Assembly: GCF_006442795.2 (NCBI RefSeq)
Contig: NZ_CP083956.1
Location: 2,829,501-2,893,500, forward strand
From: Mesorhizobium sp. B1-1-8
GTDB taxonomy: Bacteria > Pseudomonadota > Alphaproteobacteria > Rhizobiales > Rhizobiaceae
Direction: 5' to 3'
Length of the DNA: 64,000 nt
Part shown: piece by piece, positions 1 to 64,000 of the stretch
Layout of the letters: each line of letters begins with the position of its first letter
How positions within the stretch are numbered: the first letter of the stretch is position 1
Made by a program: the position numbers and the translations under genes
Notes under the pieces: model-generated
Told to the model about the DNA's origin: nothing
Database searches by the model: none
Seen by the model: only the letters and a program-made list of their open reading frames with translations

Positions 1-2
1 CT

Positions 3-12
3 TTTACGTAAA
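3..12. promoter_or_regulatory. Palindrome TTTACGTAAA upstream of the MerR gene
   Basis: A perfect 10-bp palindrome lies 116 bp before the MerR start codon, at the very edge of the window. Its TTTACGT half resembles what I recall of operators of LiuR-type MerR regulators (branched-chain amino acid and acyl-CoA catabolism). It may serve a gene outside the window. The assignment is inference. Confidence 0.35.
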
Positions 13-128
13 TGCCGTGCGACGCTGGCTCGGGGTCACGTGCCGATTCCGGCACATGACGGGGTTTTGATCGGAGGAAGGGCGACGCCGCTGGCGGCCA
101 TCGCGCTGACGTTCGGGATGGAGCGGGA

Positions 129-515
129 ATGCGGGAATATTACACGATCACCGAGCTGACGCGCGAATTCGACGTGTCGACGCGCACGCTTCGCTTCTAC
201 GAGGACGAAGGGCTGGTGCAGCCGATCAGGCGCGGCCGGACGCGGCTGTTCCGTCCGTCCGACCGGCATCTCATCCGCCAGATCATGCGGGGAAAAAGGC
301 TCGGCTTCTCGATCAACGAGATCCGCGAGATCATTCAGATGTACAAGGAGCCGCCCGGCGAGGTCGGCCAGCTCAAGCTGATGATCAGGCGCATTGAGGA
401 AAAGCGCGAGGATCTGAGGCAAAAGCGGCGCGATCTCGAAGAGACGCTTGCCGAACTGGATCAGGCCGAGGAGTCGTGCGTGGAGCGGCTGGCCGAGCTC
501 GGCGTGAATACATAG
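129..515 (+). CDS. MerR-family transcriptional regulator (LiuR-like)
   Basis: A 128-residue DNA-binding protein. The N-terminus (about residues 5-40) is a MerR winged helix-turn-helix (YTITELTREFDVSTRTLRFY, then EDEGL). A long charged helix follows (about 75-120, rich in E/K/R with the pattern RRIEEKREDLRQKRRD), the usual dimerisation coiled coil. There is no metal-binding cysteine cluster and no separate ligand domain. This short form resembles the MerR proteins that sit beside isovaleryl-CoA dehydrogenase genes in rhizobia, so a LiuR-type role in leucine or acyl-CoA catabolism is plausible, but the neighbouring catabolic genes would lie left of position 1. The ATG at 129 is preceded by GGAG at about 118-122. 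The family call is firm; the ligand is unknown. Confidence 0.85.
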   Translation: MREYYTITELTREFDVSTRTLRFYEDEGLVQPIRRGRTRLFRPSDRHLIRQIMRGKRLGFSINEIREIIQMYKEPPGEVGQLKLMIRRIEEKREDLRQKRRDLEETLAELDQAEESCVERLAELGVNT

Positions 516-563
516 GGATCCTGCATAGCGAACGTCGGCAGTTGGCCTGAGCGTCCTGAACTT

Positions 564-721
564 CGTCATCCTAGGGCGGAGCAAGGAGCGAAGCGACGCG
601 CGCAGACCCTAGGATCCATGCCGTGAAGCTAAAGCGTTGCAACGATTGCAGAATTCTGCGCCGTTGCGCTCGATGACGGAGGTTACGGCATGGATCCTCG
701 GGTCAAGCCCGAGGATGACGA
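564..721. repeat. Dispersed palindromic intergenic repeat (copy 1)
   Basis: The gap between the MerR gene and the convergent gene at 804 holds a hairpin-forming element. The left arm (CGTCATCCTAGGGCGG, then CCTAGGATCCATGCCGT at 606-623) is mirrored by ACGGCATGGATCCTCGGG and CCGAGGATGACG at 685-720. The same sequence words recur in both arms of the larger inverted repeat at 14080-14432, so this is a dispersed repeat and not only a terminator. It lies between convergent genes, so it may also act as a bidirectional terminator. Confidence 0.8.
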
Positions 722-803
722 CATTCGGAACGTTTCGGCCAATCGCCGAGGTCTTCGATCTTGTTTCCTAGCGACCTGCTGATGGGAGCCGAGCCGAGCC
801 AAC

Positions 804-1283
804 TCAAATCCACCGCCGCACTCGCTTGGCGTAGTCACGGTATTTCTTGCCGAACTTTGCCGCCAGCATCTTTTCTTCTTTCTCGATCGCCATCTTCTGC
901 GTCGCGAAGCTGGCGATGAAGGCGAACAGCAGGAACCAGGCGATACCGGTGATGAAGGCGACGCCGATCAGAAGCAGCGTATTGGCGAGATACATCGGGT
1001 TGCGGGTGATGCCGAACGGGCCCGACGTCACCAGATGGTCCGGCTCGGCGTTGGGATCGAGCGTCGTCCTGGCGCGGATCATTGTGCGGATCGCGGTGAC
1101 CCAGAGCGCGGCGACGCCGAACAGGGCCACCCAGCCGACGCCGAACAAAAGGCCGCCAAAAATGTCGCCGATCCACGGCAGCGGATAGAGCATGCCGAGT
1201 ACGATGCTGGCGACGATCGCCACGACGTAGATCACCGGCGGCCAGGGGATGATCCCATGCTTGGGCTTGGTCGTGCCGGTCAT
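804..1283 (-). CDS. Isoprenylcysteine carboxylmethyltransferase-family membrane protein
   Basis: A 159-residue integral membrane protein with about four hydrophobic segments (near residues 14-32, 40-65, 100-118 and 118-135). The C-terminal half carries the ICMT/PEMT-like S-adenosylmethionine signature: GPFGITRNPMYLA around residues 88-100, then KMAIEKEEKMLAAKFGKKYRDY near 130-153. Family members methylate small or lipid substrates at the membrane; the bacterial substrate is generally unknown. The start codon overlaps the stop of the upstream gene by 4 bp (ATGA at 1280-1283), so the two are translationally coupled. The family call is good; the substrate is not predictable. Confidence 0.8.
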   Translation of the reverse strand: MTGTTKPKHGIIPWPPVIYVVAIVASIVLGMLYPLPWIGDIFGGLLFGVGWVALFGVAALWVTAIRTMIRARTTLDPNAEPDHLVTSGPFGITRNPMYLANTLLLIGVAFITGIAWFLLFAFIASFATQKMAIEKEEKMLAAKFGKKYRDYAKRVRRWI

Positions 1284-2281
1284 TGCTGCCCTCCCTCCAT
1301 CTTGCTTTCGGTCGCGGCGGTGCAGGTGCTCGCGAGATCCTCAAGATGCGATTTCCAGATGCTGGTCTGGTCGTTGCCGTAGAGTTTGTCGAGCGATCCT
1401 TCGCCCTTCAGCGTGTCCAGCATGCAGCCACAATAGCTGGAACAGAAGTTGGTGTCCCGCTGCTGTTCGCATTGCGCCTGGCAGGCCGGCAGGAAGCCGG
1501 CTTCCTTGTCCTGGGGGGCGGCCGGCATGACCTGCGAAAACAGCCAGACCGAGCCGAACAGCAGCGGCTGGTGGATCAGGTAGAAGGCGAGGCTGTGCTG
1601 GCCGATGAAGGTGAGCGGGCGCGACCAGCGGCCGGGCGTCAGGGCGCCCAGCCGGGCAAGCAGGCCGGAAGCGGAAGCGAACTTTGCCACGGCAATGCCG
1701 GCGAGCACCGCGCCGAACCAGGGGAACAGCGGCACATAGTCGTTGGAGCGCGGGTTGGTCGCCGAAAGGCCGACCCACCACAGCCACGGGTGGTCGAAGA
1801 ACTCCGATCGCAGATAGAAAGGCGCCGCGATGACGAGCGCTGCAACAATTGCCGTCAGCAGCGCCGGCAGCCTGAGAAAAGCGAGGCCGAGCAGGCTCGC
1901 CAGCGCGATCTCATGCAGGATGCCGAAAAAGATGAAGCCGTCCGGCGTGACAAACCAGGTGACGGCCGAGATGGCGATCGCCGCCCCGGCGACCATGGCA
2001 AACCGCGTCCAGAAGCCGGGCCAGCGGATCTGCCGGCCATGGGCAAGGAACAGGCTGACGCCGACCAGGAACAGGAAGGTCGAGGCGATGCAGCGGGCGT
2101 AGATTTTCCACCAGCCGAAAGCGGTCAGGCCGGGGTCGGTATAGCCGAAATTCTCGAGATCCCAGGTGAAATGGTAGCTCGCCATGGCGATCAGCGCGAT
2201 GCCGCGCAGGATGTCGATGGCGATGATGCGGCGCTGCTTCGGTGCGTCCTGAGCGGGTTCGCTCGTCGTCTCCATGCTCAT
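1280..2281 (-). CDS. DUF1624-type membrane acyltransferase-like protein
   Basis: A 333-residue polytopic membrane protein. The N-terminal DILRGIALIAMASYHFTWDL (about residues 23-42) is the hallmark of the DUF1624 / heparan-alpha-glucosaminide acetyltransferase-like group, in which a membrane-embedded histidine (here in SYHFTWD) is proposed to take part in acyl transfer. About eight to nine further hydrophobic segments follow up to residue 250. The last 80 residues (from about 255) are soluble and contain CQAQCEQQ and CSSYCGC pairs, an unusual Cys-rich tail that could form disulfides or bind metal. It forms a two-gene operon with the methyltransferase-like gene downstream. The start ATG at 2281 faces the MFS gene, so the promoters are divergent within about 230 bp. 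Confidence 0.75.
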   Translation of the reverse strand: MSMETTSEPAQDAPKQRRIIAIDILRGIALIAMASYHFTWDLENFGYTDPGLTAFGWWKIYARCIASTFLFLVGVSLFLAHGRQIRWPGFWTRFAMVAGAAIAISAVTWFVTPDGFIFFGILHEIALASLLGLAFLRLPALLTAIVAALVIAAPFYLRSEFFDHPWLWWVGLSATNPRSNDYVPLFPWFGAVLAGIAVAKFASASGLLARLGALTPGRWSRPLTFIGQHSLAFYLIHQPLLFGSVWLFSQVMPAAPQDKEAGFLPACQAQCEQQRDTNFCSSYCGCMLDTLKGEGSLDKLYGNDQTSIWKSHLEDLASTCTAATESKMEGGQQ

Positions 2282-2513
2282 GATCTCGCGTTCCGATTCA
2301 GTCGTGCCAAACGACTATCACGGTTCAAGCCGGCAACAGAAGGTGGCGTTAGGGCAGATCCTCATCGGGCGGGCGGCATGGCAAACTGCTTTAGGCCAGC
2401 AGCGGAAAGCCTTTGGCGGGTTTCGCTTTTCGGCTCGCGGGGGTCGGTTTCCTGCTACCGGCAAGCCAGTGGTCCGGCCAGATTTGGCCGGCGATTCCCG
2501 TCTCGGAGGGCTG

Positions 2514-3713
2514 ATGTCCACCCACGTGCGCCATCCGATCTGGCTTCCCGCCTTGCGGCCTGCCGACGCGCGCACCTTCGCCTCGCTCTATGCGGTCGAA
2601 TCCTTCGCCCGCGCCACCATCTCCAGCGTCATTCCGATCCAGGCCTATGAGATCCTGCACAACGAGCAGATCGTCTCGATCCTCTACACCGTCGTCTCGC
2701 TGCTCGGGCTGTCGGTGACGCTGTTCATGCCGATGCTGATCCGCCGCTTTGCCCGGCGCTGGGTCTATACGGCCGGCTGCCTGCTGCTGGCGCTCGGCTC
2801 GGTCTTCTTCGTCACCCATACGCTAGCCGGGCAACTCGCCGGCATGCTGTGCCGGGTGATGGGCGCCAGCGCGCTCTCGATCACGCTCAACCTTTACATC
2901 ATGGACCACATCCGCAAGACCGATTTCATGCAGTCGGAATCGCTGCGCATGGCGTGGTCGATGTTTGCCTGGACGGGCGGGCCGACGCTCGGCATTGTCC
3001 TCTACACGCATTTCGGCATCTACGCCGCGCAAGGTGCGGTCGTGGTCTTTGCCTTGGCGCTGCTTGCGCTGTTCTGGACCTACCGGCTGAGCGACAACCC
3101 GTCGATCCGTCCGGGCAAGAGCCGGCCCGCCAATCCGCTCGCCAATATCGGTCGCTTCATCGCGCAGCCGAGATTGCGGCTTGCCTGGCTGATCGCCTTC
3201 GGCCGCTCCTGCTTCTGGACGACGTTCTTCGTCTACGGTCCGCTGTTCATGGTGATCACCGGGGAAGGCAAGCTTGCCGGCGGGCTGCTGGTGTCGGCAG
3301 GCAACGCGCTTTTGTTCACCGCGATTTTTTGGGGCAAGGCCGGAAAGCGGTTCGGCGGGCGGCGGACCATGACCTTCGCCTATTTCGCCATGGCGGCGAT
3401 GCTTTTCGCGGCAGGCGGCGTCGGCGAAGCCGTGCCGCTGCTCACCGCCGCCTTCCTGCTCTGCGGCGCGCTCTTCACTATCGCGCTCGACGCGCTGGGC
3501 TCGACCGCCTTCATGCGCTCCGTCAGGTCCTATGAAAAGGCGCAGATGGCGGCGGTCTACCGCACTTATCTCGATTTCTCCGAGTTGACGCCGCCGCTGG
3601 TCTATTCGGTGGTGCTGTCCTTCTTCGGCCTCGGATCGGTGTTCGTCACGCTCGGCCTGTTGGCCGTCGCATGCGGCTTCGTCACCTGGCGCTATTTGCC
3701 GAGGTCGCTTTGA
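2514..3713 (+). CDS. MFS transporter
   Basis: A 399-residue major facilitator protein with about 12 hydrophobic segments and a charged loop after TM2 (MLIRRFARRWVY), the position of MFS motif A. I chose the ATG at 2514 because a clear Shine-Dalgarno GGAGGG sits at 2505-2510 and because the longer upstream frame is basic and lacks family character. The substrate cannot be read from the sequence. It is transcribed away from the DUF1624-type gene; the gap at 2282-2513 holds both promoters. Nothing ties it to the riboswitch-controlled cluster downstream. Confidence 0.85.
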   Translation: MSTHVRHPIWLPALRPADARTFASLYAVESFARATISSVIPIQAYEILHNEQIVSILYTVVSLLGLSVTLFMPMLIRRFARRWVYTAGCLLLALGSVFFVTHTLAGQLAGMLCRVMGASALSITLNLYIMDHIRKTDFMQSESLRMAWSMFAWTGGPTLGIVLYTHFGIYAAQGAVVVFALALLALFWTYRLSDNPSIRPGKSRPANPLANIGRFIAQPRLRLAWLIAFGRSCFWTTFFVYGPLFMVITGEGKLAGGLLVSAGNALLFTAIFWGKAGKRFGGRRTMTFAYFAMAAMLFAAGGVGEAVPLLTAAFLLCGALFTIALDALGSTAFMRSVRSYEKAQMAAVYRTYLDFSELTPPLVYSVVLSFFGLGSVFVTLGLLAVACGFVTWRYLPRSL

Positions 3714-3816
3714 TCGGAGAGCGGCAATTACGCGGCCGCATTGTGGCTTGCGGGCGCCGCCCTTAAGATCCGTTCGTCATCGCCGGCGGTTGCGTCGGCT
3801 GCTCAGGGCTGCGCGC

Positions 3817-4503
3817 ATGCAAGCAAGAACGATGTCGCTGACCGAGGAACTGGTCGCCCGCTGTTTTCGGCAGGTCGAGGACAGCGGACCGGACCCGCAT
3901 GCCGCGCATCTGGACGATGCCGACTACGACGCGATGCTGGATGCGCTGGAGCCCGAACTTCCCGCCACAGAACCAGTCTGGCTGTTCGGCTACGGCTCGC
4001 TGATCTGGAAGCCAGAGATCGAGCATGTCGAGGAGCGGGTGGCGGTGGCGCGGGGCTGGCATCGCTCCTTCTGCATGAACATGACACGCTGGCGCGGCAC
4101 CAGGGAGCAACCGGGCCTGATGATGGCGCTCGACCGGGGCGGCCAATGCAAGGGGGTCGCTTTCCGGCTGGGCGATGGCGACCGGCGCCGGCAACTCGAC
4201 AGGCTTCTGAGGCGCGAAGTGACGTTGAAGCCGACGAGCTACCATCCCCGCCTGCTAAGGCTGGCAAGCGACAGCGGGCCGCTGCGGGCGCTGGCCTTCG
4301 TCATCAACCGCAACGGCACCACCTATGCCGGCCCTCTCGACGAAGGCGAGGTGGTGGAAAGGCTGGCAACCTCCTGCGGCCATTGGGGTTCGGGTGCCGA
4401 CTATCTCTACAACACCGTGAAGAACCTCGAGGAACGCGGCATCCACGACACCCATCTGTGGCGGCTGCAGCAGCTCGTGGCCGTCAGGATCGCCGCCTCG
4501 TAG
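3817..4503 (+). CDS. ChaC-like gamma-glutamylcyclotransferase
   Basis: About 228 residues. The ChaC/GGCT fold is shown by FGYGSLIWKP (residues about 57-66, the glycine-rich substrate loop), WHRSFCMNMTRWRGT and a C-terminal LYNTVKNLEERGIHD that matches the end of ChaC proteins. ChaC enzymes release 5-oxoproline from glutathione, giving Cys-Gly, in the cytosol. The start is uncertain: ATG codons at 3817 and 3832 are both plausible and neither has a strong ribosome-binding site; an in-frame extension to 3748 looks non-coding. It stands alone, about 90 bp before the cobalamin riboswitch. Confidence 0.8.
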   Translation: MQARTMSLTEELVARCFRQVEDSGPDPHAAHLDDADYDAMLDALEPELPATEPVWLFGYGSLIWKPEIEHVEERVAVARGWHRSFCMNMTRWRGTREQPGLMMALDRGGQCKGVAFRLGDGDRRRQLDRLLRREVTLKPTSYHPRLLRLASDSGPLRALAFVINRNGTTYAGPLDEGEVVERLATSCGHWGSGADYLYNTVKNLEERGIHDTHLWRLQQLVAVRIAAS

Positions 4504-4589
4504 CGCAGCAACCGGTGGCGCAATCCAGCCGCACGGTGACGGAATTTGGTTTGCCGGCCCCAACGATTCTGCCTATAGTCGTCCTTGTC

Positions 4590-4770
4590 GTCGGTTCCGT
4601 TTTTGGGACGAAGAGGGAATGCGGTGCGGACAAATCCTGTCCAATGCCGTTGCTGCCCCCGCAACTGTGTGCGGTAGTCCTCTCCATTAGACCACTGGGG
4701 AAAGTCCTCGGGAAGGTGGGGAAGGGCGCTGATCCGCGAGCCAGGAGACCTGCCGGCGACAGGAAACTGA
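4590..4770 (+). promoter_or_regulatory. Adenosylcobalamin riboswitch
   Basis: The leader before cbtB carries the conserved cobalamin-aptamer blocks in order: GAAGAGGGAATGCGGTGCGG (about 4608-4627), GCTGCCCCCGCAACTGTG (about 4650-4667), CACTGGGGAAAG (about 4692), GGGAAGGTGGGGAAGG (about 4711-4726), GCTGATCCGCGAGCC and the B12 box AGCCAGGAGACCTGCC at about 4739-4754. Order and spacing match the class I riboswitch. It should lower expression of cbtB and the genes behind it when adenosylcobalamin is abundant. Outer boundaries are approximate. Confidence 0.95.
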
Positions 4771-4778
4771 CTTACGTG

Positions 4779-4801
4779 CCCTCGGGTGGAGGGTGAAAGG
4801 A
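4779..4801 (+). promoter_or_regulatory. Probable expression-platform hairpin and cbtB ribosome-binding site
   Basis: CCCTC (4779-4783) can pair with GAGGG (4789-4793) just before the GAAAGGA Shine-Dalgarno (about 4795-4801), 6 nt from the cbtB ATG. A 5-bp hairpin abutting the ribosome-binding site, with no U-run, suggests that the riboswitch controls translation initiation rather than transcription termination. This is inference from position. Confidence 0.5.
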
Positions 4802-4807
4802 CAAGCT

Positions 4808-4987
4808 ATGGCTACCGCTTCCGTTTCTCTCGGCGCCTCCGTCTCCTCGCAGTCGCGCTTCATACAGCTCGCTCTCGCGGCACTGCTCGGCGTCTTCGTC
4901 GTCGGCTTTGTCGGCTTCTCGCATATCGATGCGGTCCACAACGCTGCCCACGACTATCGCCATTCGATGGCGTTTCCCTGCCACTGA
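4808..4987 (+). CDS. cbtB: CbtB, cobalt transporter small subunit
   Basis: A 59-residue single-pass membrane protein. One hydrophobic helix (about residues 19-40) is followed by the CbtB C-terminal signature HNAAHDYRHSMAFPCH, with three histidines and a cysteine as likely metal ligands. CbtA/CbtB are the predicted cobalt transporter of alphaproteobacteria, defined by their association with B12 riboswitches. The ATG at 4808 is chosen over an ATG 15 bp upstream because GAAAGGA is spaced 6 nt before it and the upstream ATG falls inside the ribosome-binding site. It is the first gene of the riboswitch-controlled operon cbtB-cbtA-cobP-cobO. Confidence 0.92.
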   Translation: MATASVSLGASVSSQSRFIQLALAALLGVFVVGFVGFSHIDAVHNAAHDYRHSMAFPCH

Positions 4988-5002
4988 CGCGGATCTGACA
5001 TC

Positions 5003-5803
5003 ATGAACCTGTTTCGCAACGTCGTGTTCGTCGCGGCGATCGCGGGGCTCGTGGCCGGCGTCGTTCTCGCCTGCATGCAGGCCTATGCGACAGTGCCGCT
5101 GATCCTCAAGGCGGAAGTCTATGAAAAAGCCGGCGGCGGCCATCATCACGACCACGCTGCCGCGCCTGCCGCAACCGGCAATGCCATGAGTTCAGCCGCG
5201 CCGGCGGAAAACGCCATGAGCTCTATCGCGCCGGCTCCGGCGGAAGCGGCTGCTCCGGCCGAAGACGAGGGCTGGACGCCCGCCGACGGCTTCGAGCGCT
5301 TCGCCTTCAACGTCGTCGCCAACATCGTCACCGGCATCGGTTTTGCGCTGATCCTCGTCGCGGTGTCGGAGTTTGCCGGCGGCATCGGCAGCTGGCGCCA
5401 GGGGGTGTTCTGGGGCCTTGCCGGTTTCGCCGTGTTCACGCTGGCCCCTGGTCTCGGCCTGCCTCCCGAGCTGCCGGCGATGCCGGTCGCCGAGTTGCCG
5501 CCGCGCCAGATCTGGTGGGTCTCGACGGTGGCGGCGACCGCGATCGGCCTCGGGCTGATCGCCTTCCGCAAATCGCTGCCGCTGACGATCCTTGGCGTCG
5601 TGCTGATTGTGGCGCCGCACATTGTCGGCGCGCCGCAGCCCGACAGCTTCGAGACGGCAATCCCGGAAGGGTTGCACCGTCAGTTTGTGGTGGCGGTGAC
5701 GCTCACCGATCTGGTGTTCTGGCTGGTGCTGGGCGCTGTCGCCGGCGTGGTGCGCAGCCGCTTCACCGGCGCGGGGGCCAGCCTGCGCGACAGCTTTGCC
5801 TGA
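5003..5803 (+). CDS. cbtA: CbtA, cobalt transporter subunit
   Basis: A 266-residue membrane protein with about six hydrophobic segments. After the first segment (residues 6-28) comes a His-rich periplasmic loop, GGGHHHDHAA, near residues 46-55, and an Ala/Pro-rich linker (about 55-85) with a near-duplicated word NAMSSAAPAE / NAMSSIAPAP. The rest matches the CbtA pattern of paired helices. It would form the cobalt-translocating unit with CbtB, feeding corrin synthesis. It starts 15 bp after cbtB and ends overlapping cobP by 8 bp, so the whole block is probably one transcript under the riboswitch. Confidence 0.9.
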   Translation: MNLFRNVVFVAAIAGLVAGVVLACMQAYATVPLILKAEVYEKAGGGHHHDHAAAPAATGNAMSSAAPAENAMSSIAPAPAEAAAPAEDEGWTPADGFERFAFNVVANIVTGIGFALILVAVSEFAGGIGSWRQGVFWGLAGFAVFTLAPGLGLPPELPAMPVAELPPRQIWWVSTVAATAIGLGLIAFRKSLPLTILGVVLIVAPHIVGAPQPDSFETAIPEGLHRQFVVAVTLTDLVFWLVLGAVAGVVRSRFTGAGASLRDSFA

Positions 5804-6317
5804 TCGCGCCACGGGTCAGCTGACCTTCATCATCGGCGGTGCGCGCTCCGGCAAGAGCGCGCATGCCGAAACGCTGGTGACGGCGCGGCCACCGCCTTGG
5901 GCCTATATCGCCACCGCGCAAGCCTATGACGACGAGATGGGCGAGCGCATCGCACTGCATCGCTCGCGGCGCGGCGAAGGCTGGGTGACAGTGGACGCGC
6001 CGCTCGATCTGTCCGGCGCGCTCGAAGCCTTGCCCGACAACCAGCCGGTGCTGGTCGACTGCCTGACCTTGTGGCTGACCAACCACATGCTCGCAGAGCA
6101 CGATATCGAGGCCGAATGCGGGCGGCTCGTCGACGTTCTGTCGCGGCCATGCGGACCGTGGTTCGTGGTGTCAAACGAAGTCGGGCTCGGCATCGTGCCG
6201 GACAATGCACTGGCGCGCCGGTTTCGTGATGCCGCCGGCCGGCTCAACCAGCAGGTTGCCGCGATTGCCGATACGGTGCTGCTGATGGTGGCAGGACTGC
6301 CGCTCAAGGTTAAGTGA
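5796..6317 (+). CDS. cobP: Bifunctional adenosylcobinamide kinase / guanylyltransferase
   Basis: A 173-residue cytosolic enzyme (CobP/CobU) that phosphorylates adenosylcobinamide and transfers GMP to it in the nucleotide-loop assembly branch of cobalamin synthesis. The P-loop is FIIGGARSGKSAHAE (about residues 11-25); the CobU block VLVDCLTLWLTN lies near residues 88-99 and VVSNEVGLGIVP near 125-136. The best start is TTG at 5796, which overlaps the cbtA stop by 8 bp; the P-loop is too close to the N-terminus for a much later start. It belongs to the riboswitch operon. Confidence 0.93.
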   Translation: MPDRATGQLTFIIGGARSGKSAHAETLVTARPPPWAYIATAQAYDDEMGERIALHRSRRGEGWVTVDAPLDLSGALEALPDNQPVLVDCLTLWLTNHMLAEHDIEAECGRLVDVLSRPCGPWFVVSNEVGLGIVPDNALARRFRDAAGRLNQQVAAIADTVLLMVAGLPLKVK

Positions 6318-6318
6318 C

Positions 6319-6948
6319 ATGGCCGGGATCGAAGACAAGACCACTGAAGATAAGGAAGCCGAACGCCATCGCGCCAAGATGGCCAGGCGCAAGGCGGTGC
6401 AGGACGCCGAGGTGGCTGGCAAGACGATCGAGAAGGGCCTGCTGATCGTCAACACCGGACCCGGCAAGGGCAAGACCACCGCGGCCTTCGGGCTGGCGCT
6501 CAGGATGCTCGGCTACGGCAAACGCGTCGGCGTTGTCCAGTTCATCAAGGGCAAATGGCACACGGGCGAAAAGGACGCCTTCGCCGCTTTCGGCGATCGC
6601 ATCGTCTGGCACGCCATGGGCGAGGGGTTCACCTGGGAGACGCAGGACCTGAAACGCGACATCGCCGCCGCCGAAGCCGCCTGGGCGAAGGCGCTGGAGC
6701 TGATGGTCGATCCGTCGATCAGCCTTGTGGTGCTCGATGAGCTTAACATTGCGCTGCGCTACGATTATCTCGATCTGGAGAAGGTAGTTGTGGCGCTCAA
6801 GGCGCGGCGGGAAGGCCTTCATGTCGTCGTCACCGGCCGCAACGCCAAGCCGGCGCTTGTCGAGGCGGCCGATCTGGTCACCGAGATGGGGCTGACCAAG
6901 CACCATTTTTCGGCGGGCGTGAAAGCCCAGCAGGGTATCGAATTCTAG
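6319..6948 (+). CDS. cobO: Cob(I)yrinic acid a,c-diamide adenosyltransferase (CobO/BtuR)
   Basis: A 209-residue corrinoid adenosyltransferase of the CobA/BtuR/CobO type. The P-loop is NTGPGKGKTT at residues 45-54, later LVVLDELNIAL near residues 136-146, and the end carries the family pattern GRNAKPALVEAADLVTEM. It adds the 5'-deoxyadenosyl group to cob(I)yrinic acid a,c-diamide in the aerobic pathway. The ATG is 1 bp after the cobP stop, so it is co-transcribed. Length and motifs are ordinary for the family. Confidence 0.95.
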   Translation: MAGIEDKTTEDKEAERHRAKMARRKAVQDAEVAGKTIEKGLLIVNTGPGKGKTTAAFGLALRMLGYGKRVGVVQFIKGKWHTGEKDAFAAFGDRIVWHAMGEGFTWETQDLKRDIAAAEAAWAKALELMVDPSISLVVLDELNIALRYDYLDLEKVVVALKARREGLHVVVTGRNAKPALVEAADLVTEMGLTKHHFSAGVKAQQGIEF

Positions 6949-6970
6949 TCACCTATCCCGGGGAAGTCCG

Positions 6971-7306
6971 TTGGAACAAGCGGTGATTGTCTGTCTTCTT
7001 TTGAGTGGCGGTCAGTTTGGGACGCCGCAAGAAAGGCAATCGATCCAAGTTCTTGAGGATCAGTTGCAGCAAGTCGTTTCAAATGCGGACGTCGGTGAGT
7101 TTGACGGCGACGAGTTTGGCGGGGGCGAGTGCACCCTCTATTTGTACGGGCCAGATGCCGAGAAACTTTTCGTCACCATTGAGCCTGTTTTGAAATCCTC
7201 GTTAGCTGCCGCTGGCGGTTATGCGATCAAAAGGTTTGGTTCAGCTGCCGACCCAAATGCGAAGGAAGTCCGTGTCTCCTGGCAAACTGGGCTACCGAGT
7301 CACTGA
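6971..7306 (+). CDS. Small protein of unknown function
   Basis: A 111-residue soluble protein with no family I recognise. The TTG start at 6971 has GGGGAAG just upstream (about 6959-6965). The sequence is acidic in the middle (residues about 42-58, with GEFDGDEFGGGE) and ends in a mixed alpha/beta-like pattern. Base and codon use differ from the neighbours: many A/T-ending codons, and lower GC than the flanking cob genes, which suggests recent acquisition. It sits inside the cobalamin cluster and its 3' end overlaps the convergent cbiB by 7 bp. A small immunity-type protein is one possibility, but nothing specific supports it. Confidence 0.55.
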   Translation: MEQAVIVCLLLSGGQFGTPQERQSIQVLEDQLQQVVSNADVGEFDGDEFGGGECTLYLYGPDAEKLFVTIEPVLKSSLAAAGGYAIKRFGSAADPNAKEVRVSWQTGLPSH

Positions 7307-8289
7307 GTGATTAAAATACCTAGATAAATCGCGACCGCCGAAAGGATCGCGAACAGGCCGATCAGCAGCCAGTCGGCGACCCGGTAGAGCTTCAGCGCCT
7401 GGCGAACGTCGGTGCTTTCGGCCTCGCGCCGGCCGCCTTCGCCCATGAAAGCATCGTCGACGACCACGCCGCGATAGCTGCGCGGTCCCGCCAGCGCCAG
7501 ACCCAGCGCACCGGCCATCGCCGCCTCCGGCCAGCCGGCATTGGGCGAACGGTGTTTTCTGGCATCGCGCCGCATGGCCAGCCAGGCCTTGTGAGGATCG
7601 GCGCCCTTGACGAGGAAGGCCGCCAGCACGATCAACAGGCCGGTCAGGCGCGATGCCGGCACATTGACCAGATCATCGAAGCGCGCCGCCGCCCAGCCGA
7701 AGGCTTCATGTTGCGGGGTACGGTGGCCGATCATCGAATCGGCGGTGTTGACAGCCTTGTAAGCCGCTCCCCCCGCCAACCCGCCGATGCCGGTCCAGAT
7801 TGCCGGTGCGACGATGCCGTCGGAGAAATTCTCGGCCAGGCTTTCGATCGCGGCGCGGGCGACGCCGGCCTTGTCGAGCTTTTCCGGGTCGCGGCCGACG
7901 ATGCGCGAGACGGCGATGCGGCCGAGCGTCAGGCCCCCGGTCTCCAGCGCATCGGCCACCGCCTCGACATGCTCGGCCAGACTTTTTTGCGACAGCAGCG
8001 AGGAGCCCAATATGGCCGCTATGAGCAGGCCGGACGGGAAGATGAGCCAGAGCAGGACATGCAGTGCCAGTCCAATGGCCGCAGGCACCAGCACGATGAC
8101 CAGCAAAGCCTGGACGCCGCGGCGGCGACGCAATTCGTCGGAATCGGTGGCGCGGTTGAGCCTGCGATCGAGAAAGGATATCAGCCTGCCGATCCAGGTG
8201 ACGGGATGGCCGATGGCGCCGACCAGCCAGTCCGGATAGCCAAGGACGCGTTCAACGGCGAGCGACAGGAAAGCGATCAGGATCGACAT
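7300..8289 (-). CDS. cbiB: Adenosylcobinamide-phosphate synthase (CbiB/CobD)
   Basis: A 329-residue membrane protein. Diagnostic CbiB features are ERVLGYPDWLVGAIGHPVTWIGRL near residues 13-36, SLAENFSDGIVAPAIW near 148-163, NTADSMIGHRTPQHEAFGWAAARFDDL near 180-206 and PNAGWPEAAMAGALG near 248-262. It joins adenosylcobyric acid to the aminopropanol-phosphate (or aminopropanol) side chain. About four or five membrane segments are visible. Its ATG shares two bases with the ATG of the divergent cobC. In rhizobial naming this gene is often called cobD. Confidence 0.93.
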   Translation of the reverse strand: MSILIAFLSLAVERVLGYPDWLVGAIGHPVTWIGRLISFLDRRLNRATDSDELRRRRGVQALLVIVLVPAAIGLALHVLLWLIFPSGLLIAAILGSSLLSQKSLAEHVEAVADALETGGLTLGRIAVSRIVGRDPEKLDKAGVARAAIESLAENFSDGIVAPAIWTGIGGLAGGAAYKAVNTADSMIGHRTPQHEAFGWAAARFDDLVNVPASRLTGLLIVLAAFLVKGADPHKAWLAMRRDARKHRSPNAGWPEAAMAGALGLALAGPRSYRGVVVDDAFMGEGGRREAESTDVRQALKLYRVADWLLIGLFAILSAVAIYLGILITQ

Positions 8290-9337
8290 GAAGCTACTTG
8301 GAATTGCGGCGGTGGATCATGGCGGCAGCCTTGGCCGCGCAAGCGCGCTTTTTCCTCATGCCCCCATGCCTTTCGTTGACCTCTCGACGGGTATCAATCC
8401 GCACTCCTATCCGCTTTTCGACCTGCCCGCCACCATCCTGTCACGATTGCCGGAAGCGGAGCGCCTGCGCGAGCTGGCCGGGATCGCGGCGAACGCCTAT
8501 GGCGCGCCATCGGCGATGCATGTGGCGGCAGCGCCCGGCACGCAGATCCTTCTGCCGCGCGTCGCCTCGCTGGTAAGGCCGGGCAAGGCGCTGGTTCTCG
8601 GCCCTACCTATGCCGAACACGCCAGGGCAGCGGCAATCGCCGGCCACACGGCGGCCGAGGTCGGCGACTTCGACGCCTTGGCCGAGGCGGATCTCGCCGT
8701 GCTGGTCAACCCCAACAATCCGGACGGACGTATCGTTGAGCGCGAAAAGCTGCTTCGGCTTGCCGGCGAGCTCCGCGCCAGGGGCGGCCTGCTGGTCGTC
8801 GACGAGGCCTTCATGGATGTCGGCCCGGCCGAGCACAGCCTGGCCGGCGACGTCTGCGCGGGCGGCATCGTGGTGCTGCGTTCCTTCGGCAAGTTCTTCG
8901 GCCTCGCGGGCATGAGACTGGGCTTTGCGCTCGCCGACCCGCTGACGGCCGAGCGGCTGCAGGCACAGCTCGGGCCCTGGGCGGTTGCCGGCCCGGCGCT
9001 CGAATACGGTGTCCGCGCGCTGGCCGATACTGAATGGCAGGCCGGCATGCGGCGACGCCTGGCGGCGGACGCGGAGCGCCTCGACGCGCTGTTCGGCCGC
9101 TATGGGGTTGCAGTCGCCGGCGGCACCACGCTGTTCCGCTATCTCGTGTTGCCTGAGGCTGCCCACCTGTTTTCGGCGCTTGGCGAGCGTGGAATCCTGC
9201 TTCGCCATTTCGCTGAACGGCCCCAGGTCTTGCGGGCCGGCCTGCCAGGAACGGACGAGGAATGGCAGCGGCTCGAAAGCGCCCTTGCCGGCTGGGCCTC
9301 GCGGCGCGACGATGCGCTGAAGGAGATCGGCCGATGA
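8288..9337 (+). CDS. cobC: CobC, threonine-phosphate decarboxylase-like PLP enzyme
   Basis: A fold-type I PLP enzyme of 349 residues. The N-terminal DHGGSLGRAS and FVDLSTGINPH are CobC/CobD hallmarks; the aminotransferase block VNPNNPDGR lies near residues 139-147, VVDEAFMDV near 172-180, and the PLP lysine is K202 in SFGKFFGLAGMRLG. It supplies the aminopropanol phosphate arm for CbiB. The annotated ATG at 8288 overlaps the cbiB ATG on the other strand; a GTG at 8312 would give a start nearer the DHGG motif and may be the true one. It overlaps the phosphatase-like gene by 4 bp. Confidence 0.9.
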   Translation: MKLLGIAAVDHGGSLGRASALFPHAPMPFVDLSTGINPHSYPLFDLPATILSRLPEAERLRELAGIAANAYGAPSAMHVAAAPGTQILLPRVASLVRPGKALVLGPTYAEHARAAAIAGHTAAEVGDFDALAEADLAVLVNPNNPDGRIVEREKLLRLAGELRARGGLLVVDEAFMDVGPAEHSLAGDVCAGGIVVLRSFGKFFGLAGMRLGFALADPLTAERLQAQLGPWAVAGPALEYGVRALADTEWQAGMRRRLAADAERLDALFGRYGVAVAGGTTLFRYLVLPEAAHLFSALGERGILLRHFAERPQVLRAGLPGTDEEWQRLESALAGWASRRDDALKEIGR

Positions 9338-9843
9338 TTAACGTCTGTTCGCTATCGAAGGTCGAGGAAACTGTTACGAGAACTGGCGCCCAGCGTCTGC
9401 TGTCGCTGCTTGCCGCCGGCACCGAGGTGACCCGCCCAGCCTCGATCGCGGCGGCAAACCATCTGCATCTGGTCATGCATGACATCGCTGTCGCGCAGGA
9501 CGGCATGACCATGCCCGGCGAGGAGCATGTGCGCGCTTTGCTCGATTTCGCCTATCGCTGGGACAGGGTGAAGCCGATGGTCGTGCACTGCTATGCCGGC
9601 ATCAGCCGCTCGACGGCGTCGGCCTACATTATTGCGGCGGCGCTGGCGCCCAGGCGCGACGAGGCGGAACTGGCCAGGACGTTGCGTTTTCTGTCGCCGT
9701 CTGCGACGCCCAATCCCAGGCTGATTGCCGTCGCAGATACCTTGCTCGGACGCGACGGCCGAATGATCGCTGCTGTCGAAGCAATCGGACGCGGCGCCGA
9801 AGCTTTCGAGGGGACGCCGTTCGAGTTGAGAATCGAAGCTTAA
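9334..9843 (+). CDS. Tyrosine-phosphatase-like protein of the cobalamin cluster
   Basis: A 169-residue cytosolic protein with the cysteine-phosphatase signature HCYAGISRSTASAY near residues 87-100 (C-x5-R), preceded by a plausible general-acid region. The fold looks like a dual-specificity/tyrosine phosphatase. It is coupled to cobC by ATGA at 9334-9337. Such proteins occur beside cob genes in rhizobia, but I know of no established role in B12 synthesis; dephosphorylating a small aminopropanol-phosphate-type or nucleotide-loop intermediate is conceivable but is speculation. Confidence 0.75.
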   Translation: MINVCSLSKVEETVTRTGAQRLLSLLAAGTEVTRPASIAAANHLHLVMHDIAVAQDGMTMPGEEHVRALLDFAYRWDRVKPMVVHCYAGISRSTASAYIIAAALAPRRDEAELARTLRFLSPSATPNPRLIAVADTLLGRDGRMIAAVEAIGRGAEAFEGTPFELRIEA

Positions 9844-9858
9844 GTCGATTTGGGCTAG

Positions 9859-10662
9859 TTATGACAGCCAGTCGGCAAGCTTCGCCTTTCGCACATCCCG
9901 GATGAGCCCGATAAAGCCATCGGCCTGATGCTCGGCGGTCAGCCGGCCCTTCTGGGCAGTGGCGATGCTGGCGTCGCCGACCACGCCGTTCGGATTGAGG
10001 TCGCTGGCAATCCAGGCGAAGGCATGCGTGCCGGTGTGGCGCAGCAGGGCGAATTCCTTTTCGGCGCGGCCGACATTGGAGACAAAATCGTCGGCCTTGC
10101 CCATGTCGACCAGATCGGGGCGGAAATGCAGCATCAGCGAGGTCTCGACATCGCCGCCGTGGATGCCGTGGCGATCCTCGAGCTCGGAATACATGCCGGC
10201 CGGCCTGCCGAAGCGCTGCCAGCTCGTCTTGACCGCCAGCATTTTGGCCCGCACGCGCAATTCGCGCGTGACGATGCCCATGATCTCCTCATTGCCGCCA
10301 TGCGAGTTGACGACGATCAGCTTCCTGACGCCGGCGCGGGCGATCGACAGGCCGAGCTCCGTCCATGCGTCGACCAGGGTGGTGGCCGGCAGAGTGAGCG
10401 TTCCGGGCGCATGCAGGTGCTCGTTCGACTTGCCCACCGCCTGCACCGGCAGAATGCGGATGTCGAGATCGTCGGGCAGACGCGAGATCACCGTCTCCAG
10501 CATGCCGGTCATGATCGAGGTGTCGGTCGAGACCGGCAGATGCGGGCCGTGCTGCTCGATTGCCGCCACCGGCAGCACGGCGACCGTCGCTTCCGCGTCG
10601 ATCGAGGCGTATTCGGTCGTCCGGTAATCGCCCCACCACACACGTCTTGTCGTCACTTTCAT
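9859..10662 (-). CDS. Creatininase-family amidohydrolase
   Basis: A 267-residue metal-dependent hydrolase of the creatinine amidohydrolase/MftE fold. Metal-ligand signatures are AIEQHGPHLPVSTD (about residues 33-46), VNSHGGNEE near 117-125 and HGIHGGDVETSLML near 164-177. Relatives hydrolyse creatinine to creatine, open lactams or process peptides, so the name does not prove creatinine as substrate. It pairs with the RidA gene (57 bp upstream), and both diverge from an ABC importer behind a sigma-54-like promoter, which suggests a nitrogen-scavenging role. No creatinase gene is visible in the window. Confidence 0.85.
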   Translation of the reverse strand: MKVTTRRVWWGDYRTTEYASIDAEATVAVLPVAAIEQHGPHLPVSTDTSIMTGMLETVISRLPDDLDIRILPVQAVGKSNEHLHAPGTLTLPATTLVDAWTELGLSIARAGVRKLIVVNSHGGNEEIMGIVTRELRVRAKMLAVKTSWQRFGRPAGMYSELEDRHGIHGGDVETSLMLHFRPDLVDMGKADDFVSNVGRAEKEFALLRHTGTHAFAWIASDLNPNGVVGDASIATAQKGRLTAEHQADGFIGLIRDVRKAKLADWLS

Positions 10663-10718
10663 CTCCCGATTGGTCAGGCCCCAAATGGTCTAGAGCGCTT
10701 GAGGGCTGCCGGCAACCG

Positions 10719-11102
10719 CTAGCCCGCAGCCAGCGCTTCGACCTCGACCTTGAATTCCGGGCGGGCGAAGCCGGCGACGATGATCAGCGTCGAGGCCGGC
10801 GCGGGATCGGAAAACAGCCGGTTGCGGACATCCATATAGGCCTGCAGATGCGCGCGGTCGGTGACGAAGGCGTTGATGCGCACGATATCGTTCAGCGTCA
10901 GCCCTGCTTCGCCGAGAATCGCGGCGATGTTCTTGAAGCAAAGCTCCGTCTGCGCGCCGGCATCCTCGGGAACGGCGTCGTCCGGACCGATGCCCAACTG
11001 GCCCGAGCACAGGACAATGCGCTTCCCAGCTGGAATTTCGACGCCGTGGCTATAGCGGGCAAAAGGCGGCTTGATCGATTGGGGGGTGAGGTATTTAAGC
11101 AT
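10719..11102 (-). CDS. RidA-family enamine/imine deaminase
   Basis: A 127-residue RidA/YjgF/YER057c protein. Landmarks are LCSGQLGIGPDDAVPEDAGA near residues 31-50, CFKNIAAILGEAGLTLNDIVRINAFV near 55-80 and ARPEFKVEVEALAAG at the C-terminus, which includes the arginine that binds the substrate carboxylate in RidA. These proteins hydrolyse reactive enamine/imine intermediates, releasing ammonia, and often accompany catabolic operons for amino compounds. It is the promoter-proximal gene of the two-gene unit with the creatininase-family protein. Confidence 0.9.
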   Translation of the reverse strand: MLKYLTPQSIKPPFARYSHGVEIPAGKRIVLCSGQLGIGPDDAVPEDAGAQTELCFKNIAAILGEAGLTLNDIVRINAFVTDRAHLQAYMDVRNRLFSDPAPASTLIIVAGFARPEFKVEVEALAAG

Positions 11103-11277
11103 GGCATTCTCCTGTCCGAAGGCAGACTAAGGCTGGACTCACGAAACCTTCAAGATGCGGTGCATGCCGCCCGGGCGATTATGGACACGGGTCCAAAAAA
11201 TAGGCACGATGCCTCCCGTACAGCATGACCCTTCCGGTCTCGGCAATGACTGCCGCGCAAGCAGGCGGCCCAGGCGG

Positions 11278-11293
11278 TGGCATGTGTCTTGCT
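11278..11293 (+). promoter_or_regulatory. Putative sigma-54 (RpoN) promoter
   Basis: TGGCATGTGTCTTGCT matches the sigma-54 consensus TGGCACGN4TTGCW with one mismatch, with correct spacing between the GG (-24) and GC (-12) elements. It lies about 63 bp before the start of the substrate-binding-protein gene, in the intergenic region shared with divergent ridA. It would put the importer under nitrogen-type or other enhancer-dependent control. I see no unambiguous NtrC site, though short dyads (GGCACGATGCC, GGCAATGACTGCC) lie 35-70 bp upstream. Confidence 0.7.
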
Positions 11294-11355
11294 TCTTGAA
11301 CCAATGGTGTTGAGCCCAGCGCGCAGCGCGCCGGAGCCAAGAGAGGGTGATGTTA

Positions 11356-12360
11356 ATGTACGGAAAACAGAAGATTCTGGCGGGGGCCGTCGTCTTGCTT
11401 GCAGCTGGCACGCTGGGTGCGGCTGCCAACGAGAAAGTCACCTTCGGCACCAACTGGCTGGCCGAGCCCGAGCATGGCGGCTACTACCAGGCGATCGCCG
11501 ACGGCACCTATGCCGCCTGCGGCCTCGACGTCACCATCATGCAGGGCGGCCCGCAGGTCAGCGGCCGACCGATGCTGCTTGCAGGTAAGATCGATTTTTA
11601 CATGGGCGGCAATCTGCTCTCGGCCTTCGACGCCGTGCAGCAGGGCATTCCGATGCGCGTCGTCGCAGCCGACTTTCAGAAGGACCCGCAAGTCATCATG
11701 TCTCAGCCGGGGCAGGGGCTGGACAAATGGGAGGACCTGAAGAACGCCGATCAGTACATTCTCGGCGACGAAGGCGCGCAGACCTTCTTCCAGTGGATGG
11801 TCACCGATCTCGGCTTCGATCCCGCAAAGCGCGTGCCTTACACCTTCAATCCGGCGCCCTTCATCGCCAACAAGAAGTCGATCCAGCAGGGCTATGTGAC
11901 GTCCGAACCGTTTGCCGTGCAGAAGCAGGGCGGCTTCGTGCCGAATCAGTTCCTGCTCGCCGACAATGGCTGGGACACTTACGCGACGACCATCGAGGTT
12001 ATGCAGGATACGATCGACAAGCGGCCTGAGGTGGTGCAGTGCTTCGTCGATGGCTCGGCCAAGGGTTGGTACAATTACCTCTACGGCGACAACAAGGCGG
12101 CCAACGCCATGATCAAGAAGGACAATCCGGACATGACGGATGAGCAGATCGCCTTCTCGATCGAGCAGCTGAAGAAGTTCGGCATCGTCGACTCCGGCGA
12201 TTCGGAGAAGCTCGGCATCGGCGCCATGACAGACGCCCGCATCCAGAGCTTCTACGACAAGATGGTCAAGGCCAAGGTCGCGAAGCCGGGCATCGACATC
12301 AAGAAGGCCTATACGCTGGCCTTCATCAACAAGGGTGTTGGGCTGGAGCTGAAGAAATAA
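11356..12360 (+). CDS. NMT1/THI5-type ABC transporter substrate-binding protein
   Basis: A 334-residue secreted protein with a signal peptide (basic start, hydrophobic core, cleavage probably after the GAAAN region near residue 23-26). The mature part begins VTFGTNWLAEPEHGGYYQAI, the typical NMT1/SsuA-like pattern for thiamine-pyrimidine, taurine, sulfonate or nitrile-type ligands. The ATG at 11356 is chosen because GAGAGGG at 11341-11347 is 8 nt upstream; GTG 11347 and ATG 11350 overlap that site. It leads the importer operon with the ATPase and permease. Ligand unknown; the deaminase and hydrolase nearby suggest a cyclic nitrogen compound. Confidence 0.9.
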   Translation: MYGKQKILAGAVVLLAAGTLGAAANEKVTFGTNWLAEPEHGGYYQAIADGTYAACGLDVTIMQGGPQVSGRPMLLAGKIDFYMGGNLLSAFDAVQQGIPMRVVAADFQKDPQVIMSQPGQGLDKWEDLKNADQYILGDEGAQTFFQWMVTDLGFDPAKRVPYTFNPAPFIANKKSIQQGYVTSEPFAVQKQGGFVPNQFLLADNGWDTYATTIEVMQDTIDKRPEVVQCFVDGSAKGWYNYLYGDNKAANAMIKKDNPDMTDEQIAFSIEQLKKFGIVDSGDSEKLGIGAMTDARIQSFYDKMVKAKVAKPGIDIKKAYTLAFINKGVGLELKK

Positions 12361-12374
12361 GCGGCCCGCCTGGG

Positions 12375-13199
12375 ATGATGCAGGAGAAAATGGCGCATGC
12401 GCCGATAATGGCATCGGGCGAAAAACCAATGCTTTTGGCGCTGCGCAATGTCGGTAAGGTCTTTTCCAACGGCGTCACGGCGCTGAGCAAGGTCGATCTG
12501 ACGATCCGCGAAGGCGATTTCCTTAGTCTGCTCGGGCCTTCGGGTTGCGGCAAGTCGACGGCGCTCAGGCTGATCGCGGGCCTGTCGACGCCGACGGCCG
12601 GCCAGCTCGAGTGGCGCGGCTCGATCGACCGTTCGAATATCGGCTTCGTCTTCCAGGAGCCGACGCTGCTGCCCTGGGCCAGCGTCTTCGACAATGTCTG
12701 GCTGCCGCTCCGGTTGAAGGGGGTGTCGCGGGCCAAGGCGTCTGCGGCGGTGATGGAGATGCTTGCGCGCGTCCATCTCACCGGCTTCGAGAACGCGGTG
12801 CCGCGCGAGCTTTCCGGCGGCATGAAGATGCGCGTCTCGATTGCGCGGGCCATGGTGACGAAGCCGCGCATCCTGTTGATGGACGAGCCTTTCGCGGCGC
12901 TCGACGAGATCACTCGCTTCAAGCTCAACAACGACCTTCTGGAACTGTGGCAGGACGAGCGCTTCACCGTCGTCTTCGTCACCCACAGCGTCTTCGAAAG
13001 TGTGTTCCTGTCCAGCCGCATCGTCGTCATGGCGGCGCGGCCGGGCCGGGTGCATAGCGAGCTTGTCATCGGCGCGCCCTATCCGCGCGACGAGGCCTTT
13101 CGCACCTCGCCAGATTACGCCGCGCTCTGCCGGCAGGCATCCGACGTGCTGGTCAACGCCATCAACTCAACCGCCGGACCGCGCCATGACGGCCATTGA
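12375..13199 (+). CDS. ABC transporter ATP-binding protein (NMT1/SsuB-type)
   Basis: A 274-residue ATPase. Walker A is GPSGCGKST (about residues 54-62), the Q-loop follows in FVFQEPTLLPW, the ABC signature is LSGGMKMR near 146-153, Walker B is ILLMDEPFAALDE near 166-178 and the switch histidine lies in FVTHSVFES. The arrangement fits the taurine/nitrate/sulfonate importer class. ATG candidates at 12375, 12378 and 12390 cannot be separated with confidence. It overlaps the permease gene by 14 bp. Confidence 0.92.
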   Translation: MMQEKMAHAPIMASGEKPMLLALRNVGKVFSNGVTALSKVDLTIREGDFLSLLGPSGCGKSTALRLIAGLSTPTAGQLEWRGSIDRSNIGFVFQEPTLLPWASVFDNVWLPLRLKGVSRAKASAAVMEMLARVHLTGFENAVPRELSGGMKMRVSIARAMVTKPRILLMDEPFAALDEITRFKLNNDLLELWQDERFTVVFVTHSVFESVFLSSRIVVMAARPGRVHSELVIGAPYPRDEAFRTSPDYAALCRQASDVLVNAINSTAGPRHDGH

Positions 13200-14037
13200 A
13201 GACGCCACGCTGAAACTCGATCCCGAGGAGGCGCGCCGCGTTCGCCAGGAGCGGCTGGAGCGGATCGGCAAATGGGTTCTGCCGCTGGCGATCATGATCC
13301 TGGCGATATGGCTGTGGGACCGCGTCTGCGTCTGGAACGAGATCCCGCAATACATCCTGCCGCGGCCTGGCGTCGTGCTGCAGACCCTGCATGACGATGC
13401 GGGGTTGCTGTTCTCCTCGCTGCTGGTGACGCTGAGGATCACCTTCCTCAGCCTGCTGCTTGCCGTCATCGGCGGCGTCGGGCTGGCGGTACTGTTCGCG
13501 CAGTCGAAATGGGTGGAGATGTCGTTTTTCCCCTTCGCCATCGTGCTGCAGGTGACACCGATCGTCGCTATCTTTCCGCTGATCAACATCTACATCAACA
13601 ACCAGACGACGAAACTTCTGCTCTGCGCCTGGATCGTCGCCTTCTTCCCGATCCTCTCCAACACGACGCTTGGGCTCAATTCGGTCGACCGAAACTTACG
13701 CGATTTGTTCAAGCTCAACGGCGCGACACGGTGGCAGCAATTGCGCTATCTGCGCCTGCCGGCGGCGATGCCCTATTTCCTCGGCGGGCTGAAGATCGCC
13801 GGCGGGCTGTCGCTGATCGGCGCGGTCGTCGCCGAATTCGTCGCCGGCGCGCAGGGGCAGTCGTCCGGGCTTGCCTCGCGCATCATCGAGGCCGGCTACC
13901 GGCTCAACGCGCCACGCCTGTTCGCGGCGCTGATCCTGATCTCGCTCACCGGCATATTGATCTTCCTGGTGCTGTCGCTGGTGTCGCATCTCATCCTGCG
14001 CCGCTGGCATGAGAGCGCGCTGAAGCAGGAGCGGTAG
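13186..14037 (+). CDS. ABC transporter permease (NMT1/SsuC-type)
   Basis: A 283-residue inner-membrane protein with about six hydrophobic segments and the permease EAA loop NGATRWQQLRYLRLPAAMPYF near residues 182-201. The N-terminal 25 residues are charged and cytoplasmic. The ATG at 13186 overlaps the ATPase 3' end. It completes the importer with the binding protein and ATPase. Transcription may stop or continue through the large inverted repeat immediately downstream. Confidence 0.9.
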   Translation: MTAIEDATLKLDPEEARRVRQERLERIGKWVLPLAIMILAIWLWDRVCVWNEIPQYILPRPGVVLQTLHDDAGLLFSSLLVTLRITFLSLLLAVIGGVGLAVLFAQSKWVEMSFFPFAIVLQVTPIVAIFPLINIYINNQTTKLLLCAWIVAFFPILSNTTLGLNSVDRNLRDLFKLNGATRWQQLRYLRLPAAMPYFLGGLKIAGGLSLIGAVVAEFVAGAQGQSSGLASRIIEAGYRLNAPRLFAALILISLTGILIFLVLSLVSHLILRRWHESALKQER

Positions 14038-14079
14038 GGTGAAGGTCGTGATTGAGAACAGTGACGGGCTGCTTGGACC

Positions 14080-14432
14080 GGAGACACGGCGAACAGGCGT
14101 GCGGAGACATCGCGAACAGTTTTATACCGCCGCATCCTTCGGCGACCGTAACGGAATGGATCCTCGGGTCTACGCGTCCGCTTCGCTCCCGCTCCGCCCG
14201 TGGATGACGAAGGACAGGAAGGCATATGCAAATCGCCAATGCCGGATATTGGTAGAACCCCCGGTATCCCCGATGTTTGCGAATGGTGGCGGCATCTTTT
14301 CTGTTCGTCATCCTAGGGCGAAGCGGGAGCGAAGCGGACGCGTAGACCCTAGGATCCATGCCGTTCCCTTTGAGCTTAGCAGCGGTGCAAAACTGTTCGC
14401 GATGTCTCCGCACGGCCGTTCGCCGTGTCTCC
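14080..14432. repeat. Large inverted repeat (arms about 130 bp), dispersed element
   Basis: The 450-bp gap at 14038-14487 is filled by an imperfect inverted repeat. The arm 14080-14211 begins GGAGACACGGCGAACAGG and runs through GCGGAGACATCGCGAACAG and TGGATCCTCGGGTCTACGCG. It is mirrored by 14304-14432, which ends CGGCCGTTCGCCGTGTCTCC. About 92 nt of unpaired sequence separate the arms. The TGGATCCT and GGATGACG words are shared with the element at 564-721. No open reading frame or transposase is present; it is a dispersed non-coding palindromic element and could fold into a very long hairpin in the mRNA. Confidence 0.9.
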
Positions 14433-14487
14433 GACTCAACCGACCCATTTGGGGAACGGTTTTGCATAGGAGAGCGGGGGCTACGCC

Positions 14488-15789
14488 TTGATACCAACCT
14501 CTGGTTCTTATCGCCTCACTAACGTTCGGCTTCATCGATCGCTCACGCCGGGTCTCGCCGCTGCTTTCGACGCCGACGGGTTTGCGCTCGCCGACATGGC
14601 CGTCGTCGACGGCAGGATCGCCAGCATCGCCGCGCATGGCAAGTCGAATACGCCGACGGATGCGATCGACCTCGGCGGCCGCATCGTGCTGCCGTGCTTC
14701 GTCGATTGCCACACCCATATCGACAAGGGCCACATCTGGCCGCGAAAACCCAATCCCGACGGCACCTTCATGGGCGCGCTCAACGCCACCGGCGCCGACC
14801 GCGCGGCGCGCTGGAGCGCGGAAGACGTTACGCGGCGCATGGATTTTTCGCTGCGCTGCGCCTACGCGCACGGCACCAAGGCCTTGCGCACGCATCTCGA
14901 CAGTGTGCCGCCGCAGGAGGAAATCTCCTGGCCGGTGTTCGAAACGATGCGGGAGAGATGGCGCGGGCGCATAGAATTGCAGGCGGCCTGCCTGTTCGGC
15001 ATCGAAGGCGTTCGCGACAAAGTATGGTTCGAAAGGTTGGCAAAGCGCGTCGCGGCGGCCAAGGGCGTGCTCGGCGTCGTCACCTACATGGTGCCCGACC
15101 TAGAGCAACTGCTGGACCAGGTGTTCGCGCAGGCGATCAGGCATGGGCTCGACCTCGATTTCCACGCCGACGAGACCGACGACGTCGCGGCCATATCGCT
15201 GAAGAAGATCGCCGAAGCATCGCTGTGGAACGGTTTTGACGGCAACATTCTGGTCGGTCATTGCTGTTCGCTCGCGCGCCAGCCGGACCTCGAGGTCCTC
15301 GACACGCTGGACAAAGTGGCGAAGGCGCGGCTCGCGGTGGTGTCGCTGCCGATGTGCAACCTCTATCTGCAAGACAGGCGTACCAACCAAACGACCCCGC
15401 GCTGGCGCGGCGTGACGCTGCTGCACGAGATGAAGGCGCGCGGCGTCAAGGTGGCGGTCGCCTCCGATAACACGCGCGACCCGTTCTATGCCTATGGCGA
15501 TCTCGACGTGCTGGAAGTCTACCGCATGGCGACGCGCACCCTGCATCTCGACCATCCGGTCGGCGACTGGCCGAAGGCTGTTGCGGCGACGCCGGCCGAG
15601 GTGATGCGCCTCGAAGGCGCCGGCATCCTTGCCGCCGGAGGCAGCGCCGACTTCATCGTCTTCAAGGGGCGTAGCTGGACCGAATTGCTGTCGCGGCCCG
15701 AATCGGATCGCATCGTGGTGCGCGAGGGCAGGGCGATCGAGCGTAAGCTGCCCGACTATGCCGAACTCGATGAACTGATGGTGGGATGA
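14488..15789 (+). CDS. Cytosine-deaminase-like amidohydrolase
   Basis: A 433-residue amidohydrolase-superfamily enzyme close to CodA. The metal HxH is H75/H77 in CHTHIDKGHIWPR, DFHADETDD lies near residues 222-230 (metal His plus catalytic acid), ILVGHCCSLA near 254-263, and SDNTRDPFYAYGD near 329-341 carries the metal aspartate. CodA-type enzymes deaminate cytosine, creatinine or related cyclic ureas/guanidines. Start TTG at 14488 has GCGGGGGC about 6 nt upstream; it is the best fit but not certain. It is coupled to the flavoprotein gene by a 4-bp overlap. Context suggests it acts on what the upstream importer brings in. Confidence 0.85.
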   Translation: MIPTSGSYRLTNVRLHRSLTPGLAAAFDADGFALADMAVVDGRIASIAAHGKSNTPTDAIDLGGRIVLPCFVDCHTHIDKGHIWPRKPNPDGTFMGALNATGADRAARWSAEDVTRRMDFSLRCAYAHGTKALRTHLDSVPPQEEISWPVFETMRERWRGRIELQAACLFGIEGVRDKVWFERLAKRVAAAKGVLGVVTYMVPDLEQLLDQVFAQAIRHGLDLDFHADETDDVAAISLKKIAEASLWNGFDGNILVGHCCSLARQPDLEVLDTLDKVAKARLAVVSLPMCNLYLQDRRTNQTTPRWRGVTLLHEMKARGVKVAVASDNTRDPFYAYGDLDVLEVYRMATRTLHLDHPVGDWPKAVAATPAEVMRLEGAGILAAGGSADFIVFKGRSWTELLSRPESDRIVVREGRAIERKLPDYAELDELMVG

Positions 15790-17186
15790 TGGATATCGCA
15801 GCGCTGAAGCGCGATCTCGAAGGGCTGAAGATCGACGATCATCCGGCGATCGTCCAGCAGAAGAGCCGCGATTTCTACTGGTACAGCCCGGTTCTGAAAC
15901 AGCAGCTCGACCATGTCACCGGCGATTTGATCGTCACGCCGAAGAACGAGGCCGAGGTGATCCACGTGCTTGCCGCGTGCCACAAGCATGGCATCCCGGT
16001 GACGCCGCGCGGCAGCGGCACCGGCAATTATGGGCAGGCGATGCCGCTGTCGGGCGGCGTGGTGCTGAACCTCGCAGAAATGAACGAAGTGAAGGCGATT
16101 GCGCCAGGGCGCGTCGTGACCGGGCCGGGCGCCGTGCTGGCCGAAATCGACCGGGCGACTCGCGCGCATTCCGCGCAGGAGCTGCGCATGTCGCCCTCTA
16201 CCTACAACACGGCCTCGATCGGCGGCTTCGTCGCCGGCGGCTCCGGCGGCATAGGCTCGATCCGCTGGGGCGGGTTGCGCGACCTCGGCAATGTCATCCG
16301 GCTGCGGACGGTGACCATGGAGGCCAAACCGCGCGTCATGGAACTTACCGGCGAGGATGTGCTCAAAGTCATGCACGCCTACGGTACCAACGGCGTCGTA
16401 ACCGAAGTCGAGATGCCGCTGACCGCTTCCTATGACTGGATCGACGTCATCGTCGGCTTCGACGATTTCATGGATGCGGCCGGCTTCGGCAACGACCTCG
16501 CCATCCAGGACGGCATATTGGCCAAGCTGATCACGCCGATCGCTGCACCGATCCCTTACGACTATTTCAAGCGGCACCAGAAATTCTTCCGGCGCGAGCA
16601 GAGCATCGTGGTGTGCATGATCGCGCCGCATGCGATGGACGCCTTCCTCGCCTTTGTCCGCAGCGGCAAGGGCGAAATCGTCTTCCAAGCCGACCAGGAA
16701 GCCGATCTCAAGGGGCTGCCGCCGGCCTATGAACTGACCTGGAACCACACAACGCTGAGGGCGATCCGCGTCGATCCGACCATCACCTATCTGCAGGCGC
16801 GCTACCCGTCGCCGGATCACCTTGCCCACGTCAAGGCGATGGTCGACCGGTTCGGCGACGAGGTGCCGGCGCATCTGGAATTCATCCGCTTCGACGGCGC
16901 GATCGGCGCCGCCGGCCTGCCGCTGGTCCGCTTCACCACGCAAGAGCGGCTCGACGAGATCATCCGCATCCATGAGGACAACGGCTGCTGGATCTTCAAC
17001 CCGCACCGCTACACGCTGGAAGAGGGCGGCATGAAGCGGACCGACGACGTGCAGCTTGCCTTCAAGCGCGAGACCGACCCGCAAGGCCTGCTCAATCCCG
17101 GCAAGATGATCGCCTGGGAAAACCCGGACTACGACTATCGCTCGGGCAAGTCGTTCCTGTTCAAGGGGCTGCAGAAGGCGGGCTGA
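15786..17186 (+). CDS. GlcD-like FAD-binding oxidoreductase
   Basis: A 466-residue flavoprotein of the vanillyl-alcohol-oxidase/GlcD fold. The FAD-binding PP-loop is TPRGSGTGNYGQAMPLSGG (about residues 75-93), followed by VTGPGAVLAEID and NTASIGGFVAGGSGGIGSIRWG near 140-161. The C-terminal FAD-oxidase domain ends near residue 440 (QGLLNPGKMI). It likely oxidises an alpha-hydroxy acid or similar CH-OH/CH-N substrate. It overlaps genes on both sides by 4 bp and 1 bp, so it is part of one operon with the deaminase and two quinone reductases; the substrate is unknown. Confidence 0.85.
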   Translation: MMDIAALKRDLEGLKIDDHPAIVQQKSRDFYWYSPVLKQQLDHVTGDLIVTPKNEAEVIHVLAACHKHGIPVTPRGSGTGNYGQAMPLSGGVVLNLAEMNEVKAIAPGRVVTGPGAVLAEIDRATRAHSAQELRMSPSTYNTASIGGFVAGGSGGIGSIRWGGLRDLGNVIRLRTVTMEAKPRVMELTGEDVLKVMHAYGTNGVVTEVEMPLTASYDWIDVIVGFDDFMDAAGFGNDLAIQDGILAKLITPIAAPIPYDYFKRHQKFFRREQSIVVCMIAPHAMDAFLAFVRSGKGEIVFQADQEADLKGLPPAYELTWNHTTLRAIRVDPTITYLQARYPSPDHLAHVKAMVDRFGDEVPAHLEFIRFDGAIGAAGLPLVRFTTQERLDEIIRIHEDNGCWIFNPHRYTLEEGGMKRTDDVQLAFKRETDPQGLLNPGKMIAWENPDYDYRSGKSFLFKGLQKAG

Positions 17187-17767
17187 TGAACGTCCTCGTC
17201 CTCTACGCGCATCCGGTGGAGACCAGCTTCAACGCCGGCTTGCACCAGACGATCGTCGAGCGGCTTTCTGCGGCAGGGCATGCGATCGACGACTGCGATC
17301 TCTACGCCGAGGATTTCGATCCGCGGCTGACGCGGGCCGAGCGGCTCGGCTACCACGACCAGCGCGGGCCGGGCGATGCCGTAATCGGCTACATTGAAAG
17401 GCTGCGCAAAGCCGAGGCGCTGGTGCTGTCATTCCCGGTCTGGAATTACGGCTATCCGGCGATCCTCAAAGGCTTTTTCGACCGCGTCTTCCTGCCCGGC
17501 GTGTCGTTCAAGCTGGTCGACGGCAAGGTCCGGCCGACGCTGCACAACATAAGCAAGCTGGCGGCCGTCACCACCTATGGCGGCAGCCGGTTCCGCGCCA
17601 TGCTGATGGGCGATCCGCCGCGCAGGATCGTGAAGCGCATGCTGCGGGCCACGATCAAGCCCGGCGCCCCGGTCTCCTACCTCGCGCATTATTCGATGAA
17701 TCTATCAACCGACGAGACGCGCAAAGCCTTTCTGGCAAAAGTCGCGGCCAGGATGGATCGGTTCTAA
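17186..17767 (+). CDS. NAD(P)H dehydrogenase (quinone)-family flavoprotein 1
   Basis: A 193-residue Flavodoxin_2-fold protein (KefF/MdaB/NQO1-like). The N-terminus NVLVLYAHPVETSFNAGLH is the FMN/FAD phosphate-binding strand-loop, with FPVWNYGYPAILKGFFDRVF near residues 84-103 as the family core. Such enzymes pass electrons from NAD(P)H to quinones or small electrophiles. The ATG overlaps the previous stop by 1 bp, and the next gene is a paralogue with the same architecture. Confidence 0.88.
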   Translation: MNVLVLYAHPVETSFNAGLHQTIVERLSAAGHAIDDCDLYAEDFDPRLTRAERLGYHDQRGPGDAVIGYIERLRKAEALVLSFPVWNYGYPAILKGFFDRVFLPGVSFKLVDGKVRPTLHNISKLAAVTTYGGSRFRAMLMGDPPRRIVKRMLRATIKPGAPVSYLAHYSMNLSTDETRKAFLAKVAARMDRF

Positions 17768-18354
17768 TGCGTATTCTGGTGGTCTATTGCCATCCGGTGC
17801 CGGAGAGTTTTTGCGCCGCGATCCGCGATACCGCTGTCGAGGTGTTGGCGCGAAGAGGCTGGGATGTTCGGCTGCTCGACCTCTATGCCGAGAATTTCAA
17901 TCCGGTGATGAGTTGCAAGGAGCGGCGCTCCTACAATGACCGCGCTCCGGACGATCCGGCACTCGAGCCGCATTTCGAGCATCTGAAATGGGCGCAGGCG
18001 ATCCTCTTCATCTATCCGACATGGTGGTATGGGCTGCCGGCGATGCTGAAGGGCTGGTTCGACCGGGTATGGGCGACCGACATCGCCTTCAAGCTGCCGG
18101 CGGGAAAGGGCAGGATCAAGTCACTGATGAGGCATGTCACCAAGGTCGGCGTCATCACCACCTGCGGCGCGCCGACCTGGTGGAGCGTCGTCGTCGGCCA
18201 GCCCGGCCGCAAGACCATCCTGCGTGGCATGCGGGCGCTGTGCGGCGCGCGCTGCAGGACGTTCTTCCTGGCGCATTACCTGATGGACGCCTCGACACCG
18301 AAGAGCCGGGCGGCGTTTCTGGGGAAGGTAAGGGCGAGGCTGGAGAGGTTTTGA
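17767..18354 (+). CDS. NAD(P)H dehydrogenase (quinone)-family flavoprotein 2
   Basis: A 195-residue paralogue of the gene before it: RILVVYCHPVPESFCAAIRD at the N-terminus, LYAENFNPV near 43-51 and YPTWWYGLPAMLKGWFDRVW near 84-103. The two copies are clearly related but well diverged, so the duplication is not recent or the proteins form a heterodimer-like pair. It is the last gene of the deaminase operon, starting in the preceding stop codon (TAATG). A repeat element follows. Confidence 0.88.
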   Translation: MRILVVYCHPVPESFCAAIRDTAVEVLARRGWDVRLLDLYAENFNPVMSCKERRSYNDRAPDDPALEPHFEHLKWAQAILFIYPTWWYGLPAMLKGWFDRVWATDIAFKLPAGKGRIKSLMRHVTKVGVITTCGAPTWWSVVVGQPGRKTILRGMRALCGARCRTFFLAHYLMDASTPKSRAAFLGKVRARLERF

Positions 18355-18364
18355 GGGCCGGATT

Positions 18365-18552
18365 CCCTTCTCCCCTTGCGGGAGAAGGTGGATCGGCGCG
18401 TTAGCGCCGAGACGGATGAGGGGTGCGCGAAGGAATGAGGCGTGGAAAATCCCGCGCTTTCAGGCGCTTATGCCTTTGAAGCAGCGATCCGTCCAACACC
18501 CCTCATCCGTCCGAGCTTCGCTCGGCCACCTTCTCCCACAAGGGGAGAAGGG
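18365..18552. repeat. Palindromic intergenic repeat between convergent genes
   Basis: Left arm CCCTTCTCCCCTTGCGGGAG ... CGGATGAGGGGTG (18365-18424) mirrors CACCCCTCATCCG ... CACAAGGGGAGAAGGG (18497-18552). Each arm also contains a small internal hairpin, for example GGCGCGTTAGCGCC on the left. This resembles a dispersed repeat I recall as common in Mesorhizobium and related genomes. It sits between convergent genes and may serve as a bidirectional terminator. Confidence 0.85.
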
Positions 18553-18561
18553 TAGACCGCG

Positions 18562-21009
18562 CTACATCCTCACCCGTTCCGCCTTCGGATCGTACATTGG
18601 CTTCAGCGACGCTTCGGCCGCAAAGCGCTCGCCGGCAATCTCGATCTCGTAGGATGAAGTCAGCACATCCACCTCGCTCTCGCCTTGGCAAGGCACATAG
18701 CCAAGCCCGATCGCGCCGCCGAGGTGGTGGCCGTAATTGCCTGACGTGATCGGGCCGACGATCTTGCCGTCGCGCAGGATGGCCTCATTGTGAAAGAGCA
18801 GCGGCTGCGGGTCCTTCAAGCGGAACTGCACCAGCCGGCGATCCAGCCCGGCTTCCTTCTTGCGCAGCACGGCATCACGGCCGATGAAATCGCCTTTGGC
18901 AGTCTTCACCGCGAAGCCGAGGCCAGCCTCCAGCACATTGTCCTCGTCGGTGATGTCGTGGCCGAAATGGCGGAAGGCCTTTTCGATGCGGCAGGAATCG
19001 AGCGTATGGAGGCCGCAGAGTTTCAGGCCGACATCCGCGCCGGCGTCGGCAATTGCCTCAAAGACGTGGGCCGCCTGCTCGGTCGAGACATAGAGTTCCC
19101 AGCCGAGCTCGCCGACATAGGTGACGCGATGGGCACGGGCGAGACCCATGCCGATCTCGATCTCCTGGAAGGTGCCGAAAGGATTGGCTTCATTGGAGAA
19201 ATCGTTCGGGCTCACCTTCTGGATCAGCTTTCGCGAGTCCGGACCCATCAGGCAGATGACGGCTTCGGCCGTGGTTACGTCCGTGATGACGACAAACTCG
19301 TCGGCGAGATGCTTTCTCAGCCAGGCGAGGTCACGCTGCAGCGTGGCGCCTGGCACGACCAGGAAGTAGGCCGTGTCGGACAGCCGCGACACCGTGAGGT
19401 CACTCTCGATACCGCCGCGCTGGTTGAGCATCTGTGTGTAGACGATCTTGCCGGGCGCCACGTCCATGTCGTTGGCGCAGAGCCTTTGCAGGAACGCGCA
19501 GGCATCGCGGCCCTCGACGCGGATCTTGCCGAAGGAAGTCATGTCGAACAGGCCGACGCCTTTCCTCACCGCGAGATGCTCCTCACGCTGATTGTCGAAC
19601 CAGTTCTGTCGTTTCCAGGAATAGCGGTATTCGCGCTCCTGCCCGTCGCGGGCAAACCAGTTGGCGCGCTCCCAGCCGGCGACCTCGCCGAAGACGGCGC
19701 CGCGCGCCTTCAGGTGTTCATGCAGGGGCGAGCGGCGCACGCCGCGTGAGGTCGCCATCTGGCGGTAGGGGAAATGATCGGCATAGAGCAGGCCGAGCGT
19801 TTCGGAGACGCGCTCTTTCAGATAGCGGCGGTTCTTCTGGAAAGGCTGGGTGCGGCGGATATCGACTTCCCAGAGATCGAAGGGCGCCTCGCCGTCGTTG
19901 ATCCATTGCGCCAGCGCCATGCCGGCGCCGCCGGACGAGACGATGCCGATCGAATTGTAGCCCGTCGCCATCCAGTAGCCGGAGAGCTCCGGCGCTTCGC
20001 CCAGATAATAGCGGTCGTCCGGGGTAAAGCTTTCGGGGCCGTTGAAGAAGGTATGGATGCCGGCGGTGCCGAGCATCGGCATGCGGTTGACGCCCATTTC
20101 GAGGATCGGCTCGAAATGGTCCATGTCCTCGGGGAGCTGATCGAAGCAGAAATCCTCGCGGATGCCGTCCATGCCCCAGGGTTTTGCCACCGGCTCAAAG
20201 GCGCCGAGCATCATCTTGCCGGCGTCCTCCTTGTAGTACGCGCACTCGTCCGGCACCCGCAGCACCGGCAGGCGCGTCAGGCCGGGGATAGGCTCGGTGA
20301 CGAGATAGAAATGCTCGCAGGCATGCAGCGGGATGTTGACGCCGTTCTGCGCCCCAAGCTCGCGCGCCCACATGCCGGCGCAGTTGACGACGATGTCGGT
20401 GTCGATGGTGCCTTGTTCGTCGCCCTGCGCCCAGGACACACCGGAGACGCAGCCGTTTTTGGTGTGGACCCTGGCGACCTTCACGTTCTCGATGATTGTC
20501 GCGCCGCGCTGGCGGGCGCCCTTGGCCAGCGCCATTGCAATGTTGGCCGGATCGCACTGGCCGTCGAGCGGCAGGTGCACGGCGCCGACGACATCGGACA
20601 CATTGAGATGCGGATACATCTCCTTGACTTCGCGCGGCGAAATCTCGCGTACGTCGACATCGAAGGCGCGGGCGAGCGAAGCCTGCCGGTAGATTTCGTG
20701 CTTGCGCTCCTCGGTCAGCGCGACGGTGATCGAGCCGACCTGGCGCATGCCGGTGCCGACCTCAGTCTCGGCCTCGAGCTTCACGTAGAGGTCGGCCGAA
20801 TATTTCGCCAGCCGCGTCATGTTCTGGGAGCCGCGCAACTGGCCGATCAGGCCGGCCGCATGCCAGGTCGTGCCGCAGGTGAGCTGCTTGCGTTCGAGCA
20901 GCACGATGTCGGTCCAGCCGAGCTTTGCCAGGTGATAGGCAACCGAGCAGCCGGAGACGCCGCCGCCGATGATGACGGCGCGGGCCTTGGTGGGAACGCT
21001 TTTAGTCAT
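18562..21009 (-). CDS. FAD-dependent oxidoreductase-GcvT fusion (dimethylglycine/sarcosine dehydrogenase-like) A
   Basis: An 815-residue two-module enzyme. Residues about 10-370 form a DAO-type FAD domain with AVIIGGGVSGC and the TTWHAAGL motif whose His50 aligns with the histidine covalently bound to FAD in mammalian dimethylglycine dehydrogenase. Residues about 425-810 are a GcvT-like folate domain (GVGLFDMTSFGKIRVEG, YVGELGWELYV, ITSGNYGHHLGG). Together they oxidatively demethylate an N-methylglycine and pass formaldehyde to tetrahydrofolate. The gene overlaps the aminotransferase stop by 4 bp in an operon with its own paralogue. Dimethylglycine versus sarcosine cannot be decided. Confidence 0.88.
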   Translation of the reverse strand: MTKSVPTKARAVIIGGGVSGCSVAYHLAKLGWTDIVLLERKQLTCGTTWHAAGLIGQLRGSQNMTRLAKYSADLYVKLEAETEVGTGMRQVGSITVALTEERKHEIYRQASLARAFDVDVREISPREVKEMYPHLNVSDVVGAVHLPLDGQCDPANIAMALAKGARQRGATIIENVKVARVHTKNGCVSGVSWAQGDEQGTIDTDIVVNCAGMWARELGAQNGVNIPLHACEHFYLVTEPIPGLTRLPVLRVPDECAYYKEDAGKMMLGAFEPVAKPWGMDGIREDFCFDQLPEDMDHFEPILEMGVNRMPMLGTAGIHTFFNGPESFTPDDRYYLGEAPELSGYWMATGYNSIGIVSSGGAGMALAQWINDGEAPFDLWEVDIRRTQPFQKNRRYLKERVSETLGLLYADHFPYRQMATSRGVRRSPLHEHLKARGAVFGEVAGWERANWFARDGQEREYRYSWKRQNWFDNQREEHLAVRKGVGLFDMTSFGKIRVEGRDACAFLQRLCANDMDVAPGKIVYTQMLNQRGGIESDLTVSRLSDTAYFLVVPGATLQRDLAWLRKHLADEFVVITDVTTAEAVICLMGPDSRKLIQKVSPNDFSNEANPFGTFQEIEIGMGLARAHRVTYVGELGWELYVSTEQAAHVFEAIADAGADVGLKLCGLHTLDSCRIEKAFRHFGHDITDEDNVLEAGLGFAVKTAKGDFIGRDAVLRKKEAGLDRRLVQFRLKDPQPLLFHNEAILRDGKIVGPITSGNYGHHLGGAIGLGYVPCQGESEVDVLTSSYEIEIAGERFAAEASLKPMYDPKAERVRM

Positions 21010-22187
21010 GCGGCCTCGCGGCGATAGCTGGAAGCAAAGCGGCGCAGGCGAAGCGCTGCCTCCCCGAGCACAGGTTCCGGCTGGCAGAGGCTGACGCGGA
21101 TGTGGCCGGCTGCGGCCTCGCCGAAGCTCGAACCCGGCATGACGCCGACCTTTTCCTTCTCGAGCAGCGCCCAGGCGAACTTCTCGTCGTCGGGCTCGAT
21201 GGCCGAGATGTCGAGCATGACATACATGCCGCCTTCGGAGCCGCGCACGGTGACGTGGTTCATGCCGCGCACGGCTTCGAGCATTGCCGTGCGCCGCGCC
21301 GCGTAGCGCGCGGCGATCTCCTTGACGCCATAGTGGTTTTCGAGTGCCTCGGCGCAGGCGATCGAGATGAAAGCCGGCAGGCCGTAGGTCGTCACCAGAT
21401 TGAGATCGGTCATCAGCGCGATCATCGCCTTCGGGCCGGTCAGCCAGCCCATGCGCCAGCCGGTCATGCCGTGACTCTTCGACATCGAATTGATCACCAG
21501 CGTGCGCTCGGCCATGCCAGGCAGCGAACGCGGCGAGACATGCTCGCCGCCGCCGAGCGTCCAGTAAACCTCATCGGACAGCAGCCAGAGGTCGTGTTCC
21601 CTGCAGATTTCGGCCAGTTGTTCGAGGCGCTGGCGCGAATAGACAGCACCTGTCGGGTTGTTCGGCGTGTTGATCAGAATGGCGCGCGTGTTGGGTCTGA
21701 GCGCGGCACGGATCATGTCCGCGCGGGGTTGAAACCCATCTTCGGCGGGCGTCTCGACCACCGTGAAGCTGGCGCCGGCGGCGCTGAACGTGTTCGGGTA
21801 GGTGGCATAGTAAGGCGCGACGACGATGGCGTGATCGCCGGGATCGAGCACGCCCTGCACAGCGGCGTAGAGCGCGCCTTGGCCACCAGCCGTGGCGATG
21901 ATCTCGTCCGGTTCCGTCGGGATGCCGGCGCAAGCGGTCGAGGCGGCGGCCATCGCCTTGCGCAGGCGCGGCAGACCGGGCAGCGGCGTATAGTGATGAT
22001 TGCTTCCGCGCACGGCATTGACACAGGCCTCGATCGTTTCCGACGGCGTGTCGAAGTCGTGGTCGCCGACCGAGAGCAGGATGATGTCCTCGCCGGCCTG
22101 CTTGCGGGTCCAGGCGGCGAAGTGGACTTCCCAGCCATCCTTGCCCGAAGGCACGATACCGGTAATGCGCGATGATGGTTTTGGCAT
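21006..22187 (-). CDS. PLP-dependent class I/II aminotransferase
   Basis: A 393-residue fold-type I enzyme. Core motifs are LLSVGDHDFDTP, AGGQGALYAAVQ near residues 97-108, NTPNNPTGAVYS near 168-179, LLSDEVYW near 199-206 and the PLP lysine in INSMSKSHGMTGWRMGW near 230-246. The start ATG at 22187 is chosen because it forms a TGATG junction with the upstream gene and follows GAGAG; a longer frame lacks family sequence. It lies between two FAD-GcvT genes, so a role in processing the amino acid product or co-substrate of N-methylglycine catabolism is likely, but the specific amino donor is unknown. Confidence 0.88.
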   Translation of the reverse strand: MPKPSSRITGIVPSGKDGWEVHFAAWTRKQAGEDIILLSVGDHDFDTPSETIEACVNAVRGSNHHYTPLPGLPRLRKAMAAASTACAGIPTEPDEIIATAGGQGALYAAVQGVLDPGDHAIVVAPYYATYPNTFSAAGASFTVVETPAEDGFQPRADMIRAALRPNTRAILINTPNNPTGAVYSRQRLEQLAEICREHDLWLLSDEVYWTLGGGEHVSPRSLPGMAERTLVINSMSKSHGMTGWRMGWLTGPKAMIALMTDLNLVTTYGLPAFISIACAEALENHYGVKEIAARYAARRTAMLEAVRGMNHVTVRGSEGGMYVMLDISAIEPDDEKFAWALLEKEKVGVMPGSSFGEAAAGHIRVSLCQPEPVLGEAALRLRRFASSYRREAA

Positions 22188-24640
22188 CAGGCTCTCAACC
22201 TCTCGTTTTTTGGATCCCACAGTGGTTCGTCCTTCTGCACCACCGCCGTGAAACGGTCGCCGAAGATTTCGACTTCGACGGCGGTGCCGGGCTCGGCAAG
22301 ATCGGCGCGTAGCATGCCGAGCGCGATCGACTTGTCGACGCGATGGCCCCAGCCGCCCGAGGTCGTCTCGCCGACGATGCCGCCGCGGTGCCAGAGCGTC
22401 GACATATAGGGCGCATCGCAGTCGCCGGGGTTCTCGACAACAAGCGTGACGAAGCGCTTCTTCACGCCTTGCTGTTTTTCGTTCTGAAGCGCTGCCTTGC
22501 CGCGGAAGTCCGGCTTGTCCCATTTCACGAAGCGCTCCAGCCCGCCCTGCAGGATCGAATAGTCGGTCGACAGATCGCCCTTCCAGGCGCGGTAGCCTTT
22601 TTCCAGCCGGAGCGAATCCAGCGCATACATGCCGAATGGCTTGAGGCCGTGCTTCTGGCCCGCTGCCCAGACGGCGTCGAAGACCGCGCCGGTATCAGCA
22701 ACCTTGGTGTGAATTTCCCAGCCGAGTTCGCCGGCGAAGGACACGCGCACCAGTTTCGTCCAGCGCCCGGCAATGGTTGTTTCCTGATGCGTCAGCCAGG
22801 CAAGGGTCAGGTCTGCATCGCAGACCTCGGCAAGGATTTTTCGCGAGTTCGGACCGGCGAGAATCTGCGTTGAATACTCGTCCGTGCGATCGGTCAGCAT
22901 GAAAGCCGCATCGGCGGGCATACGCGATTTCAGCCATTCGAAATCATGCCATTGCGCAACCGCTGCGGTGATCAGCGTCATCAAATCCTCATCGTGGCGC
23001 ACGACCGACATTTCGGTGACGATGCGGCCCTTGTCATCGGCGAAGTAGACCAGGCCGATGCGGCCTGGCTTCGGTACGAGGCCGGTCACCTGCAGCGCCA
23101 GCCAGCCGGCGGCGCCCGGACCTTCGAGATTGAAGCGCGAGAAGCCGGGCAGGTCGAGGATGCCCGCGGCATCGCGCACTGCCAGGCACTCCTCCCGCAT
23201 GCGGTGCTGCCACGGCCCATCACGGCGGAAGGTCAGTGTCGCTTCCTCCGAAATGTCGTCGCCGGGTTGCGCATACCAGGTGGCGCGTTCCCAGCCATTA
23301 TAGGCGTCGAATTGAGCGCCAAGCGCCTTGATGCGATCATGCAGCGGCGAATGCTTGCGGTCTCGTCCGGCCGGCCAGGCGTGGCGCGGGAACTGGATGG
23401 CGTATTCGTTGCCGTAGATCTCCATGCCTTTGGCAACGCAATAATCCGGCGCCGAAGCAAAAGAGGTGAAGCGGCGCGGATCGCAGGACCACATGTCCCA
23501 CTCGGTCTGGCCTTGCGTCACCCATTCGGCCAGCACCTTGCCGGCGCCGCCGCCCTGCGCGATGCCGAAGGTGAAGACACAGGCCTCGAAGGCGTTCGGC
23601 AGGCCCGGCATCGGCCCGATCAGCGGGTTGCCGTCCGGCGTGTAGGGAATCGGCCCGTTGATGACCTTGGAGAGCCCGGCGGTACCGAGGATCGGCACGC
23701 GGGCGACGGCGTCGGCCAGATAGTGCTCCAGCCGGTCGAGATCGTCGGGGAAGAGCTGGAAGGAAAAATCCTCCGGCATCGGATCGTTATGGGTCGCCCA
23801 ATGCGCGCGGCAATTGCGCTCGTAAGGGCCGAGATTCATGCCGGTCTTTTCCTGCCGCAGATAATAGGACGTATCGACGTCGCGCAGCAGCGGCAGTTTC
23901 TTGCCCTGTTCCCTGGACCAGGCGGCGAGCTCGGGGATTTCCTCGAACAATATGTACTGATGGCTCATCACCATCATCGGCACTTCGCGGCCGAACATTT
24001 TTCCAACTTCCGCCGCGCGGTAGCCGGCGGCGTTGATGACGATTTCGCAGCGGATTTCGCCCTGCGGCGTCGTGACCACCCATTCGCCGGCCTCGCGGCG
24101 AACGCCGGTGACCGGACAGAAGCGGATGATTTTCGCGCCCATGTCGCGCGCGCCCTTGGCCAGCGCCTGCGTCAACTGCGCCGGGTCGATGTCGCCGTCG
24201 CTCGGGTCGTAGAGCGCGCCTTTCAACTCATGCGTCTCGATGAAGGGATAGCGACGCTTGATCTCGTCGAGCCCGACGACGTCGATGTCCATGCCCTGAT
24301 AGCGGCCCATGCCCCTGGCACGCTGGAACTCCTGCATGCGCTCCTTGGTGTGGGCGAGCCTGAGCGAGCCGGTGACATGGTAGTTCATCGGATAGTCGAC
24401 CGCTTCGGCCAAGCATCGGTAGAGCTCGGTCGAATAACGCTGCATGTTCATCAGCGACCATGACGAGGAAAAGGTCGGCACGTTGCCGGCGGCATGCCAG
24501 GTCGAGCCGGAGGTCAGCTCGTTCTTTTCCAGCAGCACGCAATCGGTCCAGCCCGCCTTGCAAAGGTGATAGAGCGACGAGGCGCCGACGACACCGCCCC
24601 CGATGATCACCACGCGCGCCGTGGTCGGCAAACCGGCCAT
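22187..24640 (-). CDS. FAD-dependent oxidoreductase-GcvT fusion (dimethylglycine/sarcosine dehydrogenase-like) B
   Basis: An 817-residue paralogue of the gene at 18562. FAD domain: RVVIIGGGVVGASS and GSTWHAAGN with His49 as the probable covalent flavin ligand. GcvT domain: GILDLPGFSRFNLEG, VSFAGELGWEIHTK and TTSGGWGHRVDKSIALGM. A strong ribosome-binding site (GGGAGGAAC) precedes the ATG. It is the first enzyme gene of the operon downstream of the XRE-cupin regulator. Divergence from copy A, especially in the substrate loop after the His motif (NVPTFSSSWS versus LIGQLRGSQN), suggests different N-methyl substrates. Confidence 0.88.
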   Translation of the reverse strand: MAGLPTTARVVIIGGGVVGASSLYHLCKAGWTDCVLLEKNELTSGSTWHAAGNVPTFSSSWSLMNMQRYSTELYRCLAEAVDYPMNYHVTGSLRLAHTKERMQEFQRARGMGRYQGMDIDVVGLDEIKRRYPFIETHELKGALYDPSDGDIDPAQLTQALAKGARDMGAKIIRFCPVTGVRREAGEWVVTTPQGEIRCEIVINAAGYRAAEVGKMFGREVPMMVMSHQYILFEEIPELAAWSREQGKKLPLLRDVDTSYYLRQEKTGMNLGPYERNCRAHWATHNDPMPEDFSFQLFPDDLDRLEHYLADAVARVPILGTAGLSKVINGPIPYTPDGNPLIGPMPGLPNAFEACVFTFGIAQGGGAGKVLAEWVTQGQTEWDMWSCDPRRFTSFASAPDYCVAKGMEIYGNEYAIQFPRHAWPAGRDRKHSPLHDRIKALGAQFDAYNGWERATWYAQPGDDISEEATLTFRRDGPWQHRMREECLAVRDAAGILDLPGFSRFNLEGPGAAGWLALQVTGLVPKPGRIGLVYFADDKGRIVTEMSVVRHDEDLMTLITAAVAQWHDFEWLKSRMPADAAFMLTDRTDEYSTQILAGPNSRKILAEVCDADLTLAWLTHQETTIAGRWTKLVRVSFAGELGWEIHTKVADTGAVFDAVWAAGQKHGLKPFGMYALDSLRLEKGYRAWKGDLSTDYSILQGGLERFVKWDKPDFRGKAALQNEKQQGVKKRFVTLVVENPGDCDAPYMSTLWHRGGIVGETTSGGWGHRVDKSIALGMLRADLAEPGTAVEVEIFGDRFTAVVQKDEPLWDPKNERLRA

Positions 24641-24660
24641 TTTGTTCCTCCCAACTTAAC

Positions 24661-25299
24661 TCAGTAGACCGGTGGCGAAACCACCCAGATGACGACAGCC
24701 GGCTCGGTGCCTGGGTTGCGCCAGCGGTAAGGCTTGCCTTCGAAGCGAAACGAATCGCCTTCGCCAAGCCGATGCCAGACGCCTACGATTTCGATGTCGA
24801 ACAGCCCGGATGCGATATATCCTGCCTCCTCGGTCGGCCGAAGCGCTGCGGTCTTCAACTCTGCCCCCGGCGCGAAGACCGAACGCACCATCTCGAAGCT
24901 ACCGCCGAGGTCCGGCGACAGAAGCTCCTCCACCAGCCCGGATTCGCTTGTGCCAAGCGTGCGGCGCCTGCCGGCGCGCACGATCACACCGCGCTCGCTC
25001 TCGACCGGCACCTCATGGCTGAAGAACAGGCTGAGCGGCACGCCGAAGAGTTGGGCGAAGGCCCTGAGGTCGCCCAGCGAAGGGACTGAAAGGCCACGCT
25101 CGACCTGGCTGACCCAGCCGACCGAGCGGCCGAGCCTGAGCGCGATCTCGGTTAGCGTCAGCCCGCGCGCCTTGCGCAGCGCCCGGATATCGCCGGCTAG
25201 CAACCGCTCGCCATTATCCTGCTCCGATCTGACGGCAATGGGGGCCAATTCGCGCTCTGTGAAAAAATGCGGATAAATTTCATGAGACGGCAAGCGCAT
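24661..25299 (-). CDS. XRE-family regulator with C-terminal cupin domain
   Basis: About 212 residues. The helix-turn-helix covers IRALRKARGLTLTEIALRLG and VGWVSQVERGLSVPSLGDLR (about residues 38-75), and the C-terminal cupin (about 140-210) includes LGEGDSFRFEGKPYRW. XRE-cupin proteins bind a small ligand in the cupin barrel and usually control adjacent catabolic genes; 20 bp separate it from the FAD-GcvT operon on the same strand, so it probably controls that operon and itself. ATG at 25299 is preferred because residues before it look non-conserved; GTG at 25329 is an alternative and would place the palindrome at 25297-25323 inside the gene. Confidence 0.82.
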   Translation of the reverse strand: MRLPSHEIYPHFFTERELAPIAVRSEQDNGERLLAGDIRALRKARGLTLTEIALRLGRSVGWVSQVERGLSVPSLGDLRAFAQLFGVPLSLFFSHEVPVESERGVIVRAGRRRTLGTSESGLVEELLSPDLGGSFEMVRSVFAPGAELKTAALRPTEEAGYIASGLFDIEIVGVWHRLGEGDSFRFEGKPYRWRNPGTEPAVVIWVVSPPVY

Positions 25300-25323
25300 G
25301 AAAAAATCAAGAGCATTTTCATG
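25297..25323. promoter_or_regulatory. Palindrome CATGAAAA-N11-TTTTCATG at the XRE-cupin start
   Basis: CATGAAAA at 25297-25304 is mirrored by TTTTCATG at 25316-25323, and another TTTCATGA half-site occurs at about 25278-25285. The cluster overlaps the regulator start codon region, as expected for an autoregulatory operator. It is within the intergenic region shared with the nitroreductase gene. Confidence 0.45.
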
Positions 25324-25441
25324 AGCCACAAGATTTGCTTGCGCCGTTTTGGCGGTTCATGCAAAGGCTCGGCCACGAACGGCGGGTGGGGACGTCCGGT
25401 TCGGGGACCAGGTTTTTGACGAGTCTGCGCGTGGTCGGTTT

Positions 25442-25457
25442 CGGGAACCGGTTCCCG
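25442..25457. promoter_or_regulatory. 16-bp perfect palindrome upstream of the nitroreductase gene
   Basis: CGGGAACCGGTTCCCG lies 29 bp before the nitroreductase start and is followed by a partial repeat, GGTTCCGG. Perfect dyad symmetry so close to a start codon suggests an operator or an RNA hairpin; which regulator would bind is unknown. Confidence 0.45.
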
Positions 25458-25485
25458 GTTCCGGACATGCGCAAAGGGACGGCCC

Positions 25486-26190
25486 ATGCTGGAACACAAC
25501 ACCCGGATCGCCAAGGATGCGGCGATCGTCGACGAGGCGATCATCTCGCGCCGTTCGGTGCGTGCGTTTCTTCCCAATATGGTCGACGACGACACGATCC
25601 GCGACATTCTCGCCGTGGCGGCACGGGCGCCTTCAGGCACGAACATGCAGCCCTGGCGGGTCTATGTGACCAAGGGCGAGGTCAAGCAGCGCATCAGCGA
25701 CGCCATTCTCAACTCGGGCATTCGCGCCGAGAAGGCCGAGTGGGACGAATACCGATACTATCCCGACCAGTTCTTCGAGCCTTATCTCAGCCGCCGCCGC
25801 GCCAACGGCTTCGGCCTATATGGCGCGATCGGCATCGGCCGGCGCGAGGTCGACAGGATGCGCGCGCAACACGACCGCAACTTCGTCTTCTTCGACGCGC
25901 CGGTCGGCATGATCTTCACCGTCGACCGCCGGCTGAACAAAGGATCATGGATCGACTACGGCATGTTCCTGCAGAACATCATGGTCGCGGCACGGGGCAG
26001 GGGACTGCATACCTGCCCGCAAGCGGCCTTCGCGCCTTATCACCGGCAAATCCGGCCGGTGCTCAACATTCCGGATGAAGAGATCGTCGTCTGCGGCATG
26101 GCGCTCGGCTACGAGGACAAGTCCAAGCCCGAGAACGAATTCCGCACCGACCGCGCGCCGATCGAGGATTGGGTGACGTTCGCCGAATAG
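25486..26190 (+). CDS. Nitroreductase-family FMN oxidoreductase
   Basis: A 234-residue nitroreductase-fold protein. FMN-binding motifs are ISRRSVRAFLPNMV (about residues 20-33), ARAPSGTNMQPWRVYV near 46-61 and MFLQNIMVAARGRGLHTCPQ near 160-179; the C-terminus has IVVCGMALGYEDKSKPEN. Such enzymes reduce nitro, quinone or enal groups with NAD(P)H. It is not BluB: the SVGxMQPW motif of that family reads SGTNMQPW here. AAAGGGA about 6 nt upstream supports the ATG. It diverges from the XRE-cupin gene, and its link to N-methylglycine catabolism is unclear. Confidence 0.85.
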   Translation: MLEHNTRIAKDAAIVDEAIISRRSVRAFLPNMVDDDTIRDILAVAARAPSGTNMQPWRVYVTKGEVKQRISDAILNSGIRAEKAEWDEYRYYPDQFFEPYLSRRRANGFGLYGAIGIGRREVDRMRAQHDRNFVFFDAPVGMIFTVDRRLNKGSWIDYGMFLQNIMVAARGRGLHTCPQAAFAPYHRQIRPVLNIPDEEIVVCGMALGYEDKSKPENEFRTDRAPIEDWVTFAE

Positions 26191-26194
26191 GGCG

Positions 26195-26302
26195 GAGCTA
26201 AAGCATGTCGCGTGAGAAGGAATCACGCGACATGCTTTAGCTCTTTGGTTTTAAGCATGTCTTTGTCCCGAAACCGCTGCACACTTTCGGGAGACATGCT
26301 TT
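26195..26302. repeat. Double hairpin repeat / bidirectional terminator
   Basis: A perfect 21-bp stem (26195-26215 with 26223-26243, 7-nt loop GAAGGAA) contains AAAGCATGTCGCGTGA. A second hairpin follows: AAGCATGTCT (26253-26262) with AGACATGCTT (26293-26302), enclosing CCCGAAA/TTTCGGG. The pair lies between convergent genes, and the last bases overlap the stop of the MFS gene. The inner CCCGAAA-TTTCGGG hairpin is related to the element at 47896. Confidence 0.85.
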
Positions 26303-27743
26303 ATTCCGTATTCATCTGCGCGCCATGGCCGCTGACATGGGCGCCATCCTGCGGCGTCAGCCTGAGATACGCCGATAGTGCGCAGAGCGTAATCAAGCCT
26401 TCGATGATGAACAGCATACGGAAGTCGTCGACACTGGCCTTGCCGCCGCCGGCAAGCAGGGACAAAAGTGCCGCCGCCAGACCGACGCTGATCGCCACCG
26501 CCAGCTGCCATAGGATGTAATAGAGCGCGCTGAAGCGGGCGAGCTGCTCGGGCGCGATGTCGGAATAGGAGAGATTGCCGGTCGAGGCCCACTGCACCGA
26601 GCGAACGAGGCCGAAGGCGAAAATGTAGGCAAGAACGATCCAGGCCGGCAGGCTGGCCTGCATCAAGGCAAAGCCCGCGACCAGCAGAGCGGCGATCGGC
26701 GTGTTGGTGATCAGCACGCGGCGGAAGCCGAAACGGTTCAGGATCCGCGGCATGAAGAAGCGCATCAGCAGCGACCCGATCGCGGCGATGAAGGTCAGCG
26801 ATCCGGCCTGCACTGCGCTCATGCCGAAGCCGAGCTGGAACATCAGCGGCAGCAGGAAGACGACCGAGCTCAGGCCGATCGTGTCGAGGGCCCCGCCGGT
26901 AAGGAAGCTGATGCGGAAGGTACGGATGCGCAGCAGCTTCAGATCGAGCAGCGGATTGCGGGCGCGCAAGCAATAGAAGGCGGCGACGGTGAGGATGACG
27001 ATCGCCAGCCCGAGTTCCGCCGCGATGCTTATGCCGGCGGCATCCTTGGCGGCGAGCGAGTCCATGCCGAAGACGAGCAGCGCCATGCCGCTGCCGACGA
27101 GCAGGAAGCCCGGAAAATCGAACGGCGTGCGCACCGGCTTGGTCGTCGAGGGAAACATCGAGGCCGCAAGCAGGGCGGCGGTCAGCGCGAACGGCACGTT
27201 GATGTAGAAGATCCAGCGCCAGGACACGTAGGTGGTCAGCGCGCCGCCGACCAGCGGCCCGACCAGCGGCCCGGATTGGCCGGCCAGCGAAATATACATG
27301 TTGATCTTGAGCGTGCGGTCGCGCGGAAAGCTCGACAGGATCACGACTTGGCCGAGCGTGCCCATCAGCGCGCCACCGAAACCCTGTAGCGCGCGTGAGG
27401 CGACCAGCATCCACAGATTGCCGGACAGCCCGCAAAGCGCCGAGGCGCTGGCGAAGACAAGCAGCGCAAAGCAATAGACGTTGCGCGGGCCGAAGCGGTC
27501 GGCCGCCCAGCCGCCGAGCGGCATCGAGACGATCAGGCTGGCGACATAGACGGTGATCAGAAGGCCGAGCTGGCTCGGCGGACGGTCCAGGCTTTCACCG
27601 ATACCGGGGAGCGCGGTCACCACGACATTCTGGTCGAGGCTGGTCATGAAGACGCCGCAGGCGACCGTTGCCGGCAAAAGCATCGACGCCTCGCCCGCCG
27701 GAGCAAAGCGGGTTGTGGCCGTCGCCGAAGTCTCTGCGGTCAT
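26301..27743 (-). CDS. DHA2-type (14-TM) MFS drug/solute exporter
   Basis: A 480-residue membrane protein with about 14 hydrophobic segments. The N-terminal part has VFMTSLDQNVVVTALPGIG (motif D1 region) and GGWAADRFGPRNVY (motif A) near residues 77-90, and GPLVGPLVGGALTTYVSWRWIFYINVP near 157-183 is the antiporter motif C region typical of EmrB/QacA proteins. The substrate is unknown. It lies downstream of soxG on the same strand with 178 bp between, which carry no obvious terminator, so it could be read through from the sox operon or have its own promoter. Confidence 0.88.
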   Translation of the reverse strand: MTAETSATATTRFAPAGEASMLLPATVACGVFMTSLDQNVVVTALPGIGESLDRPPSQLGLLITVYVASLIVSMPLGGWAADRFGPRNVYCFALLVFASASALCGLSGNLWMLVASRALQGFGGALMGTLGQVVILSSFPRDRTLKINMYISLAGQSGPLVGPLVGGALTTYVSWRWIFYINVPFALTAALLAASMFPSTTKPVRTPFDFPGFLLVGSGMALLVFGMDSLAAKDAAGISIAAELGLAIVILTVAAFYCLRARNPLLDLKLLRIRTFRISFLTGGALDTIGLSSVVFLLPLMFQLGFGMSAVQAGSLTFIAAIGSLLMRFFMPRILNRFGFRRVLITNTPIAALLVAGFALMQASLPAWIVLAYIFAFGLVRSVQWASTGNLSYSDIAPEQLARFSALYYILWQLAVAISVGLAAALLSLLAGGGKASVDDFRMLFIIEGLITLCALSAYLRLTPQDGAHVSGHGAQMNTE

Positions 27744-27921
27744 GGAAGGACAGGTCGAACTGGTTGCCTGGACAGGCGCCTAACCCGACAAGCGCCAGTG
27801 ATTCCTTATGTATCGTCGCTGCTGGCCCAAGGCTCAAGCGGCAGTTGTGGCCGTCCATAGTGCCAAGCGCTCGCTGTGCCAATCGCCTGGTCCACAGCTT
27901 CGCACCGTTGGGCGATCTGCT

Positions 27922-28509
27922 TTACTGCACCTCGTAGCCGACTTCCTCTGAGGCGTGGCACAAGGCCTTCCAGAACGAGCGCGCGAAGGAGCGGAAAACG
28001 TAGATGTCGAACTGGTCGGCGCCGGTGCGCTGAATCTGGGCGAAAACATCGTGATGATTGGTCGAGCGGCCGGCGCCCAGCGGGAAGGCCGGCAGGGCGA
28101 AATCGATGGCGAAGAATTTCGCCATCACCCATTCGGCTCTCGGTCCGGCGATGCGGATCGCGGTGCGGCCATGCGAAAGATCGGTGAGCGTGCCGATGGC
28201 CGGCGTGACGACGCCGGCGAAGGCCGCTGCCAGATCCTCTGCCTCGTCGACTACGGTGAATTTGCCCGGCGCGAAGCCGAATGCCGAGCGCGCCCCATTG
28301 GTCACGCCACCGCCGGCGCCGTCCGGCAAGGTAAGACCGGTGACATTGCGGATGACGTCGATCAGCCGCTTCTCTTCGCCCGGCCATGCGGCGAGCTGCA
28401 GGATAGAGCCCGGCCGCGTTTCGGACAGGATGACGTCGACGCCATGCTCGAAATTGCCATGGGAGCCCGGATGGAACACCGGCTCAAGCGGTGACTGGCG
28501 CTCAACCAT
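27922..28509 (-). CDS. soxG: Sarcosine oxidase gamma subunit
   Basis: A 195-residue protein. The start ATG at 28509 overlaps the soxA stop by 8 bp and gives MVERQSPLEPVFHPGSHGNF, the usual SoxG beginning. Later blocks are LQLAAWPGEE, DLSHGRTAIRIAGPRAEWVMAKFFAID and FDIYVFRSFARSFWKAL, all typical of the GcvT-like gamma subunit. It is part of the heterotetrameric sarcosine oxidase, which converts sarcosine and tetrahydrofolate to glycine and 5,10-methylene-THF. It is the last gene of soxBDAG. Confidence 0.92.
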   Translation of the reverse strand: MVERQSPLEPVFHPGSHGNFEHGVDVILSETRPGSILQLAAWPGEEKRLIDVIRNVTGLTLPDGAGGGVTNGARSAFGFAPGKFTVVDEAEDLAAAFAGVVTPAIGTLTDLSHGRTAIRIAGPRAEWVMAKFFAIDFALPAFPLGAGRSTNHHDVFAQIQRTGADQFDIYVFRSFARSFWKALCHASEEVGYEVQ

Positions 28510-31495
28510 GCATGCGGCTCCCGTCCGGATCGTAGAAATGGTTGGAGACGATCTCGATCGGCCCGAAGCGGTTGCGTAGTGGATCGGAGACGAATGCGCG
28601 CGTGCCGTGCCGCGCCTTGCCGCCCTCGACCAGCGCCAGCGCGATGTATTTGCCGAGCGCCGGCGAATAGCAGCAGGCGGTGATGTGGCCGATCGAATCG
28701 CGGGGATTTTCTTCGTCCAGTTGCTCGACGATGTGACCGCCGCCATTGAATGGCCGGTTGTCGAGCGAGACCAGGCCGACCAGCTGCAGCCGGCCGGGCG
28801 CGATCAGGCCCTCGCGGTCCATCATCGCCGAGCCGATGAAAGGCTTCTTCTTCGACAGCATCCAGTCGAGATGCAGGTCGCGCGCCGTGGTGCGGCCGTC
28901 GATCTCGGCGCCGGTGACGTGGCCCTTCTCGATGCGCATCGTGCCCAGGGCCTCGAGCCCGTAGGGCACCAGGCCAAAGGGCTTGCCGGCCTCGATCAGG
29001 GCTTCCCAGACGCGGGTGCCGTAGCCGGCGCCGGAATAGACCTCGAAGGCCATTTCGCCGGAGAAGGAGAGGCGGCATATCATGACCGGCACGCCGGCGA
29101 TCTGGCCGTGGACGATGCCCATGAACGGAAGCGCCGCATTGTCGACCGCGGTGCCGGTGACACAGGCGGCAAGGATAGTCCTGGCTTTCGGTCCGCCGAT
29201 CGCGGCGCCCGCCCATTCGTCGGTGACGGAAGTGACCGTGACCTTCAGCTCCGGCCAGATGACGTCGAGGAAATATTCCAGATGCTGCATCACCTTGCCG
29301 GCATTGGCGGTGGTGGTGGTCATCAGGAAGTCTTGTTCGCCGAGCCGCCAAGTGGTGCCGTCGTCGAAGGCAAGGCCGTCCTCGCGCAGCATCAGGCCAT
29401 AGCGGGCCTTACCGACGGCGAGGTTCGAAAACATGTTGGTGTAGACGCGGTCCAGCAGCTCAGCCGCGTCGGGGCCCTGCACGGCGATCTTGCCCAGCGT
29501 CGAGACATCGACGATGCCGGCGCTTTCACGCGTTGCCCTGGCCTCGCGCACATAGGCCTGCTCGATCGTCTCGCCGGGCAGGCCATAGATCATCGGCCGG
29601 TACCAAAGGCCGGCCGAATACATGGTGGCGCCGTTGGCGATGTGCCAGTCATGCATCGGCGTCAGCCGCTCGGGCTTCAGATCGCCGAAACGTTCCGCCG
29701 CCAGCGAGCCGATCGACACCGCGGTATAGGGCGGACGAAAGCGCGTCGTGCCGACTTCCGGGATCGGCTTGCCGAGCGCCTCGGCCATGATGGCGAGGCC
29801 CGGCACGTTGGAGCTCTTGCCCTGGTCGGTCGCCATGCCGAGCGTGGTGTAGCGCTTCAGATGCTCGACCGAGATGAAGCCCTCGCAATGCGCCAGCCGC
29901 ACGTCCTCTGACGTTACGTCATGCTGGAAATCGACAAAGCTCTTGCCCTTGGCCTTGATCTCGAACACCGGCGCGGGATCGGGATCGCCCGGGAACGCCT
30001 CGACAACGGGCAGGGGAGCGGGCGGCGTTTCCCGGCCCGCAGCCGAGAGACCGGCCGCCCGGCCTTCTGCAATGGCTTGCGCGGTCGAAAAACTGCCGGT
30101 GAAGGCGCCGGCGCCGATCCAGCGCTGCGTCGGCTTGGGCGGCAGGAAGGCCTGCGTGGCCGGATCCCACTCAGCCCTGGCGCCGGCCTGGCTGGCCAGA
30201 TGGATGGTCGGCGACCAGCCGCCGGACACAGCCAAGCAGTCGGCATGGATGCTGCGCGTGTCGCCGCTCAACGCGCCGCTCAGCATGTCGAAGCGCTGCA
30301 CCTTGAGCCCGGAGAGCGCCTTGCCGCCTTCCGTGGCGATCACCGCATGGCCGGCAAGCAGTTCCGCCTCGGCTTCGCTCGCCAGCTTGCGCATCTCGTT
30401 CGAGACGTCGGCGCGGACGTCGATGATGGCAACGACGGCGGCGCCGGCCCTCTTCAGCGCGATGGCCGAGCGGTAGGCGCTGTCGTTGTTGGTGAACAGC
30501 GCGATCCGCTCGCCGGGCAGCACGCCATATTCGTTGGCGTAGTGTTCGGCCGCATGCGCCAGCATGACGCCCGGACGGTCGTTGCCGGGAAACACCAGCG
30601 GACGCTCGAAGGAGCCGGTGGCGAGAACCACCGTCCTGGCGCGGATCGCCCAGTAGCGCTGGCGCGGCTCGCCCTTGGCCGGCACCTCCTTGTGATCGGT
30701 GACGCGCTCGAGCGCGGCAAGGGTGTTGCCGTCGTAATAGCCCCAGACCGTCGTGCGCGGCAAAAGCCGCACATTGTCGTTGCCTTCAAGCTGGCCGGCA
30801 ATGCGCGCCGCCCAATCGGCCGCCGGCGAACCATCGATCATCTCGCCCGACCAGTTGGCGGAACCGCCGAAACGCGGCTCGAGTTCGGCCAGGATGACGC
30901 GCGCGCCCTGGTCGGCGGCGGCCTTTGCCGCCATCAGCCCGGCCGGGCCGGAGCCGACCACCAGCACGTCGCAAAAGGCATTCATGCGCTCGTAGCGCGA
31001 GGGATCGGGCGCGACGCCCGCTTTGCCGAGGCCCGCGGCGCGGCGAATGAAATGCTCGCAGAACATCCAGAAGCGCGTGCCCTTAAGCGGCCCGATCACG
31101 GGCCCCATGAAGGTCTTGTAGTAGAAGCCGGCCGACAGCAGCTTGCCGCCGAGCTGGTTGACGGCGCTCACGTCCCAGGCGAGCGAGGGGAAACGGTTCT
31201 GGCTGACGGCAACAAGCCCGTCATAGATCTCGACCATGGTAGCGGCGATATTGGGTTCGCGCACCTCGCCGCGCAGCACCGTGACCAGCGCGTTCGGCTC
31301 CTCGACGCCGGCGGAGAGCAGGCCGCGCGGGCGATGGTATTTGAAGGAGCGCCCGAACAGCGTGACGCCGCTGGCGAGCAGCGCCGAGGCCAGCGTGTCG
31401 CCGGCATGGCCGGTGTAGGGCGCGCCGTCGAAGGTGAAGCGTATGGTGCGCAGCCGGTCGATGCGGCCGCCGGTCTCGGTGCGGCGCGGGCTCAC
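28502..31495 (-). CDS. soxA: Sarcosine oxidase alpha subunit
   Basis: A 997-residue subunit of normal family length. An N-terminal ferredoxin-like fold (IRFTFDGAPYTGHAGDTLAS, about residues 18-37) is followed by the NAD-binding Rossmann domain (DVLVVGSGPAGLMAAKAAAD near 174-193) and a C-terminal GcvT-like folate domain (from about 600; STLGKIAVQGPDAAELL, LSFSGEMAFEVYSGAG). The start is GTG at 31495, overlapping the soxD stop by 4 bp. It carries the noncovalent FAD/NAD+ sites and the THF site of the complex. Confidence 0.95.
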   Translation of the reverse strand: MSPRRTETGGRIDRLRTIRFTFDGAPYTGHAGDTLASALLASGVTLFGRSFKYHRPRGLLSAGVEEPNALVTVLRGEVREPNIAATMVEIYDGLVAVSQNRFPSLAWDVSAVNQLGGKLLSAGFYYKTFMGPVIGPLKGTRFWMFCEHFIRRAAGLGKAGVAPDPSRYERMNAFCDVLVVGSGPAGLMAAKAAADQGARVILAELEPRFGGSANWSGEMIDGSPAADWAARIAGQLEGNDNVRLLPRTTVWGYYDGNTLAALERVTDHKEVPAKGEPRQRYWAIRARTVVLATGSFERPLVFPGNDRPGVMLAHAAEHYANEYGVLPGERIALFTNNDSAYRSAIALKRAGAAVVAIIDVRADVSNEMRKLASEAEAELLAGHAVIATEGGKALSGLKVQRFDMLSGALSGDTRSIHADCLAVSGGWSPTIHLASQAGARAEWDPATQAFLPPKPTQRWIGAGAFTGSFSTAQAIAEGRAAGLSAAGRETPPAPLPVVEAFPGDPDPAPVFEIKAKGKSFVDFQHDVTSEDVRLAHCEGFISVEHLKRYTTLGMATDQGKSSNVPGLAIMAEALGKPIPEVGTTRFRPPYTAVSIGSLAAERFGDLKPERLTPMHDWHIANGATMYSAGLWYRPMIYGLPGETIEQAYVREARATRESAGIVDVSTLGKIAVQGPDAAELLDRVYTNMFSNLAVGKARYGLMLREDGLAFDDGTTWRLGEQDFLMTTTTANAGKVMQHLEYFLDVIWPELKVTVTSVTDEWAGAAIGGPKARTILAACVTGTAVDNAALPFMGIVHGQIAGVPVMICRLSFSGEMAFEVYSGAGYGTRVWEALIEAGKPFGLVPYGLEALGTMRIEKGHVTGAEIDGRTTARDLHLDWMLSKKKPFIGSAMMDREGLIAPGRLQLVGLVSLDNRPFNGGGHIVEQLDEENPRDSIGHITACCYSPALGKYIALALVEGGKARHGTRAFVSDPLRNRFGPIEIVSNHFYDPDGSRMHG

Positions 31496-31785
31496 GGCTT
31501 GCCCTCCGTCTTGTGAGACGATTTGTGGTGGTGACCACGGGCGAAAGCGGTGCTCCGGATCTCATGCGTGACCGTGTTGCGCACGACGCGGAGATGCGCG
31601 CGGCAGCCGCCCGAATGCTGCCAGATCTCGTTGTGGTCGCCGGCCGGGTTGAGCCGGTCGTAGACATAGGCATTCCATGCGTCGAGGTTTTGCGACGCCG
31701 GCTGCGGCCGCTCGCGATTGCCATCACCCTGATAGGTGAATTCGATGACGTCGCGTGGGCCGCAATAGGGGCAAGTAATCAGCAT
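31492..31785 (-). CDS. soxD: Sarcosine oxidase delta subunit
   Basis: A 97-residue subunit. Zinc ligands are visible as C5-x2-C8 in LITCPYCGPRD and the later WQHSGGCRAHL (His and Cys), matching the SoxD zinc site. DLDAWNAY-type sequence (NLDAWNAYVYDRLNPAGDH) is conserved in the family. The C-terminus is His/Lys-rich (HHHKSSHK). It is the second gene of the sox operon, 12 bp after soxB, and it overlaps soxA. Confidence 0.93.
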   Translation of the reverse strand: MLITCPYCGPRDVIEFTYQGDGNRERPQPASQNLDAWNAYVYDRLNPAGDHNEIWQHSGGCRAHLRVVRNTVTHEIRSTAFARGHHHKSSHKTEGKP

Positions 31786-31797
31786 TCTATCAAGACC

Positions 31798-33057
31798 CTA
31801 GTGCAACCTGGGCGTCGCGCCCTGGCCTTTGTCGTCGATGACGAGGCCGCGGTAGAAACGGTCGAGCGTGAAAGGCGCGTTGAACTGGTGCGGTTCGTCC
31901 TTGGCAATGGTGTATGCAAAGCACCAGCCGGAGGCAGGCGTCGCCTTGAAGCCGCCATAGCACCAGCCGCAATTGAGATACATGCCGGGCAGCGGGCCGG
32001 TGGTGATGATCGGCGAGCCGTCCATCGTCATGTCGCAAAGCCCGCCCCAGGAGCGCAGCATGCGCACGCGCGCCAGGCCCGGGAACAGCGCCAGCATCTC
32101 GCTCATCACCTCGTCGACGATCGGCAGGCTGCCGCGCTGGGCGTAGCTGTTGTAGCCGTCGAGGTCGCCGCCATAGACGAGGCCGCCCTTGTCCGACTGC
32201 GACATGTAGAAATGACCCATGCCGAAGGTCAGGACCGTGTCGACGAACGGCTTCAGCGATTCCGTCACAAAGGCCTGCAGCACGTGGCTTTCGATAGGCA
32301 TATGGTCGATGCCGGCAAGCTGCATGACCTGCCCCGTGCTGCCGGCAACGGCCAGGGCCACCTTTTTGGCGCGGATCTCGCCGCGCGAGGTCGAGACACC
32401 GGTGATGCGGTCGCCGTCGCGCAGGAAACCGGTGACCTCGCAATTCTCGATGATGTCGACGCCGCGCCGGTCGGCGCCGCGGGCATAACCCCAGGCGACA
32501 GCGTCATGGCGGGCGGTGCCGGCGCGCGGCTGCATCAGGCCGCCATAGATCGGGAATCGCGCCGAACCGGAAACGTCGAGCGCCGGGACCAGCCGGGAAA
32601 TCTCGGCGGTCGTCATCAGCTCGGCATCGACGCCGAGATGGCGCATGGCGTTGCCGCGCCTGGCGTAGTCGTCGAGCTGGGCAGGCGTATGGGCAAGGTT
32701 GAGGCAGCCGCGCTGCGAGAACATGACGTTGTAGTTGAGATCATGGGAGAGGTTCTCCCACAGCTTCATCGAATGCTCGTAGAAGCGTGTGTTTGATGGC
32801 AAAAGGTAGTTGGAGCGCACCGCTGTGGTGTTGCGGCCGACATTGCCGGAACCGAGCCAGCCTTTTTCCAGCACCGCGACATTGGCGATGCCATGCTCCT
32901 TGGCGAGATAATAAGCCGTCGACAGACCATGGCCGCCGCCGCCGATAACGATGACGTCATAGGAGGCCTTGGGGTCCGGCTTGCGCCAGGCGGGCTTCCA
33001 GTCCTTGTTTCCGGTCAGCGCGTTCTTGAGCAGCGAAAAGGCTGAATATTCCGCCAT
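31798..33057 (-). CDS. soxB: Sarcosine oxidase beta subunit
   Basis: A 419-residue DAO-type flavoprotein. The FAD Rossmann motif DVIVIGGGGHGLSTAYYLA begins near residue 34, and ARHDAVAWGYARGADRRG near 170-187 carries the histidine that binds FMN covalently in SoxB. GMYLNCGWCYGGFKATPASG near the C-terminus is a second SoxB signature. ATG at 33057 is supported by GAGAGGAAG upstream. It is the first gene of soxBDAG; the folate enzyme genes glyA and purU that often accompany this operon are not adjacent. Confidence 0.95.
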   Translation of the reverse strand: MAEYSAFSLLKNALTGNKDWKPAWRKPDPKASYDVIVIGGGGHGLSTAYYLAKEHGIANVAVLEKGWLGSGNVGRNTTAVRSNYLLPSNTRFYEHSMKLWENLSHDLNYNVMFSQRGCLNLAHTPAQLDDYARRGNAMRHLGVDAELMTTAEISRLVPALDVSGSARFPIYGGLMQPRAGTARHDAVAWGYARGADRRGVDIIENCEVTGFLRDGDRITGVSTSRGEIRAKKVALAVAGSTGQVMQLAGIDHMPIESHVLQAFVTESLKPFVDTVLTFGMGHFYMSQSDKGGLVYGGDLDGYNSYAQRGSLPIVDEVMSEMLALFPGLARVRMLRSWGGLCDMTMDGSPIITTGPLPGMYLNCGWCYGGFKATPASGWCFAYTIAKDEPHQFNAPFTLDRFYRGLVIDDKGQGATPRLH

Positions 33058-33262
33058 TCTTCCTCTCGTCCTGTGGATGCGATGCGGCAGACTATAGAGC
33101 AGCCCATAGGCGCAAAGCCAAGATTGCGCCATGGCTTTTCGACAGGCCGACTCGCTTTCGTGCCGCCGGCTCCAGGCGGTATGGCTTGCCGCCCGGTATG
33201 GCGGTCTTTATCAAAGGGCGGAATTTTTCCAAGGTTTTCCGGCCGCGAGTCGCAGCGACGTC

Positions 33263-35752
33263 ATGTTCTTCCGATTGCTTCGCCTGATACTGGTCGTCAT
33301 CGTCGCCGCCGCGGCGCAGCCGGCGTTCGACGCGATGGCGCAGGCGATCGGCCAGGGTTCCGCCCAGCTGATTGCCGACCAGACCAAGGTCATCCAGGAC
33401 CTGACTGCCAAGACCGACGGCCTCGAGAAGAAGATAGCCGACAATGGCGAGGACGATGCCGGGCTGGTCGACATCCGTCTGCAACTGGAGGATATGTCGC
33501 GAGCGGCGCTGACCAGCGCGCTGGCGTTCCGCTCCCGCATCAACGACATCAACAACCGCATCGAGGTTCTAGGGCCGCCGCCGGCGCAAGGGCAGCCGCC
33601 GGAGCCGGCGATCGTCGCCAATGAACGCGGCGCGCTGACATCCGAAAAGGCCGAGATCAATGCGGTCATCGCCAGCGCGCAGAATTTGTCGATCCGTATC
33701 AACGGGCTGGTCGACAGGATCGGGGCCATGCGCAGCGAGCTGTTCCGCAGCGTTCTGACCAAGCGCTACGAATTGTCGGATGCGCTCAGCCCGCAGACGT
33801 TTTCCGATGCCCACGATCAGTTCGCCGGCCTCTACAAGGCGGTCGCGTCATGGTTGACCTTTGCGTTCAGGTACAAATTCGAGGCCATCCTTGCCGCAAC
33901 GATGATGGCGCTGGTGCTGGCGGCGGTGCTGCTGGTTGGCGGCCGGCGCCTGTTCGGGCGTGTCTTCGAGGCCGATCCCTCGGTCGAGGAGCCTTCCTAT
34001 CTCAGCCGGCTTTCGGTGGCGTTCTGGTCGACGCTGCTGCCGACGCTGGCGCTCGGCGCCTTCCTTGCCTCGACCGTGTTCTTCTTCAACTATTACAATG
34101 TGCTGCGCGGCGACATCGGCATTTTCCTCAACGCGCTGCTGTCCGTGATCGCGGTGGTGTTCTGCGTCAACAGGCTGACCAATGCGGCGCTCGAGCCGCG
34201 GCTGCCGAACTGGCGCCTTATCCCGGTCCAAACCAGCCCGGCGCGCTGGCTGGTGCGGCTGACGACGGCGATGGCGGTGGTCATCGGCTTCAACTATTTC
34301 CTGACCGTGGTCAACGACAAGATGGGCTCGCCGCTGTCGCTGACGGTTGCCAGAAGTTTCATTGCCACCATCATCGTCGGCGTCATCCTGATCCTGATGG
34401 GCCTGCTCAGGCCATTCAGAGCCGGGGACGGCTCCTGGCGGCCATGGCCGGCATGGCTGCGCTACACTGCTTTCGCGCTCGGCCTGTTCACCATAGCGGC
34501 GGCGTTTCTCGGCTATATCGGCCTTGCAATTTTCGTCTCGGTGCAGGTCGTGGTCACAGGCACCATCCTGGTCACCGCCTATATCGGCTTCCTGTCGGCG
34601 CGGGCGATCGGCGAGGAGGGCGGCTTCGCCGACACTTCGGTAGGGCGCTGGCTGTCAGCCAATTCCAGCTATGAGGAAACCGCGCTCGACCAGCTCGGCC
34701 TGGTCGTCAGCATCGCCATCAACGTGATGATCGTGCTGGTGTTCCTGCCGCTGATCCTGTTGATGTGGGGCTTCCAGCCCGGCGACATCCAGGCCTGGGC
34801 ATACAAGCTGGCGACCGGTGTGACGATCGGCTCGGTGACCATCTCGGTCCTCGGCATCTTCACCGGCATCGTTGTCTTTGCCATCGGCTATTTCCTGACG
34901 CGCTGGTTCCAGGGCTGGCTCGACGGCTCGGTGATGGCGCGCGGCAAGGTCGATACCGGCGTGCGCAACTCTATCCGGCTGGCGGTCGGCTATGCCGGTG
35001 TAGCGCTCGCCGGACTGGTCGGCATCTCGGCGGCCGGCATCGACCTTTCCAACCTGGCGCTCGTCGCCGGTGCGCTGTCGCTGGGTATCGGCTTCGGCCT
35101 GCAGAACGTTGTCTCCAACTTCGTCTCGGGTCTCATCCTGCTTGCCGAACGGCCGTTCAAGGTCGGCGATTGGATCGTCGCCGGAGAGGTTAGCGGCACG
35201 GTCAGAAAGATCAGCGTGCGGGCCACCGAGATCGAGACGTTCCAGCGGCAGGCGGTGATCCTGCCCAATTCCAGCCTCATCAACAACGCGGTCGGCAACT
35301 GGACGCACCGCAACAAGCTTGGCCGCATCGACATAAGGGTCGGCGTCGCTTATGGCAGCGACGTCAAACGCGTGCATGCGCTGTTGCTCGATGTCGCGCG
35401 CTCGCACCCGATGGTGCTGAAGAATCCCGAGCCGTTTGTGCTGTTCGTAAATTTCGGGGCTGCAGCGCTCGAATTCGAAATCCGCGTCTTCGTAGCCGAC
35501 GTGATGAACGGCAACATCGTCCAGAACGATATCCGCTTCGCCATCTTCGAGACGTTCGAGGACGAGCATATCGAAATTCCCTCGACGCCGCGCGCCGTCG
35601 TCGAGACCAAAAAGCACGAACCGTGGCCGATCGACGACGACAAGACGGAAGTCGAGACCGCCGAGCAGGAGCGGCTGGAGGCGGAGGCAGCGGCCGAGAT
35701 GAAACGCCTGGCGAAAACCCGACGCAAGGCGCCCAAGCCCGATCCCGACTAA
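33263..35752 (+). CDS. Large mechanosensitive channel (DUF3772-MscS)
   Basis: An 829-residue protein. A signal peptide (MFFRLLRLILVVIVAAAAQP) is followed by a periplasmic helical DUF3772-like region (to about residue 195) with coiled-coil character, then about 10 membrane helices and an MscS pore/vestibule domain from about 600 (GLQNVVSNFVSGLILLAERPFKVGDWI). The pore-lining helix is Ala/Gly-rich (LVAGALSLGIGFGL). A charged tail ends the protein. It is expected in the inner membrane, releasing solutes on osmotic downshift, relevant in cells that accumulate and degrade betaine-type osmolytes. The ATG at 33263 is preferred because it creates a signal peptide. Confidence 0.9.
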   Translation: MFFRLLRLILVVIVAAAAQPAFDAMAQAIGQGSAQLIADQTKVIQDLTAKTDGLEKKIADNGEDDAGLVDIRLQLEDMSRAALTSALAFRSRINDINNRIEVLGPPPAQGQPPEPAIVANERGALTSEKAEINAVIASAQNLSIRINGLVDRIGAMRSELFRSVLTKRYELSDALSPQTFSDAHDQFAGLYKAVASWLTFAFRYKFEAILAATMMALVLAAVLLVGGRRLFGRVFEADPSVEEPSYLSRLSVAFWSTLLPTLALGAFLASTVFFFNYYNVLRGDIGIFLNALLSVIAVVFCVNRLTNAALEPRLPNWRLIPVQTSPARWLVRLTTAMAVVIGFNYFLTVVNDKMGSPLSLTVARSFIATIIVGVILILMGLLRPFRAGDGSWRPWPAWLRYTAFALGLFTIAAAFLGYIGLAIFVSVQVVVTGTILVTAYIGFLSARAIGEEGGFADTSVGRWLSANSSYEETALDQLGLVVSIAINVMIVLVFLPLILLMWGFQPGDIQAWAYKLATGVTIGSVTISVLGIFTGIVVFAIGYFLTRWFQGWLDGSVMARGKVDTGVRNSIRLAVGYAGVALAGLVGISAAGIDLSNLALVAGALSLGIGFGLQNVVSNFVSGLILLAERPFKVGDWIVAGEVSGTVRKISVRATEIETFQRQAVILPNSSLINNAVGNWTHRNKLGRIDIRVGVAYGSDVKRVHALLLDVARSHPMVLKNPEPFVLFVNFGAAALEFEIRVFVADVMNGNIVQNDIRFAIFETFEDEHIEIPSTPRAVVETKKHEPWPIDDDKTEVETAEQERLEAEAAAEMKRLAKTRRKAPKPDPD

Positions 35753-35908
35753 CCTTTGCAGGCCTCAAGCCCGCTTCCGCGAACCAATTGCGGCATGAAT
35801 GCGGCATTCAGTTGCGGTTCAGCTTGCAAGTCATATAAGCTCCCGTGCAAAGGGCGGGAATGCCTTGCGAAAATGCAACAGAGGCGGTGTGGATACACCG
35901 GAATTGCA

Positions 35909-36172
35909 ATGTGGAAGTCTGTCGTTACCGCCATCGCTTTTCTTGCCGTGGGCGGTTCGGCTTTCGCCGCCAGCGCGGTCAATAAGGACGCCCAGACCCG
36001 GACGCTGATCGTGACCGAAGGGGGCGGCAAGACGGAACTGGCGCTGGCCGCCGGCGAGACGGTGGAGTTCTGCCCGAACGGTTGCTTCGTCACCTTGCCC
36101 AATGGCGACCTCGAAGCCTTGACCGGTTCTGAAACGGTCGAGATCTCGGGCGGCGTCGCCCGCATCAAGTAA
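35909..36172 (+). CDS. Small secreted protein of unknown function
   Basis: An 87-residue protein with a clear signal peptide (MWKSVVTAIAFLAVGGSAFA, cleavage probably after AFA). The mature part of about 65 residues has two cysteines in FCPNGCFVTLPNGDLEAL, likely forming a disulfide, and looks beta-rich. No family recognised. It is monocistronic: a good intrinsic terminator follows 20 bp after the stop, and the 156-bp gap before it holds no other gene. Confidence 0.75.
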   Translation: MWKSVVTAIAFLAVGGSAFAASAVNKDAQTRTLIVTEGGGKTELALAAGETVEFCPNGCFVTLPNGDLEALTGSETVEISGGVARIK

Positions 36173-36191
36173 ACGCAAGCAGCAGATTGGC

Positions 36192-36218
36192 AAAGGCCGG
36201 GCGAATGTCCGGCCTTTT
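36192..36218 (+). terminator. Rho-independent terminator
   Basis: AAAGGCCGG (36192-36200) pairs with CCGGCCTTT (36209-36217) around an 8-nt loop, followed by TTTA. It ends the transcript of the small secreted protein and separates it from the operon starting at 36376. Confidence 0.85.
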
Positions 36219-36375
36219 ATCGTTTCCGGTAGAAGCTGCTTAACGATGACGCCGGAAATACCGCCCCGACAGCCCGCTACAACCGGGCGTTTTAACGTTC
36301 ACTCCGCCGTTCCCCGCTATACCCGATGCGCAGACGCCGAAACGCGGCGCAACGGGTTAAGGCAGGGCAGGAAAA

Positions 36376-37809
36376 ATGGACGCGCGGTCGGACAGGAACG
36401 CAATCCCGTTTGCGGTCGACCTCGACGGCACGCTGATTGCAACCGACCTCCTGTGGGAAGGCCTGTTCATCCTGCTCAAGAAGAACCCGCTCTATCTCTT
36501 TCTCCTGCCGCTGTGGCTGACAGGCGGTCCCGCGCGGTTGAAGCAGGAGATCGCCGATCGCATCGACATCGATCCGGCCTCGCTGCCTTACCGGGTTGAA
36601 TTGCTCGAGCGCCTGCGCGCCGAACACGATGAAGGCCGCAAGATCGTTCTGGCGACGGGAACGCCGCGCAAATTCGCCGAGGCGATCGCAGCCCATCTCG
36701 GCCTCTTTGACCATGTGCTGGCGACCGACGGTCCACACAACATGACTTCGGGCAGGAAGCGCGCCTCGCTGGTCGCCGCCTATGGCGACGGCGGCTTCGA
36801 CTATGCCGGCAACAGCCGCCACGACCTCCAGGTATTCGACGCCGCGCGTACGGCAATCGTGGTCGCGCCGGACCGCAGCGCCGCGCGCTGGCAGGCGGCG
36901 CGCGGGGCCGAGAGCATGGCGGCGCCGAGGCCGAGTTGGAAGACATTGGTCAAGATGCTGCGCGTGCATCAGTGGCTGAAGAATTCGCTGATCGCGGTGC
37001 CGATGGTGCTGTCGCATGAGTATTTCAACATCGGCATGATTTGGCAGTGCGTGGTGGCGTTCGTTTCCTTCAGCGCCGTGGCGTCCGCCATCTATATCAT
37101 CAACGATTTCTTCGACCTGGCGCTCGACCGCAAGCATCCGAGCAAGCGCAACCGGCCCTTCGCCAGCGGCGCGCTGTCGATCCCATTCGGCTTTGGCGCC
37201 ATCGCCATGCTGCTGGCGACCGGCATCGCCGCGGGCTGCCTGCTGCCGATCCAGTTCCTCGGCGTGCTCGGCGGCTATATGGTCATCACCACCGCCTACT
37301 CGCTGTCGTTCAAGCGCATGCTTTTGATCGACGTGCTGACGCTTGCCGGCCTCTACACGGTTCGGGTGATGGCGGGCGCCGCGGCGACCGGCGTCGACGT
37401 GTCCTTCTGGCTGCTTGCCTTCTCGATCTTCTTCTTCCTGTCGCTGGCGCTGGTGAAGCGCTTCGTCGAATTGCGCACCACCGCCATTGCGCCAGGCGAA
37501 CGCATTGCCGGTCGCGGCTATCGCACCGAGGACCAGGAGATCGTCGCCCAGGCGGGCATGGCTTCGGCCTTTTCCTCGGCGCTGGTTCTGGCGCTCTACA
37601 TGGACAGCCCGGCGGTGCGCGAGCTCTATCCGCATCCATGGGTGATGTGGCCGCTGGCGCCGATCGTTCTCTATCTCACCATGCGCGTCTGGATTCTTGC
37701 CCGCCGCGACGAAATGAATGACGACCCGGTCGTGTTCATCATCCGTGACTGGCGCAGCCAGATCGTCGTCGCGGTCGGCGCGGCCCTGCTGGTTGTCGGG
37801 GGTTGGTGA
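36376..37809 (+). CDS. HAD hydrolase-UbiA prenyltransferase fusion (DPPR synthase-like)
   Basis: A 477-residue fusion. Residues about 10-180 are a HAD phosphatase-like domain (VDLDGTLIATDLLWEG at about 14-29, nucleophile motif DxDGT). Residues about 190-477 are a UbiA membrane prenyltransferase with the first aspartate motif at N243 (NDFFDLALDRKHPSKRNRP) and the second in FKRMLLIDVLTLAGLYTVR near 314-332. This order recalls 5-phosphoribosyl-1-diphosphate:decaprenyl-phosphate transferase (Rv3806c), with the HAD part a candidate for the following dephosphorylation; rhizobial NoeC is of the same family. Here it begins an operon with a DprE1-like oxidase. The substrate assignment is inference. 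Confidence 0.82.
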   Translation: MDARSDRNAIPFAVDLDGTLIATDLLWEGLFILLKKNPLYLFLLPLWLTGGPARLKQEIADRIDIDPASLPYRVELLERLRAEHDEGRKIVLATGTPRKFAEAIAAHLGLFDHVLATDGPHNMTSGRKRASLVAAYGDGGFDYAGNSRHDLQVFDAARTAIVVAPDRSAARWQAARGAESMAAPRPSWKTLVKMLRVHQWLKNSLIAVPMVLSHEYFNIGMIWQCVVAFVSFSAVASAIYIINDFFDLALDRKHPSKRNRPFASGALSIPFGFGAIAMLLATGIAAGCLLPIQFLGVLGGYMVITTAYSLSFKRMLLIDVLTLAGLYTVRVMAGAAATGVDVSFWLLAFSIFFFLSLALVKRFVELRTTAIAPGERIAGRGYRTEDQEIVAQAGMASAFSSALVLALYMDSPAVRELYPHPWVMWPLAPIVLYLTMRVWILARRDEMNDDPVVFIIRDWRSQIVVAVGAALLVVGGW

Positions 37810-37811
37810 GG

Positions 37812-39164
37812 ATGGGCGGCGAACGCTTCGGCAGCTTCGGGCTGGCGACGCCGCCGGCGCGCCAGGCGATTGCGGCTGAAGACGCGATTGCCTTGCTGAA
37901 GATCGGCGCGGCCAAGCCGGGTTCCCTGCTTGGCTACGGCAATGGCCGCTCCTATGGCGACAGCTGCCAGAACGACGCCGGGATGGTGATCGACATGCGG
38001 CCGCTCAACCGCATTCGCGCCTTCAATGCCGAGACTGGGGTGATCGAGGCGGACGCCGGCGTGCTGCTTAGCGACATCATCTCCCATGCAGCGCCTTTCG
38101 GTTTCTTCCCGGCGGTGGTTCCCGGCACGCAGTTCGTCACGCTGGGCGGCGCCATCGCCAACGATGTCCACGGCAAGAACCACCACCGGCGCGGCACTTT
38201 CGGCTGCCACGTCGAAGCTTTCATGCTGCTCAGGTCGGACGGCAAGACATACCGTTGCTCCGAGACGGACAATGCGCGCCTGTTCCGCGCAACGATAGGC
38301 GGCATGGGGCTGACCGGCCTGATCCTTTCGGCCTCGATCCGGCTGATGCGGGTGCCGTCGCTCGATATCGTCGAGAAGGCGACCCGGTTCAGCGATCTCG
38401 GCGAATTCTTCGAGCTCGCCGAGGCGGCGGACCAGGCCAATGAATATGCCGTCGCCTGGATCGACCAGCTTGCCGGCGGTCATGGGCGCGGACGCGGGCT
38501 GCTGTTTACCGGCAATCATGCCGAGCATGGCTCGCACGCCGCCGCGCGGGCCGGCAGCCGGCTTGCGGTGCCGGCGCAGCCGCCGTTCAACGTGCTCAAC
38601 CGGCCGTTCCTGACTGTCTTCAACGCGGCCTACCGGTGGAAAAAGGCACGCTCTGCCGCGCCCCGCCAGACGGGCTACCAGGGCTTCTTCTTTCCGCTCG
38701 ACGGCGTTCGCGACTGGAACCGGTTCTATGGCCCGCGCGGGCTTTTCCAGCACCAGAGCGTGGTGCCGGAGGCCGCTGCGCGCCGCGCTATTCCCGCGCT
38801 GCTCGAAGCGGCGAGGCAAGCGGGGCAGGGATCGTTCCTGACGGTGCTGAAACGCTTCGGCGGCGTCCGCTCGCCGGCGCTGCTGTCGTTTCCGCGGCCC
38901 GGCTACACGCTGACGCTGGATTTCCCCAACCGGGGCGAAAGGACGTTGCGGCTGCTCGCCGAGCTCGACCGTATGACGGTCGACGCGGGCGGGGCGGTCA
39001 ACCCTTACAAGGATGCCCGCATGGGCGCCGAGACCTTTGCGGCGTCCTTTCCGGAATGGCAGCGGCTGGAGGCGCTTCGCGACCCGGCATTCCTATCGAG
39101 CTTCTGGGCTCGAACGGCGAAAAAACTGGACGCAAGGCGCGGAACGGCGGAGGCGGCAGAGTAG
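37812..39164 (+). CDS. DprE1-like FAD-binding oxidoreductase
   Basis: A 450-residue flavoprotein of the VAO fold. The FAD PP-loop is GYGNGRSYGDS near residues 40-50; GGAIANDVHGKNHHRRGTFG near 113-132 closely follows the DprE1 segment in which a histidine lies near the flavin, and VLKRFGGVRSP and LTLDFPNRGER match the DprE1 C-terminal domain. In mycobacteria DprE1 oxidises the 2'-OH of decaprenyl-phosphoryl-ribose. The ATG at 37812 has GGGGG about 9 nt upstream and starts 2 bp after the UbiA stop; GTG 37806 is an alternative. No candidate for DprE2 is certain. Confidence 0.85.
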   Translation: MGGERFGSFGLATPPARQAIAAEDAIALLKIGAAKPGSLLGYGNGRSYGDSCQNDAGMVIDMRPLNRIRAFNAETGVIEADAGVLLSDIISHAAPFGFFPAVVPGTQFVTLGGAIANDVHGKNHHRRGTFGCHVEAFMLLRSDGKTYRCSETDNARLFRATIGGMGLTGLILSASIRLMRVPSLDIVEKATRFSDLGEFFELAEAADQANEYAVAWIDQLAGGHGRGRGLLFTGNHAEHGSHAAARAGSRLAVPAQPPFNVLNRPFLTVFNAAYRWKKARSAAPRQTGYQGFFFPLDGVRDWNRFYGPRGLFQHQSVVPEAAARRAIPALLEAARQAGQGSFLTVLKRFGGVRSPALLSFPRPGYTLTLDFPNRGERTLRLLAELDRMTVDAGGAVNPYKDARMGAETFAASFPEWQRLEALRDPAFLSSFWARTAKKLDARRGTAEAAE

Positions 39165-39170
39165 ATAGAA

Positions 39171-39219
39171 TTTGAGTAAGTCATGGTAAATGAAGTGTTA
39201 AATCCATGGTTTACTCAAA
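39171..39219. promoter_or_regulatory. Imperfect 16-bp inverted repeat before the small membrane-protein gene
   Basis: TTTGAGTAAGTCATGG (39171-39186) is mirrored by CCATGGTTTACTCAAA (39204-39219), two mismatches in 16, with a 17-bp spacer. It lies in the 122-bp gap after the DprE1-like gene, the longest gap in this operon, and the surrounding DNA is AT-rich. It may be an operator with an internal promoter or a large hairpin in the mRNA. Confidence 0.6.
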
Positions 39220-39286
39220 ACCTTCTTGTGACTTCACGAAACGTTTGCAGGTTTGTAGTAGGACTGCTGCGGGGCAGGGTGGCAAT

Positions 39287-39736
39287 ATGAAATACATCGT
39301 CTTCATTCTCTTCACGGTCATGACCAATGCCGCGGCGCAGCTGATGCTGAAGCAGGGCATGATGTCGCTCGGGCCGATCTCGTTCGAGGGCACCAATCCG
39401 CTCCTCAAGCTGCTGCAGATCGTCTTCAGCCCATGGGTTTTCGTCGGTCTGTGCACCTTCGTCATCTCGATGGCCTCGCACCTCTATGTGCTGTCCAAGG
39501 TCGAGCTCAGCTTCGCCTATCCGTTCCTCAGCCTGGCCTATGTCGCGGTCGCGATCTTCGCCTATTTCATCTTCCGCGAGGATATCAACGGCTGGCGCAT
39601 CGCCGGCATCGCCTGCATCTGTGTCGGCACCGTGCTGATCGCGCAAAGTGGCCGGGAAATGGGCGGGCGCGGGCATGAGGACCAGACCGCTTCGATAATT
39701 CCCGACAAGATCGGCAGCAGCGAGATCGTTCGATGA
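39287..39736 (+). CDS. Small EamA/SMR-like membrane protein (possible lipid-linked-sugar flippase)
   Basis: A 149-residue protein with four hydrophobic segments (about residues 3-22, 45-65, 70-92 and 98-118) in the SMR/EamA half-transporter layout; the pattern ASHLYVLSKVELSFAYPFLS and YVAVAIFAYFIFREDING is like ArnE/ArnF, which flip undecaprenyl-phospho-aminoarabinose. The last 25 residues are soluble. ATG at 39287 chosen over an upstream ATG whose leading peptide is not hydrophobic. It overlaps the epimerase gene by 4 bp. Flippase function in this operon is inference from neighbours. Confidence 0.75.
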   Translation: MKYIVFILFTVMTNAAAQLMLKQGMMSLGPISFEGTNPLLKLLQIVFSPWVFVGLCTFVISMASHLYVLSKVELSFAYPFLSLAYVAVAIFAYFIFREDINGWRIAGIACICVGTVLIAQSGREMGGRGHEDQTASIIPDKIGSSEIVR

Positions 39737-40740
39737 GACATGTGATTTTCGGCGGCGACGGCTTCGTCGGCCGCCATCTTGCTCCCAGGCTCGTCGCGGA
39801 CGGCGAGGAAGTTGTCGTCGCCGATGTCGTCAAGAGCGACCTGCCGCACTACCGCTCGGTCCGTTTCACCACATGCGACGTAACCGATCCGGCCTCTGTC
39901 GCCGCGGTCGGCCTCAGGGCCGACGACATGGTCTACAATCTGTCGGCCAAGATGCTGTCACCGATCCAGGTGCGCGCCAAGCGGCACGACTTCTTCTTTC
40001 CGGTCAATTTCCACGGCACCGAGCACATCATGCAGGCCATGGACAAGGCCGGCGCGCCAAAGCTCGTCCATTATACGACCGACATGATCTACGGCCACAC
40101 GGTCACCTTGCCGATGACGGAGGACCACCCGGTCGCGCCGCTCGGCGAATATGGCTGGTCGAAGCAAAAGACCGAGGAACTTGCCGCCGAATGGCGCAAG
40201 CGCGGCATGTCGATCTCGCTGTTCAGGCCGCGCCTGATCATCGGACCCGGGCGTCTCGGCATCCTCGAAAAACTGTTCAAGCTGATCGACTGGAACCTGC
40301 CGGTGCCGATGATCGGCTCCGGGCGCAATCCCTATCAGTTCATTTCCGTTTTCGACTGCGCCGAAGCCGCGCGCGCGGCCTGGAAGGCCGGGGTGCCGAA
40401 CGAGGCCTACAACCTTGGCTCGCTCAATCCGCCGCCAGTCAGGAAACTGCTAGGCGATCTGATCAAACATGCCGGCTCGAAGTCGATCCTGATCCCGACT
40501 CCCGGCTGGGCGGTCAAGCGCACGCTCGACCTGCTCGATTTGATGAACATGCCGATCATGGATCCGGAACAATATCTGATCGCCGATGAGGAATGCGTGC
40601 TCGACGTGTCGAAAGCCGGGCGCCAGCTCGGCTGGGTGCCGCGATACCGCGACGAGGACATGCTGATCGCCGCCTACAGCGAATACCGCGCCAAGAAAGA
40701 CGGCCATGCCGTCGCTACGAAACATGTGCCTGCCGAGTAG
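39733..40740 (+). CDS. NAD-dependent epimerase/dehydratase
   Basis: A 335-residue extended short-chain dehydrogenase. The NAD-binding motif is IFGGDGFVGRHLAPR near residues 5-19, and the catalytic YxxxK is YGWSKQK near 140-146. Substrate domain is typical (RPRLIIGPGRLGIL, FISVFDCAEAARAAW). It probably converts a nucleotide- or lipid-linked sugar. It could supply the reductase step after the DprE1-like oxidation or epimerise an activated sugar; neither is shown. Overlaps the preceding gene by 4 bp and is 21 bp before the aminotransferase. Confidence 0.85.
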   Translation: MRHVIFGGDGFVGRHLAPRLVADGEEVVVADVVKSDLPHYRSVRFTTCDVTDPASVAAVGLRADDMVYNLSAKMLSPIQVRAKRHDFFFPVNFHGTEHIMQAMDKAGAPKLVHYTTDMIYGHTVTLPMTEDHPVAPLGEYGWSKQKTEELAAEWRKRGMSISLFRPRLIIGPGRLGILEKLFKLIDWNLPVPMIGSGRNPYQFISVFDCAEAARAAWKAGVPNEAYNLGSLNPPPVRKLLGDLIKHAGSKSILIPTPGWAVKRTLDLLDLMNMPIMDPEQYLIADEECVLDVSKAGRQLGWVPRYRDEDMLIAAYSEYRAKKDGHAVATKHVPAE

Positions 40741-40761
40741 GGCGCGAAGGGAGATTTCGAG

Positions 40762-42237
40762 ATGACCGTAATGGCCAAGCCGGAACAGACAGGCACGCGC
40801 ACGCTGGTCAACGCGCCGGCGCTGTCGCCCGCAGCAACAGCCAAGCCCGACCTGATCAGCGTCGAGCACGCCAAGGCGCTCGACGTCGCCCGCATCACCG
40901 ACCTGTTCAAGGCGCATCTCAACCCCGGCCAATTGCATTTCATGAAGCTGCTCGGCTTCCACAAGATCAAGATCGAGCGCGCCGAGGGCATGTTCTACAT
41001 CGACCAGAACGGCCGCAAGATCCTCGACTTCTTCGGCGGGTTCGGCTCGCTGGCCTTCGGCCACAACCATCCGCGCATTCTTGAAGCGCGCAAAAAGTTC
41101 CAGGAGGAAAAGCGCCAGGAAATCGCCATCGCCTTCATGTCGCAATATGCGGCGGCACTGGCGCACAACATCGCCAAGTGCTCGCCCGGCGATCTCGACA
41201 TGGTGTTTTTGGGCTCCTCCGGCTCGGAAGCGATGGAAGCGGCGGTGAAGCTCGCCGAGCGAGCCGCCGGCCCGAAGCGGCCGAAAATCGTCTATGCCGA
41301 GAATTCCTTCCACGGCAAGACCAAGGGCGTGCTGGCGATCACCGACGGTTCACTCTACCGCGCCGATTTCAAGGTTCCTGAGAATGTCGTGCGGGTTCCC
41401 TTCGCCGACATCGATGCGGTCGAGCGTGCCTTCCGCAACGACCCCGAGATCGGCGTCATTGTGCTGGAAACCATCCAGGGCGGCGGCGGCATCATCCAGG
41501 CGCCGATCGAGTACTGGCAGAAGCTGCGCGCGCTCTGCGACAAGCACGGCGTGCTGTGGGTCGCCGACGAAGTGCAGTGCGGCTATGGCCGCTCCGGCCG
41601 CTTCTATGCTTTCGAGCATTACGGGGTTGTGCCCGACGTAACGGCGCTGGCGAAATCGCTAGGCGCCGGAAAAGCTGCGGTCGGCGCCATGATCGCCAAG
41701 CGCGACGTCTACATGAAAGCCTATGGCACGCCGAAGACGGCGATGATCCATGCCATGGCGACTTTCGGCGGCATGGGCGAGGCCTGCGTCACCGCGATCG
41801 AGGGGCTGAACGTCCTCTATGACGAGGGCCTGATCGACAATGCCGCCGCGACCGGCGATTACCTTTTGCAGCGCCTGCAGGCGCTGAAGGAAAAATATCC
41901 GAAGATCATCAAGGATGTGCGGGGCAAGGGTTTGATGGTCGGGCTCGAGTTCCACGATTTCTCGCAGACCTTGCCGATGGTTTTGCGGCCGGTGGTCAGC
42001 GTGCTCGACGACAAGCTCAAAGGTTCGCTGTCGGGCTTCGTCGGCTCGCTGCTCTTGCGCGATTACGACGTGCTCGTCGCCTTCACCGAGTACAACCGCA
42101 ACGTCATCCGGCTGGAGCCGCCGCTGATCTGCCAATGCGAGCATGTCGACCGTTTCGTCGACGCCTTCGACAGCCTGCTCTCGCGCGGCATCGTGGCGAT
42201 CGTGAAGGACTTCGTCAAAAGCCAAGTCGGCAAATAA
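40762..42237 (+). CDS. Class III PLP aminotransferase
   Basis: A 491-residue fold-type I enzyme of the acetylornithine/4-aminobutyrate group. SSGSEAMEAAVKLAE near residues 153-167, WVADEVQCGYGRSGRF near 267-282 and the PLP lysine in ALAKSLGAGKAAVG near 296-309 are visible. An N-terminal 60-residue extension and a C-terminal helical segment make it longer than ornithine aminotransferases. Within this operon it might make an amino-sugar or amino-polyol; HpnO, a class III aminotransferase of hopanoid side chains built from ribose, is another comparison. RBS GGGAG at about 40749. Confidence 0.82.
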   Translation: MTVMAKPEQTGTRTLVNAPALSPAATAKPDLISVEHAKALDVARITDLFKAHLNPGQLHFMKLLGFHKIKIERAEGMFYIDQNGRKILDFFGGFGSLAFGHNHPRILEARKKFQEEKRQEIAIAFMSQYAAALAHNIAKCSPGDLDMVFLGSSGSEAMEAAVKLAERAAGPKRPKIVYAENSFHGKTKGVLAITDGSLYRADFKVPENVVRVPFADIDAVERAFRNDPEIGVIVLETIQGGGGIIQAPIEYWQKLRALCDKHGVLWVADEVQCGYGRSGRFYAFEHYGVVPDVTALAKSLGAGKAAVGAMIAKRDVYMKAYGTPKTAMIHAMATFGGMGEACVTAIEGLNVLYDEGLIDNAAATGDYLLQRLQALKEKYPKIIKDVRGKGLMVGLEFHDFSQTLPMVLRPVVSVLDDKLKGSLSGFVGSLLLRDYDVLVAFTEYNRNVIRLEPPLICQCEHVDRFVDAFDSLLSRGIVAIVKDFVKSQVGK

Positions 42238-42254
42238 GGCCGTTGAGCGAGACG

Positions 42255-43487
42255 ATGCTGACCAGATCGCCGCCACCGAACAACCCGATCGACCGGCTCA
42301 CCGAGGCCGGCCTGGCGTGGGGTGAGGGGACCTATGCGCGGCTGGCGGTGCCCATCGGGGCTGCGGCCTTCGCGCTCTACATCCTTTTGACCGCGTTTAC
42401 CGCCTGGTTCATGCCCGACGCCAACTGGGACATGCTGCCTTATCTGGCGATCGCCGAGGAAGGCACCTATGCCGATCCACAGGCGCTGCATGATTATGCC
42501 TATGAGACGGTCAAGGCCGGCGTGTCGGCCGGCGACTACAAGGCGCTGACCGACGACGGCGGCGGCTTCCGCAGCCACATGACCGAAAATGCCGCCGACT
42601 TCCATTCGCTGCTCGGCATGTACCGGATCAAGTTCCTTTATGCCGAGGTGTTGTCCAGCCTCAGCCATATCGTGTCGCCGGTCGAAGCGATGCGGCTAGT
42701 GCAGGTGTTCTCGGTGCTTTTGTTCGGCGCCATCACGCTCGCCTGGCTACGCTCGCAGTACGCGCTGGCGCTGGCGCCGGTTGCCGGCGCTGTCCTGATC
42801 ATGGCTGATTTCGGCGACGCGACACGCGCATCGACGCCCGACCTGTTGTGCTCGGCGCTGTTCGTCGGCGGGCTCTTTGCCTATGTACGCAAACGCGAGG
42901 CGGCGACCGCGATCCTGCTCTTCCTTGCCTTCATGGCGCGGCCGGACAATATTGTCTTCCTTGCCATTTTCGCCGTGCTGCTGGTCGTCTTCCGGCAAAG
43001 GGCATGGGGCGCGCTGGCCGGCTTCGCCGCCTCCTTCGTCGCCTATTTCGCCATCTCGCACTGGGCCCAGCATCCGGGCTGGTGGCCGCATCTGTGGTTC
43101 TCCAGCATCGAGCAGCACTACAACATGGACGGCTTCGAGCCGCCTTTCTCGGTGGCTGCTTATCTCAAAGCCTTCGCTGCTTCGGTGGTGCGCTCCGTCA
43201 GCGTCAACAGCTGGGTCGGCGTCTCGGTGCTGGCGCTGGCCGGATGGTATGGGCTTGACCGCGCCGGCTTCAGGCTCGACCGCCGCGCAGGTATCCTGCT
43301 TGCAGCACTTGTGCTCGGCGTGTTGGCAAAGTTTGCCGTCTTCCCGATCCACGACACCCGCATCTACTTTCCCAATCTGTTGCCGCCGTTCCTGTTGCTC
43401 GCCGCGCCCTTGATGGCGCTGTGGGGGTCGGCGAGCCATGGCGCACGCCACGCGGCACCGCAGGCCACTTCCGGAGACAAATCATGA
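42255..43487 (+). CDS. Polytopic membrane protein, possible GT-C glycosyltransferase
   Basis: A 410-residue protein with about 9-11 hydrophobic segments. A large loop after the first segment (about residues 50-120) carries acidic residues in PDANWDMLPYLAIAEEGTY, placed where GT-C enzymes have their catalytic aspartate; ArnT- and arabinofuranosyltransferase-like proteins have this layout. I cannot show sequence homology by eye. ATG at 42255, 17 bp after the aminotransferase stop; a TTG at 42243 is possible. If it is GT-C, it would transfer the lipid-linked sugar on the periplasmic side. Confidence 0.6.
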   Translation: MLTRSPPPNNPIDRLTEAGLAWGEGTYARLAVPIGAAAFALYILLTAFTAWFMPDANWDMLPYLAIAEEGTYADPQALHDYAYETVKAGVSAGDYKALTDDGGGFRSHMTENAADFHSLLGMYRIKFLYAEVLSSLSHIVSPVEAMRLVQVFSVLLFGAITLAWLRSQYALALAPVAGAVLIMADFGDATRASTPDLLCSALFVGGLFAYVRKREAATAILLFLAFMARPDNIVFLAIFAVLLVVFRQRAWGALAGFAASFVAYFAISHWAQHPGWWPHLWFSSIEQHYNMDGFEPPFSVAAYLKAFAASVVRSVSVNSWVGVSVLALAGWYGLDRAGFRLDRRAGILLAALVLGVLAKFAVFPIHDTRIYFPNLLPPFLLLAAPLMALWGSASHGARHAAPQATSGDKS

Positions 43488-44239
43488 GTTCGGTTTCCAG
43501 CCTGGCGCGCGTTCTTGTCTCGCTCGGCCTTCCCGCCGGCCTGCTCGACCGCGGCCCGGCGCTGCGCGGCACGAAGTTCCTCGCCAAGGCTGCCCTGGAG
43601 GCGCGTTTCAGCGGCGGCAGGCCGTTCCAGATGGTCAATGTCGGCGCCTGTGATGGCGCGCTGTTCGACGACGTCACACCCTGGCTGCACCGCATTCCGC
43701 GCGCCCGTGCCATGCTGGTCGAGCCGATCCCCTATAACCAGAAGCGGCTGCGCGCCAATTATCCCGATGCCGAGCGCTTCGTCATCGAGCCGGTGGCGGT
43801 GACCAGGACCAAGGGTACCATCACCGTCCACACTTTCGATGCCGCGGCGCTGGAAGCCGGCACGCTGCCGATCGAGTTCATCGGCTGCTCATCGGTCACA
43901 GACACCAATCTGATGTCGGGCAAGAATGCCTGGGGCGAGGCCGACGCCAACTTCAACAAGTTCGCGCCGCACCTCAAGGACATCGAGGTGCCGTCCGAGA
44001 CGCTGCAGACGCTGCTCGACCGCAACGGCATCACCCATATCGACGCTTTCCTGGTCGATTGCGAAGGCGCCGACTGGATGGTGTTCGAACAGCTCGACCT
44101 CAAGCGCTACCGTCCCGGCATGATCAAGGTCGAGGTTGGCGCGCTGCCGGCCGCCGAGATCGGCCAGGTCGTCGTCAAGCTGAAGACCGCCGGTTACCAG
44201 GTCGGATTCCAGGCCGAGGATGTCTGGGCCTTCGCCTGA
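43484..44239 (+). CDS. FkbM-family methyltransferase
   Basis: A 251-residue SAM-dependent enzyme. MVNVGACDGALFDDVTP near residues 49-65 is the SAM motif I; HIDAFLVDCEGADWMVFEQL near 186-205 and GMIKVEVGALPAAEIGQV fit the FkbM domain, which O-methylates sugars and polyketides. GGAGA lies upstream of the ATG, which overlaps the preceding stop by 4 bp (ATGA). Last gene of the operon; the acceptor is probably a sugar of the same product. Confidence 0.85.
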   Translation: MSSVSSLARVLVSLGLPAGLLDRGPALRGTKFLAKAALEARFSGGRPFQMVNVGACDGALFDDVTPWLHRIPRARAMLVEPIPYNQKRLRANYPDAERFVIEPVAVTRTKGTITVHTFDAAALEAGTLPIEFIGCSSVTDTNLMSGKNAWGEADANFNKFAPHLKDIEVPSETLQTLLDRNGITHIDAFLVDCEGADWMVFEQLDLKRYRPGMIKVEVGALPAAEIGQVVVKLKTAGYQVGFQAEDVWAFA

Positions 44240-44390
44240 AAAAACGCCTTCCACAGCGAGCCTGCAGCCATGGTCGCGCCGCACCTGCGGCGTGTCGCAA
44301 ACAGGCGGTAGCCGGGTCACTGTCCTCTGCATATTGTGCGCCCATTAAACGGGCGCCAATTTGCCCGCTTGTCACTTGGAGTCGAGGGCA

Positions 44391-46952
44391 ATGGCAGAGT
44401 TTCCGAAAAAGGCGAAGGTCGTCATCGTCGGTCTGGGCGGTATCGTCGGCGCATCCGTCGCCCATCATCTGATCGAGCGTGGCTGGGACGACATCGTCGG
44501 CATCGACAAATCGGGCATCCCGACCGATATCGGCTCGACCGCGCATGCCTCGGATTTCTGCTACACGACCAGCCATGACTTTCTGTCCTGCTGGACGACG
44601 CTTTACTCCATCGATTTCTACGAGAAGATGGGCCACTACGCCCGCATCGGCGGCCTCGAGGTCGCCCGCGTGGGCGATGATGGCCGCATGGCCGAGATCA
44701 AGCGCAAGATCGCCTCGGCGAAATCCTTCGGCACCCGCGCGCGCCTGATCGAGCCGGCCGAGATCAAGCAAAAATTCCCGCTGATCGAGGAGCACCTGGT
44801 GCAAGGCGGCCTGTGGGATCCGGATGCGGGCCTTGTCATCCCCCGCTCGCAGACGGTGGCTGGCAAGCTGGTCGACCAGGGTGTCGCCTCCGGCAAGCTC
44901 CAGGCGTTCGCGAACACCTCTGCCAAGTCGCTCATCATCGAGGGCGGCCGTATCAAGGGCGTGGTGACCGAGCGCGGCACGATCGAAGCCGACTATGTGG
45001 TCGTCTGCACCGGTATCTGGGGACGTTTGACCGCAGCACTGGTCGGCGAGGACCTGCCGGTCATGCCGATCGACCATCCGCTCACTTTCTTCGGCCCCTA
45101 CAACGAGTTCGCCGGCACCGGCAAGGAGATCGGCTGGCCGCTGCTGCGCGATCAGGGCAATTCGGCCTATATGCGCGACACCGGCGATCCGAAGACCGCC
45201 GAGGGCGGGCAGATCGAATGGGGCTATTACGAGGAAACCAATCCGCGCCTTTGCCATCCGCGCGACCTGCTGGAAAAGGACCAGGCGCGGCTTTCGCCGT
45301 CGCAGCGCGACCTCGACATGGAGCAGATCATGGCGCCGCTGGAGCGTGCCATGGAGCTGACGCCGATCCTCGGCGAGCTCGGCTACAATGAAGGCCATTC
45401 CTTCAACGGGCTGCTGCAGGTGACCACGGACGGCGGACCCTCCATGGGCGAAAGCCAGAAGGTGAGGGGGCTGTGGTATGCCGTCGCCATCTGGGTCAAG
45501 GACGGCCCCGGCATGGGCAAGCTGATCGCCGACTGGATGACCGACGGCCGCACAGCGATCGACCATCACGCCATCGACTATGCGCGCTTTTATCCGCACC
45601 AGATGCAGGAGCAGTTCATCTGGGACCGCTGCACCGAAACGGCGATGAAGGTCTACAATCCGGCGGTGCATCCGCGCGAGCCTTTCTCCAAGGGCCGCAA
45701 CATCCGCCGCTCGCCGTTCTGGGAGCGCGAGAAGGAGCTCGGCGGCTATTTCATGGAGCTGGGCGGCTGGGAACGCGCGCATGGCTACGCCGCCAACGAG
45801 CATCTGCTGGAAAAATATGGCAACCGGGTGCCGGTGCGTGAAGACGAATGGGACAACCGCCATTTCTGGCGCGTGTCGAATGCCGAGCACCTGGCCATGA
45901 GCGAGGATTGCGGCATCGTCAACCTGTCGCATTTCTCCATGTATGACGTCGAGGGACCCGACCATGTCGCGCTGCTGGAGTGGCTGTGCGCGGCCAAGAT
46001 CGGCGGCGACAACAACATCGGCAAGGGCATCTACACTCACTTCCTCGACGAGGAAGGCATGGTGCGCGCCGACTTTACCGTCATCCGCATGGCCGATCGC
46101 TGCCGGGTTATCGACGGCGCCGACGCCGGCCCGCGCGACTTCCGCTACATGCAGCGCACCGCGCAGGACAAGAGTTTTGATGTCACTATCACCGACGTGA
46201 CAGAGAAATACGTCACCATCGGCATCTGGGGACCGAATGCGCGCACGACCCTGCAGAAGGTGGTCGAGGATCCAAACGGGCTGACGCCTGAGAATTTCCC
46301 CTTCGCTGCGATCAAGCCGATCCGGATCGGCGGCAGGGACGTCACCGCGTTCCGCATCTCCTATGTCGGCGAGCAGGGCTGGGAACTGCATATGCGCTAC
46401 GAGGACGGCCTTGCCGTCTGGGACGCGCTGCGCTCGACCGGAGTCATGCCGTTCGGCGTCGAGACCTATGCCAACACGCGCCGCATGGAAAAGAGCCTGC
46501 GGCTGCAGAACGCCGATCTTCTCACCGAGTACAACCTGCTCGAAGCCGACCTTGCCCGCCCGAAGGTCAAGGAAAACGATTTCTGCGGCAAGGCCAAACA
46601 TTTGGAATATCGCGCCCGCGAGCACCAGCCGGCGATGCTGTGCACGCTGGTGATGACCGACAACAAGGACTCGAAGGGCGTCGCGCGCTATCCGGTCGGC
46701 ACCATGCCGGTGCTGGATCCGGCGACCGGCGGGACACTGGTCGACGAACTCGGCCGCCGTTCCTTCACCACCTCGGTCGCCTATGGTCCGACCATCGGCA
46801 AGAACATCGCGCTCGCCTATCTGCCCTGGGCCTACTGCCAGGAGGGCCGCAAGCTCAATGTGGAGTATTTCGGCGAAACCTATCCGGTCGAGGTGGCAAG
46901 CGTCGGCTACAAGCCGCTCTACGACCCGGAGAACCTGAAGCCGAGAAGCTGA
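44391..46952 (+). CDS. Divergent FAD-GcvT oxidoreductase (dimethylglycine dehydrogenase-like) C
   Basis: An 853-residue enzyme. The FAD domain begins KVVIVGLGGIVGASVAHHL, in which the first glycine of GxGxxG is shifted (GLGGIVG), and the usual STWHAAG block reads GSTAHASDF with His52 in the position of the covalent flavin ligand. A GcvT domain fills about 480-850 (SHFSMYDVEGPDHVALL, ISYVGEQGWELHM). It is about 40 residues longer than copies A and B. RBS GGAGTCGAGGG. It stands just after the FkbM gene but is separated by 151 bp and ends in a terminator. N-methyl substrate oxidation is likely; which substrate is not known. Confidence 0.82.
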   Translation: MAEFPKKAKVVIVGLGGIVGASVAHHLIERGWDDIVGIDKSGIPTDIGSTAHASDFCYTTSHDFLSCWTTLYSIDFYEKMGHYARIGGLEVARVGDDGRMAEIKRKIASAKSFGTRARLIEPAEIKQKFPLIEEHLVQGGLWDPDAGLVIPRSQTVAGKLVDQGVASGKLQAFANTSAKSLIIEGGRIKGVVTERGTIEADYVVVCTGIWGRLTAALVGEDLPVMPIDHPLTFFGPYNEFAGTGKEIGWPLLRDQGNSAYMRDTGDPKTAEGGQIEWGYYEETNPRLCHPRDLLEKDQARLSPSQRDLDMEQIMAPLERAMELTPILGELGYNEGHSFNGLLQVTTDGGPSMGESQKVRGLWYAVAIWVKDGPGMGKLIADWMTDGRTAIDHHAIDYARFYPHQMQEQFIWDRCTETAMKVYNPAVHPREPFSKGRNIRRSPFWEREKELGGYFMELGGWERAHGYAANEHLLEKYGNRVPVREDEWDNRHFWRVSNAEHLAMSEDCGIVNLSHFSMYDVEGPDHVALLEWLCAAKIGGDNNIGKGIYTHFLDEEGMVRADFTVIRMADRCRVIDGADAGPRDFRYMQRTAQDKSFDVTITDVTEKYVTIGIWGPNARTTLQKVVEDPNGLTPENFPFAAIKPIRIGGRDVTAFRISYVGEQGWELHMRYEDGLAVWDALRSTGVMPFGVETYANTRRMEKSLRLQNADLLTEYNLLEADLARPKVKENDFCGKAKHLEYRAREHQPAMLCTLVMTDNKDSKGVARYPVGTMPVLDPATGGTLVDELGRRSFTTSVAYGPTIGKNIALAYLPWAYCQEGRKLNVEYFGETYPVEVASVGYKPLYDPENLKPRS

Positions 46953-46970
46953 GGCTCCACGTGTTCGCAG

Positions 46971-46999
46971 AAGGCCTGGTTTGCTCCGGGCCTTTTTAC
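46971..46999 (+). terminator. Rho-independent terminator
   Basis: AAGGCCTGG (46971-46979) pairs with CCGGGCCTT (46986-46994) with one mismatch and a 6-nt loop, followed by a T-run. It ends the 853-residue gene transcript. Confidence 0.8.
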
Positions 47000-47034
47000 T
47001 TTTTCCGGCGGCGATTTTCACTTACCCTTCCGTG

Positions 47035-47877
47035 ATGTCCGCTTCCGGCCGTGCAGGTCCTTGGCTTTCGGGCGCCGCCGCGTTGGCGATGCTGTTTGGC
47101 CTGACCACAGCATCGGCCGCCGCCGAGCCGGTCGATGTCGAACTGGTGCTGGCGGTCGATGTTTCGCTCTCGATGTCGCCGGCTGAGCTGGAGATCCAGC
47201 GCCATGGCTATGCGGCGGCGCTGACGCACGACAACGTGCTCAAGGCCATCGCCGACGGCACCTATGGCAAGATAGCGGTCACCTATGTCGAATGGGCCGG
47301 CACTAGATGGCAGCGGGTCATCGTGCCGTGGACGGTGATCGCCAATCGCGCCGATGCCGAAAGGGTGGTCGCGCAGCTCAACGCCCGTGCGCCGGACAGC
47401 GCCCGGCGCACGTCGATCTCCGGCGCGCTGACCTTCGGCAGCGACCTGTTCGCCGAGAGCGGCTTTCAGGGAACCAAGCGCGTCATCGATGTTTCGGGCG
47501 ATGGGCCCAACAACCAAGGTCCGCCGGTCAACCTGACGCGCGACGAGGTGGTCAGGCAAGGCATCACCATCAACGGGCTGCCGTTGATGACGCGGGGTGG
47601 CTTCAGCGGCGCCTTCGACGTCGACAATCTCGACCGCTATTACAGCGATTGCGTGATCGGCGGACCCGGCGCCTTCATGATCCCGGTCAACGACTGGACA
47701 CAGTTTCCCGAAGCCATCCGCCGCAAGCTGGTGCTGGAACTTGCCGGTCCGGCGTCGCGACAATGGGCTGCGGAAGAGATGGCTCACCCGCCGGTCGTCC
47801 GGACCGATGACAGGCCGCCCGCTGATTGCCTGGCTGGCGAGAAGATGTGGCGCAACCGCGGCTGGGGCATGCCGTGA
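47035..47877 (+). CDS. DUF1194 (von Willebrand A-like) secreted protein
   Basis: A 280-residue protein with a signal peptide (residues 1-30, hydrophobic AALAMLFGLTTASA). The mature domain is VWA-like: VLAVDVSLSMSPAEL near residues 38-52 gives the MIDAS DxSxS, then VIDVSGDGPNNQGP near 148-161. Function in the family is unknown; the domain suggests metal-dependent protein contact in the periplasm. ATG 47035 (GTG 47032 is possible). It is between the FAD-GcvT gene and the ABC importer, on the same strand; no co-transcription evidence because a terminator precedes it. Confidence 0.78.
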   Translation: MSASGRAGPWLSGAAALAMLFGLTTASAAAEPVDVELVLAVDVSLSMSPAELEIQRHGYAAALTHDNVLKAIADGTYGKIAVTYVEWAGTRWQRVIVPWTVIANRADAERVVAQLNARAPDSARRTSISGALTFGSDLFAESGFQGTKRVIDVSGDGPNNQGPPVNLTRDEVVRQGITINGLPLMTRGGFSGAFDVDNLDRYYSDCVIGGPGAFMIPVNDWTQFPEAIRRKLVLELAGPASRQWAAEEMAHPPVVRTDDRPPADCLAGEKMWRNRGWGMP

Positions 47878-47895
47878 CGGATCGAGAAGCCGCTC

Positions 47896-47932
47896 CTCCG
47901 AAAACCGGTTCCCACTTTTCGGGATCATGCTC
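47896..47932. repeat. Short hairpin repeat
   Basis: CCGAAAA (47898-47904) and TTTTCGG (47916-47922) form a hairpin within CTCCGAAAACCGGTTCCCAC and TTTTCGGGATCATGCTC. The same hairpin type occurs inside the element at 26253-26302. It is a dispersed rhizobial-type intergenic word and may also end the DUF1194 transcript. Confidence 0.65.
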
Positions 47933-47989
47933 CAGTTTGGATCATGGCCGAGTGCGGCGTCAGCTTCATTGACAAGCCTTTTGGCGTCT

Positions 47990-48009
47990 GTGAGACAATT
48001 CTGTCTCAC
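47990..48009. promoter_or_regulatory. Perfect 8-4-8 palindrome before the second substrate-binding-protein gene
   Basis: GTGAGACA (47990-47997), ATTC, TGTCTCAC (48002-48009) form a perfect dyad 20 bp before the start codon at 48030. A possible -35 element TTGACA is at 47969-47974, so the palindrome overlaps the expected -10 region, as a repressor operator would. The regulator is not identified; the GlxA-type protein downstream is a candidate. Confidence 0.6.
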
Positions 48010-48029
48010 CACACAAAAGGGGAACCACA

Positions 48030-48980
48030 ATGAAAAGAACCACCATTTTCGCGGCGGCGCTAACGGCCGTTGCGGCGTTGTCCGCGCCGGCCATGGCCGC
48101 CACGTCGCTCACCATCGGCATCAGCGGCTGGACCGGCTTCGCGCCGCTGACTTTGGCCAAGCAGGCCGGCCTCTTCGAGAAGCACGGCCTCGACGTCACG
48201 CTGAAGAAGGTGCCGCAGGCCAGCCGTCCGCTCGCCATCGCTAGCGGTGACCTGCAATGCGCGGCGACCACGGTCGAGACGTGGATGGTGTGGAACGCCA
48301 GCGGCGTCACCACCAAGCAAATTTTCCAGCTCGACAAATCCTATGGCGCGGACGGCATCGTCGTGCGCAACGACATCAAGACCGTCGCCGACCTCAAGGG
48401 CAAGACCGTGGCTTCCTCGGCGCCCGGCACCTCGCCCTATTTCCTGCTTGCCTGGGTGCTCAACAAGAACGGCATGACGACCAAGGACGTCACCGTCGTC
48501 AACCTGGAGCCGGACGCCGCCGCACAGGCCTTCCTTGCCGGCCAGAACGATGCTGCCGTCACCTATGAGCCCTTCATCTCGGCTGTGCGCGGCAAGGCCG
48601 ACCAGGGCCATATCCTGGTGACCACGCTTGATTATCCGATGGTGCTGGACACCGTCGGCTGCACGCCGGACTTCCTCAAGGCCAATCCCGATGCCGCCAA
48701 AGCGCTGGCCGACAGCTATTTCGACGCGCTCGACATGATCAAGAAGGATCCGCAGAAATCCTACGAGATCATGGGCGCCGACGTGAAGCAATCGGCCAAG
48801 GAATTCGAGGATTCCGCCAAGTACCTGAAATGGGCCGACAAGGCCGAGAACAAGCAGTTCTTCACCAAGGAGTTCCAGGATTTCTCCAAGACCGCGGGCG
48901 AACTGCTGCTGCAGATGGGACTGATCAAGCAAGCGCCTGATGTCACCACGCTGGCCGACACCAGCGCGGTGGCCAACTGA
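48030..48980 (+). CDS. SsuA/NMT1-type ABC transporter substrate-binding protein
   Basis: A 316-residue secreted protein. Signal peptide MKRTTIFAAALTAVAALSAP with cleavage near APAMA-A (residue about 23). The mature part has TLAKQAGLFEKHGLDVTL and ASGDLQCAATTVETW, the taurine/aromatic sulfonate/NMT1 binding-protein pattern. It leads an operon with permease and ATPase (gaps 67 bp and -4 bp). The ligand is unknown; the flanking FAD-GcvT enzyme and GlxA regulator suggest a quaternary or N-methylated amine, but this is inference. Confidence 0.9.
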   Translation: MKRTTIFAAALTAVAALSAPAMAATSLTIGISGWTGFAPLTLAKQAGLFEKHGLDVTLKKVPQASRPLAIASGDLQCAATTVETWMVWNASGVTTKQIFQLDKSYGADGIVVRNDIKTVADLKGKTVASSAPGTSPYFLLAWVLNKNGMTTKDVTVVNLEPDAAAQAFLAGQNDAAVTYEPFISAVRGKADQGHILVTTLDYPMVLDTVGCTPDFLKANPDAAKALADSYFDALDMIKKDPQKSYEIMGADVKQSAKEFEDSAKYLKWADKAENKQFFTKEFQDFSKTAGELLLQMGLIKQAPDVTTLADTSAVAN

Positions 48981-49047
48981 TCGCGGATCGTCCCGTCGAC
49001 GGCGGCGATAACACGCCGCCGTCCTTCCTCCTCAAGGACCGTTCCTG

Positions 49048-49824
49048 ATGCCGCGCCCCTTGCATCCCGTCCCGCCGGGCACGCGAACCGTGCTCGGCAT
49101 TTCCTTCTTCGTGCTGTTCGTCTGCTTCTGGGCGTGGATCACGCTGGGCGGTCACGTCAACCGCATCTTCCTCGCCGATCCGCTGTCGATGGTGAAGGAC
49201 GGCCGGCGGCTGCTGGTCGAGGACCGTTTCTGGCTGGATATACTGATCACCATCTGGCGGGTCTTCGGCGGCTTCGTGCTGGCCTCGGTCATAGCCGTGC
49301 CGATCGGCATCGCCATGGGCGCCTGGAAGCCGGTGGAGGCTTTTCTCGAGCCGTTCGTGTCCTTTGCCCGCTATCTGCCGGCCTCCGCCTTCATCCCGCT
49401 GCTCATCCTGTGGGCTGGCATCGGCGAACTGGAAAAGCTTCTGGTGATCTTCGTCGGCTCGGTCTTCCAGATCATCCTGATCGTCGCGGTCAAGGTCGGC
49501 AGCACCAGGCGCGACCTGGTCGAAGCCGCCTATACGCTCGGGGCAACCGACAACGGCATTGTCAAACGGGTGATCATGCCGGCCAATGCGCCGGAGATCG
49601 CCGAGACGCTGCGGCTGGTGCTCGGCTGGGCCTGGACCTATGTCATCGTCGCCGAGCTGATCGGCTCGTCTTCGGGCATCGGCTACATGATCATCAACAG
49701 CCAGTCGCGGCTGGCGACCGGGCAGATCATTTTCGGCATCATCGTGATCGGGCTGATCGGACTGTTGTCCGACTTCGCCTTCAAGGCGCTCAACCGCTGG
49801 CTCTATCCGTGGAGCCTGGCGTGA
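49048..49824 (+). CDS. ABC transporter permease (SsuC/NMT1-type)
   Basis: A 258-residue inner-membrane protein with six hydrophobic segments and the EAA loop LVEAAYTLGATDNGIVKRVIMPANAPE near residues 157-183. Its C-terminus FKALNRWLYPW is common in this class. The gene overlaps the ATPase start (GTGA, 4 bp). It completes the importer of the binding protein at 48030. Confidence 0.9.
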   Translation: MPRPLHPVPPGTRTVLGISFFVLFVCFWAWITLGGHVNRIFLADPLSMVKDGRRLLVEDRFWLDILITIWRVFGGFVLASVIAVPIGIAMGAWKPVEAFLEPFVSFARYLPASAFIPLLILWAGIGELEKLLVIFVGSVFQIILIVAVKVGSTRRDLVEAAYTLGATDNGIVKRVIMPANAPEIAETLRLVLGWAWTYVIVAELIGSSSGIGYMIINSQSRLATGQIIFGIIVIGLIGLLSDFAFKALNRWLYPWSLA

Positions 49825-50612
49825 GCAAGCTTGTAATCGAAGGCGTTTCGCGGACCTTCGCCGGGGTGCGCGGCGGCAGCCCGGTCCAGGCGCTGCAGCC
49901 GGTCGACCTCGCCGTCGAGGCCAATGATTTCATCACCATCCTCGGGCCTTCCGGCTGCGGAAAATCGACGCTGCTGAGGATCGTCGCCGGGCTGGAGGCG
50001 CCGAGCCAGGGCCGCGTGCTGCTCGACGGCAAGGCCGTCATCCGGCCAGGTCCGGACCGCGGCATGGTCTTCCAGTCCTATACGCTGTTTCCGTGGCTGA
50101 CGGTGGCCGAAAACATCGCCTTCGGCTTGCGTGAGCGCCGCATGCCGGAGCGCGAGCGCAACGAGATCGTGGCTTCCTATGTCGATCTCGTCGGGCTCAA
50201 AGGTTTCGAGAACCACTGGCCGAAGCAGCTTTCCGGCGGCATGCAGCAGCGCACGGCGATCGCGCGCGCTCTCGCCAACGATCCGGAAATCCTGTTGCTC
50301 GACGAGCCGTTCGGCGCGCTCGACAACCAGACCCGCGGACTGATGCAGGAATTGCTGCTCGGCATCTGGGAGCGGCGCAAGAAGACGGTGCTGTTCGTCA
50401 CCCACGATATCGAGGAGGCGATCTTCATGGCCTCGCGCGTGATCGTGATGACGGCGCGGCCGGGCCGCATCAAGTCGGACGTGCCGGTCGAGCTGCCGCA
50501 TCCGCGCCACTACACGCTGAAGACCAGCCCGGAGTTCTCGGCGCTCAAGGCGCAACTGACTGAAGACATCCGCATCGAGGCGATGCGCACGGCGCAGGGG
50601 CAGCCCGCCTAG
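49821..50612 (+). CDS. ABC transporter ATP-binding protein (SsuB/TauB-type)
   Basis: A 263-residue ATPase. Walker A GPSGCGKST near residues 44-52, signature LSGGMQQR near 137-144, Walker B EILLLDEPFGALD near 156-168 and FVTHDIEEAIFM with the switch histidine. GTG start at 49821 overlaps the permease stop by 4 bp. It ends 21 bp before the convergent GlxA gene. Organisation is typical of taurine/sulfonate/NMT1 importers. Confidence 0.93.
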   Translation: MSKLVIEGVSRTFAGVRGGSPVQALQPVDLAVEANDFITILGPSGCGKSTLLRIVAGLEAPSQGRVLLDGKAVIRPGPDRGMVFQSYTLFPWLTVAENIAFGLRERRMPERERNEIVASYVDLVGLKGFENHWPKQLSGGMQQRTAIARALANDPEILLLDEPFGALDNQTRGLMQELLLGIWERRKKTVLFVTHDIEEAIFMASRVIVMTARPGRIKSDVPVELPHPRHYTLKTSPEFSALKAQLTEDIRIEAMRTAQGQPA

Positions 50613-50633
50613 GATTCGACGACGCTTATCGGC

Positions 50634-51635
50634 TCAAGCCGCCAGCAGCTGCTTGCGGTCGACGCGCTCCTGCTGCGGCGAGCGGGCGTAAAGCTCACGG
50701 TAGCACTTCGAGAAATGCGAGGCCGAGACGAAGCCGCAGGCCACCGCCACCTCGACCACCGGCATAGACGACTGGATCAAGAGATGCCGGGCACGGTCGA
50801 GACGGATCTCCAGATAATAGCGGGCAGGCGAGCGGCCCATCTCGGTGCGGAACAGGCGCTCGATCTGCCGGCGCGACAGGTCGACATGGTCGGCGATCTC
50901 AATCAGCGACAGCGGCTCGGAAAGGTTGGCTTCCATCAGCTCGATGATGGTCAGCACCTTGGAATTCTGGACGCCGAGGCGGGCGCGCAGCGGCAGGCGC
51001 TGGCGGTCGGTCGGGCTGCGGACGCGGTCGGTCAGCACCTGCTCGCAGACGCGGTTGACGAGGCTTTCGTCGAAATCGTCGCCGATCAGCTTCAGCATCA
51101 TGTCGAGCGCAGCGGTGCCGCCGGCGCAGGTGTAGACATTCTGGTCGATCTCGTAGAGATCGGCAAAGACGTTGGCCTTCGGGTAGGCTTCGGAGAAGCC
51201 CGGCAGGTTTTCCCAATGGATGGCGCAGCGCTTGTTGGAGAGCAGCCCGGCGGCAGCCAGGATATGCGCGCCGGTGCATAGACCGCCGACGGCAACGCCG
51301 CGATTATATTCCTCGCGCAGCCAGGCGAAGGCCGACCTGTTCTGATAGCGCTCGACATTGATGCCGCTGCAGACGATGGCCATGTTGGGCCGGTCCGGCC
51401 CGGCCATCTTCTTGCGCTCTTCCTCCAGCGAGGTGTTGACGGCGCATTCGACACCGTTCGAGGCGCGCACCGGCTTGCCGTCGATGCTGGCCAGACGCCA
51501 GCGATAGGCCTCGTAGCCGAGCATCCGGTTGGCCGAGCGCAGCGGGTCGAGCGCCGTGGCAAAGGCGATCATGGTGAAATCGGGGACGAGGAAGAATACA
51601 AACGATCTTTTGATCGGATGCTTTACGGCATTCAC
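50634..51635 (-). CDS. GlxA-family AraC-type regulator (GbdR-like)
   Basis: A 333-residue regulator with an N-terminal DJ-1/PfpI-like domain (residues about 10-185; VCSGINVERY, GGLCTGAHILAAAGLL) and a C-terminal AraC DNA-binding domain (about 230-325; SLIEIADHVDLSRRQIERLFR, VAVACGFVSASHFSKCYRELY). Pseudomonas GbdR, which senses glycine betaine and dimethylglycine, has this architecture; several rhizobial GlxA proteins sit beside demethylation genes as here. Start GTG at 51635 with GAGG 7 nt upstream. It may activate the importer and FAD-GcvT genes on its left; the ligand is inferred from context. Confidence 0.88.
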   Translation of the reverse strand: MNAVKHPIKRSFVFFLVPDFTMIAFATALDPLRSANRMLGYEAYRWRLASIDGKPVRASNGVECAVNTSLEEERKKMAGPDRPNMAIVCSGINVERYQNRSAFAWLREEYNRGVAVGGLCTGAHILAAAGLLSNKRCAIHWENLPGFSEAYPKANVFADLYEIDQNVYTCAGGTAALDMMLKLIGDDFDESLVNRVCEQVLTDRVRSPTDRQRLPLRARLGVQNSKVLTIIELMEANLSEPLSLIEIADHVDLSRRQIERLFRTEMGRSPARYYLEIRLDRARHLLIQSSMPVVEVAVACGFVSASHFSKCYRELYARSPQQERVDRKQLLAA

Positions 51636-51669
51636 GGGGGAACCTCACGCGGCCATGACGCGAACAGAA

Positions 51670-51763
51670 TGTCGCGAACAGCATAGCGACATCAGGAAAA
51701 ATCATTCCTGTCAATCGGGTAGGCGGCTAAGTGAAGACTAAATTTGCGACATGGGTCGCAAAT
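51670..51763. promoter_or_regulatory. Palindromes upstream of the GlxA-family gene
   Basis: Two dyads lie 35-128 bp before the gene: TGTCGC-N10-GCGACA (51670-51691) and a perfect ATTTGCGAC-ATGG-GTCGCAAAT (51742-51763). The half-site GTCGCAAA also occurs at 44294-44301, upstream of the 853-residue FAD-GcvT gene. They look like binding sites of the regulator, perhaps autoregulatory; not proven. Confidence 0.5.
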
Positions 51764-51892
51764 GGGCAATTCTGCCCGTAAAGTGAGTGCAATTGGCTGA
51801 GCGCGAAAATGAAAACGCCGCCTCGGCGAAACCGGGCGGCGTTGCACGCAATTCAGTGGAACGGCATCAAATGCCGTCGGCAAGCGGCTGGC

Positions 51893-52027
51893 TCAGGCAA
51901 CAAAGCCGAGACGGGCAGCAGCCATGGCGCCGGTCTGGCCGGGCATGGTGTTGGCGAGGCGCTGACGCTCGAGAGCGGTCGTCAGGTTCATTTCGCGGCG
52001 GGTGAACAGGCGGGCAAAAAGCTTCAT
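51893..52027 (-). CDS. 44-residue small protein
   Basis: A short frame starting MKLFARLFTRREMN and ending AAARLGFVA. ATG at 52027 has a good ribosome-binding site (TGGAGATGACA) directly before it. The N-terminal half is basic and amphipathic (K, R, R, R with F/L), the C-terminal half Ala/Gly-rich. No recognised domain; the size, context and ribosome-binding site are like the DUF1127-type small proteins nearby. GlxA lies 258 bp away on the same strand, and the spacing holds the dyads noted above. Confidence 0.55.
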   Translation of the reverse strand: MKLFARLFTRREMNLTTALERQRLANTMPGQTGAMAAARLGFVA

Positions 52028-52289
52028 TGTCATCTCCATTCGGTTGCTCAGACGGGTCGCCTTCGCTTGATGGAGTGGGGCAGCTCGTTTGCTGACGTGG
52101 ATATAGGCTTGCTTCAGCAGAAACTAAATCGCAAAAACGAAGCGCTTGATATGAAAAGCGACATGGATTGCGACGTCCTTGGGCAGCTTGCCCGAAATTT
52201 GTGATTATCTACAATGACTTAATCTGAAAATTAACCCGCTATGCAGCTTGTTCATATGCGTCATGCAGCGGCGGCATGGCTCTAAAAAC

Positions 52290-52307
52290 TCGTTTGATCA
52301 CAAACGA
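52290..52307. promoter_or_regulatory. Perfect palindrome TCGTTTG-ATCA-CAAACGA
   Basis: 7-bp arms at 52290-52296 and 52301-52307. The same halves recur upstream of the LysR gene at 52713-52736. It lies between two small-protein genes in a 331-bp gap (52028-52358) that otherwise contains only the terminator at 52308-52337 and AT-rich promoter-like DNA around 52190-52240. Confidence 0.55.
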
Positions 52308-52337
52308 AAGGCCTGCCGAGCTGACGCGGCAGGCCTT
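52308..52337 (-). terminator. Terminator hairpin after the 61-residue protein
   Basis: AAGGCCTGCCG (52308-52318) pairs perfectly with CGGCAGGCCTT (52327-52337), 8-nt loop. On the minus strand it follows the small-protein stop by about 20 bp, then a short T-containing run (TTCGTTTG). The run is weak. Confidence 0.65.
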
Positions 52338-52358
52338 CAGTCCCGAATGCACACTTTG

Positions 52359-52544
52359 TTACTTCGCTCCGGCCCAGCTTCCAACGCCGAGGCGCGTACC
52401 GGTCTTGGCATCGGCGGCTTCCGGCCAGCCGATATCCTTCTGCAGTTCGATCGGCAGCGCATGGATGGCGCGTTCGGTCTGGTAGCGGGCGCGAGCCGCG
52501 CTGAATTCGGTCGCGAGCCGACCGATGGATGACAGGATAGACAT
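52359..52544 (-). CDS. DUF1127-like small protein 1
   Basis: A 61-residue protein. Residues about 20-40 contain RARYQTERAIHALPIELQKD and then IGWPEA, the HALP-x-E/D-xx-KDIGW pattern typical of rhizobial DUF1127-like small proteins. ATG 52544 with GGAG upstream. DUF1127 proteins are basic/amphipathic peptides under stress or LysR (VtlR-type) control in alphaproteobacteria; their role is unclear, with RNA-binding proposed for some members. Divergent from the LysR gene with 219 bp between. A paralogue is at 55054. Confidence 0.72.
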   Translation of the reverse strand: MSILSSIGRLATEFSAARARYQTERAIHALPIELQKDIGWPEAADAKTGTRLGVGSWAGAK

Positions 52545-52712
52545 TCTCTTTCTCCTCGATTCGGGCAGGGAGGCGCCCGGCAATGCGTTACGTCAGTTCT
52601 GTTTCAGCTTCATTTCACGTCGATTGCAGGTTTGTGTCGTGTGGTTTCATGGCTGCTTTTGGCAGCATCCTTAATCGACCGAGTTGACTATGCGCCCGGA
52701 GTGATGTTCAAT

Positions 52713-52736
52713 CAAACGAAATGGAATGATCGTTTG
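52713..52736. promoter_or_regulatory. Inverted repeat CAAACGA-N10-TCGTTTG before the LysR gene
   Basis: Arms at 52713-52719 and 52730-52736, 28 bp before the start codon. Internal sequence CAAACGAAATGGAATG is nearly repeated as CAAATGAAATGGAAAG at 55389-55404 upstream of the second small DUF1127-like gene. It could be the LysR autoregulatory site. Confidence 0.5.
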
Positions 52737-52763
52737 CATCAGAAAAATTGAAGGCAAGCTCCG

Positions 52764-53663
52764 ATGAACGCCCCGCTCAATCACCCCTTGCCGCTGCTCG
52801 ATCTCGACGTGTTGCGCACCTTCGTGGCGATCGCCGAGACCGGCAGCTTCACCACCGCCGCCAATGCGGTGTTCCGCACGCCGTCGGCCGTCTCCATGCA
52901 GATCAAGAAGCTGGAGGATATTCTCGGCCGCTCGGTCTTTGCGCGCGACGCGCGTTCGGTGACGTTGACCACGGATGGCGAAATGCTGCTTGGCTATGCG
53001 CGCCGGCTGCTTTCGATCAATCGCGAAGTGGTGTCGAAGTTCATCATTCCCGACATTGTCGGCGTGGTGCGGCTGGGCTCGCCTGACGACTATGGCGAGC
53101 GTGTGCTGCCGCATGTCCTCAAGCGCTTCGCGCAGTCGCATCCTTCGATCGCCGTCGATGTCACCATCGACCAGAGCAGCAATCTGCGCCGGCGTATGGA
53201 CGACCGGGCGCTCGACATCACGCTGCTGACCAATTCCTACAAGACCAGCGCACTGGGCGCCGAGGTGCTGCTCACCGAGCCGATCGTCTGGGCCGGCGCT
53301 AAGGGCGGCTGTGCGCATCTGCGCGAACCGCTGCCGGTATCGCTGTGGGAGGAGGGCTGCGCCTGGCGGGCCGGGGCGCTGGAAGCGCTCGGCCGCGAGG
53401 GCCGCAACTACCGCATTGCCTATATGAGCGCCCACACGGCCGGCCAGCGCGCCGCGATCATGGCCGATCTCGCGGTCGCGCCGCTGCCGAAATCGTTCCT
53501 CGGCGACGATATGGTCGAGCTTTGCCCGAAGGACGGCATGCCCGACATCGGCACCTACAATCTCGCCATGGTGGTGGCGCCGGACGCCAGCGCGCCGGTG
53601 AAGGCGGTCGCCGACCACATCAGGGCGACGTTCGAACTGTTCCGGGAAACCGGAAAATTCTGA
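52764..53663 (+). CDS. LysR-family regulator (VtlR/LsrB-like group)
   Basis: A 299-residue LysR protein. The winged helix is at the N-terminus (LDVLRTFVAIAETGSFTTAA ... TPSAVSMQIKKLEDILGRSVFAR, about residues 14-62) and a LysR substrate domain follows from about 95. The N-terminus LDLDVLRTFVAI and the neighbourhood of small DUF1127-type genes recall Brucella VtlR and Sinorhizobium LsrB, which control small-protein genes. It may regulate the two flanking small-protein genes, which share palindromes with its own promoter. The ligand is unknown. Confidence 0.85.
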   Translation: MNAPLNHPLPLLDLDVLRTFVAIAETGSFTTAANAVFRTPSAVSMQIKKLEDILGRSVFARDARSVTLTTDGEMLLGYARRLLSINREVVSKFIIPDIVGVVRLGSPDDYGERVLPHVLKRFAQSHPSIAVDVTIDQSSNLRRRMDDRALDITLLTNSYKTSALGAEVLLTEPIVWAGAKGGCAHLREPLPVSLWEEGCAWRAGALEALGREGRNYRIAYMSAHTAGQRAAIMADLAVAPLPKSFLGDDMVELCPKDGMPDIGTYNLAMVVAPDASAPVKAVADHIRATFELFRETGKF

Positions 53664-53700
53664 CGGGCGTCATGGACCGGGTTTCGGTGCTCAGCGACGG

Positions 53701-53935
53701 TTGACCGAAATGATTGACGAGCTTGGCTGGTCGGACACGCCAGTCATTGGGCGAACTTGCCGCTTCCGATGTCGAGCAGTGGGCAGACCTGATCGAACTC
53801 AGGGACGATATCAACTACCAGCCGGACCTGAGCGAGGAAATCGTGGCGGCGATTTTCGTGCTTGCCAATCCGCTCATCAACGGAACTCTCGACAAAACCC
53901 TGGCCGTCGAATTGACCGTCTCCCTTTCAGCCTGA
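53701..53935 (+). pseudogene. Possible frameshifted gene remnant
   Basis: Two overlapping frames read like one protein: TTG at 53701 gives LTEMIDELGWSDTPVIG, and the +1 frame continues LGELAASDVEQWADLIELR, then DDINYQPDLSEEIVAAIFVL to a stop at 53935. A one-base indel near 53745-53750 would join them into about 75 residues. No family recognised. It runs into the 3' end of the opposite-strand hydrolase, so one of the two ends is unusual. It could also be a spurious frame; confidence is low. Confidence 0.35.
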
Positions 53936-54831
53936 CTGTACGCTTCACCCTTGAGGAACGATGCGATGCGTTCACGCGCGCGCCGCGCCTCCGGCATGTC
54001 GATCAGCGGCCAGACATGGAACATGCCTTCCTCGTAAACGACCTCCATCTCGACGCCCGCGGCGCGGGCCTTTTCGGCAAAGATCAAATTGTCGGGGCTG
54101 AGCAGGTCGCGCGAGCCGGTGAGCAGCAATGTCTTCGGCAGCACCGAGAGATCGCCATAGAGCGGGCTGATGCGCCAATCGGCGCGATCGATGCCGGCAC
54201 TGTAGAGCCGGATCGCCTCCATGCCGCCCGGAATGCCGAGCCAGGGATCGTTGCGCTCCGCCTCGAACACCTCCGGATTGGAAAGCGACATGTCGAGCCC
54301 AGGCGAGATCAGCACGTGGCGCGACGGCGAAGGCAGGCCTTCCTCGGCCGCCATCATGGTGAGCACGACCGCCATGGTGCCGCCGGCGGAATCGCCCATG
54401 AAAATGATGTCCCCGGCGTCGGTCTCGCTGAGCATGCGCCGGTAAACGTCGCCGACCATGCCGAACATGGCGTGGAAATCATGTTCCGGCGCAATCGGGT
54501 AGATCGGCACCGTGACGCCGAAGCCCAGTCGCTCCGCCATCTCGGCGATCAGCACCCAGTGATAGGAGGAGATCTCGAAGACGAAGGCGCCGCCATGCAG
54601 ATAGAGGATGCGCCGCTGCTCGCCAGGCTTGGGTGCGATTTCATAGACGGGAAAGCCGTCGACGCTGCTTTCGGTGATGTCCAGCCGCGCCTTGAGCAAC
54701 GCCGGCGGATGATGGTCCTCTGTCTTGCGGGCATAGGCGATCCAGCGCTGCAGGTTTTCAGGACTGGAAAAGGCCTTCTTGCGGCTGTGCCTGAGGATGA
54801 ACGAGACGACGTGGCTTTTCAAACTGGGCAT
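53815..54831 (-). CDS. Alpha/beta hydrolase of the hormone-sensitive lipase/esterase group
   Basis: A 338-residue hydrolase. The oxyanion motif is HGGAF (YLHGGAFVFEIS near residues 81-92), the nucleophile elbow is GDSAGG (about residues 145-150), and the acid and base come later in GSRDLLSPDN and EGMFHVWPL. The start ATG 54831 is preferred over a frame 14 codons longer, as the earlier residues are basic and not conserved. The C-terminal 38 residues after FLKGEAYSQ look non-family and overlap the possible remnant on the other strand, so the natural end may have been shifted. Substrate: a short-chain ester. Confidence 0.85.
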   Translation of the reverse strand: MPSLKSHVVSFILRHSRKKAFSSPENLQRWIAYARKTEDHHPPALLKARLDITESSVDGFPVYEIAPKPGEQRRILYLHGGAFVFEISSYHWVLIAEMAERLGFGVTVPIYPIAPEHDFHAMFGMVGDVYRRMLSETDAGDIIFMGDSAGGTMAVVLTMMAAEEGLPSPSRHVLISPGLDMSLSNPEVFEAERNDPWLGIPGGMEAIRLYSAGIDRADWRISPLYGDLSVLPKTLLLTGSRDLLSPDNLIFAEKARAAGVEMEVVYEEGMFHVWPLIDMPEARRARERIASFLKGEAYSQAERETVNSTARVLSRVPLMSGLASTKIAATISSLRSGW

Positions 54832-54943
54832 GTGAATACACGAACTTCGGCGGAGCCGACTAACCCCCCGCACTCCGAAGATTGTGCCTCAGTTAAAAAT
54901 GTCAAGGTTTTCCACGGGCACATCGGCGTGAAGCCGGCGGCGC

Positions 54944-55054
54944 TCAGCGCCGTGCCGGCAGCAGCGCGGCGCGCAGCTTGTTGTCAGCGGCCGCCTTGGC
55001 CACACGCTGGCCCCGGCGCTTGCCGAGCAGTTTGCATTTGTCGGCGAAACTCAT
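54944..55054 (-). CDS. 36-residue basic peptide coupled to the DUF1127-like gene
   Basis: The frame MSFADKCKLLGKRRGQ ... LLPARR ends at 54944. Its ATG shares a base with the stop of the preceding small gene (TGATG), so it would be translated by coupling. About a third of its residues are Lys or Arg. No family recognised. The evidence is context and length only, but it is a compact, clean frame; a Cys and a KRRGQR run suggest nucleic-acid contact. Confidence 0.4.
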   Translation of the reverse strand: MSFADKCKLLGKRRGQRVAKAAADNKLRAALLPARR

Positions 55055-55239
55055 CAGCGCGGCGTTCCCAAGAGCAGCGCGGCAAGCGTTGCCTGCGGGT
55101 CGACGGGCGGCGAAGCCGGCCAACCGATATCCTTCTGGACATGCGCCGGCAGGCTGTTGAGCGCACGAACCGCCCTGTCCCTGGCGTGGGCCTGCCGGAT
55201 GGACACACCGAAGCGGCCGAGATTTTCGAACATCGACAT
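55054..55239 (-). CDS. DUF1127-like small protein 2
   Basis: A 61-residue paralogue of the gene at 52359, same length. Shared core: RAVRALNSLPAHVQKDIGWP versus RAIHALPIELQKDIGWP, about residues 24-42. Strong ribosome-binding site AAGGAGATAAAA before ATG 55239 (an ATG two codons later is also possible). Its promoter region (55240-55420) is packed with palindromes. It probably forms a two-cistron unit with the 36-residue peptide. Confidence 0.72.
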   Translation of the reverse strand: MSMFENLGRFGVSIRQAHARDRAVRALNSLPAHVQKDIGWPASPPVDPQATLAALLLGTPR

Positions 55240-55330
55240 TTTTATCTCCTTTGAAGAGCAGCGGCGGCCAAAGGGCTATCCTCCGCCGCCGTTCGATGTC
55301 CGTTAAATGCTTCACGTATGTATCGGATGG

Positions 55331-55394
55331 ATTTCGCGAAATGAGCGTTTCGGTTTCCGGATGGCGTGAATCCGGAAACATTTGCATACAAATG
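55331..55394. promoter_or_regulatory. Cluster of three palindromes upstream of DUF1127-like gene 2
   Basis: ATTTCGCGAAAT (55331-55342, perfect), GTTTCCGGAT-N7-ATCCGGAAAC (55353-55379, perfect 10-bp arms) and CATTTG-CATA-CAAATG (55379-55394, perfect) lie within 64 bp, 92-155 bp before the small-protein start. Such dense dyad symmetry suggests several regulators or one oligomeric regulator such as LysR. Confidence 0.55.
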
Positions 55395-55417
55395 AAATGG
55401 AAAGAGCGAGTCCGCCT

Positions 55418-55543
55418 GGAGCGTTTCACCGTTTCACGGAAACGGCGAACCGCTCTATCTCTTTGTTTTTACGCAATTCCGGACGGAAGGCTACGGCGAA
55501 GTCGCCGAGCCTAACCGTGCCAGACTTTTCCTGGAATTGCTCT
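55418..55543. repeat. Dispersed palindromic repeat with an internal extra hairpin
   Basis: GAGCG ... CCGTTTC-ACG-GAAACGG ... CGCTC (55419-55455), then TTTGTTTTTACGCAATTCCG and, further on, CTTTTCCTGGAATTGCTC. This recalls a repeat common in Mesorhizobium-type genomes (GCAATTCC/GGAATTGC arms). A small extra hairpin, AGGCTacGGCGA with its mirror (55488-55512), splits the second half. It fills the 312-bp gap at 55240-55551 together with the palindromes above. Confidence 0.7.
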
Positions 55544-55551
55544 AAGGCCGG

Positions 55552-57621
55552 CTATTCCCGGCCGCGCCTTGCAGCGCGCTCTTCGCGCGAGCGGCGGCGC
55601 GGGGTGGCGTCGCCGGCGCTGCCGTCCTCGCTTATCGCCTTGCGCGGCGGCAGCTTCACCGCGGCCGCCAGTTTCGGGAACGGGTCGACCTTGTTCGGCA
55701 GCGCCATGGCGTAGACGAAGTGCTCCTGGAATTTCGGCTCCAGCGCCGTCTCGATCTTCTCGATCCGGCTGACCGTCTCCTCGATCTCGCGGCGATAGCC
55801 GCGATTGAGGAGCGCCATGCGGGCGCCGGCGCCGGCGGCATTGCCGACCGCCGAGACCTTGTCGAGGTCGCAGTCCGGGATCAGCCCCAGCACCATGGCG
55901 TATTTCGGATCGATGAAGGAGCCGAAGGCGCCGGCGAAATGGATGCGGTCGACATGATCGGTGTGCTGCTTTTCCATCAACAGCTTGGTGCCGGCGTAAA
56001 GCGCTGCCTTGGCGAGCTGGATGGCGCGCACGTCGTTCTGGGTGATGGTGATCTTCGGCTCGCCGTCCTTCAGCACATAGGAGAAGGTGCGGCCATTGGC
56101 GACGATGCGCGGCGAGCGCGCGCCGAGCGAACCGTCGACGACGCCGTCTTCCGAAATGATGCCGGCGAGATACATCTCGGCCACCACCTCGATGATGCCC
56201 GAGCCGCAAATGCCGGTGACGCCGGTCGCCTGCACGCTGTCGGCGAAACCGGGCTGATCGGACCACAGCTCCGAGCCGATGACGCGGTAGCGCGGCTCCA
56301 ACGTGTCAGGATCGATGCGCACGCGCTCGATGGCGCCGGGCGCGGCGCGCTGGCCGCCGGAGATTTCCGCACCTTCGAAGGCCGGTCCGGTGGGGGAGGA
56401 GGCGGCCACCACGCGCGCGCTATTGCCGAGCACGATTTCGGCATTGGTGCCGACATCGACGATCAGCATCATCTCTTCCTGACGATGCGGGCCTTCCGAC
56501 AGGGTCACGGCGGCGGCATCGGCGCCGACATGGCCGGCGATGCAAGGCAGCATATAGAGGCGGGCGCCCTGGTTCAGCTTCAGGCCGATATCGGAAGCCT
56601 TGATGCGCACGGCGCCCGAGACGGCGAGCGCGAACGGCGCACCGCCAAGCTCCGTCGGATCGATGCCGAGGAACAGGTGATGCATGATCGGATTGCCGAC
56701 GAAGACGGAATCCAGGATGTCGTTGCGCTGCACATTGCCTTCGGCGCAAACCTTGTCGACGAGGCCGGAAACGGCCTCGCGCACGGCGACCGTCATGCCC
56801 TCGCGGCCATCCGGGTTCATCATCACGTAGGAGACGCGGCTCATCAGATCCTCGCCGAAGCGGATCTGCGGATTGGACGTGCCGGACGAGGCGGCGACGC
56901 GGCCCGACAGCAGCGACACCAGATGCATGGCGATGGTGGTCGAGCCGATATCGCAGGCGAGCCCGTAGGCCTCATTCTTGAGGCCGGGCCAGAGCGCGAT
57001 GACACGCGCGATATCGCTGTCGGCATCCTTGTGGATGGCGGCGGTGGCGGTCCAGTTGCCCTTGCGCAGGATGGCCTGCACCTGCGGCAGCAAATAGAAA
57101 TCGAATTCGAGGCTCTTGAAGCCCCAATCCTTCATCAGCGCGATCTTCAGCCGATCGAGATCGCCGAGCGGCTTGTGCATGTCGGGTTCTTCGATCTCGA
57201 CATAGCACATGCGGATCGCCGTATCGCGGGCGATTACCCTGGTGTCGGCGTCCTTACGGATAGTCTGGGCGTTGATGACTGTGTCCTGCGGCACGTCGAC
57301 GACGAGGTCGCCGAGGATCTGCGCCGAGCAGGAGAGGCGCCGCCGCTCGGGCAGGCCGCGCACGCGCTCGTAGCGCTCCTCCTTGGCGCCCTTGGGCGAG
57401 ATGTGGTCGTTGGAGGAAACGATCTTGTGCTTGGCGAAATTGCCTTCCTGCACCTCGATCTGGCAGCGCCCGCAGGTGGCGCGGCCGCCGCAGACGCTTT
57501 CGACATAGACGCCGAGCTGGCGCGCGGCGTCGAGCACCGGTGTGCCGATCGGAAACCGCCCGCGCTTGCCGGACGGCATGAACAGCACGAGCGGATCGGT
57601 GATGTTGGGCGGCGGGTTCAT
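55552..57621 (-). CDS. ASKHA-domain corrinoid activation protein (RamA-like)
   Basis: A 689-residue protein. N-terminal [2Fe-2S] ferredoxin-like domain (Cys44, Cys50, Cys53 in CGGRATCGRC and Cys98 in LSCSAQ), then an ASKHA/DUF4445 ATPase domain (ACDIGSTTIAMHLVSL near 220-235, LIVDVGTNAEIVLGN near 387-401, GICGSGIIEVVAEM, FAGAFGSFID). In methylotrophic and acetogenic systems this protein class reduces inactive corrinoid Co(II) to Co(I) with ATP (RamA, RACo). The last 45 residues are basic. Here it lies next to the methyl-THF:corrinoid methyltransferase and MetF genes, so it would reactivate a corrinoid protein not in the window. Confidence 0.88.
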   Translation of the reverse strand: MNPPPNITDPLVLFMPSGKRGRFPIGTPVLDAARQLGVYVESVCGGRATCGRCQIEVQEGNFAKHKIVSSNDHISPKGAKEERYERVRGLPERRRLSCSAQILGDLVVDVPQDTVINAQTIRKDADTRVIARDTAIRMCYVEIEEPDMHKPLGDLDRLKIALMKDWGFKSLEFDFYLLPQVQAILRKGNWTATAAIHKDADSDIARVIALWPGLKNEAYGLACDIGSTTIAMHLVSLLSGRVAASSGTSNPQIRFGEDLMSRVSYVMMNPDGREGMTVAVREAVSGLVDKVCAEGNVQRNDILDSVFVGNPIMHHLFLGIDPTELGGAPFALAVSGAVRIKASDIGLKLNQGARLYMLPCIAGHVGADAAAVTLSEGPHRQEEMMLIVDVGTNAEIVLGNSARVVAASSPTGPAFEGAEISGGQRAAPGAIERVRIDPDTLEPRYRVIGSELWSDQPGFADSVQATGVTGICGSGIIEVVAEMYLAGIISEDGVVDGSLGARSPRIVANGRTFSYVLKDGEPKITITQNDVRAIQLAKAALYAGTKLLMEKQHTDHVDRIHFAGAFGSFIDPKYAMVLGLIPDCDLDKVSAVGNAAGAGARMALLNRGYRREIEETVSRIEKIETALEPKFQEHFVYAMALPNKVDPFPKLAAAVKLPPRKAISEDGSAGDATPRRRSREERAARRGRE

Positions 57622-57710
57622 GCTGGTACTGGTCTCGATGGCAATTGCCGATGCCGTTTAACGGATCGTTTTACTGTTGGGTGGAGTGTACGTTGGTCCA
57701 GAGGCCAATC

Positions 57711-57953
57711 ATGTCGGATCTCCTCCTGTCCGCGATATTCACGACTTTCACCATGGTCCGCCTGCTGCGAGGCCCATGGCTGCGAAATCCGCAATATCTG
57801 GCATCCGGCATCGTCGGGGCGATTGTCGGTATCTTGCTGCTGCACGGATTCTGGCCAGGATTCGACGATGACTTCATCGTCGGCGGCGTGACCGGCATTT
57901 TCGGGTCGTGGGCGGGAATGGCGCTGTTCGACACCTTCGTGGGCATGGCCTGA
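57711..57953 (+). CDS. 80-residue two-helix membrane protein
   Basis: A small protein with two or three hydrophobic stretches (residues about 3-18, 30-50 and 58-75) and acidic FDDDF near the middle. ATG 57711 is preceded by GAGG. It points away from the RamA-like gene (both promoters in an 89-bp gap) and towards the methyltransferase gene 3' end (convergent, 79 bp). No family recognised; possibly a conserved membrane protein of the corrinoid module, but context is the only evidence. Confidence 0.55.
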   Translation: MSDLLLSAIFTTFTMVRLLRGPWLRNPQYLASGIVGAIVGILLLHGFWPGFDDDFIVGGVTGIFGSWAGMALFDTFVGMA

Positions 57954-58032
57954 TCGCAAAGCAGAGCTGTCCGACCGCATTAACGATGCGATCGGTTCAA
58001 CGTGGTTTGCCATGCGGCTCACGATTGCGCGC

Positions 58033-59007
58033 TTACCCCCGGGCCATCCGGGCTTCACGGCCGCCGCGACGACGTCCGCCATTGTTGGCGCCTTCGCCAG
58101 GAGTGGTCACCGGCGTCGGCGCGGCAACGGCCTGGCCGCCTTCGGCCGGCTTGTAGTCCTTGTAGGTGCGGATCCAGTTGGTGCAGTTCTCATCGGTGCC
58201 GTTGAGCACATTGGCGCCGCGCACGGCTTCCATTTCCTGCGGCCGCACCGGGTTCATGATGGCGCTCGTCATGCCGGCGCCGATCACCATCGGGATGAAG
58301 GCTGCGTTGATGCCATGACGATGCGGCAGGCCGAAGGAGATGTTGGAGAGGCCGCAGGTGGTGTTGACCTTGAGTTCCTCACGCAGCCGCCGCAGCAGCG
58401 CGAACACCTGGCGGCCGGCATCGCCCAGCGCGCCGATCGGCATCACCAGCGGGTCGACGACGACGTCATGGGCGGGAATGCCGAAATCGGCGCAGCGCTG
58501 CACGATCTTCTTGGCGACGGCGAAGCGAACATCCGGATCCATCGAAATGCCGGTCTCGTCATTGGAGATGGCGACCACCGGAACGTTATATTTCTTGATC
58601 AGCGGCAGGATGGCTTCGAGTTTTTCTTCCTCGCCGGTGACGGAGTTGACCAGCGGGCGGCCCTTGGCGACCTTCAGCGCCGCCTCGATCGCCGCGGTCA
58701 CCGAGGAGTCGATCGACAGCGGCAGGTCGACGAGACCCTGCACGATCTCCAGCGTCTGCACCAGCAGCGCCGGTTCGGTGGCGTTGGGGTCGACGGCGGT
58801 GACGCCGGCATTGACGTCGAGCATGGTGGCGCCGCAGGCGGCCTGCTCGAGCGCGTCCTTGATGACGGTCTCGAAATTGCCGGCGACCATTTCGGCGGCC
58901 AGCTTCTTGCGGCCGGTCGGGTTGATGCGCTCGCCGATCACGCAGAAGGGCTGGTCGAAGCCGATGATGATTTCACGGGTTGCCGAGGCGACGATGGTGC
59001 GGGTCAT
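58033..59007 (-). CDS. Methyltetrahydrofolate:corrinoid methyltransferase (MtgA/MtvA/AcsE-like)
   Basis: A 324-residue pterin-binding (DHPS-like) barrel protein. Motifs: GERINPTGRKKLAAE near 25-39, ATMLDVNAGV near 60-69, PLSIDSS near 94-100, LVNSVTGEEEKL near 118-129, NDETGISMDPD near 148-158 and GLSNISFGLP near 218-227. The protein moves a methyl group between methyl-THF and a corrinoid protein. The last 35 residues are a low-complexity Gly/Arg/Thr tail (PTPVTTPGEGANNGGRRRGG), absent from the core family. The ATG at 59007 follows the palindrome at 59023-59044, separating it from metF. No homocysteine-binding domain, so not MetH. Confidence 0.9.
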   Translation of the reverse strand: MTRTIVASATREIIIGFDQPFCVIGERINPTGRKKLAAEMVAGNFETVIKDALEQAACGATMLDVNAGVTAVDPNATEPALLVQTLEIVQGLVDLPLSIDSSVTAAIEAALKVAKGRPLVNSVTGEEEKLEAILPLIKKYNVPVVAISNDETGISMDPDVRFAVAKKIVQRCADFGIPAHDVVVDPLVMPIGALGDAGRQVFALLRRLREELKVNTTCGLSNISFGLPHRHGINAAFIPMVIGAGMTSAIMNPVRPQEMEAVRGANVLNGTDENCTNWIRTYKDYKPAEGGQAVAAPTPVTTPGEGANNGGRRRGGREARMARG

Positions 59008-59022
59008 GGATCTCTCCGTCGG

Positions 59023-59044
59023 GATATAAAGAGTTCTTTATATC
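59023..59044. promoter_or_regulatory. 22-bp dyad GATATAAAGA-type operator
   Basis: GATATAAAGAG and TTCTTTATATC form a dyad with 10 of 11 pairs matching, 16 bp before the methyltransferase start. The sequence resembles the ATATAAAGA-type site I recall for ArsR-family SAM/SAH-responsive regulators of methionine-cycle genes in alphaproteobacteria; I am not certain of that. It would give the methyltransferase gene its own controlled promoter. Confidence 0.55.
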
Positions 59045-59087
59045 GTTATCTGATTTCGTTCAAGCAAATGAGTGACGGCTGCGTCTT

Positions 59088-60179
59088 TCAATGCGCGGTC
59101 TTCACCATGTCCACCTGGGTTTCGGTAATCTCGTCGTGCAGTATGTGTTCGAGCCGGTCGGCGACCATCTGGTCGTCGCGCCGGATTTCCCGCTTCCATG
59201 GCTGGCGGCCTTTCAGGACGCCCGATTCATCGACGATCTCGGCGACATATTCCTCCTGGCGGTAGGCCATCACATGGACGCCGGCGACGCCCGGGATTTC
59301 CTTCACCTCATTGATGATGTCGATGCAGAGTTGCTTGCCTTCCTTCTTCTGGTCCTGCGCGCCTTCAAGCCGCTTGATGATCGCATCGGGGATGTGGATG
59401 CCGGGCACGTTGGAGCGGATCCATTTCCCCGTCTTGGCGGAAGCCAGCGGTCCGACGCCGCACAGGATGAAGACCTTTTCGGTGTGGCCGAGATCACGCG
59501 CCTTCTGCATGAAGGTCCTGAACATCGGCACGTCGAAACAATACTGCGTCTGCACGAACTGCGCGCCGGCGGCGATCTTCTTGCCGAGATGGATCGGGCG
59601 GAAATCATAGGGCGGCGCGAAGGGATTGACGGCAGCGCCGAGGAAGACCTGCGGCGGCGTCGTCAGCTTGCGGCCGGACAGGAACTTGCCGTTGTCGCGC
59701 ATGATGCGGACGGTTTCGAGCAGCGACATGGAATCGAGGTCGAACACCGGCTTGGCGCCGGGCTGGTCGCCGGCCTGGACGCCGTCGCCGGTGAGGCACA
59801 GCATGTTGGCCACACCCATCGCCGCCCCGCCCAGCACGTCGCCCTGGATGGCGATGCGGTTCTTGTCGCGGCAGGCGATCTGCATGATCGGGGCATAACC
59901 CATGCGGGTCAAAAGCGCGCAGATGCCGACCGACGACATGTGGCAATTGGCGCCCGAGGCATCGACCGCGTTGATGGCATCGACCCAGCCGTCGAAGATC
60001 TTGGCGCGGTTGTAGACGTCTTCGGGGTCGGCGCTGTCGGGCGGGTTGAGCTCGGTGGTCACCGCGAACTCGCCACGGCGCAGCACGCGCTCCAGCCGGC
60101 CGCGCGAAGAGTGGCCGGGCAGGGGATCGAGCGGCAGATGGATTCCCGCCGGATTCTCGTCGCGCTGGCGGCCGATCAT
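59088..60179 (-). CDS. metF: Methylenetetrahydrofolate reductase (MetF-type)
   Basis: A 363-residue TIM-barrel flavoprotein. EFAVTTELNPPDSADPE near residues 37-53 and VGICALLTRMGYAPIMQIACRDKNR near 83-107 contain the MTHFR substrate loop, with LCLTGDG near 127-133 as the FAD/folate block, KIAAGAQFVQTQYCFD near 204-219 and VGPLASAKTG near 243-252. It reduces methylene-THF to methyl-THF. About 70 residues longer than E. coli MetF, with a 30-residue N-terminal and a 40-residue C-terminal extension. Overlaps the MetV-like gene by 4 bp, so the two proteins probably form one complex. Confidence 0.9.
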   Translation of the reverse strand: MIGRQRDENPAGIHLPLDPLPGHSSRGRLERVLRRGEFAVTTELNPPDSADPEDVYNRAKIFDGWVDAINAVDASGANCHMSSVGICALLTRMGYAPIMQIACRDKNRIAIQGDVLGGAAMGVANMLCLTGDGVQAGDQPGAKPVFDLDSMSLLETVRIMRDNGKFLSGRKLTTPPQVFLGAAVNPFAPPYDFRPIHLGKKIAAGAQFVQTQYCFDVPMFRTFMQKARDLGHTEKVFILCGVGPLASAKTGKWIRSNVPGIHIPDAIIKRLEGAQDQKKEGKQLCIDIINEVKEIPGVAGVHVMAYRQEEYVAEIVDESGVLKGRQPWKREIRRDDQMVADRLEHILHDEITETQVDMVKTAH

Positions 60180-60781
60180 GCCGGGGCTCCGGGCTTCTGC
60201 GCGGTTTCGCGCGCGGCGGCCGCCTGCGCGGTCACCCTGAGCCAGGCGGAGGTTTCGCGCAGCGACTGATCGACCGGCTTCTGCACGGTCAGGATCCTCT
60301 CACCGTGCACCATGTTCTGTGAGCCTTCCCAGGCCTTGACCCAGACGCAAGGCATGTCCGGCTCGACCTCGCAATTGCCGTTGGCGCGCACGCCGCCGCA
60401 AGGGCCGTTGCGCAATTGCTTCGGGCAGTTCATCGGGCACGACATGCCGGTCGACGACAGGATGCACTGTCCGCACATGCGGCAGTCGAACATGAAGCCT
60501 TTTACGCGCTTTTCCACAAACTTGACCGGCGCCTCGACGCGGCCGTAGCCGATACCCTTCCACAGCGGATGCAGCAAAAGGAAGGTGTCGGCGAACCTTG
60601 CGTAGAACCACTCCAGAAGGCGCGAATGGCGGATCGACCACAGCCGCACGGCAAAGGTGCGCTGGACGCGCCGCTGCGGCGACACGTCGGCCGGCTTGTA
60701 GTCGGATTTCGGCGCCGCCTTCTTGACCAGCGTGGCCTGGGTAACCCCCGCGCCATCCTTGGCAGGAACAGTCTCAGACAT
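60176..60781 (-). CDS. MetV-like cysteine-rich subunit (MTHFR C-terminal domain protein)
   Basis: A 201-residue protein with eight cysteines: C100, C103, C106, C115, C119, C128, C137 and C145 (FDCRMCGQC, CPMNCPKQLRNGPCGG, NCEVEPDMPC), matching the MTHFR C-terminal/MetV domain that binds zinc and/or an iron-sulfur cluster in acetogenic type III reductases. The N-terminal 45 residues are basic and disordered-looking. ATG 60781 gives a start in an 8-bp overlap with the virulence-factor gene. In acetogens MetF-MetV is the ferredoxin/NADH-linked reductase; here it presumably changes the electron source of MetF. An aerobic role is unexplained. Confidence 0.82.
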   Translation of the reverse strand: MSETVPAKDGAGVTQATLVKKAAPKSDYKPADVSPQRRVQRTFAVRLWSIRHSRLLEWFYARFADTFLLLHPLWKGIGYGRVEAPVKFVEKRVKGFMFDCRMCGQCILSSTGMSCPMNCPKQLRNGPCGGVRANGNCEVEPDMPCVWVKAWEGSQNMVHGERILTVQKPVDQSLRETSAWLRVTAQAAAARETAQKPGAPA

Positions 60782-61076
60782 TTTCTTTCCCACCCGCCTT
60801 GACCAGGGCGACCAGCCGCTCGCGGTCGTATTTCGCGTCGAGATCATGGAGTGCCTTCTCGGCCTCGGCCTCGATATCGTCGCCGACCGGAACCGGATCG
60901 GCCTTGCGCCACTCGGCCAGATAATCGTCGGTGCCGCCTGCGCCGGTGCGCATGGCGCACATGTCTATCGCCTCGGTGAAGCGCAGCGGCAGCTCGCGCT
61001 TGGCGTTCTGCCGGCCCTTCTTGACGATGACCTGGGCGGGGATGTCGCGCCAATAGACGACGATCAGATCGGCCAT
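60774..61076 (-). CDS. Virulence-factor family small protein
   Basis: A 100-residue protein of the 'virulence factor' Pfam type (IVVYWRDIPAQVIVKKGRQN at the N-terminus, then LRFTEAIDMCAMRTG, near residues 31-45). The function is unknown although the family carries that name. RBS GAGGAG before ATG 61076. It leads the operon 61076 to 59088 (this gene, MetV-like, MetF), overlapping the next gene by 8 bp; its constant company with MetF/MetV genes suggests a part in the reductase or corrinoid system rather than virulence. Confidence 0.75.
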   Translation of the reverse strand: MADLIVVYWRDIPAQVIVKKGRQNAKRELPLRFTEAIDMCAMRTGAGGTDDYLAEWRKADPVPVGDDIEAEAEKALHDLDAKYDRERLVALVKAGGKENV

Positions 61077-61210
61077 GAATTCTCAACTCCTCGATGTTTG
61101 GAGCATTGCCGCATGCGTCTTGGCGCCGCTTGTTATGGGACGACGCGCGCGCCTTCAAAAGCGACGCTGGTGGCGCGGCGAAGCAAAGGCCAAAATTCGC
61201 CGCCGGCTTA

Positions 61211-61993
61211 TTACCAGACGCCGCTTGTCACACCCGTCCAGAGATAGAGCCAGATCGTCGGGTGAAACCATTGCTTCGAGGGCAGAGCGGGATCGATCGT
61301 TTCAAGCTTGCCGGCCAGCGCATTCTCAACCGCCTCGACGCAGATGTCGCGCGAAAAAGCCGCCTGCCGCAACGCATAGCTGGAGATGGTGTCGCCTTGC
61401 CGGGGCTTGCCGCGCGCCTGCTTCAGCACGCCGCCGGTGTCGACGCCGGCATCGACCAGATGCACGGTGGTGCCGAAATTTTGCGGATCACCGGAAGCCA
61501 GCGCCCAGTAGCCGCCATTCATGCCGCGATATTTCGGCGCGATGCCGGCGTGGTAGTTGAGCACCGGGCAAGGCATCCTTGCGAGCGTGCCCTTCGACAA
61601 CAGCCTGCAACCGGCTAACAGCACGACGCCAGGCCTGATCTCGTCGATCGCCTGCAGGCATTCGGGCCCGTCGGCGGAAGACACATGGACGATCGTTTGG
61701 CCCTGGCGCGGCTCCGTCTCGAGCTTCTCTTCGGCAATCAGCCGCGCGGCATGGCCGGCGAACAGCCGCTTGCCCAGCCTGGTCAGCACCATGGTGCCGA
61801 GCTGGCCGATGGCCGAAATCCAGCCCTGGCGTCGGGCTCGGCCGAGCAGCAATCGCTTTTTGGATTCAGGGGTTTCGAGGATGACGTTGACCGGGCCGAC
61901 ACGGTCGGCAATGGCATTTACGATAGCCCAGATATGCGGGCCGCCTTCGGTGACGACCACGATCGGCCTCAGGCTGGATTCCGACGCCGCCAT
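61211..61993 (-). CDS. Formyltransferase-fold protein
   Basis: A 260-residue protein with the formyl_trans_N fold. NYHAGIAPKYRGMNGGYWAL near residues 147-166 contains the conserved Asn and His, and TTVHLVDAGVDTGGVL near 174-189 the catalytic Asp. The fold appears in GART, methionyl-tRNA formyltransferase and sugar N-formyltransferases (ArnA/FdtF-like). Without a C-terminal anticodon-binding domain it is more likely a sugar- or small-molecule formyltransferase using 10-formyl-THF. ATG 61993 is chosen; GTG 62002 with a better ribosome-binding site is an alternative. No sugar operon adjoins it. Confidence 0.75.
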   Translation of the reverse strand: MAASESSLRPIVVVTEGGPHIWAIVNAIADRVGPVNVILETPESKKRLLLGRARRQGWISAIGQLGTMVLTRLGKRLFAGHAARLIAEEKLETEPRQGQTIVHVSSADGPECLQAIDEIRPGVVLLAGCRLLSKGTLARMPCPVLNYHAGIAPKYRGMNGGYWALASGDPQNFGTTVHLVDAGVDTGGVLKQARGKPRQGDTISSYALRQAAFSRDICVEAVENALAGKLETIDPALPSKQWFHPTIWLYLWTGVTSGVW

Positions 61994-62091
61994 GGCAAGC
62001 ACCCGCTCTCAAAAATCGAGGCCCATGCTAGGGAGGGCGGGTTAATCCTTGGTGAGCCGGAGCCGTCGATCAGGACATAAGAGGCTCTGAG

Positions 62092-62673
62092 TCAGCGCCT
62101 GAACTCTATGATGTCGAGCTTCGATTCGTAATAGGGCGCCGGGAATTCGATACGCCATTCGCCGGCGCCGTTGCGGAAGGCGTAGCCGACCTGGTCGGTC
62201 TCGGGGCCGCTGCCATAGGGCCTGGCCTTGTCGTCATTGACCGAAAACGAGCCGAGATAGATGGCGCGCTTGTCGCCATCGTCGAAGAAGCGGCCCACGG
62301 TGCGTTGCGAGCCGCTGGTCTTTTCCAGCCGCCAGCCGGAACCGTCGTCGCTCACCTTGCATTTGAACCAACCATAGATGACGAGCGGGCTCAGGCCGCC
62401 TGCCTTGATGGTGCGGCACTGCCAATTGCCCGTCAGGTCCTTGTCGGAGAACGCCACCAGCGGCTTGGCAAGCAGCGTATCGAGCTCTCTGACCTCGGCC
62501 GGATCGCCGGCCTTTGCCTCCTCGAGCGCGGCTTTGCGCGTCTCGCCATATTTGTCGAGCCGCGCCCTGTCGGCGGCGGTGATCAGCTTCTGCACCTCGC
62601 CATCGGCATGGGCCGGCAGGGCGAGGCAGGCGAGACCGATTGCGGTAAGCAGGAGGCGAGGGGTCATTGGCAT
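62092..62673 (-). CDS. DUF4893 secreted protein
   Basis: A 193-residue protein with a signal peptide (residues 1-23; LLLTAIGLACLALPAHA). The mature part has NWQCRTIKAGGLSPLVIYGW and SGWRLEKTSGSQRTVGRFFD, the DUF4893 pattern, with two cysteines (WQC and FKC) that may form a disulfide. Function unknown. ATG 62673 gives the signal peptide. It diverges from the epimerase gene with 119 bp between. Confidence 0.78.
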   Translation of the reverse strand: MPMTPRLLLTAIGLACLALPAHADGEVQKLITAADRARLDKYGETRKAALEEAKAGDPAEVRELDTLLAKPLVAFSDKDLTGNWQCRTIKAGGLSPLVIYGWFKCKVSDDGSGWRLEKTSGSQRTVGRFFDDGDKRAIYLGSFSVNDDKARPYGSGPETDQVGYAFRNGAGEWRIEFPAPYYESKLDIIEFRR

Positions 62674-62792
62674 GCTTTCCCTGATCGACGGCTGGAACAG
62701 CCGGTTCCATCTTCTGGTGCACAACTTACCCATTCGCGGCTGGCTGTCATCCGTGCTTGACAGCACCGGATCGGAAATTACGGTTTTGATCG

Positions 62793-63704
62793 ATGCGGAT
62801 CTTGCTCACGGGATCGTCCGGCTGGCTGGGCAGCGCGCTGGCGCCCCGGCTGAAGGCGCTTGGTCATCAGGTGGTCGGTCTCGATCCCGTTGCGTCGGCG
62901 CAGACGCAGGTGGTCGGCTCGATTGCCGATCGCGATTTGGTCCTGCGAACGGTTGGCGACAACCGCATCGAGGCCATCATTCACAGCGGCGCCCTGCACA
63001 AGCCGAACATCGAGCACCATGAGAATGCTGACTTCGTCGCGACGAATGTGCAGGGGACGCTCAACCTGCTCGACGCGGCAGTAGCATCCGGCGTCCAGCG
63101 CTTCGTCTTCACCTCGACGACATCGTTGATGATTTCACGGGCCATCCGCGCCGGCTTGACCGGCGGTGCGCGCAAGGCCGCCTGGCTGACGGAGGAGATG
63201 TCGCCGGAGCCGCGCAATATCTACGGCGTGACCAAGCTTTCGGCCGAGCATCTTTGCCGCCTTTATCATATCGAGCACGGACTGCCGGTGGTGGTGTTGC
63301 GCACCGCCCGCTTCTTTCCGGAGGCCGACGACATGGCGCACGCGATCGAGCAATCGGACGCCAATACAAAGGCGAATGAATTGCTGTTCCGCCGGCTGAC
63401 GGTGGAGGATGCGGCGGAGGCGCATGTCGCCGCCTTGGAGAAGGCACGGGGCCTTGGCTTCGACATCTTCATCATCTCTGCCCCGACGCCGTTCCGGCCG
63501 GAGGACTGCGAAGCGTTGATTGCCGACGCGCCGTCGGTGGTTGCGCGTTATTTTCCGGATTATCCGAGGCTTTATGCCAGGCAAGGCTGGACGAGGTTTT
63601 CCTCGATCGACCGGGTCTACGATCCGTCGCGGGCAAAAGAGAGACTGGGCTTCGTCTGCAGAACGAGTTTTGCCGATGTGCTCGCGGCGCTGGCGGTCGA
63701 GTAG
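62793..63704 (+). CDS. NAD-dependent epimerase/dehydratase
   Basis: A 303-residue extended SDR. The nucleotide-binding motif GSSGWLGSAL lies at about residues 7-16, and the catalytic YxxxK is NIYGVTKLSAEH near 147-158. Other blocks are ALHKPNIEHH and RTARFFPEADD. It resembles bacterial sugar-nucleotide epimerases of the SDR_a type but the substrate is unknown. It is monocistronic as far as the window shows. Confidence 0.85.
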   Translation: MRILLTGSSGWLGSALAPRLKALGHQVVGLDPVASAQTQVVGSIADRDLVLRTVGDNRIEAIIHSGALHKPNIEHHENADFVATNVQGTLNLLDAAVASGVQRFVFTSTTSLMISRAIRAGLTGGARKAAWLTEEMSPEPRNIYGVTKLSAEHLCRLYHIEHGLPVVVLRTARFFPEADDMAHAIEQSDANTKANELLFRRLTVEDAAEAHVAALEKARGLGFDIFIISAPTPFRPEDCEALIADAPSVVARYFPDYPRLYARQGWTRFSSIDRVYDPSRAKERLGFVCRTSFADVLAALAVE

Positions 63705-63744
63705 AAGCGCCACTATTGTCGCGAAGGTTCCGCGGGAGGTGCGC

Positions 63745-64000
63745 TTGGGTGTCACGATTCATTTTGAGGGACAGCTGTCCAGCGAAGAGCAGTATGCCGC
63801 GCTGTCACAGGAAGTCGAAGCGTTCGCCGTCACCCGAGGCTGGCCGATTCGCGAAATAGAAGAGGCTGAAATGGCTCTCAGCCGGGTCATTGATGAGCGC
63901 GAAGTGGATTATCTTGGCCCGGTCATAGGAATAAAAGTTCTGCCGCACCCCAGGTCGGACCCATTGCGGTTCGAATTCGACCGACATCTCTTCGTGCAGC
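63745..64000 (+). CDS. Truncated hypothetical protein (5' part)
   Basis: The frame runs off the right edge of the window. TTG at 63745 has a GGAGG site about 6 nt upstream; it encodes about 85 residues, MGVTIHFEGQLSSEEQYAAL onward, with an acidic first half and a later IKVLPHPRSDPLRFEF segment. No family recognised from this part. The gene starts 41 bp after the epimerase stop. The start assignment depends on the ribosome-binding site. Confidence 0.5.
   Translation, partial: MGVTIHFEGQLSSEEQYAALSQEVEAFAVTRGWPIREIEEAEMALSRVIDEREVDYLGPVIGIKVLPHPRSDPLRFEFDRHLFVQ

Follow-up and report, generated by a model that had tools for sequence, protein, structure and literature searches.

An operon in the genome of Mesorhizobium sp. 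B1-1-8 is best read as a variant, not described in the literature we found, of systems already known to handle lipid-linked pentofuranose. From the sequence we consider it probable that its enzymes build an amino-pentofuranose on polyprenyl phosphate and then use it; we infer the chemistry, the position of the amine, the stereochemistry and the acceptor. Its fifth gene encodes a class III aminotransferase, here called AT3, that stands in the place of DprE2, and amination appears to take over where the arabinose pathway has a reduction. An exact-word search of the open literature returned no description of a cluster of DprE1 with an aminotransferase or of an aminopentose donor, and no report, for or against, on bacterial glycans containing an aminopentofuranose.

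Seven ORFs on the forward strand fill positions 36376-44239 of the 64,000-nucleotide stretch analysed ("the window"), and all seven are confirmed as real genes. Each of the seven passed the codon-position GC filter, in whose listing longer upstream starts were used for genes 3, 6 and 7. The gaps between successive genes, from gene 1 to gene 7, are -7, 122, -4, 21, 17 and -4 bp. A preliminary description had called this an unbroken same-strand run of seven; the single strand holds, but genes 2 and 3 lie 122 bp apart. This gap is possibly an internal promoter, and a search of it for a sigma-70-like site found none. The stem-loop upstream of the operon is a weak terminator candidate, since the region holds 5 terminator-like sites against 7.6 expected from shuffles. 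Profile searches of Pfam and NCBIfam, which the same description had proposed, gave matches to six of the seven proteins, the exception being gene 6.

Table 1. Features of the operon and its upstream flank (positions in the window)
Feature	Position	Strand	Evidence or remark
Terminator-like stem-loop, 5' of operon	36192..36217	+	11-pair stem, T-bearing tail; weak
Gene 1, HAD-UbiA fusion, predicted polyprenyl-phosphate phosphoribosyltransferase and 5'-phosphate phosphatase	36376..37809	+	PF12710, PF01040
Gene 2, DprE1-like FAD oxidase, TTG start	37803..39164	+	FAD_binding_4; NF053785
Gap between genes 2 and 3	39165..39286	.	122 bp, partly conserved (8-locus alignment)
Gene 3, EamA/SMR-type small membrane protein, predicted lipid-sugar flippase	39287..39736	+	PF00892, 34 bits
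Gene 4, extended SDR (epimerase family), probably optional tailoring	39733..40740	+	PF01370, 117 bits
Gene 5, class III PLP aminotransferase AT3, proposed keto-pentosyl-lipid aminating enzyme	40762..42237	+	PF00202
Gene 6, polytopic protein, predicted GT-C fold	42255..43487	+	structure model
Gene 7, FkbM-family methyltransferase, optional	43484..44239	+	PF05050, TIGR01444

The first two proteins bear out their earlier assignments. Gene 1, described as a HAD-UbiA fusion with both UbiA aspartate motifs, has a HAD domain (45 bits, cut-off 27; DLDGT at residue 15) and a UbiA domain (72 bits) with NDFFDLALDRKHP at residues 243-255; the second Asp-bearing motif is also present. The protein scores 638 bits against NF006088 (cut-off 351). 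Its UbiA part reaches 147 bits against the decaprenyl-phosphate phosphoribosyltransferase (DPPR synthase) model, below the cut-off of 234, and 23-25 bits against quinone and heme prenyltransferase models, scores on which an enzyme of the latter kinds was rejected. In the PDB the protein matches the decaprenyl-phosphate phosphoribosyltransferase 8j8j (E 4e-24) and, weakly, a single archaeal prenyltransferase (6e-4), and the ND, D and DR letters of the UbiA part are invariant across 23 aligned rows, with the locus L096 left out. By homology, this part is predicted to be a UbiA-type polyprenyl phosphoribosyltransferase. Gene 2, described as a DprE1-like oxidase, carries GGAIANDVHGKNHH and scores 332 bits against the DprE1 model, below its cut-off of 500, with matches to PDB DprE1 chains at E 3e-70. 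It retains HGKNHH, QxQ and a Lys at the position of DprE1 K418, and is the one DprE1-like gene of its genome (next match 32 bits).

Gene 3 is above the EamA cut-off of 28.2 bits, has no match annotating MATE, and falls below the cut-offs of the ArnF (52 bits, cut-off 99) and ArnE (34 bits, cut-off 92) models. Gene 4 is well conserved, with 122 of 335 columns, including GGDGFVG and YGxSK, invariant across 22 aligned rows; a hopanoid role seems unlikely (HpnA match 55 bits, cut-off 368). AT3 matches Aminotran_3 at 289 bits (gathering score 30.5) and is invariant at 170 of 491 columns in 23 rows. Its best NCBIfam match is PigE, at 345 bits below a cut-off of 850, and no UDP-sugar C4 aminotransferase model occurs among the best 25 of 69 families. 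Class III aminotransferases, PigE among them, often act on aldehydes.

Conservation of the locus indicates that the first five genes belong together. Scanning with AT3 gave 207 loci. In the 80 retained for examination, genes 1-5 occur together in 78, and the other two are cut by contig ends. All seven genes were counted in 59 of the 80, a figure that includes three loci (L035, L057 and L061) holding only gene 7 pieces of 28-69 residues, while one locus counted as lacking gene 7 (L042) ends inside gene 6. Beyond this genome and the 80 scan loci, 11 further loci were read, from ten genomes and a plasmid; AT3 lies near genes 1 and 2 in all 11, and the gene order takes at least three forms. On the contig of one of them, L116, genes 1, 2 and AT3 are the sole core members seen. 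Because genes 1-5 recur in 78 of 80 loci and AT3 accompanies genes 1 and 2 elsewhere, the association is not due to chance. Of the proposed seven-gene unit, genes 1-5 (HAD-UbiA, DprE1-like oxidase, EamA/ArnF-like protein, extended SDR and AT3) are conserved together and form the core, to which genes 6 and 7 do not belong. The preliminary interpretation as a whole is supported, with corrections: the tests for the three findings it had named as able to refute it (a UbiA member clustering with quinone or heme enzymes, a missing GT-C fold in gene 6, genes not conserved together) all came out in its favor. It had overlooked that AT3 occupies the position expected for DprE2.

In the genomes sampled, AT3 and DprE2 never occurred together as partners of the oxidase. 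The survey applied thresholds of E <= 1e-40 for the oxidase, E <= 1e-120 for AT3 (1e-100 in the phylum run) and E <= 1e-25 for DprE2, scoring the best candidates per genome and, in the genome of the window, all candidates. Among 199 genomes of the order, 30 carry the oxidase, 10 of them with AT3 and 20 with DprE2, with no overlap and no remainder; among 289 genomes of the class the numbers are 31, 2 and 27, again with no overlap. In the union of 484 genomes (199 + 289, with 4 taken as common to both), 60 have the oxidase, 11 AT3, 47 DprE2 and none both partners (Fisher p 2e-10, uncorrected for kinship in samples that are not independent by descent). Two oxidase genomes have neither partner at threshold: G380 has an adjacent DprE2-like SDR (40%, 179 bits), and in G268 the contig ends soon after the oxidase. 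DprE2 is adjacent to the oxidase in 46 of the 47 genomes, as counted by eye from coordinates, and the DprE2-type SDRs of four clusters are 35-62% identical among themselves. In the genome of the window, where 73 of 73 candidates were scored, DprE2 was not found, the best probe match being 27% and 47 bits. The distribution of AT3 within the genus is uneven, with 5 of the 9 members sampled having it, which counts against our reading. In G401 the oxidase next to AT3 clusters with seven that are linked to DprE2 (tree support 100/99), so the pairing of AT3 with the oxidase arose at least twice. The oxidase can also exist without AT3, since G043 has genes 1-4 of this type, no AT3 at threshold, and a DprE2 elsewhere in its genome.

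These data suggest the following pathway. The UbiA part of gene 1 would first make a ribose-like sugar on the membrane lipid. By homology, the HAD domain of gene 1 would remove the 5-phosphate of the lipid-linked sugar, and the DprE1-like flavoenzyme would introduce a ketone, most likely at C2, giving a keto-pentosyl lipid. The exchange of genes points to AT3 as the enzyme that would transaminate this ketone, in place of the DprE2 reduction to arabinose, yielding polyprenyl-phosphate 2-amino-2-deoxypentofuranose. Where present, the extended SDR might change a further stereocentre. The EamA/ArnF-like protein would flip the amino-sugar donor, and a GT-C enzyme, whose fold is predicted and which appears to differ between lineages, would move the amino sugar onto an envelope glycan or lipid; FkbM, where present, may O-methylate the sugar or the acceptor. 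We give about even chances to the fuller proposition that this is an undescribed branch, spread over several families of the class, in which AT3 displaced DprE2, the 2-keto lipid is aminated to a 2-amino-2-deoxypentofuranose donor, and the GT-C enzyme is exchangeable.

Amination at C3 or C5, reached through an altered oxidase or the extended SDR and giving a 3-amino- or 5-amino-pentofuranosyl lipid, is unlikely but is the best of the alternatives. The aldehyde substrates of many class III enzymes and the extended type of gene 4 would suit it, as would the oxidase itself. The oxidases were compared in a chosen set: 23 AT3-linked rows, drawn from the window, from 12 of the 80 scan loci and from 10 others (L087 was excluded), and 12 rows linked to DprE2, from 4 of 65 plasmid records and 8 of 20 genomes. 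At five positions, 21 of the 23 have letters in common that most of the 12 lack. The five align with F332, N364, C387, Y415 and A417 of Mycobacterium tuberculosis DprE1. In the excerpted DprE1 literature C387 is an active-site residue, Y415 and A417 contact a co-crystallised inhibitor and N364 contacts docked inhibitors, placing four of the five, documented or docked, near the substrate pocket; the residue numbers were looked for in PMC10994848 and not found there. An altered pocket could mean a different oxidation site. The shared letters also favor the main reading, but 22 of the 23 AT3-linked rows form one group, so some fixed differences are expected by descent alone, and the AT3-type letter occurs at positions 314 and 371 in single DprE2-linked oxidases. 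At all five positions the AT3-linked oxidases of L096 and L116 have letters of the DprE2 type. That AT3 goes with an oxidase of this kind in G401 and L116 tells against C3 or C5. So does gene 4, which was not seen at two of the 11 further AT3 loci (L116 and L118, considering the loci only) despite the presence of genes 1, 2 and 5. A swap with DprE2, itself a C2 enzyme, fits C2.

The same absences bear on a second alternative, that the donor is plain arabinose, with gene 4 a keto-reductase replacing DprE2 and AT3 acting elsewhere, for example on the acceptor. A conserved NAD(P)-dependent SDR beside a DprE1-like enzyme would be well placed for that reaction. Yet gene 4 has no significant similarity to DprE2-type SDRs, and both G043 and Agrobacterium-type clusters, the latter with another extended SDR, hold such a gene together with DprE2; we regard this reading as improbable. 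That AT3 is a racemase or catabolic enzyme and a mere neighbor is the least credible of all: PDB names do place racemases and epimerases among class III enzymes, but AT3 remains near genes 1 and 2 even where the locus is rearranged, in several families, and no AT3 without the oxidase was found in the 484 sampled genomes.

Several known systems are close to the operon. Kelly et al. (2024; PMC11127046) describe three-component extracytoplasmic pentofuranose systems from Citrobacter youngae O1 and O2. As far as the excerpted text of that paper goes, these share with the operon a UbiA-type polyprenyl phosphoribosyltransferase that carries a fused HAD phosphatase, assigned here by homology, an auxiliary SDR epimerase (in O2), and a GT-C enzyme using lipid-linked pentofuranose, here a predicted fold; they also have a flippase, for which gene 3 is a candidate. 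The N, D, D and D of its NDxxDxxxD motif are present in gene 1. Within the same limits, the operon differs in having two further enzymes, the DprE1-like oxidase and AT3, and a candidate flippase of EamA rather than MATE type, and no family match links its GT-C protein to those of Citrobacter. The word "aminotransferase" does not occur in PMC11127046. The excerpts give C2 and C3 epimerisation as known on-carrier changes of pentofuranose; if our reading is true, amination joins this short list, a new cationic surface sugar is predicted for Mesorhizobium and relatives, and a well-known pathway node has undergone a non-homologous swap. On the same condition, we suggest as a genomic marker that a DprE1-like oxidase with DprE2 signals arabinose, and with AT3 an amino sugar.

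The mycobacterial decaprenylphosphoryl-arabinose pathway (Rv3806c, Rv3807c, DprE1, DprE2) likewise has a DPPR-synthase-like UbiA domain and a DprE1-like oxidase. Unlike it, the genome of the window lacks DprE2, the operon has an aminotransferase, and its phosphatase is a fused HAD domain. The Nod-factor arabinosylation genes noeCHOP of Azorhizobium are a further comparison, and the preliminary description had named NoeC/NoeO homologues for this arabinose branch. The excerpted text of PMC2443382 lists noeC, noeH and noeO as putative genes for the D-arabinose precursor. The nod-linked cluster L090 of S. alkalisoli, taken to be of the noe type, has a short DprE2-type SDR after its DprE1-like gene, which makes NoeO a likelier reductase than oxidase and corrects the comparison on this point. 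The UbiA and DprE1-like proteins of L090 are 42% and 44% identical to those of the operon, but L090 also has a GtrA protein besides the DprE2-type SDR, and within the 13 kb viewed nothing is annotated as an aminotransferase. Since its own genome lacks DprE2, the operon does not look like the arabinose branch. The Arn pathway, which makes 4-amino-4-deoxy-L-arabinose for lipid A, starts at UDP-glucuronate and uses another type of aminotransferase than the Aminotran_3 protein found here; in the operon the sugar would come from PRPP and amination would take place on the lipid. Gene 3 scores too low for ArnE or ArnF.

The last two genes vary between loci. Gene 6 has no match in Pfam or NCBIfam, but its structure model (pLDDT 82) matches a GT-C fold, as had been anticipated for this protein; another kind of protein is thereby made unlikely, and on the predicted fold gene 6 is a putative GT-C glycosyltransferase, for which a place in CAZy family GT87 (PF09594) is no more than a possibility. 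It is diverged or missing in some loci, and at L082 and L083 no gene of this polytopic kind appears among the ORFs listed just downstream. L071 and L078 have in its slot an alternative polytopic ORF on the opposite strand (52% identical to each other), which has no Pfam match and no pairwise match to gene 6 and was modelled poorly, with two sequences as input (pLDDT 39); its position, hydrophobicity and WD motif only suggest a GT-C enzyme. A similar WD-motif ORF occurs in L122. When nine polytopic candidates near AT3 operons were compared with Pfam, PMT_2 was above cut-off in two (L116 10362-12038 and L117), matches were weak and below cut-off in two (L116 2958-4610 and L120), and none were found for L071, L078, L118, L096 and L119, so exchange of the GT-C enzyme is well supported only at loci with gene 6 or a PMT_2 match. 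Gene 7, often absent, scores 54.5 bits against the FkbM family PF05050 (gathering score 22.7) and 42.2 bits against TIGR01444 (cut-off 37.7).

Seven ORFs on the same strand fill the operon, overlapping or separated by short gaps, except that genes 2 and 3 lie 122 bp apart. Among named organisms, Mesorhizobium has the closest relatives of the class III PLP aminotransferase encoded by gene 5 (AT3), at 95–96% identity. Gene 2 is the sole DprE1-like gene of the surrounding 6.2 Mb genome (next match, 32 bits), and a GT-C fold is predicted for the product of gene 6. By eye, the operon is flanked on both sides by sarcosine- or dimethylglycine-oxidase-type genes and has a mechanosensitive-channel-like gene upstream, and thus sits in an unrelated neighbourhood. 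Genes 1–5 (the core) are likewise flanked by such oxidase-like genes at L071 and L078, two loci in other genomes. A stretch of the 122-bp gap is partly conserved in an alignment of eight loci and is perhaps an internal promoter.

Features of the operon and its surroundings, in coordinates of the 64-kb window
Feature	Position	Strand	Assignment	Basis
Operon	36376–44239	+	seven ORFs
Gene 1		+	HAD-UbiA fusion	family searches
Gene 2		+	DprE1-like FAD oxidase	family searches
Gene 3		+	EamA-type small membrane protein; ArnF and ArnE models closest, scores below their cut-offs	family searches
Gene 4		+	extended SDR	family searches
Gene 5		+	class III aminotransferase (AT3)	family searches
Gene 6		+	membrane protein, no family match	family searches
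Gene 7		+	FkbM methyltransferase	family searches
Gap, genes 2/3	39165–39286
Several oxidase-like genes	18562–24640; 28502–33132; 44361–46952		sarcosine- or dimethylglycine-oxidase-like	by eye
Riboswitch	4575–4771		cobalamin riboswitch	130 bits
sRNA match	26128–26310	-	BASRCI27 (Brucella sRNA family)	64.1 bits, cut-off 59.8

The C-terminal part of the gene 1 product scores 147 bits against the decaprenyl-phosphate phosphoribosyltransferase model, below its cut-off of 234, and only about 23–25 bits against quinone or heme prenyltransferase models. Gene 1 matches the solved mycobacterial enzyme (E 4e-24) and retains N-D-x-x-D-x-x-x-D-R-x-H-P-x-K; all 23 rows of an alignment that omits the short UbiA protein without HAD of locus L096 share the ND, D, DR, H, K and RP letters. 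According to excerpts of PMC11127046, a Citrobacter fusion enzyme lost all or most of its activity when the corresponding Asn and Asp residues were altered, and full dephosphorylation required the HAD Asp. Judged by homology to the mycobacterial and Citrobacter enzymes, gene 1 would carry out steps 1 and 2, from PRPP to polyprenyl-phosphate ribose.

In the arabinose pathway, the DprE1 step requires DprE2 next. Our DprE2 probe was the DprE2-type SDR of the nod-linked S. alkalisoli cluster; such SDRs from four clusters share 35–62% mutual identity. When all 73 candidates in the operon's own genome were scored with this probe, the best reached only 27% identity and 47 bits. Of the 199 genomes in one fixed sample from the order, 30 carry the oxidase, 10 AT3 and 20 DprE2; the AT3 and DprE2 lists are disjoint, and their sum is all 30 oxidase genomes. 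The class sample (289 genomes) gave 31, 2 and 27, again with no overlap between AT3 and DprE2. Two of its 31 oxidase genomes had neither at threshold: in G380 a DprE2-like SDR adjoins the oxidase (40%, 179 bits against an Agrobacterium one), and in G268 the contig stops shortly past the oxidase. With the samples united, the 60 oxidase genomes include 11 with AT3, 47 with DprE2 and none with both, and DprE2 adjoins the oxidase by coordinates in 46 of the 47. The Fisher value for this exclusivity, 2e-10, overstates it, because sampled genomes are not independent events. In a tree of a chosen set of 37 oxidases, 22 AT3-linked ones form one group (support 91/90), inside which the oxidases of genome G043 (L122) and S. 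meliloti (L088) fall. The oxidase of genome G401, whose AT3 is 69% identical, clusters with seven DprE2-linked ones (support 100/99); the AT3 pairing therefore arose at least two times.

DprE1 structures align over most of the gene 2 product (E 3e-70), in which HGKNHH, QxQ and VLK are conserved, as is the Lys that lines up with Mtb K418. When 23 AT3-linked oxidases were compared with 12 DprE2-linked ones, five positions passed a filter of at least 85% and at least 75% agreement: L314, T347, T371, N400 and Y402 as numbered and lettered in the window's own oxidase, versus mainly F, A, A, Y and A in the DprE2-linked proteins. These align with Mtb F332, N364, C387, Y415 and A417. Excerpts of the literature give C387 as an active-site residue (PMC6128881), and place Y415 and A417 in contact with a co-crystallised inhibitor, and N364 with docked inhibitors (PMC9525719). 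The L096 and L116 oxidases carry DprE2-type letters at all five positions. Descent alone could be the source of part of these differences; their location fits a change in hand-over, in product or in the site of oxidation.

The AT3 scan gave 207 loci. Among the best 80 of these (71 titled Mesorhizobium), genes 1–5 were found wherever the contig permits. All seven genes matched at 59 of the 80, although at three of them gene 7 is reduced to short fragments; gene 7 is absent at 14 (at L042 due to a contig end), genes 6 and 7 at five (one, L081, stops at AT3), and two loci are cut upstream by contig ends. Gene 6 identity falls to 33–37% at six loci, and L071 and L078 have in its place a different polytopic ORF on the opposite strand. 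In a more distant set (ten genomes and one Neorhizobium plasmid), AT3 lies near genes 1 and 2 at all eleven loci. Within this set, L116 and L118 showed no gene 4, and L116 no gene 3 either; gene 2 is downstream of gene 5 in L120 and L121, L117 is divergently arranged, and genes 3–4 come first in L096. With same-genus L087 excluded, AT3 identity is 67–78%, versus gene 1 values down to 28–57%. The operon is patchy: AT3 occurs in 5 of 9 sampled genus members, and in a phylum sample of 299 genomes is restricted to five genus members.

On the simplest reading, AT3 would take the ketone otherwise reduced by DprE2. The absence of gene 4 at L116, at the locus only, suggests that oxidase and AT3 can work without it; the extended SDR would then set another stereocentre, like ORF13 of Citrobacter (PMC11127046). 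A variable GT-C slot beside constant donor genes is as expected if one donor serves different acceptors, which it would reach via an exchangeable GT-C; that the neighbour is a GT-C at several loci is a guess. Gene content, linkage and, within the samples, exclusivity are observed directly, and the GT-C fold is a prediction; we infer every reaction, including the C2 position and configuration, as well as flipping, acceptor and methylation. On balance, we favour with moderate confidence the view that the operon supplies an amino-pentofuranose donor by this oxidase–AT3 route. Ribose, xylose and arabinose versions of such lipid-linked pentofuranose systems are covered in PMC11127046, a paper without a single use of the word "aminotransferase". 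No amino version was found in the literature searched for one, and on that literature we rate it as a new version within a known kind of system. L116, where no EamA-type gene was seen, encodes LPG-synthase-TM-like membrane proteins at 9189–10196 (148 bits) and 12072–13133, and two PMT-like proteins also surround its operon; these proteins may take over flipping and transfer.

G043 (loci L122 on contig C1 and L123 on contig C5) has AT3-type genes 1–4, and AT3 was not found there at the thresholds used. Its DprE2, 64% identical to the S. alkalisoli gene, lies on a separate contig with no match to other probes nearby. This fits a lineage that has lost AT3, perhaps using DprE2 in trans, or an operon in decay. 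At L122 genes 1–4 have beside them a polytopic ORF like those of L071 and L078. On S. meliloti pSymB, a solitary DprE1-like gene (L088, 7917–9242) lies next to parE and a phospholipase gene; its product has Gln at the K418-aligned position and HGGNHH in place of HGKNHH. In Ensifer oleiphilus (L083, L082) the five-gene core adjoins genes similar, partly by eye, to the L088 neighbours. The loss of both Lys residues, with the core kept at this counterpart, makes the S. meliloti gene look like an operon remnant.

Elsewhere in the window, the genes downstream of the riboswitch look cobalamin-related by eye.
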